Shown here: positions 1 through 64,000 of the stretch, in pieces
How positions within the stretch are numbered: the first letter of the stretch is position 1
Layout: each line of letters opens with the position of its first letter
NCBI GenBank assembly: GCA_018902385.1
Contig: JABSSW010000053.1
Location: 248,001 to 312,000, forward strand
From: Physcia stellaris
Lineage: Eukaryota > Ascomycota > Lecanoromycetes > Caliciales > Physciaceae
Direction: 5' to 3'
Length of the DNA: 64,000 nucleotides
Notes under the pieces: model-generated
What the model was told of the DNA's origin: nothing
Seen by the model: only the letters and a program-made list of their open reading frames with translations
Databases searched by the model: none
Translations under genes and position numbers: made by a program

Positions 1-535
1 CAAATCAGAAGGGCATGTCACGAGAAACTCACTCTCGGAGAGCAGCAGCTTTGAAACCCGGATCCTCCACGAATAGCGCGGAGCTTGATGTATGCCGAAA
101 TTTGTCCGGGCTCGATTCTTCAAACGTTCGCTGGGTCACCAATATTCGCATGATCCGTCCTACGCGGTCGGCATCTAAGCCTACAGCACTTGCCAGGTCA
201 TTGAGACGAATACAAGCCGTGGAATCTAATGGCACTTTCTCGAAGAAGTCGAATTCAAGCGCAACTTGGTATGCTGCGAGGTCGTAGTGCGTTAGTAGAA
301 GCGAGGTCATGGACTTTTTTGGTCCATTGATCAGCCTCAAGAAGTCTTGAGTTGTGTCCACAAGTGGTGCAAGTAGGTGCTCATATTCCGCGGTCGCGGG
401 AGCACGATATCCAGGCTCATAGCATGGAGGTGGAAGGGTGTTGTCCTCGATGTACCGGTTGAGTGTTTCGGAGAGGGATGCAATTTTCCTCGCAATAGCC
501 AGAATACTAGCTTGGCCTTCGGATAACGCTGTCAT
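1..535 (-). CDS. O-methyltransferase, N-terminal exon (gene runs off the left edge)
   Basis: First exon of a SAM-dependent O-methyltransferase of the fungal/plant small-molecule type. The visible 167 residues are the N-terminal dimerisation region: a helical lead, then a winged-helix segment (LNDLASAVGLDADRVGRIMR) followed by F..SSPDKFRHTSSSALF, the usual hydrophobic-HTxxS pattern of this family. The SAM-binding catalytic domain would lie beyond position 1. I place the start at the ATG at 535; the open frame extends to 577 but has no earlier ATG. The exon ends at 33 with a GTGAGT donor at 32-27, so the in-frame stop just after it is intronic. It is divergent from the PKS at 1158 across about 620 bp, which suggests co-regulation and methylation of the polyketide product; that role is inference from position. 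Confidence 0.8.
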
Positions 536-1157
536 CTGGGGCGTGACTTGGGTCAACAACAGAGTTTGACTACACAAGAGATAACGAGCCGTGAGACCTC
601 AACAATTTCAATAATGCTGTATTTGTAAGAACGACTAGGTACACACTCTCACAACCAGAGTCGGCTTGAAGATACAACTGGTCAACGGGCTTGCAGACGT
701 CGACTGGGCAGACATCTACGAAAAGCCCGAGTACAGCCTACCAAAACCGAAAAATCACGGGCAATCCATACACGCACTTTCTCGGCCGAATGGCGCTTAT
801 AGCACGGATTAGACCCATCTCTGTGTCGCTTAAGTCCTTCTTTCGGCCTTACTCTGTTCAACTTATGGAAGCTCATGCCTCTATGATCGGTATTCTCGAC
901 AATCCTACTAGTCAAGAGGGAGAAGGTGCTCTGTTCTTGTCATCTCGTTATCAAAGATCGTCCGGTATTCCACAATATCGGATGGTCTCCTCCACGATAA
1001 GGTAGCTCTAAGCTGCGAGGTTTGGATATAGTACATATTTCTTTTACTGCAAGAATTCTACCGAACCATCTGTCGGGCCATCCTCGTATCCCTACATTTT
1101 ATGCCATTCCAAATGCCTTCTTCAGTACCTCGGCCAGATGCTGATTGTACCTTTAAC
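536..1157. promoter_or_regulatory. Shared divergent promoter region of OMT and PKS
   Basis: This 622-bp gap separates two divergently transcribed genes and must hold the 5' regions of both. The PKS ATG at 1158 sits in a good context (AACATGG). I do not recognise a specific transcription-factor site. Open frames of 77-104 codons on both strands across the gap have no family resemblance and look fortuitous. Confidence 0.5.
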
Positions 1158-4100
1158 ATGGATCCCCCAATATCAGAATGCCCCGAGCCCATTGCAATTG
1201 TGGGAATGGGTGGGTCACGCCTTTCTTCGAATCGTATTCCGAGAACCCTGATAGGCTAATTTACGGAGCAAATAGGCTGTCGTTGGCCTGGAGCAGTATC
1301 GAGCCCATCAGAGTTCTGGGACTTCCTAAGTAGGAAAGGCAACGGTTACCAAGATTTCAAAGATGACAAGGTTCATCTGGCAGGGTTCTATCATCCGAAC
1401 CCCCAAAGACAGGGAAGCTTCAACACCCGTGGAGGCTACTTTCTGCAGCAGGATCCGAGGCAGTTTGATCATGCTTTCTTTGGCATATCCCCTTCAGAGG
1501 TATTAACTATGGATCCCAGTCAAAGGAAACTCCTCGAAGTAACCTATGAAGCCTTTGAGAACGCTGGTCAGCCCTGGGCAAGTTTTTCAGGATCTAATAC
1601 TGGCGTTTATGTTGGTAATCACAACCTTGAGTTCGGTACTATGCAGTTGCGTGACACAGATCGGATCCTACCCTACGCCACAACTGGTGGTGCAGCGTCG
1701 ATTCTAAGCAACCGACTGAGCTTTGTGTTCAATCTTAAAGGACCGAGGTAAGATACGCTCTAGTTGGCTATCTGTAGCTCTGACAGGGTTTGCTTTATTA
1801 GTGTGACACTGGACACAGCATGTTCATCGTCAATGTACGCCTTACATCTTGCCGTGAATGCAATCAGGAACGGTGACTGTGATGCTGCAATAGCTGCTGG
1901 GAGCAATCTCATCCTCTCGCCAGATCTTCAGTTGTTCTGCGCGAAGTTAGGTGTATTGTCTTCTTCGAATGCATGTCACACCTTTGATGCCTCGGCAGAT
2001 GGGTTTGCGCGTGGCGAAGGTTTCGGGGCATTTTACCTGAAGAAGATATCGGATGCAGTCAAAGATGGTGATTCGATTCGCGCAGTGATTCGTGGTACAG
2101 CTGTCAATGCGTACGTTTTGACTCAATGTGCAGCCGGGTAAAATATAAGAGAGCTCACATATGGCAGCAACGGTCGTGGGCCCGGTATCACTCATCCCAA
2201 CCCAGATGCACAGGAAAGAGTGATCAGGCGAGCCTTCAGCAGTGCCGGAGGCTTGGATCAAAGCGTTACGGCATATTTCGAATGTCATGGAACGGGTACC
2301 CCGGTCGGAGACCCACTGGAAGTGTCAGCGATCGGCCGTGTATTTGCTTCGAAGAAGCAGCATGAAAAACTTTTGATTGGTTCGGTGCGTCAAGCCATAT
2401 CTGAATATTGCACCTCACTAATGGGTAACAGGTCAAAACGAATCTTGGACATGGCGAATCATCTAGCGGTATAGCTGGAGTAATGAAGACTGTCCTTGCC
2501 ATCGAGCACGCTATGATCCCATCTAGTGTTGGACTCAAGGACCTCAACTCGAACAGTAAGTTCTTGTTATCTTCAACGAAGGTGGGCATGCTAATCTCAA
2601 TGTCTTATAGTTGACTTCGATCGTTCAAGGGTCAAGGTCGTCACAGAAATGACGCCTTGGCCTGATAAGCGTGTGAGAAGGGCATGTATAAATTCTTTTG
2701 GGTTCGGTGGAGCCAATTCTTGCTGTATACTAGACGATGCTGACTCAGTCCTGGCTGCATACGCTGAGGCCGGTACTATCTGGAATCGCACCCTCGTTGC
2801 AGCAAAAGATGCTGTTTCAAGTGGCCGAACTTCTCAAAGCGGAAATCCACCAGCACCACCACCTGCGACAGCTAAAGTGTCTTCTTCACTGACGTCAACT
2901 GACGCCAATGGCTTTCAACAGACCAATGGAGGCGATTCCGAAACATTAGGTTGTTCAAAGATGAGAGTTGACGACCAATGGAACAAAATTGGACCTTCCA
3001 CCAATAGCAGGAGTCTCGTCGATCGCACTGTTGACCTCAGAAGTATGGTCGATATCCGCAGACCCCCGGTGTTCTCTCAAAGCTATACTAAACAAACCCG
3101 TAGCGTGGTCCTCCTTCCCTTCAGTAGCCACGATGATTACTCGTTGAAGGCAAATATTGTGGCGATACAATCCGTCGCTGAAAAACATGAATTGTCGGAC
3201 TTAGCCTATACTTTATCATGCCGTCGTAGCAAATTCTTTCAACGTGGTTTCGCCATTGCGGAAGCAGTAAATGTCCCAAGAGCGCTCGACCCGGGTACTA
3301 TGAAACTCGACAAATGTCGTAATCCACAGAATGCACGGATTTGCTTCGTGTTCTCTGGACAAGGTGCACAATGGGCTGGAATGGGCGCAGAGCTCATAAA
3401 AGAATTTGCAGTCTTCAGAGAATCGATTCGCTACCAAGATGCTGTACTCGCAAAGCTTTCGGTGCGGCCTACATGGAGCATCGAAGAGGTCTTACTCGCA
3501 CCCTCGGAAACCAGCCGTATACATGAGCCCTTGTTCTCGCAGACTGCCTGCACGGCATTGCAAGTCGCCTTAGTTGATTTAATGAACTCCTGGAATGTGC
3601 GGCCAGTCGCGACTGTTGGGCATTCAGCCGGGGAAATTGCCGCAGCCTATGCTGCTGGCATTCACACTATTGCTGAAGCTATCACTGTAGCCTACCTTCG
3701 CGGTTACGTTATAAGCGCTAGCAAGAGAAGAGGTCTTATGCTAGCGGTCGGTCTTGGTTGCGATGCTGTGAGACCATATCTGCATGGAAAAGAAGATGAA
3801 GTGAAGGTAGCTGCTGTAAATTCGCCAAATAGCGTCACACTGTCAGGAGACACATCGGCCATCAATGAGCTCATGTCTACATTCCAAGCTGAGAAAATAT
3901 TTTCAAGAATTGTCAAAACTGGCGACCAAGCCTATCACTCACACCATATGACACAATTGGGAGAGGAGTATGAGCAATTGGCGAATAAGTGCATTGATGA
4001 GCTTACAAGCAATGTTCCACACAAGCCCGTTTCCGGGGGCTCTGTGCTTTGGCAATCATCCGTCAATCCGAAATTTCGAAATGTTCTTTCTCCGGGACCG

Positions 4101-7100
4101 TCATACTGGCGCGCAAACATGGTCTTGCCTGTCTTGTTCTATCCTGCGGTAAAAACTCTGATAGAAGACGAAAAGCTCAAATTTGACGTCTTTGTTGAGA
4201 TTGGGCCTCATCCAGCCCTTGCAGGGCCTCTGAGACAAATCTTTGCAGATTCAAGGCCAACACATGGCTCGTCTCAACCTTCGTGCCTCGCTACACTGAA
4301 TCGCGGTGACAATGCGCTTACGAGCATGCTCTCTCTATGCGGGCATCTTTTCATTCAAAACTCGTCTATCGACCTGGTTGCAGTGAATTCGGTAGACCAG
4401 ATGAGGGGCGGAGAGTTGCAGCTTGTACAAGGATCTCTGTGTCGGGACCTCCCAGCTTATCAGTATCATTACGAACCCATCATGTACCACGAGAATAGAT
4501 TCAACCGGGAACATAGACTGCGGAAGGAGCTTAGACACGACATTCTTGGAACAAGGCAGCCCTGCAACTCGGACTTCTATCCATCTTGGAGAAACGCATT
4601 GCGGCTGAAAGATGTCGCTTGGTTGGAGGATCATAAGGTTGTACCACCGACGATCTATTAGGGTTCTATTAACGTTGACCCATGATCACAGCTACTTCCC
4701 CATGTTGTCTTCCCAGCTGCTGGTTATCTTTGCATGGCGATCGAAGCAGTCTTGCAGCTTCTACCCGAGCCATCGAAGGCGCATGGCATAGCAGGGTTTT
4801 CGCTGCGCAAAATTTCCATCCTGTCTGCCCTTCAGATTCCGGATAACGATATCGGCACAGACACGGTTCTGAATATGCATCCTGCCATTTCCAACAAAAC
4901 CAAATCTTTATCACAATGGTGGCACTTTGCTATCAGCTCAGCCACCCCAGATAGTGACACTTGGATCGAGCATTGCACTGGCCAGATCCGAGTAGAAAGT
5001 GCGGGAAGGGACATCAAGCCTCTTGCAAGCGAAGGATTACACTTACGCCGAAACAATATGGAGCTTTGGTATGAAAAATTCGCCGAGCACGGTATTGGAT
5101 ATGGCCCTAGTTTTCGTGGGCTCTCGAATCTAAAGACACACTATAGGAAACAGCTAGCTAGTGCTGAGGCGGCCTTGGAGCCAACCAAGCACACATCGTC
5201 CGGAGAGTCTAGATATATCATACACCCAGCAGCTCTTGATACTTGCCTACAACTCGGGCTTGTCGCTTCTTGTTCAGGCCAGCTCGAGAACCTCAAGCAT
5301 GTTTATGTACCGGTGGCGATCGAAAATGTGTCGGTATATCTTCAAAATGGAGCCAGAACAGCCAGTCGAACAAGTCATGCTGTTGCAGTAAGCAATAGAC
5401 AAGGGCAGCGAAGTATTTGTTGCGATATCCAACTACTTGATGAGTCTGACACTCCACTACTTCAAGTTCGCGATCTCCAGTGCACTCTTTACAAAGGCGT
5501 TCGGGATGATACTACAAGTATGGAATACACTCGAGTTCCATATCAACGTGTTTACTGGAAACCCGATATCGAAAGTCTTGGCAACGAGCAAGCGAGACGT
5601 ATGCTGCCGCCTGTGAGTAAGGCGGAATTTGCTGCACCTTTTGTGGAGAAGTCCGAACTGCTAGCTTCATATCTCGTCATCCAGGTAGCGACAAGTCAGA
5701 AGTCCGTCCCTCATCAGGAGGTTCCGGACTATATCGAGAGCTATTTACAATGGCTCCAGAGGTGTCTTGCACGAGCCCAGAACAAAAAGTGGATTGCTGG
5801 TTTTGGGGCGCTCTCAGATACTTCTACTCGACGAACTCAAGTAATTGACAACCTTTTTTGTGATCTGAAAGATCACGTTGAGGTAAAGCTTGTAAAGCGT
5901 TTATATGACCACCTTCCTGCCATCTTGGCAGGTGAGATAAGCAGCTTGCAGGTCGCGTTGCGGGACAACCTGTTGACGGAGTTCTACTCGACTAGTGCCA
6001 TCATGTCTTACGCCTACCCGCAGCTTGGTCGTGTGCTCGATCTTCTAGCGCACAAATATCCCCGTATGAAGATCATAGAAGTGGGAGCTGGTACTGGCGG
6101 CGCAACGCGCTTCGCAATGCAAACACTCTGCTCCGATGCTGATGCGAAACGGTATAAGGACTATACTTTTACCGATGTATCAACCTCGTTCTTTGCTCAT
6201 GCCCAAGAAGAATTCTCTAGTCACAAAAATATGGTGTTCAAGAAGCTGGACATCGGTATCGACCCGCTTGATCAAGGATTCGTTTCGGAGTATGATTTGG
6301 TGATGGCATCCCAATCACTTCATACTACGCCAACGATGACAGAGACGATTCGCAATGTGCGCAAGCTCCTTAGACCTGGCGGACGACTGCTCCTGCTTGA
6401 GATCACTCGGGAAGCCAATATCATCGGTTTCCCGTTTGGCTTGTTCCCTGACTATTGGAATGGCGCTTCTGACGGTCGAATTGATACGCCCTTCATGAGC
6501 AAAGAAAAATGGAGCGAGCTTCTAGCAGGTAACGGATTCGCAGGGATTGATATTGTCTTAGATGATCTCCCGGAGCCTATCTCGATAGTCTCTACCATCC
6601 TGGCAACGGCTGTTGAGCCCAACCTCTCCCCCTTAGTGGCTGAGCCCTCCCTGAGCCCTCCCATTCTCATAATTCACCCAGATCAAATGCCTGTGTTTGG
6701 GAACACAATTGCCAGGGTGTTACAGGAAAGAGGAGCCAATGGCGTCTGCGTCCCAATGTCAGATGCTCGAGTACTCCATTCTTCGCGAGTCATCTCACTT
6801 CTAGATCTTGACACCTCTTCGCTAGACAGTTCCAACAAAGGCGAGTTTGAATGTGCAAAAGACATAATTTTGAAGGCAGCAACGCTAGTCTGGGTCTCAG
6901 CTGGCGGATTGAAAAGCGCACAAAGACCCACAGCTGCTCTGATACAAGGATTGATGACCAGTGTTGCACTCGAGAGACCAGGAGCTAGGTACACCGTGAT
7001 AGACTTGGATCCAGACTTTGATCAGGATGCGACCGCCATTGCTCAAGCTATCATTGAAAAGGAGTCTGTTCTAGCCACGGGACCGGCAGACACAATCGAC

Positions 7101-9648
7101 GATACCTACTACATAATGAGCGAAGGCTGCCTACAAGTTAGCCGGATGGCACCCGATCGCGGCCTGAATGAGGCATTCAGGTTACGAGAAGGCTTTTCTG
7201 AAGAAACGAGTATGCTTCCATTGAATGATCAAGGAGCAGTCGAACTCGATCTGGGAGAGCCTGGAATCTTAGACACTGTTCATTTCAGACCGGACGAGAC
7301 AGTTATCCAATGCTTATCTGATGACTATGTTGAAGTAAAGGTGATGGCGATGGGCTTGAACAAAAGCGTATGTCATCAAGCCAACCATAGCGACAATACT
7401 GACCAGTTCGCGCAGATAATTAATGCCACATCTAGTGTATCCGACAAGAGCGGTTTCGAAACGGAATTCGCCGGCTTAGTGCAAGGATTGGGCAATAGTG
7501 TCACCAATCTGGAAATAGGTGACCGAGTTTGGGGCTTTACTCATGACTACATTGGCAATATAATTCGAGCGCCGGTTACAATGGTCAAGAAGTTACCCCC
7601 AGCAGTGTCATTCGAGGCTATTGCAGCTTCATCAATCGAATATTTGGCAGCACTCTATGCTTTCATGCATCTTTCGTCGATGACCGAAGAAGACACTGTG
7701 CTCATCGACACAGGGGAAAGCGCGTTGGGTATTGCAGCGCTGTGTATTGCCAAGGCTCTGGGTGCGGAAATATATATGGTAGCTGCCACGCCAGAGCAGG
7801 CGGACATTTTGACCAACCAATACCAACTTCCTCGAGAACATATTGCTTTATCTAGCGAGGGTTCGATATCCCAGAAAATTATGGAAGCCAACAGCAATAG
7901 CGGGGTCGACGTCATATTTGGAACAGCTACTACGGGAGACACGGACGAGATCTGCCGTTGCCTTGCTCCAATGGGCCGGTTCATTGCAATAGGGAGTCCA
8001 AACATGCATGGCTCTGACAATGCAGACTTTAATACCCTTCGGGTTAACGCTTCCTTCTCTTCATTTGACGTCAGGTCATTAATAAAGCAAAAACCAAAAT
8101 TAGGCCCGAGGTGAGCTGGCAGCTTGATGATGGGTCTTTCTGTACGCCGATCTTATCTGACTTGATTGATATAGGCTCATGTCTCAGCTTGAAGATTTGT
8201 TTCACAAAGGATTCATACCGGCCGTTGCCGCAAGAAAAAGCTTCGACGTCTCGGAGGTTGAGCATGCAATAGGTTACCTATCGACGGCATCAGCAGTTGA
8301 GAAGGTCATTTTAACTTTCGAAAACCCTGGCTCGCTAGTTAAAGTGAGCAATCCGAAGGAGACATTGTTTGTAGTCTAGCTAATCTCCTAGGTTATCCAA
8401 TCAACAGCACGCGCTTCATTTGATTCGGAGGCGGCGTATATCCTCGTAGGCTGCCTGGGCGGCCTGGGACGGAGTCTGAGCACGTGGATGGTAGACCGCG
8501 GTGCACGTCATTTATTCTTTCTATCAAGGTCTGGTGCGAGTAGCGAGGAGGCGCTAGCAGTAATACGTGACTTCAGGTTGCGTGGCGTCGAAAGCCACGT
8601 TTGCAAAGGGGACGTCTCAATTCTGGAGGACGTCCAAGCGTTCATACGTGAAGCCTCTCGTGAACGTCAGATCAAGGGTGTCATCAACGCAGCTATGGTG
8701 CTTGAGGCAAGTCCTAGGATGTCCGCAGAGCGCTCTGTCTTGCGATCTTGCTGACTCGAATGATTTTAGGATATGGCTTTCGACAAGATGACTTATGAGC
8801 AGTTCCAAAGGGTCTTAGCTCCCAAAGTTCAGGGGACTTGTAACCTTCACGAGGCCACCTTAGGGAAACCACTGCAATTTTTCATCATGACAACCTCGAT
8901 CGCCTCCTTATGTGGAAACGCCACACAGGCCGCCTACAGCGCCGCCATCTCGTTTCAAAACTACTTCGCTCGCTGGCGACTATCCCAGGGGCTTCCTGCG
9001 CTGGCGTTTGCATTGGGTTCAATTCTTGAGGTTGGCACTGTGGAGTCTCTCGAAGTGCAAAGGACCATTACAAGGAATGGCATCTACGGGACAAGCGAGG
9101 CAGACTTTCTCAAGCTCATAGAGGCAGCTTTCCTACCACAAGGTCAGGCCCAGGAGCTTGACCATGATCCAATGGCCAAAGCCCATATAGTGACTGGCCT
9201 TGAGCCTGGTAAGTTTATTGAGATGTACGAAAGCGGCATCCTCTCGGAGGTTGCTTGGTCGTCAGACCCTCGACACGGGGTCCTGATGCAGACGATCGAA
9301 GATCTCTCGTATCGCCAGGTGGATGAGAACAGTATCGCTCAGGTACGGAACCCACTAACAGATGCGACTCCTGCCGAGATGAGACTGCTGGTGCCGAAAA
9401 TCATCATCGAGCGGTTGTCGAAGCTTTTATTTGTAGCAAAGGAAGAAATCGATCCCGACAAAGGCGTTTCTGACTACGGGATGGACAGCATGATTGCAGC
9501 TGAATTAAGGAATTGGTTGTGGAGAACCTTTACTCTGGAGATTCCTTTCCTCGATCTTTTAGACCGAAACTTGAAGATCGGACGCTTGGCTGAGATGGCT
9601 TTAGAAGCGAAGCAGGCTACCAAGGAAGAAAAAGATGGTAAAGCGTAG
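1158..9648 (+). CDS. Highly reducing type I polyketide synthase (KS-AT-DH-MT-ER-KR-ACP)
   Basis: Iterative cytosolic PKS building a reduced, probably C-methylated polyketide. I assign ten exons: 1158-1209, 1276-1747, 1802-2110, 2168-2384, 2432-2555, 2611-4637, 4692-8110, 8175-8343, 8392-8706, 8770-9648; they sum to 7,983 nt, exactly 2,660 codons plus stop. KS (about 1-420) has DTACSS with Cys182, ECHGTGT and NLGHGES. AT has GHSAGE (Ser730) and YHSHHM. DH has WLEDHK with its His and HPAALD. The methyltransferase has [10 protein letters not shown] near 1531-1540 and [14 protein letters not shown] (about 1880-2190) has [10 protein letters not shown] where a GGVG-type NADPH motif is expected. KR has GCLGGLGRS (2283-2291), Ser2411 and Tyr2424. 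ACP has GMDSM with Ser2608. No release domain follows, so a separate enzyme must off-load. Splice sites are GT-AG except intron 9 (GC-AG). The intron 6 donor (GTTGTA) is weak and the least certain junction. Confidence 0.92.
8707..8769 (+). other. Non-canonical GC-AG intron (PKS intron 9)
   Basis: The donor reads GAG|GCAAGT and the acceptor TTTTAG|GAT, with a CTGAC branch site about 20 nt before the acceptor. Removing these 63 bp joins KR residues VLE to [10 protein letters not shown] in phase 0, as family alignment requires. No GT donor in the vicinity restores the frame. GC-AG introns are a known minor class in fungi. Confidence 0.75.
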
Positions 9649-9993
9649 AACGAAGCCTGCAGACTATCACCATCTTCCAACACAGTTAGATTAGAGCGTT
9701 GAAAGCGCAATACAAATTTAAAAAACATTAGTCCCATGGATGTACCGCGAGTGATCCTTCGTCCTACCAGTTTGACTCCACACTCGATGAGACGCGATCG
9801 TGGCTAATCCTGTTGACGTTCTGAATAGTGATGGGATATGACATGACAAGTTGACGCGTGACAGTAATGACCGTATCGTCACCGTGGTATCGTGACGGTC
9901 AGGTCACGATTACTAATTGCCAAGACATCACGTGAAACTAGTATGATTGGATACAGCGTTCCCAGGGACGAAATTCTTCGTTTTTATTCTCTT
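9649..9993. other. PKS 3' flank, no gene seen
   Basis: Normal-composition DNA between the PKS stop and the sharp start of the AT-rich block at 9,994. It should hold the PKS 3' UTR and poly(A) site; I see no further gene. Confidence 0.5.
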
Positions 9994-10185
9994 CGCATCC
10001 AATTAGTGAAATTTAGCGTGTTTTCACGCGATTTTTCTTTTCTCATTTCAATCATCATTATTTCATCAAATTTACGTGTATATGTGTATAATTCAGTGAA
10101 GAAATTCGATAATATATAAACATTCAATAATTGAAATATGATTACATTCGAAATTCGTTTGAAATCACTAAATCATTTTCAAATT
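9994..10185 (+). mobile_element. End of a TIR DNA transposon marking the edge of AT-rich block 1
   Basis: The block begins with CGCATCCAATTAGTGAAATT and about 190 bp that match, nearly base for base, the left end of the element at 54,853. The similarity stops near 10,185. The matching right-hand inverted terminus was not found before 43 kb, so this is either a truncated copy or one split by later insertions. The outermost bases keep CC and CT dinucleotides, whereas the interior has lost them. Confidence 0.7.
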
Positions 10186-11479
10186 GTTATGACACAAAAT
10201 CAAATTAAATGATATGAAATATGACAACACTATTTTGTTTGACTTTTGACAAAAATTTTGTCGTCATTTTATATTAAATGAATAATGATCAAACAATTGA
10301 TTTGCAATTATTGTACATAAATTGACATTTTGTCGTTTATAATTTTTACATCAATCAATTCAAATTTTACGCATAACAATTGATAGCATCATTCAAACGA
10401 TGATTTGTACGTAAACAAAACGACATCATTTTTTGTTTTTTAACGTATCAATTTTCGAACAATTTTGCATTTTGTACGCAAATCATTTGATCATCAATAT
10501 TTTTTTCGTTGTCGTTGTCGAAAATTTTATTGTTCGTTCGATTCGACGTATCGATCGAAATCAATCATCAATAACAAATGTTTAGTCGAAAATGAAAATT
10601 TCAATCAAATTTTTTCAATTTTTTCAATTTTAAACAGAAACGATTGATTTTTCATTCAAATATTCAAAACATTTCGATTTTTCGTGAAAATTCGCATTGT
10701 TATCGTTCAATGACGACGCATTTGAATGTCAATTCACATTTGAATTTTTGTTTGATTCGAGCAATTTCAATTCAACGATTTCATTTGTTTTTTCAACAAC
10801 AAAAAATTTGTTCAATTATTTTGAAAATTTCAATTCGCTTTTTTTTTGTTTCGTTTATCATTTTTTATTTCAAAATTTAACATTGTTCGTCATTTTTATT
10901 TAAATCATTTTAATTGTTTTTATATTACAAATTATTCGCATTGCGTTCGAATTATTCAATTACATCGATACAATTGATTCGATTTATTTTGTCAATATAT
11001 CGACAAAAATTATTGTGAACAATATCGTAATCAATTTTTCTAAATCAACATCGTTGTCAATCATTAATTATTCGATTTCGACAAACATTGTTTATTCAAC
11101 AAAATGAATCGTCGACAAAATTCGTTTTCGTAAAAATTTTAAAATTTTCGTGATCGTCATCGAAATTTATCGAAATAATCAATCATTTTTCGATTAAATT
11201 AATGATCGTGTTACGTCATTCATTTTTGATTTAAAATCGACGATTGCAAATATTTTTTTTGATATTTTTTATATTCATTTGTCGAAAAATTTATATCGTA
11301 AATTTCAAATCATCTCGTCGACGTCGTTTTTTCAACGACGAAACAACATCATAATTTCGTTAAATATTATTTTTCGAAACACAAAAAATATCGAATTTAT
11401 TTTCGCATTTAATACAGATATGACGAATAAAAATAACAATTGACAAAACACGAAATTCACACAACAACAATAACAAATT

Positions 11480-14100
11480 TTTCAAATATTGATTACAAAT
11501 GTTCGAAACGATGTTCAAACAAAATTTCAAAATTTTGTCGAATCATCAAATTCAATCGAATTTTTTGACAATGACGATGACGTTAAATGAAATGTTCAAA
11601 AAACAAAATTTTTTGATTTGTGATACGAAAAAAAAACGTTATTATCGACAATTCGATCGAGCATTCGAACAAAAATATATATTTTCGAAATATTCATTTT
11701 TACATTGAAAAAATTAAAAATATGATATTGTTCAAAAATGTTGATGTGATTCAAACAAATTTTTATAATTGTATACGTGATTATGCATTACAATAATATA
11801 TTGAAATTGTCAATGACGATAAAAAAAAATTGATCAAATTAAAAAAAAACGTAAAAAAATGAAAACGTTTATTGTTAAAACGTTGAAAAAAATCGTCGTC
11901 AACGACGTTGACGATGATTACGAAAAAAAAATACATTATAAAAAATGTTCGCAAACATAAAAAATCATTCGATTTTGTCGAAATAATAATCAAAAATGTT
12001 AAATCGATTATGATGTCAATTTATTCACAATTTTATTTAATATACAATAAATTGAAATTGAAAATTCGACGAAATTTAATTAAATCGACAAAAAAAACTA
12101 TCATGAATAAGTTTTTCAACAATTTGATAATAAAAAAAATATGATAAAACATTGAAAACAAATATCGTTTTTATCATTCATTCGAAAACGATCGTCGTTT
12201 TATAATTCATTTATCGTTTTTAAATTTCAATTTCATTCGATTCGTATGATATTTTTTTTTTATCAATGAACGTAATGATTACGAAAATTTCAATGAATTT
12301 TTTTCGCAATCATGACAAACGCAATATTCAATTTCGTATCAATTTGACAAACAAAATAACGTTTACGTTTTTCAACAACAATAACGTTCGTATCAATCAA
12401 ATTATTCAAATCGACAACAATCGACACAAAATATGCAAAAACGTTCATACGTAAATCAACAATATCGATTTCAACAAACGCAACAAAACGAAATTCAAAA
12501 AAAATCGAAACACGTTCGATTCGCGATTTCAATATTCGCAATCTTTACGTTTTAACAATTATTTTGTTGATTTTTCAAATTCATTTTCGTTTTCGTTTGA
12601 ACAAAATATTTATTTTAATCAAAATGAAACGTTTAATTAAAATGAAACATTATATCGACGAACGTACTTTGCGAAAAAAAAAACAAAAAACAATTATTCA
12701 ATCGATAAAAAAAATAATTAAAATGATTACAACATGAATATTGAAAACGTGTCAACGATATTTATAATAAATGATGAATATCATAACGAAAAACATTTCG
12801 AAATTCAAAAATTTAATGAAAATTATGTGATTCATGAATCATTTGAATATTTTGTGAATATTTCAATCAAACAAACAAAAATTTATTTATGCAAACGTTG
12901 TCAATCGAAATTTTATTTTAATAACAAATTTCATCGACATTTGCGTTCGTGTTAAACAATTTCGATTAAATTTGACACATCGTCGACGAAAAATATTCAT
13001 AATTATCAAACATTTATTATACAATCAAATATCAAAACAAATACACGATTCAATTTCGAATTTCGTTCGTGACGTTACGTCATGATGAAAACAAACATAA
13101 AACAATTTTTTATCGATATATGTGTCGATATCGAATGCGATACGTTGTTAATCGATCGTAAATTTCTAATGCAAAAAATATTTAATTACAAAATTCATGC
13201 GCGACAAATCATGAAATTTTTTAAAATTCGCGATATCGAAAATGTCGTCGTCACAACAATTGATTATATTTCATTAATTTTTCGTGTTTTTAAAATTTCG
13301 ATTGATGACGAAAATGCAATTGTCACGTTCATTCGACAAATTTACATAATGAAAAAATTGAAAACAAAAATTCTTTTAAACAATGATATATTGAATTCAA
13401 AACAAATGAATATAAACGTAAACAAACAAATCGTTGTTATAAAAAATTGCAAAAATATTCGAATTAAATTAAATATTATTAATGTTGAATCATAAATCAA
13501 ACGCGTTGTTCGTGTCAACGAAATTATTAAAATTTCAATTAAATCAATTTTTACAATTTTTTTCAAATTACGCGAAAAAAATAATCTATTTATTGAACGC
13601 GATTTTATGTTCACGTTTTTACGAATTGAACGATTAAATTAAAATGAAAACGTATTTTTTCATATTATCGATGCACATACAGAAATCGTTCAAATTCACA
13701 ACATCAACGTTGAAAATATTTACATTTTCAAAAATACGCGTCTTGAATTCGTACAAAAATACGAAAAAAAAATGTTATTTAATTAATTCGAAATACGTTC
13801 ATTTAATTGTTAATGTTCATAAGTTTGTTTCTAGAAATTGATTTAAACAAACGTTGAAATTTAATGTTTCGATCATGACAATTGACGCGATTATAACGAT
13901 TAATTATAAAGATTTGCACGATGCGATCGCGATTAATTTCGTCGATGCAAATATCGATTTTGCGTTCAATTTTGCACGCAATTTTAACGATTTTATTGTT
14001 GTAAATTTTAATATTAATGCGAAAAAAATATTATTTGTTGAAATTATTGTTTACGATTGTTACGAGCATGTTTGACAAATAGATTTGACAAATAATTAAT
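11480..14100 (+). mobile_element. Fossil Ty3/Gypsy-type element piece (gag, zinc finger, retropepsin)
   Basis: Decayed retroelement fragment in forward orientation. From left to right it shows a gag-like basic stretch, a C2H2/zinc-knuckle-like motif near 12,890-12,955 (YLCKRCQSKF...HRHLRSC), and an aspartic-protease-like region near 13,080-13,500. No reverse transcriptase follows before the next element's gag begins, so it looks truncated or displaced by insertion. It is broken throughout, with many breaks. Heavy mutation makes it look old, though the mutation may have been fast. Confidence 0.5.
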
Positions 14101-14269
14101 TAATATAATATGTGATCGAACAACGAATTATGTTTTAATTTTACGTTGAAATTAACGTGATTTGAAATTTGACGTCGCACATTGTTTGCAATTTCAACAT
14201 TTTGTATCTATTTGTTTTTGCAAATTTATTGTTTTCGTTTAATTAATCAATAATACGTTTATTCAAACA

Positions 14270-17200
14270 CGATTCATGATATTACAATAAATTTTCAATT
14301 TTATCGCTCGTCGTGATACGCGAACGTTCAAAAATAAAACTTTAAATCGATCAAATTTTTTTGACGAGACAAACGACGAAAAAATTTTGTTGATCAAACA
14401 AACGATCAAAAACTTTTTTGACGAAACATTTGACGAAAATCGTGAAATAACAAATCGAATTTTCACGCAAACGACGATATTTTCGACGATAAAAAACGAC
14501 GAAAAAAAAATTGATTTGATTAATTTTTTTTTAATATTTTTCAATTTTTTATTTTTAGTTATAATTCGAAATCATCACGAAACAATTTTTTTCGAATTTT
14601 TTATTTCGATGAAACAACGTTTCAAAACGTTACGTTTCAATATAAATCGTATGTTGACGAAATCAACGACAATTTTTTTCGACGAAAATTTCGTCGAACA
14701 ATTCAAACGTCGTCGATTTGTTTCAACGATCGAATTCATAAAAATGAAAAATAACGAAATCATTCATTTTTTGAACATCGTCATTATCGATCAATTGAAA
14801 TGATGAATCAATCAAAAAGTTATCGATTTTTTGAAAAAATTTGATCGATTACGCATCGATCGTGACAATTATTTAAACGTTTTGATTCAATATTAAAATT
14901 TGTACAATATCGTCAACGTCGATCGTGACGAATTGATCAATACAAACGTTGAATTCGATGAAATTCGTAAAAAAATGAATACATTGAAAATTAATTTCGA
15001 ACAAACACGTGATCGATTTTTAATCAAACAACACGATTATATTTTTTTTAAAAAAAATCACGACGTTTTGTTAATCACGACTCGCGATCGTACACGAAAT
15101 TTTGATAACGACGATAAAAAAAACGACAACGAAATCAACGTAATTAATTTTTTCAATAAAAACAAACGACGTTCGAAAATTCATTCAAATTCTTTTAAAT
15201 TCATCGACGAAATGAAATTTATTTGACGAATTTGAAAAACAAAAATACATGATAAAATGACGATCAACGTTAATCATTACGATACGAACATAATCGCAAT
15301 TATTATTGTAATTGATTGAATTGAAAATAATATCGATAATTACATACAATCGATACGTGATATCGACATAAATTATTTCAAAAATTGTCACATGATGTTG
15401 AAATTTTTGAATTTTATTTTCGAAAATTTTGATTTCAAACGCAATATGCGTATTCAATTTCGAACATTGATTATAAATACACAAAATTTTCAATTTTTTT
15501 ATTTCATTTTTATTTCGTTTTAACAATTCAATCGATTATAACGAAATCATCAAAATCGAAAAATTAATGAAATTTTTTTTTTGAAATTTAAAAAAAACGA
15601 TGAATGTACATTTTCGCGAATTCATCACGTTCGATAAAATTCAAATCATTTTGCAACAAATATACAATCGACAATCGAATTTTCGAAAAAAAAAATCGCA
15701 ATTCGTCAATAACGTTTTGAATTGTTTCAATTCAAATCATTTTTTGTCGTTTCGATTTCGATGTTTTTTGTGAAATTTGTTATTTCGATTTTTTTCGCGA
15801 AATTTGCAATTCATTTTCATTTCAACGTTGAAATCAAAATTCGTGATTCGATGATTGACAAATTAATCGTTACGAACAAATGTTTCACATGCGATAAAAT
15901 CGATCACGTATAAAAAAAATGTTCGAACGTTTACAAATATCAAAAACGTTATTGACACAAAATGCAAATGTTTTATATAAACATGATTAACGAATCGAAC
16001 GAATTTGATTTAAAAAAATGATAATTCACATCAAAAACGCGATTGATGAATATTTAAAAAAAAATTTAATTCATCATGACGAATTGTTTGATTTTTTTGT
16101 CAAACGATTTTTAATCATCAATTGTACGTTGTCATTCAACGATAATAAACATAAATTAAAAATTTTAATAAACATTGATGCAATTGATTATGTTTTCATT
16201 GATAAAAAAATTGCGCAATTTGTATGCAACATGTTGAACATAAATTTCGTATTTTTATTAAAATCGAAATTCATTATTGAATTCGACGATCGTCAAATTT
16301 TTTCAATAATTCATGTCATTTATTTCAAATTAACAATTGATTTGTATTTCGAATTGACAATTTTTTTGTTCATCATCGATTTGAACAATCATTCGATAAT
16401 TTTAAAAAAATCGTGAATGAACAAACATGAAATTGTTTTGAATATAATTTACGATAAATTGATTTTCAAATCGTTCAAATGTAATTATCATGACAATATA
16501 TTCATCAAAACAATGCAAATTCGACGTTTGAAAACTTTTGATTCAAATTGTCGATAAAACGTATTTAATTGACGTCGCGATGTTTTTTTATCGAAAACAA
16601 ATAACGCGAAACATATTGTTACAATAAAATTTCGATATACGATTTTATCTCGTTCGCAATTTAATTTCTCAACGTTTTATGTACAAAACGAATCAAACGT
16701 ATTCGATTCAAAATGTTTCAATTATTTCATTCATTCGAAAATCGATTAAAATGACGAATCGTTCGTCGTTGAATAAAATCATTCAAAAATTGATATCACA
16801 ACGATTACGAAAACGACGTTCGTAAAAAAAAAAAATTTGAAAAAACAACGCAACAAACGTTGAAAAATCAAAAAACAACAATTCGAAATTTTTTTATTTT
16901 CGAAATTGAATTTAAACGATTCGATGAATATCGCGATAATTGATACAATTTTTTTTTATTTATTCGTCGATTTTAAAAATCGAAAACAAAAAATGTAATG
17001 TTTTTTTATTACGATCAATCAAATCGATTTCGCATTCAAAACATTGCGAACAAATTTTGAATTGTTGAAAATTGTCGTCATAATCAAAAAATTCTGAAAC
17101 ACGAACAAATTAAATCGATTTTTAAACGTATAATGAAAAAAATATCGAAATATTTCAAACATTTGTCAAAAATATTCGATTTTCAAAAAACAATTGAATT

Positions 17201-19172
17201 GTTGTCGCATCGAATTTACGATCACAAAATCGAATTTTTAAACGATAACAATACATTGTTTCGAAATCGAATATATTTTTTGTTCGAATTCAAATTTCAA
17301 AAATTCAAAAAATATTTGAAAAATAATTTTCAAAAAAATTTTATTGTATTCAATCAAATAACATACGTTTCGTTCGTTTTATTTGCAATTAAATCAAATG
17401 ATCAATTACGTTTGTGTGTGAATTATCGACGATTTAATTACATCACGAAACGCAATCGATATTTCATTTTTTTGATCGAAAAAATTTTAATTAAAATGCA
17501 AAATTGCAAATATTTGATTAAATTAAATATTATATCGATTTTCAACAAATTTCGAATGAATGAAAAAATGAAAAATTTATCACGTTCGTTATTTTCATGA
17601 AATCGTACAAATATCGAATATTATTTTTCGAATTGATTAACGAATTCGCGAATTGACAACATTATATAAACGATTTATTGTTCAATTTTTTGAACGATTT
17701 TTGTCAAATTTATTTAAATGATATTTTTATTTATAACAAATTTAAAAAAAAACACATCGTTCACGTTCGTAAAATGTTGAAAAAATTCAAAAAAATTGAA
17801 TTACAAATGAATATTAAAAAATGCGAAATTTTTAAAAAAAATGACATTTTTGAACGTTATATTATCGATAAATGATTTTCGCATGAATTCGAAAAAAATA
17901 AAAATTATTGTCAATTGAAAACGTTTTACAAATTTGAAAAAAATGCAAATTTTCGTGAATTTCGTCAATTTTTACAAACGATTCATTCGTGATTTTTCGA
18001 AAAAAATTCGAATTTTCATTCGAATGATCAAAAAACTCGTGAATTTCGAATGAATTGTTGAAATCGAAAAAATTTTCAATTTTTTCAAAAAAACGATAAT
18101 CGAAATTTTCATATTACGACATTACGATCGAATCAAACAAATCATTTTGAAAATTGATTTTTTTCATTACGTTAATGCGAAAATATTATTTCAATACAAC
18201 GACGAAAAAGTTTTGCATTTCGTTGTTTTTTATAATTGTAACATGATTTCAATCGAATACAATTACGAAATTTATAACAAAAAATTGTTGATCATTATTC
18301 GTTGTTTAAAACATTGACGTTTTGAATTTGAAAATATTGAAAAATCGATCAAAATTTTCATCGATCACAAAAATTTGAAAATCTTCATGACGTCAAAGAA
18401 ATTAATTTTTCGTCAAATTCGTTGAACAAATTTTTTTTCGAAATTCAATATTGTCATTCAATTTCAATTCGAAATTCAAAACGTTAAAACAAATATTTTA
18501 ATTCGTATATTTGATTTACGATCAAAAAACGATATTGACGAACGACATCAATATCGAAAAAAAATATTGTTTATTTTAAAACGATTCGAAATTCACGCGA
18601 TGAAAATTGACGAATTTATTTACGAACGAGTTTTTGTTGTCAACAAAATTGACGATAATTGCACAATTTATCGTGAAATCATCGAGCAAAATTTCTTTTC
18701 AATAAATGAAATTGATTTACGAAATTGCATTGAAAAAAATGACGTTTTGTATCGAAAAAATCGATTTTGAATGTTCGTCGATGTTTTTTTATTCGTTGAT
18801 TTTTTCAAAAAAAATCATGAATTTTTTGTTTCGAAACATTCAAATTTTAATCGCATGAAAAATTTTATACGTCGCGATTTTTATTGATTCAATATGCGCA
18901 AAACGATTTGTCGATACGTACGTAATTGTTATGAATGTTAACGCACGAAAATTTTCAAAAATCGCAAAAACGATTTGTTTATTTTTTTGATCATATTTTT
19001 GCAACATTGAATCGACATATCAATGAATTTTATTATCGAATTATTCGATGTTCACGATCATAACGTCATATGCACGATAAATGACAAATTTAACAAAAAA
19101 CGTCATTACGTGTTTTGTATCGTCGACGACGAAAATATCAATATTGAAATCACGATCAAAATATTCATCAAT
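14270..19172 (+). mobile_element. Fossil Ty3/Gypsy LTR retrotransposon 1 (gag-pol body)
   Basis: Forward-oriented Gypsy body with its parts in the expected order: gag with a coiled-coil-like segment (about 14,390-15,700), zinc knuckle near 15,880-15,910, retropepsin (about 16,100-16,420), reverse transcriptase (about 17,150-17,900, with the YDHKIE and LRLCVNYR blocks), RNase H (about 18,100-18,450), and integrase with its zinc-binding part and the start of the core (about 18,700-19,172). The integrase is interrupted at 19,173 by an LTR of another element. Its own LTRs were not identified. Broken, with dozens of breaks. Confidence 0.75.
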
Positions 19173-19737
19173 TGTGACGAACGTACATCGAATTCAACAT
19201 TTAACAAAATTAACATCGAATTAACATCGTTATTTTATCACATCGAATGTTAGAATCGAAACTCGTTTTGACGCATTCAAAAAATCAAATTTTCTACATA
19301 TGTTTTTGCAAATTTTGTATTTGTTTTTCATTTCGAAATATTTTCGTGTAATTATGTAATAATATCATATCTTTGCATAGCAATTTCACATTATATCGAA
19401 ATGAAACGTTTTTTCATGTTCGTTTGCAAATGATACGCGAACATTCAAATAAACAAAATTTTTGTTTCAAAATTCAAAAATTGATAAAGAAACATAATAA
19501 TTTTCGTATCGTTTGATCATTCAAAAAAACAACAAAACGTAACAAATTGATTTGAATGCGAAAAAACGAAAATAATAAATTCGTTTGTCGATTCAAAAAT
19601 ATTTTGACAAACGAATTTCAACGATAATCGATTCACGAAAATAATTTTTCGAACGTCGATTCAAATTCGAAAAATTATTAATTGTCGAAAAAAATTTTTT
19701 TGTTTCAGAAAATGACTCGATTACATCATCAAACACA
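19173..19737 (+). repeat. LTR copy A (about 565 bp)
   Basis: Begins TGTGACGAACGT and matches the sequences at 35,529 and 40,930. It lies inside the integrase region of Gypsy 1 and directly before the gag of Gypsy 2, so it is most simply the 5' LTR of Gypsy 2 inserted into Gypsy 1. The right edge is approximate. Confidence 0.6.
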
Positions 19738-22700
19738 TATCAAAATTATTTCGAAAAAATGACATTAAATACAAAAAAAATCAATTAAAATTAATCAAAA
19801 CAATTTTTTTATATTCGAATTTTTATCATTTCGAACGACATTATATTTCAATCGATTATTTAAGTTTTTTATATTTCGCAATTTTTTTTTTTTTCAATTC
19901 ATTCGAAAATTTAATTTTTTATCATCATGATTTTTTCAATTCGTTTGAAAAAACGTCAACGATTCAACGAAATAATTGAAATTGAATATTTTTGAAATTT
20001 TAATCAAAAAAATCGTTTTGAATATTGAATTTTTTTTCGATATTTATATGATCACAACAATGTTCGATTTTACAAAATCGAATTTCATAATGATTTTGAC
20101 GTCAATTGACATATTCATTTTTCGAAATTAAAAAGAACGATTTTTGAACAATTTGCACGATTCTGAAAAGTTTGAAATTTTTTCGAAAAAATAGAAACAA
20201 AAACATCAATATCAATTCGAATTTGAAAAATTTCAAAAATACATAAAAACGAAAAAATTTAAAACATTTTTTAAAATTCGATGAAATCAACGTTCAATTT
20301 TCGAAACAAATCGAAATTCAAATTCATAAATATCGTACTAAAATCAACAAACGATTCGTCGTTTAATTCGTAAAAAAAAAAATTTTACAAAAAAAATTTT
20401 TTCGAATGATCAGATTGTCGACGTTTTCTCAAAAACTAATTATAACGAAAAAATTGATTTTTTCAAAATTCGTTCAAAGAGCAAAAAATTAATTTTTAAA
20501 TACATCGATTTTTTTATTTTTTATGAACACAAAAATTCGAACATTTTCGATTACATTCGATATAATATTTGAAAAAATAAATGCGTAAATAAATTGAAAA
20601 TCAATGCGAATTGATATTTTATTAAACAACAACAAATCATTGCAATCGTTCAATGATTAAAAAACAAAATCGTCGAACACGTTCACACTCGACGTAAAAT
20701 TCAACGTCATTTTTTTTTCGATTACGAAAAAATTTTCAAATTGTTCGATATCATTTACGTCGATGTAAATTATAATCGCAATATTTGACGTCAATACGAC
20801 GATTTCAAAATGAAATTCTCGAATGTATATAGCGAATTTTATTCGAAATTTTTATTATTGATTAATCAATTATTCAACAAATTTGATGACGACAAAATTC
20901 ATGATTTGAAAAAAATTCTTCTCGTTAAATTCAAATTGATTATGAATAATCTGAATAATTTCATTTCGTTTGATGTTTTTCATCGAAAAATTCAAACAAT
21001 CGATAATCGTCATCGACGTATTCAAAATGACGACGATAATTTTTTCAAATTTTCGAATCATAAACAGACATTTCGAATTCGTCGAAACGAAAAATATTTT
21101 GCGAAATTGATCATCAATTACATCAATTCAATCAAAAAAAAAATTTACAAAATTGTCATAATTCGTTTTTTTGTAAAAAAGAAATGTCGTCGTTGTGATA
21201 ATTTGAAACATTGATGAAAAAAATGCAAATCAAACAAGTCGTTATTCGAATGAATAAACGATTTGATTAAAAAAAAATATTCAATTTTCAAAATATTGCA
21301 ACGATTTTCGATTATGTTAACAATATATTCATTGTTTTTTCATTTTTCGATAAATCGAAAAATTAATTATCTTTTTCGAAAACGCGAAAAAGATTATCAG
21401 AATTTGTTCACGAAATTTTCAACATAACATTTTTAACGAATTTCTTTGTAAATTTTTAATTAAAAAAATAAATTTGTTTTTTGACAATCGAAAAAATCAT
21501 GATTCATGATTTAATTGATATCGATGTTTTTGAATATGTTTTCATTAATGAAAAAATTGCGAAAAAAATTTGTCATAAATTAAATTAATTTCAATATTTT
21601 TATCGAAATTCAAAAAAAATTTTTAATTTCGAAAAAAAAAAATCAAATTTATTATTCATCAAATATTGTTCAAAATGACGATACAAAATCATTCAAAATT
21701 TTTCGTTTTTTTGTTTATTATCAAAATAAAACAACATTCGTTGATTTTAAATAAATCATGAATAAACAAACATGAAATGATTTTCAACATAATCAATGAC
21801 GAATGTTATTTCACATCAAATCATTCAAAATCATGACGAAACATTTTTTTTATCGTTTCGATCGTCGATATTTCAAAAATTATTCAATTCAAACAAACAA
21901 TCGAATAAAACATTTTATTTATCGTTTTTGAACGATTTTTCACGTCGTTTTTTTTTTTTTTAAAACGTTCAAAAATATCAAATATTTCAAAAACGATCAA
22001 TTTCGATTTTTTTCGATCGATTTTTTTCGTTTTATCGTTGAAAATGAATCGAAAAAAACGTCAATCGTTAAAAAAAAAAATTTTTGAATTTCGATTTCAA
22101 ATATGTCATCGAAAAATAAACAAAAATTATTTTCGAATAAATTTTTCAAAAAAAAAAAAATGAAAACAATACGCGAAACACAAAAATCGAATTTGATTAA
22201 CGTTTCGAACAAAAAAAAATTCGATTTATTCAAAAAATTTACGCGACGTTTTAATCGAAAATTTAAAATTACGATTTTCGAACATGAAAACGACGAACAA
22301 AATTTCGATTTTGATATATCATTAAATGTCGTTTTTATTGACGCGATTGTTTTTCAATCGTTAACGAAATTTAAAAAGAAAAAAAAAAAATCAAAATATT
22401 TTTTTTGATCAATGAAAAAATTAAACGAAATTATCGACAACGTCAAAAAAATTTAATCAAAATAAAAATTGATTTCGATTTGAATTTCAAAACTTTTTTT
22501 TTTTAAAATCATGAAAACAATCGTCGAAAAATTAAAACGTAAAATTTTTGAATTTTTTAAACGATTCGAAAACGTATTCAATTCGAAAAAATCGACAAAT
22601 TATTTTTCATAAATTTTACGATCACAAAATCGAATTGACGAAAAATTCGAATCAATTATTTCGAAATCGAATTTATTTTTTATCGTTTAAAAAATTCGAA

Positions 22701-25100
22701 ATTTTTCAAAAATATTTACACGATAATTTTCAAAAAAAATTTATCAATTCAAACAAAACGTTTTATGTTTTTTTCATTTTATTCGTCGTCAAATCGAACG
22801 AACAATTTCGTTTGTGTGTCGATTATCGAAAATTGAACGTCATAATCAAACGTAATAATTATTTTATTTCGTTGATCGAAAAAATTTTCGCAAAAATTAT
22901 CGATTGAAAATTTTTGTTCAAATTGAATATTATATCGATTTTCAATAAATTTCGAATGAATTCAAAACGAAAATTTTATTATTTTTATATGTTCGTTAAA
23001 CATTTACAAATATCATGTATTGTTTTTGAATTAATCAATGATTCGATCAATTGACAACATTACATGAACGATTTGTTGTTCGAATATATTAATCATTTTT
23101 GTCAAATGTATTTGAATGATATTTTTCATTTACAACAAAATTCGAAAACAACACGAACGACATTTCATTCAAATATTTCAAAAATTAAAAAAAATCGATT
23201 TTTTCAAATCGATATCAAAAAATGCGAATTTTTTTCAAACAAAAATTTTTTTTCGACGTCATATTATCAACAAAAAATTTACGTAATGAATTCAAAAAAA
23301 TACAAAATATTGTCAATTGAATTCGTTTCAATTTGCATCAAAAAATGCAAACGTTTGTAAATTTTTGCAATTTTTATCGACGTTTCATCAAAATATTTTC
23401 GAAATTCGTCAAATTTTTAATTCGAATAATCAAAAAAAAATTGATTTCGAATGAATCGATTTGATTAATGAAACGTTCGAAATTTTGAAAAAACAAATAA
23501 TCGAAATTTCAATTTTTCGACATTACGATCGCAATCGTAAAATTATTTTGAAAATCGATTTTTCAAATTGATATTTAAATGAAATTTTATTTCAATACGA
23601 CGACGACGAAATTTTTCATTCGATAATTTTTTTCAATAAAAAAATGATTTTTGTCGAATGCAATTACGAAATATATAACAAAAAATTTTTAATCATTATT
23701 CGATGTTTAAAACATTGAAAATTCGAATTCGAAAATATCGACGAATTCGTCGAAATTTACATCGATCACAAAAATTTAAAAATTTTATAACAAACAAAAA
23801 TTCATTTTTCGTCAAATACGTTGAATCGAAATTTTGAAATTGATTTACAATATCAAAATTCAATATCAATTCGAAATCAAAAATTTTAAAACGATGTTTT
23901 GATTCGAATGTTTGAATTTCGTTTCGTCGAAAACGACGAACGAAAATTTTATAAAAAACAAATTTTGAATTTTTTTTTCGATTGCAATTATGTTCGATTG
24001 ACGTTCAAAACGATTTGTACGAATCGTCATGCAAATCAATCGAAAAAACGAAAATTGTATTAATTATCGTCAAATTTTGATCGATAATCAAATCATCAAC
24101 GAAAAAAATAAATTTGCAAAATTGTTTCGAATCGAAATGAAATTCAATTTAAAAACGAAAATTTTTGAATATCAAATCGATTAAATTTTATGATTGAAAT
24201 AATTCGATGACGTGATTTAAATCAATTTTTTTGTGCACATTCGAACATGAATCGTATTGAAAAATTCATTAAACGTTATTATTATTGATTTAATAAAAAT
24301 TAAAATCAAACGTTATATTCGTAATTGTCACAAATGTCAACGATCGAAAAAAACACGATAATCGTTCACGAATTATTAATTTCATTGTCGATTTTTAATC
24401 AACGATAAAATTGATATATCGATAAATTTCATAATCGAATTATTTGATTTCAAAAAAACAAAATGTCATTTGTATTATTATCGATCGTTTAAACAAAAAA
24501 ACGTCATTACGTTTTTGCGAAATCGATGACGATAATTCAAAATAATTCAAATTTGTGTCAAAATATTGTTACATTACGTATTTCGTATTCAAAATTATTT
24601 TTTTCATCATTTCAAATCGAAATGATCAATTCGTAAATCGCGTTTGAAAAAATTTTTGTAAACGATAAAAATCAAATGTAAATTAAATTGTTTTTCAATT
24701 TGAAATTGATGATCAAATCGAAAAATCAATCAAAATAAATTCGATTACGTTTGTATTGCAAATTATCGTCAAAACGATTGAATTGAATTAAATAAATATC
24801 ATGAAATTCGTTGAAAAATGATGTTTCAAAATCAAATTATTTTTTTTTTCAGAATAAAAATATTAATTTTCGAATGATTTTTGAATCAAATTTAAATGAT
24901 TACGAAATCACAAAAAAACGTTTGTTGATTAAACAAAACGAATTCATTGTCAAAAAATGAATCGTATCATCGAATAAATCAAAATCAATATTGTCGATGC
25001 AAAACAAAAAATGATTGCATTCGAATCAACAAATTTCGTTTGTTCAATAAATTTTGAAATAAAAATTTTTTTGATTAAATCGTCGTTATATAAAAACGAT
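19738..25100 (+). mobile_element. Fossil Ty3/Gypsy LTR retrotransposon 2 (gag-pol body)
   Basis: A second Gypsy subfamily, forward orientation: gag with a zinc knuckle near 21,190-21,215, protease (about 21,480-21,760), reverse transcriptase (about 22,600-23,360, with YDHKIE and FRLCVDYRKLN blocks), RNase H (about 23,500-23,900) and integrase (about 24,200-24,700). LTR A sits at its left. The 3' LTR may be the copy at 35,529, which would mean about 10 kb of later insertions between. Broken, with dozens of breaks. The right edge is approximate. Confidence 0.7.
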
Positions 25101-26379
25101 TCGTTAAATTCAAACAAACTCGATGACAAAAAATTGAATTCATACAAAAAATCAAAAAAAAAATTTCGTTTATGAATTGAAATTGAAAAACGATAAATGC
25201 AATAAATTCATTCAATGAAATTTTTGATTGTTGAAAAAAAATTTTAAAATTTTGAAAAAACAAATCAACGATTTTCAAAAAATTTTATCGAAATGAAATT
25301 TGAATTTTAAAACGATAATAATTCGCAATTTCGATATTATTACACATTACAAATCGTTCAAAAAAATTGATTCGATTTGAAAATTACGCGAAATTTAAAT
25401 GATATTACGTCGACGACGACGAATTTTGTTCAAACATCGCGATTATTTATTTCATTTTTAATTCAAAAACAACAAAATTTGTCGAAATCGATTAAAATAA
25501 ATGAATTTTCAATCAATGAATCAAAAAATTATTAATCGAAATTTTAAATATTTTTTCAAATTGATTTGAAAAATTTTTTTTTCATTCGTTTCGTGAATTT
25601 TGTTTACGAATAATTTCGCATGAAAAATTGAATTTGTCAACGATTTTCAAAAAAATTGTCAAATCAAATTTTACATAAACAAATGAATAATAACGTAAAA
25701 TTTTCAATGAAACGAATAAATAAAATTAAAAAAAAAATTCGAACATTTAAATTAAATTCGACAAATTTTTCAATTGTTTATAATGACACGTCGAAAATTT
25801 GTAAAATTCGTTCAAAAATATCGCATTTTTCAAAAAAAAAAATTCATTTTCGTCAATTGTTTTTATACAATCAACGTCAAAAACGTTTGCAAAATCGATT
25901 TTGATTTGACAAAATTTTATCGATCAATTCAATAACGAATTCGTTTCGATTTTCGATATAATTTGATGTTCAAAATTTTCAAAACGTTTATTCAATTCAA
26001 ATTAACAAATCGCGTTTTTAATTTTCGAAATTTTTACGAAAATCAAAACGAACATTTTTCGAAAATTTCGAATACATTCACGATTTAATCGACAATTTTC
26101 ACAATTTTCGCATACGCGAAAATTTCAAATTTCGAAAACGTATTTTTAATATTTTTTCACGATCAAATTGTTCAAACAAATCGAAAAACGTCGAATATTT
26201 TTTCGAATCGATAAATTCGCAAACGAAACGCGATTTCAAAATAATTTTCAACAATGTTTCGATTTTTATTAAATACGTCATTTTGATCGAAATGCGTAAA
26301 ATATTTGTTCACGATAAAAAACGAAAATTTCAATCAATTTTTTCGAAACGTTTGAAAAAAACGAAATTTTGATCGCGTT

Positions 26380-29300
26380 TGAATTTCAACATTTGACAAA
26401 ATTTTCATCGAATTAAATTACGATTTTATACGATAAACGAATGAAATTTCGATCGTAAATTCGTTGTTTTTTCAAATTAATAATTATTGTATTTCATTTT
26501 TGACAAAAAATTCACATTTTTTCACATTTTCAATTAATGTCATATTTTAATCATTGTTATTTCGAACATGTTCGTTGTTTTTGAACATATTAATAATTTT
26601 TTTTTTTTTTCATTTTTTTTTTTGTCGTTAATCAAACGAAATTTTATTGATGCAACAACAAATTTTATATTTTTGAAAAACACAAATAAAAATTGAAACG
26701 TTTTTTAAATCGCAAAATTGATCAAAATTGACAAATTCGTCAAATTTAAAACGAAATCGAAATCAAAAATTCATTGATTCGAACGAAAATTATCGACATT
26801 AAATTACATTTCATTTCAAAAAAAATTGCGTTTGTCAAATCGAAATTTGAAATCGAAATCGTTTTATTTTTCACGAATTCGAAAAATAATTTTATGTCAC
26901 AATAAAAAAAAAATTTTTTCGAATAACGACATTTTCGAATCAATTTCGTTTGTCGTCGATATCGAATCAAAATTTGATTTCAATAATCGACAAAAATTCA
27001 AAATTGAAAATGCATCAAAATCAAAAAAAACGAAAAAATGACGAAAATAATGAAAAATCAAACGAAAAAACGATAAAAAAACGTTTAAATAAATATGTTT
27101 ACAACGACAAAAATTTTTATGTCAAACGATTTGTTAATCACGAAATTTAAATTCAATCAAAAAATTTTAATGATTGTTTTGCGAACACGACGAATTTCGA
27201 ACGCAAATTTTTCGATTTGTTAAATACAAAACAATATTCGAAACAATTCGATTGTATTAAAATATCAAAATTCAATCAAAAAAAAAAAATTATCAAATTA
27301 ATGTTTGACGATGTTCACGATGTTGCGATTCATATTAAATAAACAAAAAAACGAAATCATCAATGCGAAAAATTCGAAATGAAAAAAATTTGTTTGTATT
27401 TTATTTGATGATTTTTTTCATTCAATTGATATCGTCGAAATTCAAATCGTATTTCGTTTATTTTTTTAATCATGTTTTTCACGTACAAAAACATGATCGC
27501 AAATCAAAACGATTTCAAAAAAAACGTCAATCGTCGAAAAAAATCGTCATGTAATTCAAAAAAACGAAAATCATTTCATAAAAAAAATTCGATTCAAACA
27601 ATACAATTGATTTTATTAATTCGTTTTATAAATGCAAAATGACGATAAAAATGAATCAATATTGATTATCGTGTTTTCGACAATGATTTTGAATTGAAAA
27701 AAAAACATTGAAAAATTTATCGATAAAAATACAAAAACAAACAATCGAATGTTTTTATAATAAATTTGAAATTTATAATAAAAATGTCGTCAAAATTTCG
27801 AAATGAAAACAAAAATTGATTCGATATTCGATCATCAATATTTATTCAATTGAACGAATCGAAACGTTTCGATTCAAACGCGTCATTAATTTGAAATGAA
27901 AAATTTCAAAATATGTTTTGAATGCGTCAATCAAAAACGATTACGTTCGCGAATATTTTAAATCGAATTTATCGAAATTTTTTGATAATCACAACAATTT
28001 TTTATATGAATATTTATATGCAAATTCATTTGATGTTCAACGAACACGAATATTATATCGAAACGAAATTGAATAAATCGAACATCGTCAAAAATATTTT
28101 ATTAATGTGTTCGATTCATAACGATCGTGAATAAAACGCATTTCGTGCGCGATAAAAACGTCGATCATTACGATTTAATTAAAAAAATTCAACAAAATTG
28201 TAATTAAAACGTGAAAATCGCATTTTTGATCGAAATTTCGTTCGACAAACGATTTTTCGATGATTTTGCAATGTTAAAATTATGCAATATGACGCGAAAT
28301 AAATAAAAAAAAAATTGACGACATTAAATGAAAATCGTTATTTTCAATTTGACAACGCGTACATGAAATTCGAAAACAAATAAAAAAAAAATTTCGTCGT
28401 ACAAACAAATTCGTCAAAAAATCGATGATTTGTTTCAAAATTTCAACGATGTTTTGTCAAAAATGATGATACGATATACATTCGAATCATCGTGATTCGA
28501 CAAAAATATCAAAAAATCGTTGTCACATTTAAACATCGATGTAAATATGATTTTTTTTTCGAAATTTTCGTCATTGTTGAATAAATTTGATGAAATCATC
28601 AAAAATCAAATACAAATCGCAAAATCAACATTTCGAAAATTTGTTGATTCGACAATAATCAACAAAAAACGTATTTTATTCATGACAAAACTATATCGAA
28701 TAACATTCAATTTTTCGTTCATGTTGAAATTTTGAAACGATTCGATCAATTTGCAATATCAAATGACATTCGCGAACATGAAAAATTGAATTAAAAATGA
28801 CGAAATGAATTCGAAATGTTCGTTATATTTTCACATTCAAAAAAATATTCGTCATCAATTTTAAATTAAAATACATAAATCGAATATTAAATGTTTGAAA
28901 TGACAAAAAAAAAAAAAATTATTGATGTTGAATGAATTCGTTGTTGTCGTGTTTTTCGTTATTCAAATACGTTTGTTTTTGATAATCGTATCGATCATAT
29001 TTATTGTTAACATAATTACAATATGTCAATCAACATTTTCAAAAAAAAATTATTGTTTTTTTTCATTCAAAAATTTCGAATAAAAAGCGAATTTTTATCA
29101 AACGCGATTTTTAACGTTACGTAAATTCACAAAAAATTTCAAAAATATTGAAATTTTCAAAACACGATCGTGATGCATTTTTTTTAACATTTCGTTTGAT
29201 AAAAACAAATGTGATTTTGACGCAAACGAACAAATACATATTGATGAAATCACAACATATGTCGTTTGCGAAAAAACAAAAAAAATATCGCGTGTTACGC

Positions 29301-29520
29301 GTGATTCAAAAAAAATTTATTAAAATCGTTAAATTCGTTTGTTCGACGATTAAAATCGAAATTGTTATTGTCAACACGTCGAAATTGAAACAGTATTTCG
29401 TCACGACAACGATGAAAACAAAAAATGATGACGAAAAAACAAAAAATGATGATCAAAAAACAAAAAATGATGACGAACAAACAGAAAATAACGAAAATAA
29501 CAATATGATAAATGTTTGAA
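26380..29520 (+). repeat. Unclassified 3.1-kb repeat, copy 1
   Basis: Co-linear with 30,710-33,640. Shared landmarks include a poly-T stretch after ATTTCGAACATGTTCGTTG, AATATGTTTACAACGACAAA, and CAACATATGTCGTTTGCGAA near the right end. Short coding-like relics run in the forward direction but I cannot assign a family. A 20-21 bp tandem (three copies, about 29,411-29,482) encoding KTKNDD-like repeats sits near the right end of this copy only. It could be a DNA transposon or the non-RT part of a retroelement. Confidence 0.55.
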
Positions 29521-29569
29521 ATATTACATTTATTGCATTCAATTTCAATAAAAACACGTGATTCGTATG

Positions 29570-29890
29570 AATTAACATGAATTCAAATAAATGAATGATT
29601 GCATGAAATCAAAAAAATTCGAATGAATAAATAATCGAATTTTGAATGAATTGAATGAAAATAAATGAATTCGAATAAATGAATAATTGCATGAATTTCG
29701 AATGAATAAATAAAAACGAAAAACGAATTATTTGAATCGAATGAATAAAAACATGAATTGAATAATGAACATGAATTCAAATGAATGAATAAATGCATGA
29801 ATTCGAATAAACGAATTATTACATGAATTCGAATGAATGAATGTTCACATATGAATGAATTTTATTTTTATGAATTAATTTCATTTCATT
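29570..29890. repeat. Degenerate GAAT-rich simple repeat
   Basis: About 320 bp dominated by GAATGAAT and ATGAATTCGAATAAATG variants, lying between the two 3-kb repeat copies. Low-complexity, not coding. Confidence 0.75.
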
Positions 29891-30283
29891 TTAATATCGT
29901 TTTTTGTCAATCGTGTTTGAATTTTTATTAAATATGAATATCGCATTTTTTTTATCACAATCATGATATCAATCACAATACAATATAAAAACGAACGTCA
30001 ACATCAATTTAAATTACAAAAATCACGAATGTTTTTATCACAAATCGACGAAAACATGATGATCGAACACATTATTGCGATCGCGATATCAACAAATTTT
30101 CGATGTTATTACAATACATACGTTGTAACATTTTGACGTATCGTAAAATTTCATGCGATATTTTTTCGAACGCAAATGAACAAAAATATGTCGCAATGAT
30201 TCAAAATCATATAAAATTCAAATTTTTTAATTTATTTTTATGTAATCAACATCGAAAAAAATTTAAAATCGTTTTTAATTTTT

Positions 30284-30515
30284 TTGTTTATTCAATTCAG
30301 TATCAAATTATCGTTTCGATTTTTGACAATTTTCACATCGAAAACAATGTTTATTTTGTTCAATATCGAATCGTCGTTTCGATTTTCGACAATTTTCACA
30401 TCGAAAACAATATTTATTCAATTCAATGTCGAATCGTTGTTTCGATTTTCGACAATTTTCATTTTATTCGAATTTTCGACGATTTTTATATCGAAAACAA
30501 TATTTTTGATTTTTT
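30284..30515. repeat. Tandem repeat of about 64-66 bp, three copies plus a partial
   Basis: Copies of a unit containing GTTTCGATTTTCGACAATTT and ATCGAAAACAATATTTATT start near 30,290, 30,356 and 30,420, followed by a shortened fourth ending near 30,515. Confidence 0.75.
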
Positions 30516-30709
30516 TTCGCGATGAAACAAATGAAATTAATATCAACGTAAAAAACATATCGATCGTCAAATTAACAATTAATACGTCAAATGTGATTTT
30601 CAACAATACGTTTGTTTTTATTCGATACATTTTTTTGATCAAATTGTGTCAAATATTTGTTCAACGAAAATTGAACAAAAATTGTCAATTATTTTTTTTT
30701 GTCGCGTTT

Positions 30710-33640
30710 GAATTTTTTGTCGCGTTTGAATTTCAACATTCAATTATTATCGATTCGAAATCACGAAAAAATACACAATAAATTTTTTACGTTCATCGCA
30801 TTTGATTCATCGTTTTTTCAAATTAATATTTTTTGTATTTCGTTTTTTTTCAATTCACATTTATTCACATAATCAATTAATTTCGATCATCGATATTTCG
30901 AACATGTTCGTTGTTTTTAAAAATTAATAACGATTTATTTTTTTTTTATTCGTTTTTTCAACGTCGTTCATCGAGCGAAAATTTGTCGAAATAACAACAA
31001 ATTTTTATCAATAAAAAAATAAAAAATAAAAATAAAAAATCAAAAATTGCAAAAATTGATCAAAATTTGCGTTCGTCAAAATCAAAATCAAATCGATATT
31101 GTATTATTATCAACGACGATAACGATGACGATTCGACGCAAATCATTTCGATTGTTGTTTTTCAAAATAAAAATAATGATACATTCGATTTCAAATTTTT
31201 TCAACATGTCGATTGAAATTCAAAACGCGTTTGCATGAATGACAATCGACGAAACGAAATCACAATTCGAAAATGAAAAAAAAAATGATACGATCGATGA
31301 AAACAATGACGACGCGTTAATGAATCGATATGTTTACAACGACAAACAACATATATACACGATTTGTTGATCACGAAATTTAAATTTGATCAAAATGAAT
31401 TGATAACGAATTGTGAACATGACGAATTGTGAAAATCGATTGTTAATTTCGTCAAATATTTGTCGAAAAACAATCGAAATAATTTATGCATCGAAATATT
31501 TGAATTCAACGAAAAATTAAAACAATATCAATGTTTGACAATGTTTACAATGCGATTATTCATGATAAATAAAAAAAAAACGATGTTATCAATGCAAAAA
31601 AATCGAATATGAACAAAATTTGTTTTTATTTTATTTGACGATTTTTTTCATTCAATTAACATTATTTGAATTCAAATTGTCGAACAATTTGTCATGTTTT
31701 TTGATTACAAAAATATGATCGCAAACTATACAAAAATGCAAAAAAATGAAATGATTCATCGACAAATCGTCGTTATCGTGATAAAAATGACGAAAATCAT
31801 CGTGCAATAAAAAAAAATTATAACACGTTTGTATGTGTGATTTCAAATATTTTTTTTAAAAATACGATTTCGTCGATAAATTCATATCGATCATAATATT
31901 TTCGCGATGACATTAAATTAAAAAAAAAACATTGAACAATTCATCGAAAAAAACGAAAACGACAAACGTTCGAATTTTTACATAATCGTTCACAAAATTT
32001 ACGACGAAAATTCAAACAAAATGTCGAATTGAAAAAAATCATTGATTGATATTCGAACACAAATATTTAACAAATTGAAAACAAATAAAAAATTCGATTC
32101 AAATGCGTCGTTAATATGAAACGAAAAATTCAACAATTATGTTTTAAAAACGCAAAACAAAAAAAAATATTTTCGCGATCGTTTTCAAACAAAATCATTC
32201 AAATTCATGATTATCATTACAAAATTATCGTATAACGAACATGTGCAAATTCATTTGTTGTTTAAAAAATACGAATGATATTCAAATTTGAAACAATATA
32301 AATCGAATCAAAATAAAAATATTTTTTGAATGTGTTCGACGATATCGATTGTCGACAAAACGCATTTCGTGCGACAAAAACATGTCAATCAATTCGATAT
32401 AATAAATCGAATTCAACAAAATTGTAATCACATCGTCAAAATGAAAAATTCACATTTTCAATTATTTTCGAAACGTCGTTTTAGTCGTCGTTCAAACGAT
32501 AAACAAAATTTATCATTTTTTCGCATGATAAATCATTTTCACAAAATAAACATCAAAACGTATGTATTAAATCAAATTAAAAAAATTTGAAATGTTCGTC
32601 AATTATGAAAATTGTTATAATCAAATTCGACAACGTTTATATCAACATCGAAAAACAAATCAAAAAAAATTTTCGTCGTACAAACACAATCGTCAATTGA
32701 TCGATAATTTGCTCGAAAATTTCAACGATATTTTATCAAAAATTATGATTCGACATATTTTCGAATCATTATGATTTGACAAACACATCAAACAATTTTT
32801 GTCACATACGAACGTGAATGTGAATGTGAAATTTTCATCGAAATTTTCGTCATTGTTAAATCAATTTAGTAAAATTATCAAACATCAATTACAAATCGTC
32901 GAGTTAACGTTTTTAAAATTTGCGAATCAATCAATAATCAATAAAAAACGTATTCTGTCAATGACGAAACTATATCGAATAACATTCAATCTTTCATTCA
33001 TATTGAAATTTTGAAACAATTCGATCAATATTCAATATCAGATGACATTTATCGACATGAAAAAATGAATCAAAAATAACAAAATGAATTCAAACTGTTC
33101 ATTGAATTTTCGTTTTGAAATGATTTTAATTATCAATTTTAAATCAAATTACATCGATCGCGATATGAATGTTTGAAACGAAAAACAAAATAACAAAATA
33201 TTTATGTGAATAACGTTTGTTATCGTTGCGCGCTTTGTCGCATTGATACGTTTATTGTTAATAACGAAATCAATTGTGTATATTATTAACATAATTATAA
33301 TATATCAATTGACATATCATTGAGAAAATCGTCGTATTTTTTCATTTTGAAATTTCAAACAAAAAACGAGTTACGATTAAACGTGATTTTCAATGTTATG
33401 TAAATTCATTCGATTTTACAAAATTGTTCAAGTATTTTCAACACGATCACGATATTATTTCATCAATTTTTTTTTTGAATATTGATATGATATTAACACA
33501 ATTCGACAAATGTATTTTCATGATGTCACAACATATGTCGTTTGCGAAAACGCAAAAAAAATCGCGTATTGCGCGTGACACAATAACAATTTGTTGAATT
33601 CGTCAAATTTGTTTGCAATTAATTAAAAATTGAAAACATT
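30710..33640 (+). repeat. Unclassified 3-kb repeat, copy 2
   Basis: Diverged second copy of the repeat at 26,380-29,520 in the same orientation, 4.1-4.3 kb away. It retains slightly longer coding-like relics (for example near 32,330-32,590 and 32,799-33,014) whose counterparts in copy 1 lie at about 28,100 and 28,520. No family is recognised. Confidence 0.55.
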
Positions 33641-33959
33641 GTTATTGATACAAATAAACGATATCATTATTTTTTCATGACAATAATAAAAATAATGCTG
33701 AATAAAACGAATAAAAAATGCAAAAATGATATGAAATGAAATGAATGTTTCGATGAATTCATATATGTTCAATTCGTAATGTTTACAATACAATGATGCA
33801 AAAATCAAATATCGTTTTTCGATAAAATATATCATTGCATCAATTTTATGCGCTCGAAATCGATTAAAATTTCTTGATAATATGTTTTGCGAACATGAAA
33901 TCGATTCAAATATTATGTAAAATGATCAAAAAAGTTAAAAGTTGATTTCAAACGTTTCA

Positions 33960-34340
33960 AACGCTTTGATCAAAATCGATCAAATTTCGAGTCGATAAAC
34001 AGTGAAACACTTTTTCGACGATGTAATCAATGATTCGATTACTGATTTCGATAACGTAAAAAATGACAAAGAAAATAAAATCGATCGAAATGACGAAAAA
34101 GATAAAAACATTGATTGTTTCGAAACGAATTTCGATTCTGAGATTTGCGCAAAAATTTTCGACTTTTTTGCATAACAAATGCGAATATGTTCGTGAAACT
34201 TGATGTTGTTGTCAAATTTCGTATTGTTTTTGCAACGTCGACAAATATATTTTTCAATTCGTTTTTTGATCAGACGAATTTCTTTTTGTTGTTTCAACAA
34301 TTTTTTCGTTTTTTGTTTTATTTTGTTTTTTATTGTCAAC
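33960..34340 (-). mobile_element. Reverse-oriented zinc-finger relic of a retroelement
   Basis: The minus strand encodes a lysine-rich lead and a YICRRCKN...KFHEHIRIC motif, resembling the C2H2-like finger in the fossil at 12,890 but in the opposite orientation. It is probably part of another inserted element. Broken; boundaries unknown. Confidence 0.4.
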
Positions 34341-35528
34341 TCGTGCTTTCGAACGTGATAAATTTTTTGTGTTTTTTTTGTTTGTTGATATCAATTGCAT
34401 TTCGAAACATTAATAAAATTTGAAATCGTGTGTTCGTGATACAGCGATCGAAAATTTTGCGTCGTTTTTGAATCATTCGCGAATAAACAGATGCATAAAA
34501 GAAATGATCAAGAAAAAATATCAAATTTCGAAATAAAAATGAAGATAAACGATACGAAATTCGCAAAAATTGTTGATTTCGTAAAAGAAATAAAAATCGT
34601 CATTTTGATTGAGTAATAAAATTCGCGTAAATATTTCGACATCGTAAAATAAATAAATGACGAATTCGTAAAAAAAATATTATCGCTGTAACTGAAAACG
34701 TATTGAATGTACTGTGTATCAAGATATTGAATATTGTTCGATTGCAATTGTGTCGTTTTGATTTGACAAGATTGAATATTTCACAGAAATTGATTATTGC
34801 TGTTAATATTGCAATTTCTGTTGTATTGTTTGACGATTAGTTATTATTGTTCGACGTTTTCTGACATGTTGTAATTGATATTAAATGTAACGAAAATTGT
34901 TAATTCGATTTTCATAATCTATTGAAAAAATCATGAATGATTATCATTTTATTGTTTTGAATTTCGTTTTTCTTGTAACATACATGCAAATGAAAGCACA
35001 AAAAATGTGCGAATGTTAAAACATTAATTTCAACAAAAACGCATTAATATTTTTTTCGTCAAATTATATTAATTGAATTTTGATTGCAACATTTGCACAA
35101 CACATTTGCGAAAATTGTATTTCAACAATTGTTCAAAAACAATTGCAAAAAAAACAAACTGAATAAAATTTCGAATTTTTTTGTTATTGATGACGCATTG
35201 AACAACAAATTGTAACGAAAATAAAAAAGAAAACTTTCGAAAATTTTGAAAAAAAGACTGAATTACTCGTCACAAGCATACAAAATTACATATTTTAAAA
35301 AATATTCGCATTATCTGAATTATAATGCTTATGAAAATATTTGAATTTCTCGAAATAAATGAAAAAACGATTGAGTGATTGAACGACACGTAATAAAACA
35401 ATTTTATTTTTCTTTTTGTACGATTATTCGCAACAACGATATCGAAAAAATGCGTATACATATAAAAGAAAAAATAATGTATTTCTGTACGAAGAAAAAA
35501 TTGTTGAAACAATTTTTTGAATATTATG

Positions 35529-36077
35529 TGACGAACGTGTATCGATTTCAACATTTGAAATTAACATTTGCAATCATTAAAATTAACATTTTTATTTTAT
35601 CACATCGAATGACAAAATCGAAATTCGTTTATAATCAAATTTTTTACATATGTTTTGTCAAATTTTATGTATTTGTTTTTCATTTCGATATTTTCGTGTA
35701 ATTATGTAATAATACTATATTTTTGCATAGTATTTTACATTATATCGAAATCAATCACGTTATGTTCGTTATAAAATACGCGAGCATCAAATAAGCAAAA
35801 TTTTTTGTCTTAAATTTCAAAAATTGATAATGAAGCATAATAGATTCGTATCGCTTGATCATTCAAAAAAAACAACAAAGCGTTATAAATTGATTGTGAA
35901 TGCGAAAAAACGAAACATAATAAATTCGTTTGTCGATTTAATTAATTATCTTGACAAACGAATTTCAACGATAATCGATGTTACGAAAACAATTTTTTTT
36001 CGAACGTTGATTCAAATTCGTTTCATTTCGACTGACAAAATGTTTTTACGATGATTCGATTAAGTCATCAAATCAAA
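35529..36077 (+). repeat. LTR copy B (about 550 bp)
   Basis: Begins TGTGACGAACGTGTATCGAT and is co-linear with LTR A over its length. It is a candidate 3' LTR of Gypsy 2, or a solo LTR. The right edge is approximate. Confidence 0.6.
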
Positions 36078-37139
36078 TTTAAATTATCAAGAAAACATCA
36101 TATCAAAATATTCGAACAATAATCAAAGCAAAAATTCAATTATCAAATCAGATTTTTGATCATCAATATTTCGAATCATTTATTTTTTTCGAGAATTTTT
36201 CGAAAATTTATCTATTTTCTTAACAAAACGATCGTTTTTTTATTTTTATTCGATAATTTTAATATCGAATCAGAAAGTCGTTCAATATTTTATTTGAAAA
36301 TCAATCAATATTTGATAATATAATCATTTTCTTTGTTCGAAAAACAATTCGAAAACGTGTCGATTGATTTCAATAAAACGATTTTTCTTTTCAATTTTTG
36401 CGATAAATTCAATATCAGTTTTTCGGAATTTCATATCGAAAATTATTATATCAGAAATTTTCGATCGAAATTTTATTTCTCGATCGAATTTCGAATCATT
36501 TATTTGTTTCGAGAATTTTTCAGAATTTTTATCAAATCTTTAACAAATCGATTTTTTTTTTCAATGATAACATCAATATTCGAGTCAGAAAATCAGTCAA
36601 TTTTTCGACAGAATTTTCAATATTGACAATTTCATATCAATATCTGAATCATTTTTGATTCTTGAAAATTTTCAAAAATTACATTTGTCGATTCTGCAAA
36701 TCAGTTTCGATTTTTCAACATCTGTGATGAAATTGATAATATTTTTATTATTTTCGTTCAGTATTTCGATAAGAAATCAGTATTGAAATTATTCGTTTTT
36801 TCGAAATCATTGCGAGATCATATTTGTTTCATTAACAAAAAATTTTGTTTTTTTCGTTTCGACGTTGAATTCAATATCTTTTTATCAGAAACGACAAAAA
36901 TCTTTTAGCGAAATTATACATCAGCATTCGATATTGAATTTATTCATTATGTTTGAAAATTTTTCGAAATGATATTCAATTATCTATCAAAACAACGTTG
37001 TTTTTTCAATTCGAAATTGAATTTGATATTTAATCAAGAAATTTTCGTTTTATTCAAATATTCGAATCATTTGTCTTGTTTGAGAATTAATTCGAATTTG
37101 CATTCGTTTCATTGTTAAAATTAACTTTTTTCTTTTGTT

Positions 37140-40100
37140 TTGACGATGACTTTCGTATTCAAAAATCTAAACATTTTCAATTCGAAATATTCTTATTCTG
37201 ATTCAGAAAATGAAATATTTTGCGAAATCGCAAGTTTTTTTCAATATTTTCAACAATGTTTGCATTTATTTTGCGAATCAAATCTGCTGAATAAAATGAA
37301 AACAATTTTTTATGACTTTGTCAACACATGATTCGAAAATCAATCGATTTTTACGTTTTTGCGAAAATTCGATATAATTTTAACGAACGCATTTTTTTTA
37401 TTTGTTTTCAAACAACAAAAATTGAAAATCACGTTTGAAATTTCGAAAATCAAACGAATCAAATTCAAAAAAATTTCGAAAACAAAACAGATTGTCAAAT
37501 CAACATCAACGTTTCAAAATATTGAAATTTTCGATTCATCATTAACATTTGACAGATTCGAATTCGATCTGTATAGCGAAATCGCGATTTTTTTGCAATA
37601 TTTTCAACAATGTCAACATTTGTATCGCAAATCAAATTTGTTGAATTTGTTGTCGAAATGTTTATGTGATCATGCGTTTGATTAATTCAAAATTCAATTT
37701 GAATTCATTTCGTTGAAACGTTTCAATAAAACTTTAACGAAAACATTTTCGAAAGCGTTTGTACGACGTGTTTTATCAAATAATTCGAATTTTCAATTAA
37801 ATACACTCGATGTTATATCAAAATCAACAGAAAAATCAACATCGTGTAAACATTGCGACGAGATTTTCAATTTCAAGAAAATGTTTCGTCAGCACAAACG
37901 CGAACATCATGTTCGAAAATCTGTCGAAAACTTGAATTTTCGAATTTTCGCATCAGAATTTACATGTAATATCAAGAAAAAGTCGACATTTGTTTGTTTG
38001 TTCGTTTCGTTTAATTTCTTTGCAACATCACGAAATCAGAAATTTTGATTTTCAATAATTTTCAAATCAGTCATCGTATCAACGCGTTCAGATTTTTCGA
38101 TTGCGACATACAAAATCAATTCAAAGTCAAGAAAAAACGCAACGATCGTTTGTTCGTTCATTTTTTCATTTATTTCATCGCATAATTCAGTTCGAAAACA
38201 TCAAGAATTTTACATTCAGAAATTTTATCTGATTGCGAATGATTTGAATCGCATGTTTGTTAAAAAGTTTAAATCATTTGATTTGCGACAACATCATAAT
38301 CGTCATTTTTTTCAACAGAATTTCGATGTTCGTCAATTTCGTTCGATCAAATTTGATTTCATTATCGAAAATCTGTTCGAAATGTTCGATAAAAAATTCA
38401 GAAAAAAGAATCTGTTTCAAAATCAAAACAATTTATCTTTTCAAACATTTTCAAGTCAAAAACAAATCATCGTTTATTTCAAATTTACAGTCAATCAGAA
38501 ATCGTCGATTAATCAAAACTCAAAAAATTCAAAATCGAAAAGTTTGAATCAACACATGCGTGCGAAATAAATTCGTATTGTTTTCAACAAAAACTTGTTT
38601 GAAAAATCGATTTATTTACAATATAAATCGACAAATGTTTTTTGCGTCAAAAATAAATCTTTGCAAATTTTAGACTTTTCGAAATCAAAATTTCAAAAAT
38701 TTCGTATTGTTGCAGAAATTTCTTTTTTAATTTTCGTTTTTTTTCATTTTTTTTCAATTTTTTTTCTTGTTTTCGCATTCGTTTCGATTATTTTAATTGC
38801 AAAAATGAATTGCATTAACGTTTACGAACAAGTCGTTTCGATCATTGATCGTGTCATTCAATAAAAATAATGAATTTGTCGTTTCGAAACGAAACTGAAA
38901 AAAAACGAAAAATAAATTGTTCGAATATTCAGTCACGAAACATCAAAAGTTCGAATTTTCGATTTTTTACACTCAAAATCACATACAAAATCATAAAGAA
39001 ATTAACAATCGTTTGTTGATTTGTTTCGTTTGTTTCGTTTAATTTTTTTGCAATATCAAAATTGATATTTTGTTTTGCATCGATATTTGAATCAAAATTA
39101 TCAAAATGTTCGCATTTTTCTATTGCGACATTCAATATCACATCAAAATCGATGAAGAAATTATCAATCATTTGTTCATTTATATTTTCGATTTCATTTT
39201 TTCGAACATTTGTATCAAGATTTTATTACATTATCGATGATTTGATTCGCATTTTCGTGAAAAATCTAAATCATTTGATTTACGACAACATCAAAAATTT
39301 CGTTTTTTCGCAAAACGACGATATTCGATCATTTGTCACATATCAATTTTGCATTATCGTTTATTTTTTGTTTGCAATCAATCAAAAACATCGATTAAAA
39401 AAATCGATTCATTTATTATACAAATTGTCAAACATTTTTTACGTCAATTCAGAAACATTTGCAAATTTTAAATATTGCAAAAATGAAATTTTCGAAATTT
39501 CATATGTTCGCGAAAGCTTTTCGCGTCAATTTTGTTTTTTTTCGTTTTTTTTGATTTTTCTCGTTGTTGTCGCATTTATTTTGATCAATTTGATTTTAAT
39601 AATGATTTAAATAAACATTTACGAATGATTTATAAAAATCATACATTTCGTCAATCAATGAGAATGTTGAATTAGTCATTTCGAAACGAAATTGAAAAAA
39701 AACGAAAAATAAACGTTTACATTAATGTTTTATTATTTCATCGAAATTATTTATAAAATTCGCAAAAATTATTTATTTTTCAAAAAATTTATTACATACA
39801 CGTTTTATTAAATGAATCGTACACATCGATTATCGCATGCGTTCAAATATTGATGCGTTAATCGTTATTACGTTGATTTTATTAATGTGATGAAATTGTT
39901 TGTTTCATGATATAATCGATTTGAAATTTTCGAAAATTTTCAATTGTTTGTTTATTATCGTCGAAATTACTCGCGAAAAATTGTATGAATTGATCATTTT
40001 TTAGAAAATTCATTACGTTGATGTTTTGTTGAATGCAATGTACACATCAATTTTCGCATATGCAAAAATATCAATGCGTTAATCGTTGTTGCGATAATTT

Positions 40101-40500
40101 TATTAACATAATCAAATTGTTCGTTTCATTGTATAATCGATTTGATGTTACGTCATCGTTTGCAAATTTCGCGAATTGATTGCAAATCAATTTTTTTATC
40201 AATTACAATGATTTCGATTTCAAATATTTCGTATAGATTTGCGTTCGTCATCAAAACACAAATATTTCTGATTACATCGAAAGTTTGATAGAAACGAATC
40301 ATTATCTTGATCAAAAATTCAAAACGTTGAACAATTTTCTCATCTCGATCAGTTTGTTTCAAGATTTTCGATTTCGAATATTTTCAAATGACGTATCTTA
40401 TTATCAAATCGCAAATATTATGATTCACGTTTCGCAATCAAATTTCGAACTAAAATTCGAAAACGTTTTCATTTTTTCTATTTTCTATTTGTATTAATCA
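37140..40500 (+). mobile_element. Fossil element with capsid-like and C2H2 segments, internally duplicated
   Basis: Forward coding relics include two related capsid-like segments (about 37,140-37,330 and 37,540-37,700, sharing the pattern EIA.FLQYFQQC.HL), a C2H2-like finger near 37,840-37,915 (CKHCDEIFNFKKMFRQHKRE), and two diverged copies of a downstream segment (about 38,220-38,870 and 39,230-39,610). A closing motif GTTTCGAAACGAAATTGAAA recurs near 38,880, 39,678 and 40,889. This resembles gag-like proteins I recall from ascomycete repeats. Broken, with many breaks. Confidence 0.45.
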
Positions 40501-40929
40501 TTAATGAACATCGCATGTTTTGAATTTTACAAAAAAAAACGCGTTTTTGTCATACAAAAAAACGCGATATTTTTGCATATTTCAATTGTTTTAATAATTT
40601 TTTCACATTTCGATTCAAACGCAAACTTTTTGAAAAATTTTCATGTTTTGAGAAAACGATCGTTTTATCATATTAAACATTAAATATTTTTGACATTCAA
40701 CGATTTTCGCAAATTCAAAATCAAATAATTTGCAAAAATTTTTTCGTTGTTTTCGTCGTTTTCGTCGTTTTCATTTCGAATTTTTGTACGTTTTTATCGT
40801 TGTCGCGTTCGTTATGAACTCAACGCATTTACGAACGAATTATCGAAATTACGTATTTTGTTGATCGACAGAAATGAAAAAAATCAATTGATCGTTTCGA
40901 AACGAAATTGAAAAAAAACGAAAAATAAT

Positions 40930-41146
40930 GTGACGAACGTGCATCGATTTTAATATCTGAAATTAACATTTGCAATCATTAAAATTAACATTTTTATTTT
41001 ATCACATGAAATGACAAAGTCGAAATTCGTTTATAATCAATTTTTTTACATATGTTTTGTCAGATTTTCATGTATTTGTTTTTCATTTCGATATTTTCGT
41101 GTAATTATGTAATAATATTATATTTCTGCATAGCATTTCACACATT
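40930..41146 (+). repeat. LTR copy C, truncated
   Basis: Matches the first 215 bp or so of LTR B, from TGTGACGAACGTGCATCGAT onward, then the similarity ends abruptly. Confidence 0.6.
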
Positions 41147-41689
41147 ATTTGTACGACGAAATTCAAAGACGTTTTTTTTCTTATTATTGAAATTCGAACA
41201 ATTGATTTATCAATAATAACGTTGTGAAAATGCAATCAAATAATCGATTTTTTTCTGATTCGAAATCAATCGATTCAAATTGAAATCGATATCACGTGTT
41301 TTATCGTTTTATCGCATTAAATTCAATTAGAAATCATGATATGTTTCGAAAATATGATCAAATGATTGCAATTTTCGCAATTGAAAATTTATATGTTTGA
41401 CATTTTTTTTTTTTTCGAATTTTCAATTGCGAATTGCGACATTTTTTTTCGATTTGATTAATTCAAATTCTGTTTAACGTTTCATTATCGAATTTATTGC
41501 GTCATACAGTTGTTTCGCATTTTGTATTTCAATCAAAAATCATTTATGATTTTCATTTATCTAGTCATAATTGTAAAGCAAAATGAGCGTATTTCAACGT
41601 CGCAAAAATAACAAAAATCGATTTATTATCGCAATAATTTTGAAGTTTCGAAAATTGCGTCGTTGTCAAATTTGTGTTCGTTTCGAATT

Positions 41690-42270
41690 TTGCAATCTTA
41701 TCAGATCTGATTTTAATTCTAAAAATTTTCGACAAAGTTTTTTTTAAAAAAACTTTCGAATTTATTTGTAATTATTATTAAGACAAACAAATTCGAAATT
41801 TCTTTAAAAAAAATTCTTTTCGAAACGATTTCAAGATTAGAATTGCATCTGATAAAATTGCGAAATAATTCGACATTTCGTCATTGCTTTGCGATTTCAC
41901 AGATTTCGCATCTTAATAACATTTGCATTCAATAAATAAAATTTACAATGAAAAATTCATATTGAAACACGAAATGAATTCTATTCAAATAATTAAAAAT
42001 ATCGAAAATCGATCGAATGCGCATGAAATTATGTTCGAAATCGCATTGAAACGTTGCAAACATTGTGAAAAATTGAATTTTTCGAAACGAAACGACGAGT
42101 TTTTGCAACGATGAAATTTTGAAAATTTCAAAACTATTGCGATAATGAATCGATTTTGATAATTGTTGAAACGTTGAAATGTGTTCATTCTGTTTTACAA
42201 CTTTGATTAAACAATTTGATATCATATGAAATTGTTGATTGCGATGCAACATATGCAACAATTGCACGAG
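41690..42270. repeat. Mutated relative of the right-edge sequence at 63,690-64,000
   Basis: Shares with 63,700-63,960 an AAAGTTTTTTTTAAAAAAAC palindrome, GATTTCGCA.CTTAATA and ATATCGAAAATCGA.CGA.TG. It is the decayed copy: positions that read CC or AG in the other copy are often TC or AA here. On the minus strand both encode an RSIFDIF-containing open frame. Family unknown. Confidence 0.65.
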
Positions 42271-43309
42271 CGCAAAAATTTTGATGATTGATAAAATGAA
42301 ATATAATCGATTTTCTTTTTGAAAACGTGAATTAAATATTGATTGAATTTATCGACTTTAAGCAATACGAACGCAAAATTGATCAGAATTTTTCTCGATC
42401 GATCATTCGCGTCAAGCGATTTTACTGAACATTTTTTTATAAATTGTGTTTTATTTCGTTTTCATCGATGTTCGAAACTTCATTCGAATAGAATTTCATT
42501 TCGTGTCATATGTTCATGCGTTAGTTTTTTCATTGTCTGATTGCTGTAAATGAACATCAATCGAAATTCGCTAAAATTAATATCAATTTGCGAAATTTCA
42601 TTTCGAGCAATTAAGCGCAATTCATTGTTGCGTTTATGAATTCGATTTTGATGAACATAAATTTCGTTTCGAAAAAAATGATGTTTAGTATCGAATCGAT
42701 CATTTATAATCAAAAATTTCAACGATGTCATGATTGATTTCGAAAATGATATATACGATTTTGAAACACGATGAAATCAAATCACAACGAAGTCTTGATT
42801 GTTTTCGCAAAAAAATCAAAAATTCGCAATTTTTTACATTATGTTGAATCATCAGATGAATTCGAATTTGATTGAAAAAAAATCAATGATCACAAAAATC
42901 AAATATTATTCGAATTTAGATTTTCAACATTCGTTCTTTTAAAAAGAAATTTATTTTTTTTCGAATCAAATTATGTTTGTATTTCATTATTTTGCATGAA
43001 GAGATTGATTGATTACAAAGAACACTTGTTCACGCATTTGAAAATGATGAATTTGTTGACTTGATATACGACTATCGATTTTGTTGACAGAGCTATTTCA
43101 CAATTATTGTTTAAATGATTGAGTTGATTTCGGTGTCATAATACTTATGCACGGCGTGATGTAAATTTTGAATTACACAGAATGTCGACAGCAGGCGGGA
43201 ATCATACCACTGGACTTATCATGTGGTTTCACAATTTTCAAGAAAGTTCATAAGCTATGTTCGTGATATGAATTTAGAGACTGATCTTATCAAAAAGCTG
43301 ACTCTTCCT

Positions 43310-44690
43310 AGGATGGCAGACTGTTGTTGCTTGGCAAGCTGCAGTTGCTTCGTCTAGCTATCTAGGTGGTACAATACTCCAATGATTACTCGTCTTGATT
43401 TATCCCGAGTACGGTTTTCAGCGCTGGCATGGCACTCTATTACTGTATGCCCTTGTTGCTATTAGTGTTTTCTCCAACACATTATTAGCTCGCCATCTTC
43501 CAAAGATTGAAGGCGCCATTCTCGGTTTCCACTTCGCAGGGATCTTCGTCATAATTATTCCCATATTTTAATTCTCTTCATGCTGGGCCGCTGAGGATGT
43601 CTTCACTCAGCTTCTGAGCCTCAGCGGTTACATGAATGATGATCTAGTATTCTTCATTGACCTCGTGACTACTGAACTTGCCTTCGTTGGTAAGTCTAAA
43701 TCGGATAAATGAGATTGACCCGAAAATACGACCTGGTACCGATGGAGCAGTACACATGTGTGAAGACATTCACAATGCATCTGCAGTCGTAGCCCATGCT
43801 TTAATATTCAGCGTCGCTATCAATGGACTCTTAGGATTTGCAGTCACTGTCGCGTTGTGCTTCTGTCTAGGGGATGTCGAGATGACTCTTGATTCACCGA
43901 CTGGCTATCCATTTTTAGAAATATTCTCCCGAGCTACAAACAACCTAGGAAGCGCAACGGCGATGGCGGTATTGATAGAGCTCCTTATCGTATGCTGTCA
44001 TATATCAGTCATGGCGGCTGCATCACGCATGATGTGGGCCTTTGCCAGGGATTTCGGCCTTCCTGGGTCACAGTATATCAACAGAGTGAGTCAACAATGC
44101 CTCTCTACGATATTTGAGTGATGAAGAAGAAAAATTTGGACCTGCGACGTCGTTCGTCTTTTCAGCAAATCCAATCTTTCATCTCCCCGGTCAGGAAAGA
44201 CTTCCATCGCAGATTGAATTTCACCGGAAAGATAGCAGCAAGTTGACGAAAGTTTCCAGGTCCACAAATCTTCCAAGCTCCCTATCTACTCCATATTCAC
44301 GACAGCGACAATAACGCTCCTTCTCGCTCTCATCAACATCGCCTCCACCGCGGCCTTCAATGCCTTTGTGTCTCTTGTCGCTCATGGTTTTCTGGGCTCC
44401 TACATGTTATCAATACTGTTCATCCTCTACTGTCGACTATCCCAATCTTCTGCCTTCCCTCCGCTGAAGTTCCGACCTTGGAAACTGGGACGCCTTTGGT
44501 CTTCCTACTAATACTGTAGTCTTGATCTAGGCGGCAGTAGCAACGTTCTTCAGCTTTCGGCCTACAGTTTGGTATGTCGATGCAAAAAGCATGAATGATA
44601 GCTCTCTGTTGTGGGGCGGGACAATACTCTTTAAGCTGGTCTACTATGTGGTACATAGGAACAAGGACTGCAAGGGCTCAAAGATTGAGA
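43310..44690 (+). pseudogene. GABA/amino-acid permease (APC family) pseudogene
   Basis: Relic of a membrane permease of the fungal GABA-permease/choline transporter type. Readable blocks, in order, are GWQT-like WQTVVAWQAAVASSSYLGG, PEYGFQRWHGTLLL, LPKIEGAILGFHFAG, TDGAVHMCEDIHNAS, SPTGYPFLEIFSRATNNLG, ISVMAAASRMMWAFARDFGL, then FNAFVSL and PTVWYVD segments to about 44,690. The N-terminal third is absent. There is an in-frame TAA at 43,569-43,571; the GTAAGT donor at 43,690 lacks an AG acceptor before GATGGAGCAG; and later blocks fall in different frames. Composition is normal, so this gene died by ordinary decay beside the AT-rich block. Confidence 0.85.
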
Positions 44691-44699
44691 CAAGCGTTG

Positions 44700-45899
44700 T
44701 CCAAGGGTCCAGAGGGGTCCAAGATTTCCGATACTGCACGACACGCTATACTTGATGAAAAGGTGATTTGGCGAAGACTCTGGACTCGGTCAATGAAATC
44801 CTGACAAACTCGACTACGGCGTCAGACAACGTGAATGGATGATGATATGTGTCTCATTCGAGTGAAGAACTCCAAATACCTACTTGCATTTGACCTGGGG
44901 AATGATTCTCTATCGATAATTTCGCAGCATTGGTCATAAAAGTCTATGGTGGTAAGTGAAAGTTGCTGGTGTGAACCATGAAACTACCATACATCTAACA
45001 ACGACAATGACGTCGCTAGGGAAAAAGGTTCTTTGTATTATTGTTACATGTTCCTATTCTGAACCGTATCGGAATGCGATAGTGTGAAACAAAATGAGCG
45101 GGGAATACCTTCGATGATCCCATGAGGTTGGAGACGAGAACATTGCCCGAAATCTACCGCATTCCGTTTCTTTTCCCAATAAGTGAGATTTTTCCCAATA
45201 AGTGAGATTTTTTTGTGGAAATGTTTGACTCCGAGACAATATGCCTGCCAAAGATGCAGAATTCTTCTACATCATTCGTACTTCCATTTTGATCTGACTC
45301 TAGGTGCTGCTTCGCTCGAGGGGACAATCTTCCGAGTCTTCTGCATGCCAGACTGTATATCACAGACCAACCGCAGCCTCAGTTCAAACAGGTATTATGG
45401 CCACCTCTTTAGCAGGACATTTGATCATCAAAGTTCATCCATTGATCAAGAAGCGAAACTGGAATAAGATCCTAATTAAAGGCGAGCCTGAGCGCAGTGT
45501 TTCTCGAGTCAGCATTTCGACAACTGAGAAAAAAGACAGTTTATTCGACTGAATGCGACCTACTGTATCTGCCATCGACCGGAAAATTTTGCAACTGCAT
45601 GCGTCTTCTGGTCGGGACTACGTGCAGCACTATGCTTCTATTTCAACCAACCACTCAACTCTCAAAGATGGCAAACTATGTGTCGTGAATTTCGCTTACC
45701 CCACTCCTCCACAGTAATTCAGAGTTTTAGATAAAGACAGTTTTGCAGAGCTAGGTCATATGGACATAGTGGTTGGTTCTGAGATATGTCGAGGGTCCGG
45801 AACGCTGGACGCAAAATACCTGGGATCACTCAAGCGAAGAACACCTGTTCTCCTAGAGCACCAATAAAGTAACGCAAAGGATGTAACATTTGATTTTAC
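44700..45899. other. Intergenic DNA with no supported gene
   Basis: Normal composition. Open frames up to 94 codons lie on both strands without recognisable motifs. A 19-bp unit CCCAATAAGTGAGATTTTT is directly repeated twice at about 45,176-45,213. Confidence 0.5.
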
Positions 45900-45998
45900 T
45901 TAGTAAAGCTCGTATCCAGCAGTAAGTCCATACCCTCGGTCGGGAATTATTCCCTTGGGCAGAATCGTCGCAGTCCCATATCTCCAGACATGCAGCAT
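45900..45998 (-). pseudogene. C-terminal relic of a paralogue of the neighbouring pore-former gene
   Basis: The minus strand encodes a short tail with RYGTATILPKGI and GLTAGYELY before a stop. It matches in order the RWEGTLKNPPKGVTAG tail of the gene at 46,060-47,199. The rest of the gene is not recognisable, so I treat it as a fossil fragment from a local duplication. Confidence 0.35.
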
Positions 45999-46059
45999 TC
46001 CCCTACTCCTTCTATGTACATGCAAAGGAAATAATATTTGAAACTGAAGAGAAAAACCC

Positions 46060-47199
46060 TTAACCGGCAGTAACTCCCTTAGGGGGATTCTTCAAAGTCC
46101 CTTCCCATCTGATAGGCTGATTCACGTCCACGCACGAAGCATCTGCTTGAGAGTACTGCACAGTTTTCAGCTCCCCTTTCTCCTGATAGGAGACATCGTT
46201 CCCATCCACGAGCTTCAGCGTCACGGTAGAAGTATAAGGGAAATTACCCTCTCCCTTCTGGTAAAATATCTTGCACTCTTTGCCATGACCAGGTTGCAGC
46301 GGGATGGGCCCCACGGTGTTAGTGATGGTTATGGTGTCCGTTTTAGTCGTAGCTTTGCTGGTGGAATGCTCGACGGACCACTCGAATCCACCGGTGATTT
46401 TGGCGCCAATGCCAAAGGGTTCGGCCTCTACCTCAACGGACATGGACATTCCAAACTTGCCGGTTGTGGTCTGGGTCCAGGTGGTGGATGTGGTCACTGC
46501 ATCGGCGCCGGCCACCGTGAAGGGAACCGGACCAGTGCTGTTGCTTGGGTTGCCGAATGTACTATCGATGATGTAGACGGGAGCGATGTTGGTGGAGGTT
46601 CCGGATGGATCGGGGTCGAATTTGACGTCTCCGATTTCAATGTGGTCAACTTTGGCTCCTAGATAGAGAAAAGCGATACTTTCGAGGTATTTATCGCCTG
46701 TGTAGCCGAATGCTCCCACGAGCAGGCCGCCGCCAATATTTGCGACGTATCCATCATTTGGCTTGGGCATTCCGACGTCGAATTCTTGCTTATCTGTCTT
46801 GATGTAGATATGTCCAAGATGTTGACCTTTACCGTTACCCCATAATCTTGCTGATTGGACCAGTTCTCCAGGAGCAATATTTAGGTTATCAGTCCTGCCA
46901 TTGCCTTGATTGCCATACGTAACGGATGTTCCACTTGAGAAAGTGAGTGCGACACCAAAGATCCCTTTATCATCTGACCAGACTTCTAGTCCACTTAGGA
47001 CCTCACCAGAAGATTGAAGCCTGTTTTCACAGAAGTAAGTGCCGCCATCGCCGCCTACCCATTGAGCTGGAGCCAGGCCTCCGGCATGACAAGCGTCATC
47101 GCGCTTTGTGAGTGTAAGCCTCTCTGTTGGCAGCACAGCGGTCAGTGCGGAAGTAGCGAATATTGATGTACGGATGAAGGGCAGATGTGCAAATCGCAT
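46060..47199 (-). CDS. Secreted jacalin-like/aerolysin-like pore-forming-type protein
   Basis: Single-exon gene of 379 aa, starting at the ATG at 47,199 (the frame extends upstream only to a GTG). Residues 1-24 form a signal peptide, followed by a short pro-region ending in Lys-Arg (32-33), a Kex2-type site, so the mature chain starts DDACHAGG. Residues about 40-190 look like a jacalin-type lectin fold (Gly-rich WVGGDGGTYF; GNGRTDNLN; YLESIAFLYLG). Residues about 215-375 are Ser/Thr-rich alternating strands (TTWTQTTTGKFGMSMSVEVE, GGFEWSVEHSTSKATTKTDT), typical of the aerolysin-type beta-pore module. Four cysteines are seen. Known relatives with this architecture bind glycans and oligomerise on membranes; activity here is inferred. 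It appears intact. A relic of a paralogue lies just downstream. Confidence 0.7.
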   Translation of the reverse strand: MRFAHLPFIRTSIFATSALTAVLPTERLTLTKRDDACHAGGLAPAQWVGGDGGTYFCENRLQSSGEVLSGLEVWSDDKGIFGVALTFSSGTSVTYGNQGNGRTDNLNIAPGELVQSARLWGNGKGQHLGHIYIKTDKQEFDVGMPKPNDGYVANIGGGLLVGAFGYTGDKYLESIAFLYLGAKVDHIEIGDVKFDPDPSGTSTNIAPVYIIDSTFGNPSNSTGPVPFTVAGADAVTTSTTWTQTTTGKFGMSMSVEVEAEPFGIGAKITGGFEWSVEHSTSKATTKTDTITITNTVGPIPLQPGHGKECKIFYQKGEGNFPYTSTVTLKLVDGNDVSYQEKGELKTVQYSQADASCVDVNQPIRWEGTLKNPPKGVTAG

Positions 47200-49483
47200 G
47201 ATGGCGAGTTTTAGGGGTCGGCTAGGCACGGTTCGACAATGATAATGTGAAGCTTAGCGTTCCACTCTATTATGTGGTGTGGTTGCAAAGAGTACGACGT
47301 TGCTGAAGTCCGAGGAACACTAAGATTTCCTTGCTTGTAGCTGTACGAATGAGCCAGATCCTGATGGCGAGAGGAAGTGAGAATTGTATGACCTTTTATG
47401 TCCAGTGCTGAGGCTCTCAATCCTCAGCAGGACTCAGCGATGATACTGGCGCAGCATTAGAGCAATACTCCGTGTAATTTGCTTTACGCCTGAGGGTTTT
47501 GGCCGCCTTCGTCCGCAGTCCAGCCACTAATTTGGTGTTGGATAACGCGGAACCTATCGAAGGTGTACTATTATTGATCAGCATGATGCAAGCCTGATTG
47601 AATGCGAAGCATTGGATTAAGGAGCTTAGTAGCACATCAGTATCGGGAGAATTACAGAATAGGGTAAATGAAACATGAGGGGTCTGGGTTCGCCCAGTGA
47701 ACTCTGATGTCTCGGATGGCTTGCAGAGCATAGCCTCTGAATACCGCCAGACATGTTTCCGGTTTGGTCTACGGCGTAGACTCTTCACACATAGGCTTTG
47801 CCCTTCAGGTGGGTTCCAGGGCAACTTTTTCAAGTATTAAAGTTATAAGTTGAATGCGCTCCTTTGGAAAAAAGCCACCGCTCAAAAGCCAGCTAATCCT
47901 CTGAGTTAGGATTGAACATAATGGACACGGCGAGGCTTCCAAAACTGCAAAGATGGAGTCTACTCAGGTCAGCGCGATGGCCACAGCCTCGCAGTGCATA
48001 CAAAAGTCCCCCACAATGTAAGATTTTACATTGAAACAGCCAGTAGATGGGGGCGAGGTCCAGTCATAAGCTCTTCAATTTAATCAAAGGCTCTGTGGCA
48101 ACGAGCTGTACATTTGTGGCCAAGATGTTCGATTCCATTCGCGACTACATGTCCAGTAGCAGCATCTCGCCATCGCATAGTCCCTCGAGTCATCGCTTGC
48201 CCATTCTCGGGTGTGAAGTGCATTTTGAATGAATTGAAGTTGAAGAGGCAGAGATCGAGCGCTCATGTCCGCTAATAGATCAAGGATCGTTTGGGTGAAA
48301 CCTGCAGATTTTCGGGGTTGGAAACGGACCCCACGGTATCCTTGTCTTCTCGGACCAAGTGCCACAGTCATACAATATAGGAGAAAGACAGCTGAGTTCA
48401 AGGATCGATCGGTGTTTCTTAGAATCGCAGCGTCGTCAAAAAGCTCCCTTCTTACCAGCCGTTGTCAAGACATGTCAAGGATGATGGATTGATCTTGTGC
48501 TCTCGGACAGCTACTTGCAGCAGGATTAGCGAACCGCGGCGGGCAGCCGTTGCGGTCCGGTTTCAGCCGCTTCTAGCCGAGGATCAGCCTAATAATACAT
48601 GAGCACAAGCCCTCGCAAAGCCCCTTTCTGAACCGTGCAGTCTCAACGAGCATAGACCCACATGGATCCGTGTTGATATACGGGGATGGTGTGCGCTGAA
48701 GAGCCAGTGGCATAAGGAACGTTTCCCAGGGGTCCCTATTGCATGGACGGCTTAGTAACTAAACCGAGTCAGTCGGGCTAACCCTACACTCTCTAAAGTT
48801 CCATCGCTTGTTCCAAGAAAGGAGTTCCTTATCTCTATGCCGGTGCTGACATTGATCAGTATCCGTATTAGTGAACTGATTGAGCCATCAGCTGCATGAG
48901 TAATCGGCGCTGCGAGGCTAACGCAGTGACCGAGAAGGCACAGGAATCCGATTACGCTTAAGAGAATCGCAACGAAAAGACCGAATCCGTGTCTATTGTC
49001 TCGGACGTTTTGCGCAATGACGGAAAACGATTCAAGAATGAATATATTACAGAGTTGCTTAACTTAGAAGGCATGGCATTGAGCTTGCTTTCCAACCAGA
49101 TCATTGGCAGGTGCTTTGCACCCGCCTCATCGTATTTTGGTGGCGGCTCGGCGTGAAAAAAGTCATAAGGTGCTTGTATCTATGTCGCTTCTCGTTCTTT
49201 CATAACAACTTTTTACACATTCACATGAGAACATCATTCCAAATCAACAACTTGTATCAGATTGTCGTCATGTTTTAATCTTTGAGAATTCCTCGACTGA
49301 TAAAACTGTTAAAGAAAGAAACAATTATTGTGTTCCTTACTTTGCTAAGCAGCACTATGAGACACCGTTGAGCTACATCATCGCGCTTCATAATTACGTG
49401 TTCTCGCTTCGGTTCACATCTATCGGGCACATCGGAGATAGATTCTGCAAGCACAGCTAAAATGGTGTACATCATGACTCGGA
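47200..49483. other. Intergenic DNA, no supported gene
   Basis: Normal-composition 2.3 kb that should include the upstream region of the pore-former gene. The longest frame (minus, 47,417-47,833, 138 codons, no ATG at its head) shows no family motif. Nothing else is recognised; small spliced genes cannot be excluded. Confidence 0.4.
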
Positions 49484-50137
49484 TCAATGCAGGTCGTCTT
49501 CCGCCAATGGCCCCTCAGGTAATGGTTCTCTTACTATCAACGTGGTTTCATTGCCGAGCTGCCCCACTGCTCTGATCACCTCTCCAGCTCTCGCAGCACT
49601 CAATATGGGTGGCACATACTGTATTCGCGTTAATTTTGCCCACACGCTTCTCTGCTCACTACTAGCTGGATATTCGATTCCAATTTTGGCCTGACCCATC
49701 AAACAGCCCCAATAGACAGCGGATCCTGCCGTCACTAGATCACTCAGTCGAAAGGTATCGATTTCATAGATGTCGAGAGGGTCGACATCAACTTCTACAG
49801 CGCAGAGATTAGGGGGCTGTCTGCCTTCGATTTGGAACAGCTTAGGGAGGTTCTCGGTTGTCCTTGTGGTTGCAAGATGGCGGCCCCAAGAGCGCTCATT
49901 ATTTTCGTAAGGGCGAGAAGAGACCCACGAGATTCCAGCAATCACGGCACGGCCTGAAATTGTCGAAGTGAGCTTTTGTGCATTGAGGTAATGTAGTAAC
50001 CAACAAATACAGATGAGACTTCTATGAAAATATGGCTTACAGTCTCGTCTTGCGGGAAGAAGATCATCTGGTGGGAAGCAGCGCAGGCTCCGAGAGACGG
50101 AAAAGAACAGAAGCAGCGTTATCAGTTTGATGATCAT
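49484..50137 (-). CDS. Small secreted cysteine-containing protein, 188 aa
   Basis: Two-exon gene: exon 1 is 50,137-50,041 and exon 2 is 49,953-49,484. The 87-bp intron (GTAAGC donor, TTTCAG acceptor) restores one frame of 189 codons including the stop. Residues 1-18 (MIIKLITLLLFFSVSRSL) are a signal peptide. The mature part begins RCFPPDDLLPARRDC and carries four cysteines in all (about 20, 33, and two in the CAVEVDVDP and YWGCLMGQ segments), suggesting disulphides. The pattern W.RHL..T...NLP, then CAVEVDVDPLDIYEIDTFRL, resembles a widespread family of fungal secreted proteins of unknown function that I know only as hypothetical. It lies between two pore-former-type genes on the same strand. 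An effector or cell-surface role is possible but unproven. Confidence 0.75.
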   Translation of the reverse strand: MIIKLITLLLFFSVSRSLRCFPPDDLLPARRDCKPYFHRSLICICWLLHYLNAQKLTSTISGRAVIAGISWVSSRPYENNERSWGRHLATTRTTENLPKLFQIEGRQPPNLCAVEVDVDPLDIYEIDTFRLSDLVTAGSAVYWGCLMGQAKIGIEYPASSEQRSVWAKLTRIQYVPPILSAARAGEVIRAVGQLGNETTLIVREPLPEGPLAEDDLH

Positions 50138-51380
50138 CTCGGGGCAACCTGAGGCGTGCAGTGAAACAAATAGGCGCTATGATAACATGGGGCTTTCAAC
50201 AAATATTGAGAAAGCGATCCAAATGCCCAAGTTTAGCATTGCTCGAGATTATTCTGGTGCTCTCTAGGAAATGACGTGATATCTAGCCGCCGTGTGAAAT
50301 TATGCGCATGCTTTCCGACCATAGAAATCTCCACTACTTCACAACGTGCATGAATTGGAACGGTACATCTGCGCTGTTCTCTTTTCGCTCTATGCGCCTT
50401 CAGAGAGCACCCTGTGGAACCCTCGGAGTCGTGAGCAAGCAACTCCGCGACTGTCGAGCAGATCTCAAGCGGAGCTTTAAGATTACGGACGAGTGTCCGA
50501 AAGCAACTGGCTGTCATTATTCAGACGATGGAAGTTTTGGCGCTCGCAATAAATCACCGCGAATCTTTCTGGGAGAGACTTATGAGACGTCAAACACAGT
50601 GTGATATTTTTGAAATTGGTCTTCCTCCACAGACCTATCCTCCATCATCACCACTGAATTGGTGTCAGAGTTTTTACCCACTCGTTGTTCCTCTCGTTGT
50701 CCCCGGAGCCAAATGCACGCTTCAAAGCCCCGGTGCCAGAGTCGCAATTTTCTAAAAGCGCGTCTGCGTCTGCCTCTTGGCGCCCTTGTGTACTGCCCCA
50801 TTATCCATCCCTCGCAAATGGCCCAAGCATGCAGGTGTTCTCTTCCATTACCCTAATTATGATAATACTAGTACTTCTTCCCAGATTGGTAACCACAGGT
50901 ACCCTGCGACGAGGGCATACGAGGATAGCGCGTAGGAAAGCGTGTCCAGAGGAGTGAGCTTACTGCAAGGCTGTGATAAGCTTTGATACACCAACTAATA
51001 AAGGAAGAGACGAATGATATGATGGAGGATGGGATTGGAATTTCTAAAGGCGTGCACGGAGCCGGAAGAAAAGATCTGAGTGGGTCGGAAATGTGGAGCG
51101 TCAAATATGTGCGACAATATCGAATGCTATAGAATGAAAAGGAGCATCGTGCTAAAACATCGGAACGAAGGAGGACGTACAACAGAAAGTCTTGTGCACT
51201 GAAAACAGCTGAAATTCCATTAAATCCGGAACAATGCTCGCCTGCAGAAGATATCCCGCCATCCACGACGCCGGTAAAAAAAAATTAGACGTTTTTTTCA
51301 CGTCACGCCAGCGACAAAAGAAAAGACCCAGGCGCCCAATTAGACTTGTAGGATTACTTCCTCCAAATGGTGCTGAAGAA
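50138..51380. other. Intergenic DNA, no supported gene
   Basis: Upstream region of the small secreted protein gene and 3' flank of the next gene. Just beyond the stop at 51,381 a 27-bp unit containing ACTTCCTCCAAAT.GTGC is repeated (51,357 and 51,384), so the last codons of the upstream gene are part of a small duplication. Open frames here lack motifs. Confidence 0.45.
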
Positions 51381-53571
51381 TCACTTCCTCCAAATAGTGC
51401 CAACACTGTTGAGGACCATTGAATCAGAATGACCCCAGAAGCCAGCCAATACCCAGCCACTTCTGCTGTCCGGTGGCCCCTGCTCAACAATCTCGAGCCC
51501 AGTAGGCGGTGAGACTTTTGCTTGACCATACTGCTTCCAGCCAGTCAATTCTTGGCCCGAAGCATCCAATACGACTAGCGCTGACAGGCGACCTGAGCCT
51601 GGTACATGTTCAATTCGGACTTTCGCGGCTTTGCTATATCCGAAGTCTGCCAGTGGTTGCGACCAATACAGGTGATTCTTGTTCGATGTTCCAGCCACGC
51701 GATGAACCCCGTCCGGTCTTGGTGAGCTGCTAGAGTCGCGAGAAGTGCTGAAGCCGATACCTGACAGGTGGCCGTGATTGCGCTTCGAGCGGTTCTCTCG
51801 ACCAAACACACCTAGCCAGTTGATGGATCGGTCTTCATGCGCGTGTAGACGCAATTTGCTGATATGCTCCGGGTGGCTTGCGTCCTTTGCAGAGTCTAAT
51901 GTACAGAATAGGGAGTCTTTGTCCTTTCCAAACCAAGAGTGCCGTGGCGCGATGTGATCCCCGACCAAAGGTGTGAAGTCAAGGTCTTCATCTCGGGCCC
52001 AGCGCCCTATTTTACCGACTTCTTCTGATGAAAGCAGGCCGTAATTGGTATCTCGTCGGACCAGATCTGCTTGCTCGCGGATTGTAAGGCCATGCGATCG
52101 GACCGGCATGCGTTTTTTGAGCTCGCCTGGCCACATGTATGGTTCTTTTCTTGGCTGGCCGTTCTCATCTAACCCAGCGAGGGATGGATCTGTGACCAGC
52201 GACTTTGTAATCTCGGTGATTTGGGTCATTCCTTTGCGTGCGAGTACACGCGCATCGTTAAGTCCTCTTGGCGTCAACTGGACAGGATTAGGTATATCCT
52301 GGCTGGGCTCTCGCTCACGATACTGCTCGGTATACTTCATTATGTCTGATAGCTCGGCCCAGATATTCTTGTAAACCACAAAGGCGTTGAACAAGTCTTG
52401 GGTATATAAAGAGCAGAGATCGTAATCTAGGATGGCGAATTTGTCATCGTCAGGGTTCCTTGCGTTGGCTTCATTGAAGCTTCGTAGACTTGTGTACCTG
52501 GTAAGAACTGCGGAGGTCCGCTGGGCGCATGTCTGAACGAGGTGCGGAAACCGAGTCGCAACATCTACGACTGTTTGCAGATCCCATTTGTCTTCCGGCG
52601 GCTTTATGTCTCCTCCACCAGACCAACTAACAGAAATTGTGGTCTCGGTATCATCCCACACATCGCTCTTGAGCCTATCAACTGCACTGTGTGTGCCTAC
52701 TGACAGTCCTGGAGCGGCTGGGACTGCGATCTCGGCCTCAGCGGCAGCTTTGACGGCGGATATTTTAGACTTGTCATTAACCTTGATGCTGACGATGGCA
52801 CTGAACTCGCCACCTTCAGTGAAGCCGCTGATGAAGCAGTCGCCGAAGACCTCTGTGAACTTGCTATTCGGTAAATCATTGATGGGGTTGAAAGTCATCT
52901 TATCAGCGACTGGAGATGTCTCGTTTGTCACTTTGACCGTGACGATATAATTGAGGTCCGATTGGTTGACTTTGTTCTCGTTGACGATCGATGTGCTACC
53001 AGCTCCTTTCACAGTTCCGTACTTGATGGAGGCAGAAGAGGAGATATTTAGCGCTTCAACAATATCTGACATATTGTCCACCAAGCGCGAGGAGTATGTA
53101 ACAATCTGAACAATGTTTCTGCTCGGGGAGTCAATTGCGCCGGCTGAACTGATGTCGATGGGACGTTAAGTAAATTCGGTCCGATGGTAATGTTCGGCAT
53201 TGACTTCGCAGAATGTGCGCTATCCGGTCTTTGCAGATCCTCATGGTGTTCTCTGGCATCTGACGCAATGGCATCCGACCGCAGCGACTCGTTGCTGCTC
53301 TTGTATCCTAGATTTTTGTCATGGGGTGACACTGCTGTAGAGGCTGATAAATGCCGTAGTGAGCTTGGGTTTCCAATGGAACGTCGCCTTCCTGCAACAT
53401 TTGTGCGGCTCTGTCTAGCAGGCTCGATGAGGACTGCGTTTTCGATACATATTTCTTGCGTGTATGAGTTGAACCTGATGCATGATCAGCCTTAGTGGTC
53501 AAAGCAGAAATGTGCAAGACTGACCCTTGGCCAATTCTCATAGCATTCGTATACGGTGCCAGAGAAGACAT
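51381..53571 (-). CDS. MACPF-like fungal protein, 694 aa
   Basis: Three exons: 53,571-53,525, 53,474-53,205 and 53,148-51,381. They total 2,085 nt, exactly 694 codons plus stop. Introns of 50 bp (GTCAGT donor, CATCAG acceptor) and 56 bp (GTCAAT donor, CTTAAC branch, CATCAG acceptor) bridge the frame changes. The start MSSLAPYTNAMRIGQGFNSY matches the opening I know from a family of fungal perforin-like proteins. Residues 16-105 are a variable low-complexity linker. Residues about 120-240 contain VTYSSRLVDNMSDI and FGDCFISGF.EGGEF (207-221), resembling the MACPF signature (F/Y-G-x-H...GG). A helical middle follows, and the C-terminal part (GFWGHSDSMVLNSVGTIW) recalls jacalin-like repeats. There is no signal peptide, so it would act in the cytosol or leave by another route. 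Membrane-pore activity is inference. No defect is seen. Confidence 0.6.
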
Positions 53572-54852
53572 GCCGGAGCCTCCTGATGAGCCTCCTGATT
53601 TCCTTGCACCGTTCGCCAGGTTGTATATTTGCAGATAATGGTCAATTCTAAGATTTAATTGAGTCAAAGAACATAGGAGTGGCCTGCATGTCAGGATACA
53701 GAATAGGAAGATAGTGAAGCAAAAGAAAGCACCCCATGTGAGAAAGCCCTCTGGTTCTTATACAAAGCTGATGCCTCGAGGAGTATAGGTAATGTTGTGG
53801 TGTTACTCCGGCTAGTAGTCACGAGTCATAGTTCAGCCCTGTCAGCATCCAAATTTAGCGTCCCAGGAGCGCGGAAGCAAGGCTTTACACCGGCAAAATC
53901 CTGGAGAAAGCGGAGTCCATTGGCTGTGAAGGCATGAACGGCTGACGGCAGCGGGTTGAGGCATGAGTACGAAGGTCAGCAACCGGCCGGTGAAACGAGC
54001 AACAGCTCGCTGCTTACGCTGGTCGACAGAGGTTGAACCTTCCATAGCCGAGGGTGAGCGGTTGATTCGAAGTTTAAGAAACATGCCACTTTCAGCGGTT
54101 ATGAGATTGACCACCATCAGTCACACTTACGAGCTTGCGCGATAATGCCGGGCTGCTACACTCTACGTTATGCTTGTAGCGCGCGCATCCAAAGCCTGGT
54201 TTCACCACTGCGACAGCCAACAATCGCATGATTTCTCCGAAGTCACCCCTTCGACTGCTGCGGAAGCAGTTTCCCCGGTGGAAGCAAGTTTCATCTCCCG
54301 ACACAGCCATGAACATGATGTATGATTAGTGAGCTGTGGGTTCAGCCGCACGAGAAGGATTCCTTATTTTTGCAAGCAGCCAAGGAGCAACAGCAGTAGA
54401 GAGCCTTGTTAAGTGCACCGCCTGCTTCAACCCGGAAGGAGCACTGGATCGTAGTCGAGTGAGTAAATACGGAAGCAAGGTGAACGCCTAGCAATTGCTG
54501 GGTTGTCAAAGCTTCTATCACACTGGCGATCCAGCGTCTATGGCGATGCGTGAAAATCGAGGGACACTGTTAAACGCGAAGCTAGCCAGTGGTCACAGAG
54601 CTTAAACGCGAAGCTAGCCAATGATCACAGAGCGAAAAACTGACGTCAGCGCCAACGCGTGTGATTTGATTGAAAAGATCAGACCGAAGATCCCGAACGA
54701 AATCTAAGTGTGTATCACTCACTCGGTTACTACACGTACTCAAGACAGCGAATTCCTCCCGCTGAGATCACGTTGCATTGAATTCTGAATGCGCGAAATT
54801 TTCTAAAGATCTCTGTGAGCTGCTTACAAAATTGTTATGCTCCCATTTCCTC
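53572..54852. other. Intergenic DNA up to the edge of AT-rich block 2, with a 32-bp tandem duplication
   Basis: This stretch holds the promoter of the MACPF-like gene. A 32-bp unit beginning TTAAACGCGAAGCTAGCCA and ending CACAGAGC is present twice in tandem at 54,570-54,601 and 54,602-54,633 with two differences. No gene is recognised. Normal composition continues to 54,852. Confidence 0.55.
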
Positions 54853-56985
54853 CGCATCCAATTAGTGAAATTTAGCGTGTTTTCACGCGATTTATTCTTT
54901 CTCACTTCAATCATCATTATTTCATCAAATTTACGTGTATATGTGTATAATTCAATGAAAAAATTCGATAAAATATAAACATTCAATAATTGAAATATGA
55001 TTACATTCGAAATTTATTTGAAATCATCGATATATTTTCAAATGTTTCGAAACGTTTTCAAATTTTTCTATTGATCAAAACATTCGTATAATCATTTTTT
55101 CGAATCATGATAATTCTTGAAACATTCATGTGATACGCATAAAATCATTTTACATGTCATACAATAATCAAACGTTTTACGATTCGAACAATGTTGTATG
55201 TTGATTTTTTTGAAAATAAATGTTTGACGTTTTCGAAATTTAATGTGAAAATTGATCGAACAATTACATTACACATAATACGTCGATTTGACACATTTTG
55301 ACGATTGATATATGATATTTGAAATTCGTAAAAATTCATCAATCAATTTCTGAATAAATACACGTCGATTTCGATGATCGAGATTTTTTTGTGATTAATA
55401 ATGATTTCAAACAATGTATGCATTCGTATTGATCGAATTCATCATGTATTCGATTATTCGTTTCGTTCATTTGAATTGTTCGAATCGTAATATCGTCAAT
55501 GCATTTCGAAATTGATTTGCACGATTCATATGATTTATATGAAAATTGTATTGCATTGCAATAATAAACTGTTTGACGACGATTTTATTGAAATCGTTTC
55601 GAAAAAACATATCGATCGTGAATCGAATTTTTCGTGATGTTTGTTCGTTTGTTTGTGAAATATATGCAATAATAACAAATGAAATCACGTGATCACGTTC
55701 GAAATTTTTTTAAACGAAACAATTGATCAAATCGTTTACAATTTGATGTATTCATTATTTTAAAATCAATTGTGATTTCATTGCAACAATTATTTTTTTC
55801 AATTTCAATGATATGTCAAATGCATTGTCTCGTACGATGTTACAAATATCGACATTGAAAATCAAAAAAATTTTGACGAAATGAAAATTCGTAAAAAAAT
55901 TGTCGATAAAACAAACGAATTAATAATAACGTAAATTGCGTGTAATTCGTTCGCAAAAAATATATATTGTTTTTTTCGTAAATGAGAAATTAATTTTCAT
56001 AACAATGATTTCAATAATGTTTTTTTTACGTTTTCGAATCGTTTTTGAAAATATATCGATCGTGATATCGTTTTTGTGATATTCGAAATTATCGCGAAAT
56101 TTTCACATTATGAAATCGTGTAAAATGTTTTTATCATTGATCAAAACGTATAAAACGAAATTTTTCTCTGTTGATTTGTGTGATAAACGAAATTTGTTAT
56201 TCATACGATCGTGAAATTCGATTGCGAATTCGTCAATTGCAAAATGATTTTCAAAATTAATAAACGAAAATAATCGAAATTTGAAAATATTTAAAACGTT
56301 TTTGACTTTTCAAAATCATGATATATTGTTGTATGACATTTGTTGATTAAACTCAACGTTTAAATAATGTTCAATAATTTGATATCGATCGCGATTAAAT
56401 GATAAATTGTGAAAATGTTTTCGAAATCAAAATGATTGAATTGTTGCGTTATTTGCAAAATGTTGAATCATAAAAATGCGTATAACAATTTATTGACGTA
56501 ATTTCATCATAATGAATGTATTTCAATTGATTTTTAAAATTTAAATCGTTTAATTGATGTGATAAAACAATAAATCGAATATCGATTGCAAAAAAAACAA
56601 AAACAATTGAACGAATTTTCAAGACGTTATATAAACGTGATTCAGTTGAAATGATCGATAAATAAATGTAATAAAAAATGTATAATCAAATTCAAACGTT
56701 TGAATGATTTTTTTTTGTTTCAATACAATGAAACGTCGTTTTTTCGATTTCGAAATGAAAACGTTTGCATCGACGCGTGTTTTTTTTCTTTTTTTGCACG
56801 ATGATTAGTTCAAATATTGATTCAACAAATGACATGTTGTTTATATGATGTAATAAATTCGATTCAAACGATTCAAACGACGTCGCAATGATCAAAATAG
56901 ACGTATTATTGATAAAATACTAATGATTGCAAATGAGAAAAAAAAATCACGAAATAAACACGTTAAATTTCACTAATTGAATGCG
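54853..56985. mobile_element. TIR DNA element, 2,133 bp, non-coding remnant
   Basis: Left end CGCATCCAATTAGTGAAATT is mirrored at the right end (reverse complement CGCATTCAATTAGTGAAATT). The inverted repeats extend over about 53 bp with differences mainly of the C-to-T type. The interior is AT-rich and encodes nothing recognisable, so either the transposase has been erased or this was a non-autonomous element. A second left end is at 9,994. The target-site duplication is not clear because the right flank is also repeat. Superfamily unknown. Confidence 0.8.
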
Positions 56986-57177
56986 AAAAAAATCGATTCG
57001 TTACGCATTTTCGATTATATTTTTTTCATCATTAACGTAATCGCTTTGTTTCGATTGAGATAAATTTGAACAAATCATGCATCGATTTTCGATAAAAAAT
57101 GTCGAATGCGTGTTTTGATCGTTATTTTATTCTATTTTCACGCGTTTTGTTCATGATTCAAGATGCAAAAATTCTAA

Positions 57178-59220
57178 CATTCATTCTAACGATATCGATG
57201 CATCGGTATCGCAAATTTTGATGAGTGAAGTTAGGATTAACTAGTTTCGATATCGATGAAATGCTGTTCCAGCGATACCGATGCGAGTTCTCGATGAATA
57301 CTTGACATATCGCAAATTTGAAAGCAGTTCTGAAATCACCTTAAAAAAACGCATCTTTTTCACATATATTATGTCTCGATCGGGTTAGTGGTTAATTTTT
57401 TAAAAAATTTTCAAGCAAGTTTTTCGAAAATTTCGATCAAGTCCCGAGATCCTTGCGGTACCGGTGCTGTTTCTCGATGAATATTTGACGTATCGTAAAT
57501 CTGAAACCAGTTTTGAAATCTACAAGAAAAATTGAATAAAAAAGTGGTGAGGTTGAGCCGGATCGGGCTAGCGGCTAATTTGTTACGAATTTTTCGAATT
57601 TTGATAACTCGAAAATTCGATTAAGTTTCGAGATTCTTGCGGTACCGGTGCTGTTTCTCGATGAATATTTGACGTATCGTAATTCTGAAACCAGTTTTGA
57701 AATCTACGTAAAAAATGAAAATAAAAAGTGATATTGTTGAGCCGGATTGGGTTAGCGGCTGATTTTCTACGAATTTTTGAAATTTTCGTATCTCGAGAAT
57801 TCGACTAAGTTCAGATAAAACATCGATACCGAAGCCGTTTCTCGACGAATATTTGACGTATCGAAAATGTGAAATCAATTTTGAAATCTACGTAAAAAAC
57901 GAAAATAAAAAGTGATAAGATTGAGTTCGATCGAATTGACGACTGATTTTTCACGAATTTTTGAAGTTTTGTATCTCGAAAATTCGACTATGTTTCGATA
58001 AAACATCGATACCGAAGCCGTTTCTCAATGAATATTTGACGTATTGAAAATGTAAAATCAGTTTTGAAATCTACGTGAAAAATAAAAATAAAAATTGATA
58101 TTGTTGAATCGAATTGAGTTAGCAATCGATTTTTTACAAATTTTTGAAATTTTGTATTTCGAGAATTGATCGATATCGAAATTCTTTCTTAACGAATATG
58201 TGACGTATCGAAAATCTGAAATCAGATTTGAAATTATAATAAAAAATGACATCATTTTTACATGAATTAAGTTTCAATTGAATTAACGATTGATGTTACA
58301 CGAATTTTTGAATTTTTGTATCTTGAAAATTCGATTACATTTCGATAATTCATCGACATTGAAATCGATTTTCGTTCAATATGTGTCGTATCGAAAAAAC
58401 AAAATTAATTTTAAAATCGACGTAAAAAAGAAAAATCAAAAATGATAAAATTGAATCGAATCAAATTGACGATTGATTTTTTACGAATTTTTGAATTTTT
58501 GTGTTTCGAAATTTCGATTTAATTTCGAAATTTCGTTAAAAATAAAATCGTTTTTCGATGCACATTACATGTGTTGAAAATTTGAAATTATTTCGAAAAT
58601 TTACGTGAAAAAATTCAATAAAAAACTGACAAAATTGAATCGTTATAAATGAACAGTTGATTGTATACGAATTTTTAAAATGTTAATTTTTCGAAAATTT
58701 CAACAAAATTTCGAAATATTTCTAAAAAATTCAAATTGTTTTTCGATGAATAATTGATATATCGATAATTTGAAATCAATTTTGAAATTCACGTAAAACA
58801 CGAAAATTAAACATGTGAAAATTAAATCGAATTAATTTATCGATTAAATTTTCAAAAATACGTCAATATCGAAACGATTTTTTTGTAAAATATTTCACGT
58901 ATTAAATATATAAAATTTACTCTAAAATTTACAATAAATATAAATAAAAAACAATAAAATCAAATCGAATCGAAATAACGATTATTTTGTTTCGAAATGT
59001 TTCGTTATATTGAAATTCGAAATTTATCGAAAATTCGATAAAAGTTTCACATATAAAAAATTTGAAATTAAATTTATTATTTGTTTTATCTATATTGTAA
59101 TCATTGTATTCAAAATTTCGTATAAATAATAATAAAAATAATTTTTCAAATATCAACGAATATTTGTATTCGTTAAATGATGTAAATTTTGATGTGATTA
59201 ACGATTAATTTTAAAAAATT
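57178..59220. repeat. Satellite array, about 182-bp monomers, decaying rightwards
   Basis: Monomers share a core with GAATATTTGACGTATCG and TGAAA.CAGTTTTGAAATCTACG, then TTGAGCCGGATCGGGTTAGC and TTTTTACGAATTTTTGAAATTT. The motif recurs at about 57,466, 57,648, 57,831 and 58,014 (spacing about 182-183 bp). Copies become progressively more AT-rich towards 59.2 kb. The array starts with a header related to those at 59,279, 60,788 and 62,156. Confidence 0.85.
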
Positions 59221-59278
59221 TTTCAATGATATTGTATAAAGTTTTCGATATAAAAAATTCGATTATAATTGTAAATTT

Positions 59279-59890
59279 AACATTCATTCTAACGATAGTC
59301 GATATCGATTATCAATTGATTTTGATGAGTGAAATTAGAATTAACTAGATTCACTATCAACAAAAAAAAGTTTTGTTGATAGTGAATCGAGTTCTCAATG
59401 AATAATGTTCGTATCAAATATCTGAAACCAGATCTGAAATCTACGCAGAGTTTCGAACAAGATACACATACATTATGACTCGATCGGATTAGCGCTTGAT
59501 TTTTTAAAATTTTCGAAATTTTTTTTGAAACGAATAGTTCTAAATCTCGAACTTTTGTTGATAGTGAATCTAGTTTGACGTCAATATTACATGTATGAAA
59601 AATCTAAAATTAGATCTGAAATTTACGCAAAATTTCAAACAAGATACACATATATTATGACTCGATCGGGTTAGCGTCTGATTTTTTACGAATTTTTCAA
59701 TTTTTGTATCTCGAAAGTTCGACTAAGTTTCGATAAAACATCGATATCGAAGTCGTTTCTCGACGAATATTTGACATATTGAAAATGTAAAACAACTTTT
59801 GAAATCTGCGAAAAAAATCGAAATGAAAAATGATAAGATTGAGTTCGATCGAATTAATGATTGATTTTTTAGAAATTTTTGAAATTTTGT
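59279..59890. repeat. Mutated satellite header plus about two and a half monomers
   Basis: Opens with the same header as 60,788 (palindrome, then hairpin) but in mutated form, followed by partial monomers. It is the best mutated partner for comparison with the clean headers. Confidence 0.85.
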
Positions 59891-59897
59891 ATTTCAT

Positions 59898-60263
59898 CAT
59901 ATTGTTGAATGAATTCAGATTGAAATAACTTTCGTCGAATTTAAAAGTTTTCGACATTTCAAAAAAATTTTCAGTCATTTCGATTATTTCGTCATATCAA
60001 GCGCAATTTTCAAGATGAAATCATAATTTTGTTTATAAAAATGTTTTTTTACATTTGATTCACAATTTAAATTTGATTATCATATTGTTGAATGAATTCA
60101 AATTGAGATGATTTTCGTCGAATTTAGAAATTTTCGACATTTCAAAAAATTTTTCAGTCATTTTCATTATTTCGTCATATCAAGCGCAATTTTCAAGATG
60201 AAATCATAATTTCGTTTATGAAAATGTTTTTTTACATTTGATTCACAATTTAAATTTGATTAT
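59898..60263. repeat. Tandem duplication of a 183-bp unit
   Basis: Two copies (59,898-60,080 and 60,081-60,263) starting CATATTGTTGAATGAATTCA and ending AATTTAAATTTGATTAT, highly similar. The sequence is unrelated to the satellite monomer but the period is the same. Confidence 0.85.
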
Positions 60264-60410
60264 AATATATTGTACATTCAATGTTGAAAGATATTTCATT
60301 GCGCAATATTGCGACATTCAAAATTCATTCAAATGATGTTTTTTCAGATTTTCAAATTAACAAAAACAAATAACAATTATTTGCAATCATAACATAATTC
60401 GATCAATGAG

Positions 60411-60498
60411 AATTTCGACATTGCGACACGCGTGTAATTTAAATTTTTAAATTTTGTTTTAAAAATTTAAATTACACGCGTGTCGCAATGTCGAAATT
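60411..60498. repeat. Perfect 41-bp inverted repeat with 6-nt spacer
   Basis: Left arm 60,411-60,451 (AATTTCGACATTGCGACACG...) and right arm 60,458-60,498 are exact reverse complements, with TTTTGT between. Eleven more bases on each side also pair with two mismatches. It can form a long hairpin or cruciform, or be the relic of two inverted insertions. Confidence 0.9.
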
Positions 60499-60787
60499 TT
60501 CATTAATCGCATATTTTTGTTTATGTTTACATTTTTGTATTTTTTTCAAAATGATTTAATCAAACAATCAAATTGTTTTTTTATGTTTGAAAATTTTTCA
60601 CAAATTATTTGTTGCAACAATCGTAATATCAAATTCAACGATCGCAATATTTATTTTTTTGCAACATTTTTTTATCAAAACAAGTTTGCAAAATTTACAT
60701 CAATGTTTATAATGATCGACAAAATTTTACAAATTTTTTTTTACATTCAAACAATCATTTGTTTCAACAATCGCAATATCAAATTCT

Positions 60788-62155
60788 AACATCCACTCTA
60801 ACGGTAGTCGATATCGACTATCAACTGATTTTGGTGAGTGGGGTTAGGGTTAACTAGATCCACTATCAACAAAAAAAAGTTTTGTTGGTAGTGGATCGAG
60901 TTCTCAATGAATAATGCTCGTATCAAAAATCTAAAACCAGATCTGAAATCTACGCAAAATTTCCAACAAGATACACATACATCATGACTCAATCGGGTTA
61001 GCGTCTGATTTTTTAAAAATTTTCGAAACTTTTTTTGAAACGAAAAGTTTCAAGTCCCGAACTTTTGTTGGTAGTGGATCTGGTTTGACGTCAATATTAC
61101 ACGTATCAAAAATCTAAAACCAGATCTGAAATCTACGCAAAAATTGCAACAAGATACGCATACATTATGACTCGATCGGGTTAGCGCCTGATTTTTTAAA
61201 AATTTTCGAAACTTTTTTTTGAAACGAAAAGTTCTAAGTCCCGAATTTTTGTTGGTAGTGGATCTAGTTTGACGTCAATATTACACGTATCAAAAATCTA
61301 AAACCAGATCTGAAATCAACGCAAAAATTCGCACAAGATACACATACATTATGTCTCGATTGGGTTAGCGCCTGATTTTTTAAAAATTTTCGAATCTTTT
61401 TTTGAAACGAAAATTTCTAAGTCCCGAATTTTCGTTGGTAGTGAATCTAGTTTCGAGTCAATATTACACGTATGAAAAATCTGAGACCAGATTTGAAATC
61501 AGCGTGAAATTTCGCACAAAATACACATACATCATGTCTCGATCGGGTTAGCGCTTGATTTTTTAAAAATTTTCGAACGATTTCTTCGACGAGAATTTCT
61601 AAGTCCCGAATTTTCGTTGATAGTGAATCTAGTTTGACGTCAATATTACACGTATGAAAAATCTGAGACCGGTTTTGAAATCAACGCAAAATTTCCGACA
61701 AAATACACATACATTATGTCTCAATCGGGCTAGCGCCTGATTTTTTAAAAATTTTCGAAAATCTTTTTGAATCGAAATTTTCAAAGTCCCGAACTTTCGT
61801 TGATAGTGGATCTAGTTTCGAGTCAATATTACACGTATGAAAAATCTGAAATCAGATTTGGAATTAACGTGAAATTTCGCACAAAATACACATACATTAT
61901 GTCTCGATCGGGTTAGCGCTTGATTTTTTAAAAATTTTCGAACGAAAATTTCGACGAAAATTTCTAAGTCTCGAACTTTCGTTGGTAGTGGATCTAGTTT
62001 GACGTCAATATTACACGTATGAAAAATCAAAAATCAGATTTGAAATCAACGTGAAATTTTGCACAAAATACATATACATTATGTCTCGATCGGGTTAACG
62101 ACTATTTTTTTACGAATTTTTCAAATTTTTATATCGTGAAATTTCGACTAAGTCT
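60788..62155. repeat. Higher-order satellite repeat, unit 1 (1,368 bp)
   Basis: The unit has a header of about 130 bp and then about 182-bp monomers whose junction motif (TAGTG.ATCTAGTTT) recurs at about 61,253, 61,437, 61,619, 61,802 and 61,984. The header holds the 16-bp palindrome TAGTCGATATCGACTA, a telomere-like GGGGTTAGGGTTA, and a hairpin whose 18-bp arms start GATCCACTATCAAC (one mismatch). The sequence is only lightly mutated. Confidence 0.9.
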
Positions 62156-63522
62156 AACATCCACTCTAACGGTAGTCGATATCGACTACCAACTGATTTT
62201 GGTGAGTGGGGTTAGGGTTAACTAGATTCACTATCAACAAAAAAAAGTTTTGTTGGTAGTGAATCGAGTTCTCAATGAAAAATGCTCGTATCAAAAATCT
62301 GAAATCAGATTTGAAATCAACGCAAAATTTTCAACAAGATACACATACATTATGACTCGATCGGGTTAGCGCCTGATTTTTTAAAAATTTTCGAAACCTT
62401 TTTTGAAACGAATAGTTCTAAGTTCCGAACTTTTGTTGGTAGTGGATCTAGTTTGACGTCAATATTACATGTATGAAAAATCTGAAACCAGATCTGAAAT
62501 CAACGCAAAAATTCGCACAATATACACATACATTATATCTCGATTGGGTTAGCGCCTGATTTTTTAAAAATTTTCGAAACTTTTTTTGAAACGAAAATTT
62601 CTAAGTCCCGAACTTTCGTTGGTAGTGGATCTAGTTTGACGTCAATATTACACGTATGAAAAATCTGAAACCAGTTTTGAAATCAACGCAAAATTTCGCA
62701 CAAAATACACATACATTATGTCTCGATTGGGTTAGCGCCTGATTTTTTAAAAATTTTCGAAACTTTTTTTGAAACGAAAATTTCTAAGTCCCGAATTTTC
62801 GTTGGTAGTGAATCTAGTTTCGAGTCAATATTACACGTATGAAAAATCTGAGACCAGATTTGAAATCAGCGTGAAATTTCGCACAAAATACACATACATT
62901 ATGTCTCGATCGGGTTAGCGCTTGATTTTTTAAAAATTTTCGAACGATTTTTTCGACGAAAATTTCTAAGTCCCGAATTTTCGTTGATAGTGAATCTAGT
63001 TTGACGTCAATATTACACGTATGAAAAATCTGAGACCGGTTTTGAAATCAACGCAAAATTTCCGACAAAATACACATACATTATGTCTCAATCGGGCTAG
63101 CGCCTGATTTTTTAAAAATTTTCGAAAATCTTTTTGAATCGAAATTTTCAAAGTCCCGAACTTTCGTTGATAGTGGATCTAGTTTCGAGTCAATATTACA
63201 CGTATGAAAAATCTGAAATCAGATTTGGAATTAACGTGAAATTTCGCACAAAATACACATACATTATGTCTCGATCGGGCTAGCGCTTGACTTTTTAAAA
63301 ATTTTCGAACGAAAATTTCGACGAAAATTTCTAAGTCTCGAACTTTCGTTGGTAGTGGATCTAGTTTGACGTCAATATTACACGTATGAAAAATCAAAAA
63401 TCAGATTTGAAATCAACGTGAAATTTTGCACAAAATACATATACATTATGTCTCGATCGGGTTAGCGACTATTTTTTTACGAATTTTTCAAATTTTTATA
63501 TCGTGAAATTTCGATTAAGTCT
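62156..63522. repeat. Higher-order satellite repeat, unit 2 (1,367 bp)
   Basis: Near-identical second copy of the preceding 1,368-bp unit in direct orientation, with the same order of monomers. For example, the monomers at 61,812-62,030 and 63,179-63,397 differ at only a few positions. Confidence 0.9.
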
Positions 63523-63690
63523 CGATAATTTTGCGATATCGAAGCCGTTTCTCGATGAATATTTGACGTATCGAAAATCTGAAAGCAGTTTTAAAATCTA
63601 CGTAAAAAACAAAAATAAAAAGTGTAAAGGTTGAACCGAATCGGGTTAGCGACTATTTTTTTACGAATTTTTCAAATTTTAATATCGTGA
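63523..63690. repeat. Final satellite monomer of the older type
   Basis: Contains GCCGTTTCTCGATGAATATT and GACGTATCGAAAATCTGAAA, the same variant as the array at 57.2-59.2 kb. It closes the satellite region against the normal-composition right edge. Confidence 0.75.
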
Positions 63691-64000
63691 AACAAGTAGG
63701 CCCGGAAGTTTTTTTAAAAAAAACTTTGTCGAGAACTCTTAGGGTTAGGGTCAAATCTGATAAGATTACGAAATCAGGGTCCCTTGCGATCTCATCGATT
63801 TCGCACCTTAATAGCTTCTTAACCCAGTAAGTAAACCATACACTCGAAGGCTTGTTTTGAAGCACGAAGTGAGTACTATTCAAAGAATCAAAAATATCGA
63901 AAATCGAGCGAGTGCGCATTGAGTTATGGTGGATATGGCATTGTTGCTTCGCAGGCGTTGTTGCGGAGTTGTTCTACAGGCACATTTCTAGCATGACCTT
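63691..64000. repeat. Clean copy of an unclassified repeat, cut by the window edge
   Basis: Normal composition. It has an AAGTTTTTTTAAAAAAAACTT palindrome, then TTAGGGTTAGGG at 63,739-63,750, then sequence homologous to the decayed stretch at about 41,700-42,270. A minus-strand open frame (63,653-63,919) contains MRTRSIFDIF, shared with that copy. Family unknown; it may be the end of a larger repeat continuing to the right. Confidence 0.55.

Follow-up and report, generated by a model that had tools for sequence, protein, structure and literature searches.

A probable RIP-like, repeat-directed mutator of cytosines before pyrimidines in Physcia stellaris

Results

The hypermutated tract and its surroundings

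The window (the whole 64,000-nucleotide stretch analysed, positions 248,001 to 312,000 of contig JABSSW010000053.1 in the Physcia stellaris assembly GCA_018902385.1) contains a long tract in which cytosine has nearly vanished before a pyrimidine (CpY). Its features, in window coordinates, are the following.

2649..9648, + strand: un-mutated flank carrying fragments of a gene for a highly reducing polyketide synthase (composition and domain content)
10001..43000, no strand: hypermutated tract (dinucleotide counts and edge profile)
10200..34000, no strand: most complete part of the tract (dinucleotide counts)
15500..18500, + strand: section of a Ty3/gypsy-type retrotransposon; counting this one, the genome has at least 40 long matches to it
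17133..17600, + strand: remnant reading frame of the reverse transcriptase region, recognised by eye and through matching un-mutated copies; alone, it has no Pfam match
21353..24989, - strand: member of a second retroelement family, sharing 83% identity with L039, a less-mutated copy outside the window
26000..28000, no strand: lower-copy repeat in the tract, at five places with at least 81% identity including itself (40 of 47 candidates scored)
34001..43000, no strand: CC-free part, CT and AG being more frequent than in 10200..34000 (counts; a 2-kb piece matches many genome places)
43400..54850, no strand: un-mutated flank (composition; 51,000-53,000 matches only itself, genome-wide)
54906..57000, no strand: second CpY-depleted tract (CC 0, GG 0, CT 12, AG 7)
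57308..63671, no strand: satellite arrays with a unit of about 183 bp and partial CpY depletion (per kb, the two main arrays have CC 16 and GG 20-22)

Over 10,001-43,000, CC occurs 0 times, GG once, CT 173 times, and AG 191 times, while CA and CG are retained. Within the 23.8 kb of 10,200-34,000, there is neither CC nor GG (about 380 and 280, respectively, are expected from the base counts under independence), CT and AG number 55 and 54, and CA (1568), TG (1153), and CG (1391) persist; in 34,001-43,000, CT amounts to 115 and AG to 133. The edges are sharp, with 18, 5, and 1 CpY per 100 bp over 9,901-10,200 on the left, and the tract fades out on the right over about 43.0-43.3 kb (8, 10, 15, and 26 CpY per 100 bp over 43,001-43,400). 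A preliminary description of this DNA relied on hand counts in two 300-bp blocks, which are reproduced here: 81 C (45 and 36), with 49 in CpG and none in CpC or CpT; one ApG and no GpG on the G side; and 32 CpA, of which 31 lie within the blocks and one spans a block end. The extent of about 24 kb that it gave was correct but understated, as the same pattern spans 10,001-43,000.

The fate of each cytosine in retrotransposon copies

Because un-mutated copies of the same Ty3/gypsy-type retrotransposon exist, the fate of each C can be read. Polarity was set by two of these, L036 and L037, using only sites where both agree, and 17 copies were scored. In the cleanest, L025, C became T at 336/336 CpC and 329/330 CpT sites, versus 17/338 CpA and 1/332 CpG, with 3/1232 A/T sites changed. 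Pooling the 17 copies gives 5331/5581 for CpC, 4556/5489 for CpT, 468/5614 for CpA, 142/5516 for CpG, and 247/20545 for A/T; a CpA preference, as known from RIP, is thus absent. Partly mutated copies display the order CpC > CpT >> CpA, CpG on both strands: the changed fractions in L044 and L046 together are 87.8, 49.6, 2.1, and 0.7%, respectively, and CpC changes some 90-100 times faster than CpA (2.11 versus 0.021, and 2.94 versus 0.034). The comparison with un-mutated copies therefore supports the earlier reading of a cytosine-targeting process with a 3' pyrimidine context. The accompanying claim that CpA and CpG are kept stands in that both are largely spared; CpA, however, is not immune, since 5-19% of it has changed in the eight older copies, those with CpT changed at 94% or more. 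In seven of these eight, 185 of 302 CpA changes precede a pyrimidine, and in L049 CpA (23/337) and CpG (24/331) are changed equally.

When the counts for the 17 copies are split by strand, C-to-T is found on both strands and to a broadly similar degree, L044 being an exception with unequal strands. At CpT sites, the correlation phi among eight partly mutated copies is 0.02-0.22 in 27 of 28 pairs and reaches 0.79 for L044/L045; mutations are mostly independent between copies, and these two share history. The effect of the 5' base is modest, CpT change in partly mutated copies ranging from 50% with a preceding G to 73% with a preceding C, and TpC before a purine is spared much like other CpA and CpG sites (TCA 143/1712, TCG 33/1803). 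As for new stop codons, 146 of 156 arose at TGG, and TAG accounts for 0 of the 156.

Dependence on repeats

The second retroelement family follows the same rule. Relative to L039, the window copy has turned to T at 215/229 CpT and 33/34 CpC sites, at 73/406 CpA and at 35/397 CpG, with 156/2427 A/T sites changed; from L039 to L019, the corresponding values are 78/90 for CpT, 12/12 for CpC, 19/221 for CpA, and 10/220 for CpG. Repeats are mutated and the single-copy genic stretch at 51,000-53,000 is spared, copy number being judged by genome match. The LINE-like L038, which has only 35-71 bp matches elsewhere, is un-mutated as well. There is one exception: L036 and L037 share 95% identity across 4.8 kb and are both free of CpY mutation, which is at odds with fully penetrant repeat recognition.

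The same signature elsewhere in the genome

A genome sample was made of 20 hand-placed stretches of 10 kb on 20 contigs, one being the contig of the window, outside it. AT-rich segments (GC below 0.36) make up 25 of its 200 one-kb segments, and all 25 have lost CpY and retained CpR, with a mean of 40 CpY (range 5 to 91) versus 252 CpR per kb. The 172 segments with GC of at least 0.42 hold 251 CpY and 245 CpR per kb, and the three of intermediate GC 170 and 229. Since CpY loss is seen again in every one of the five sampled stretches with AT-rich segments, neither of the outcomes that the preliminary description had named as speaking against it, i.e., repeats with ordinary CpA-to-TpA bias or a pattern confined to this contig, was found in this sample. 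CpA-based RIP indices, applied with a product index threshold of 1.1 (a little looser than 1.15), called 0 of the 25 AT-rich segments of the sample and 0 of the 42 with GC below 0.36 in the 64-kb window. Detectors of this kind miss the signature, and reports that other fungi lack RIP may therefore need to be re-checked by the ratios CC/TC and CT/TT.

Discussion

A mutator resembling RIP

P. stellaris very probably possesses a RIP-like, repeat-directed mutator that changes C to T at CpY on both strands. The sequence shows its target, action on both strands, order of preference, near-saturation, presence in repeats, and absence from two controls; we further infer that it belongs to a RIP pathway active in the sexual cycle and that the 3' pyrimidine may be read by a RID-family cytosine methyltransferase. 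Such a mutator would convert C before a pyrimidine to T on both DNA strands of repeats, CpC fastest and CpT next, in repeated rounds continuing until CpY is exhausted, and a far slower component would act on CpA, more so before a pyrimidine, and less on CpG.

RIP in Neurospora crassa depends on RID, acts before meiosis, and is a C-to-T change on both strands of repeats that leaves AT-rich tracts. In P. stellaris too, both strands of repeats carry C-to-T changes (with the L036/L037 exception), single-copy sequence is spared, and RID- and DIM-2-like genes are present, including two RID-like ones; the process behaves like RIP, but without the CpA preference. The Neurospora order quoted in PMC5496416, CpA > CpT > CpG > CpC, differs from that of the pooled Physcia copies, CpC > CpT >> CpA > CpG with CpY nearly exhausted, although in one study of Tad1 copies from Neurospora CpT is reported to exceed CpA. 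RIP in Trichoderma reesei likewise is repeat-directed C-to-T with its own preference, and its reported order (CpA and CpG roughly level, followed by CpT and last by CpC) is near the reverse of that in Physcia. In Magnaporthe oryzae, Botrytis cinerea, and Sclerotinia sclerotiorum, with signatures at CpA, CpT, and CpG (PMC4352252), CpT is described as predominant or secondary and the enzyme as RID-type but, unlike in Physcia, CpT goes together with CpA. Repeat mutation at CpG or TpCpG in Basidiomycota is also C-to-T outside CpA, whereas both CpG in general and TCG are spared here. The paper on hypermutation in Rhizoctonia solani emphasises CpG, and its table has CpC changes as the closest spaced of four (214 bp, versus 370 for CpG); genes and repeats are described there as mutated alike and without saturation, unlike in Physcia. 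MIP, i.e., methylation without mutation, differs from Physcia in that repeats are mutated in the latter.

A 2025 study that screened k-mers in 1,239 genomes across the fungal kingdom concluded that a CpA preference is common to RIP-like defences; the P. stellaris genome breaks this rule almost completely. The preliminary description had called the mode unfamiliar as the dominant one in ascomycetes, which needs narrowing. As CpT-dominant cases alongside CpA are published, the CpT component is not unprecedented; in the free-licence PMC literature, we found no report of a repeat rule in which CpC and CpT are mutated and CpA is spared, and it is for the CpC component next to spared CpA that we did not find a precedent. 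The published CpT cases and the CpC spacing in the Rhizoctonia table come closest.

Candidate enzymes

The search for RID/DIM-2-type methyltransferases that had been proposed as a check yielded three genes with catalytic motifs: one DIM-2-like, the RID-like RIDb, and RIDa, a divergent second RID-like protein with a rewritten catalytic loop. The names RID (for two genes, by similarity and tree) and DIM-2 are assigned here, no database match bearing them. In the quick RID tree, RIDb clusters with lichen proteins, e.g., from Gyalolechia; this tree has 91 rows (three requested ones were left out, two without the motif and one short, and the cut in the Dirinaria row P0022 falls at a wrong motif that precedes the right one), long branches, and 28 of 87 inner branches open. 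A PDB sequence search placed the RID-like family among DNMT1-type and bacterial C5 methyltransferases, and nothing finer, and a scan of viral contigs for relatives of RIDa gave one matching stretch, which is not a relative.

Gene presence, the odd catalytic loop, and the quick tree tentatively suggest RIDa as the leading candidate for the CpY rule, with RIDb or DIM-2 of changed preference as alternatives. That the rule comes from one of these two, RIDa having another role, is a real possibility, if one we would put below even. All three genes have their catalytic motifs, a 2026 review gives DIM-2 a CpT preference, CpT occurs alongside CpA in the Magnaporthe, Botrytis, and Sclerotinia cases, for which a RID motif has been proposed (PMC4352252), and CpT is reported to dominate in alignments of RIP-positive control fungi and in Neurospora Tad1. 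Against this, the published CpT cases, in the text available, accompany CpA change or known CpA RIP and show no CpC signature; Zymoseptoria DIM-2 is reported to methylate CG, CA, and CC but hardly CT, its mutations lying at CA; and the relatives of RIDb include Gyalolechia, a genus that is RIP-positive by CpA indices. Returning to RIDa, it is possible, though we consider it less likely than not, that this divergent RID paralogue, seen in Physcia, Heterodermia, and further sequences, reads the 3' pyrimidine with its rewritten loop and runs a second RIP-type pathway, which in this lineage has taken over from the CpA pathway as the chief mutator of repeats and nearly exhausts its target. With two RID-like and one DIM-2-like enzymes, this one genome provides a direct handle on RIP target choice; the RIP enzyme is reported to have shown no in vitro activity.

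Other sources of the mutations

The damaged base cannot be read from the outcome, because both strands are mutated, and the lesion could in principle be a guanine after a purine (GpG > ApG), modified, e.g., to O6-methylguanine, and read as A. The alkylation signature SBS11, whose source is O6-methylguanine, is indeed C>T at CpC and CpT as in Physcia. Chemical damage is, however, not expected to pick repeats or to end at a tract edge, and the CpC/CpA ratio in partly mutated copies is sharper than the context contrast known for alkylation. SBS11 is not known to involve repeat targeting or saturation, and an enzyme producing O6-methylguanine in repeats is not known to us. We consider this explanation very unlikely.

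Still less probable is APOBEC-like deamination of retrotransposon cDNA, even though the targets studied are retroelements and a deaminase search gave three OTT_1508-type matches in the genome (APOBEC_N had no match in it or in any control). Editing of cDNA marks one strand, and APOBEC enzymes choose their targets chiefly by the base on the 5' side; the strand-split counts and the modest 5' effect reject it. UV damage in a sun-exposed lichen would fit CpC and CpT as dipyrimidine sites but has a negligible chance of being right, since the fate of TpC depends on its 3' base and the genic flanks are unmutated. An artefact of sequencing or assembly, or mere drift in base composition, can equally be dismissed: although only one assembly exists (about 31-fold Nanopore R9.4.1 and about 30-fold Illumina coverage), two rounds of polishing with Illumina reads are described for it, the degree of change is graded among the copies, CpC exceeding CpT and CpT exceeding CpA, and A/T change in L025 is near zero where its CpC is entirely converted.

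CpY loss in the AT-rich tract

The preliminary description had C before C or T (CpY) missing over about 24 kb while CpA and CpG were kept, and its dinucleotide counts proved correct on recount. Between 10,001 and 43,000 there are no CpC, a single GpG, 173 CpT and 191 ApG; CpT and ApG each occur at about 2 per kb as far as 34 kb and at about 13-15 per kb past it, and 10,200-34,000 contains about 66 CpA and 58 CpG per kb. The borders of the tract are abrupt, the transition taking place within a few hundred bases, and the flanks are of normal composition (48-50% GC), with pieces of a polyketide synthase on the left and, on the right, DNA that is single-copy by genome search in the part tested.

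10,200-34,000: part of the tract in which CpY is most nearly gone
15,500-18,500: part of a Ty3/gypsy-type element
21,353-24,989: copy of a second retroelement family
57308-63671: satellite arrays repeating every 183 bp or so (dimer 365 bp), partially CpY-depleted, close to the contig end

Fate of each cytosine in repeat copies

The Ty3/gypsy-type element has at least 40 long genomic matches, including itself (40 of 426 candidates scored). Two of its copies, L036 and L037, are un-mutated with long open frames, and C's on either strand were tracked only at sites where these two agree. The 17 mutated copies comprise the window copy plus ten and six from two genome match lists, picked to cover high and low identity.

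Sites changed by context (C to T in the first three rows)
Copies; CpC; CpT; CpA; CpG; A or T
17 gypsy-type copies, pooled; 5331/5581; 4556/5489; 468/5614; 142/5516; 247/20545
L025, mutated gypsy-type copy; 336/336; 329/330; 17/338; 1/332; 3/1232
L044 and L046, partly mutated, pooled; 87.8%; 49.6%; 2.1%; 0.7%; -
Second family, L039 to 21,353-24,989; 33/34; 215/229; 73/406; 35/397; 156/2427
Second family, L039 to L019; 12/12; 78/90; 19/221; 10/220; -

The partly mutated copies (L044, L046) give the order CpC > CpT >> CpA > CpG; in L049, another mutated copy, CpA (23/337) and CpG (24/331) do not differ. In the pooled copies the base 5' of the C matters modestly (NCT 77-87%, NCC 94-96% across 5' bases), and CpT in partly mutated copies is changed in 50% of cases after G and 73% after C. 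In L044-L046, of which L044 and L045 share history and are thus not independent, the first C is lost in 95% of CCA and CCG, 88% of CCT and 74% of CCC; the low values for CCT and CCC are expected if the second C often becomes T earlier, leaving the slower CpT. The slow loss of CpA favours CpApY about twofold over CpApR in seven heavily mutated gypsy-type copies (CAC 79/460, CAT 106/579, CAA 59/734, CAG 58/640). Nonsense mutations obey the CpY rule as well: of the 156 new stops in an 833-codon frame, 146 arise from TGG codons, and TAG is not among the 156. Stops in 150 genome hits, judged by eye, are similar, mostly TGA, with a few rows carrying TAG.

Mutation levels are similar on both strands; they diverge somewhat in places, most of all in L044. 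There, in alignment bins 1500-2000, 8 of 54 minus-strand CpY sites are mutated versus 37 of 47 on the plus strand, and none of 500 shuffles matches the clustering on the minus strand. The sister copy L045 is free of this patch, which could stem from gene conversion or from one-strand action.

The polarity is weaker in the second family than with L036 because its reference, L039, although less mutated than the copies compared with it, is itself already mutated. Among the matches listed for a third family, one copy is un-mutated and eight relatives, 70-75% identical, are near full length. Separately, the reverse-transcriptase-bearing L040 (C24:427501-431000; GC about 0.40) is low in CC, GG and AG and high in CT, a skew for which partial or strand-skewed depletion and coding bias are alternatives.

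Occurrence across the sampled genome and repeat dependence

Physcia stellaris is a lichen fungus (Lecanoromycetes, Caliciales, Physciaceae). The assembly analysed comprises 44 Mb in 147 contigs; the published one is described as 46.57 Mb in 184 scaffolds, obtained from axenic ascospore cultures with Nanopore and Illumina reads and two rounds of Illumina polishing, and the passages that describe it are silent on RIP (repeat-induced point mutation). Twenty hand-placed stretches of 10 kb, on 20 contigs, were scored in one-kb windows, and CpY loss extends beyond this contig stretch, being genome-wide as far as sampled: CpY is mostly lost in all 25 windows with GC below 0.36, which come from 5 of the 20 stretches (mean 40 per kb, range 5-91, versus 251 in comparison windows), and CpR (C before A or G) is not altered (252 versus 245 per kb). 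Windows at the top of the CpY range, which lie in the sampled stretch L017 and part of L020, resemble DNA in which mutation is incomplete. CpA-based RIP thresholds are reached by none of the 25 windows, and their mean TpA/ApT (0.39) and substrate index (1.46) lie in the direction opposite to classical RIP.

Stretches inside the tract have several to many genomic matches, and a genic control stretch matches only itself. L038, an RVT_1-bearing element judged LINE-like by eye, retains a normal CpY density (244 per kb); its matches elsewhere in the genome span no more than 35-71 bp. L036 and L037 are a counter-example to repeat dependence, as they are 95% identical over 4.8 kb and both un-mutated, their differences being free of CpY bias; either a recent arrival of the two copies or incomplete penetrance of the process may account for this.

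Comparison with known RIP

The literature orders RIP contexts as CpA>CpT>CpG>CpC in Neurospora (PMC5496416) and as CpA about equal to CpG, then CpT, then CpC in Trichoderma. Also described are CpA, CpT and CpG signatures across fungal genomes, CpT predominating in Magnaporthe and one Botrytis strain (PMC4352252), and CpT dominance in alignments of RIP-positive control fungi and in Neurospora Tad1. A Rhizoctonia table has CpC changes most closely spaced, the emphasis of that paper being on CpG. A 2025 screen of 1,239 genomes, whose main text does not mention Physcia, concludes that CpA preference is common to RIP-like defences. The Physcia feature behaves like RIP but misses this usual recognition trait of classical RIP; it is classed here as a variant of RIP that does not pass every membership test. 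Mean GC in the AT-rich part of the window (24%) exceeds the peak near 16% of the mutated fraction in Cladonia rangiformis, a difference that sparing of CpR in Physcia would predict.

Candidate methyltransferases

A PF00145 profile search of the genome gave four hits, corresponding to three genes: a DIM-2-like gene (L002) and two RID-like genes, RIDb (L003/L004, P0001) and the divergent RIDa (L001). We take the DIM-2 and RID labels from family knowledge, as no matching protein carries either name. In a quick tree, RIDb clusters with Usnea and other lichen proteins, Xylona lying further out, and RIDa belongs to a clade of 38 rows (SH-aLRT 99) in which Heterodermia, of the same family as Physcia, supplies the one further row that carries a species name. 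In most rows of the RIDa clade, the loop after the catalytic PPC resembles AQ..KP.DFEDKQ instead of AHT..GK.DE.N. Judged by eye, the RIDa gene looks intact, with two GT-AG introns. Enzymes resembling RID and DIM-2, the types named in the preliminary description, are thus encoded, and an altered one, RIDa, as the source of the CpY rule is a hypothesis only, since the matches listed do not establish its absence from lichens with CpA-based RIP. Van Wyk and colleagues report RIP by CpA index in Gyalolechia and Cladonia; among the matches listed, one protein from Gyalolechia, a genus of the Teloschistales, is of the RIDb type. The genome also holds three hits above the family cut-off to the OTT_1508-type deaminase family (L041, L042, L043).
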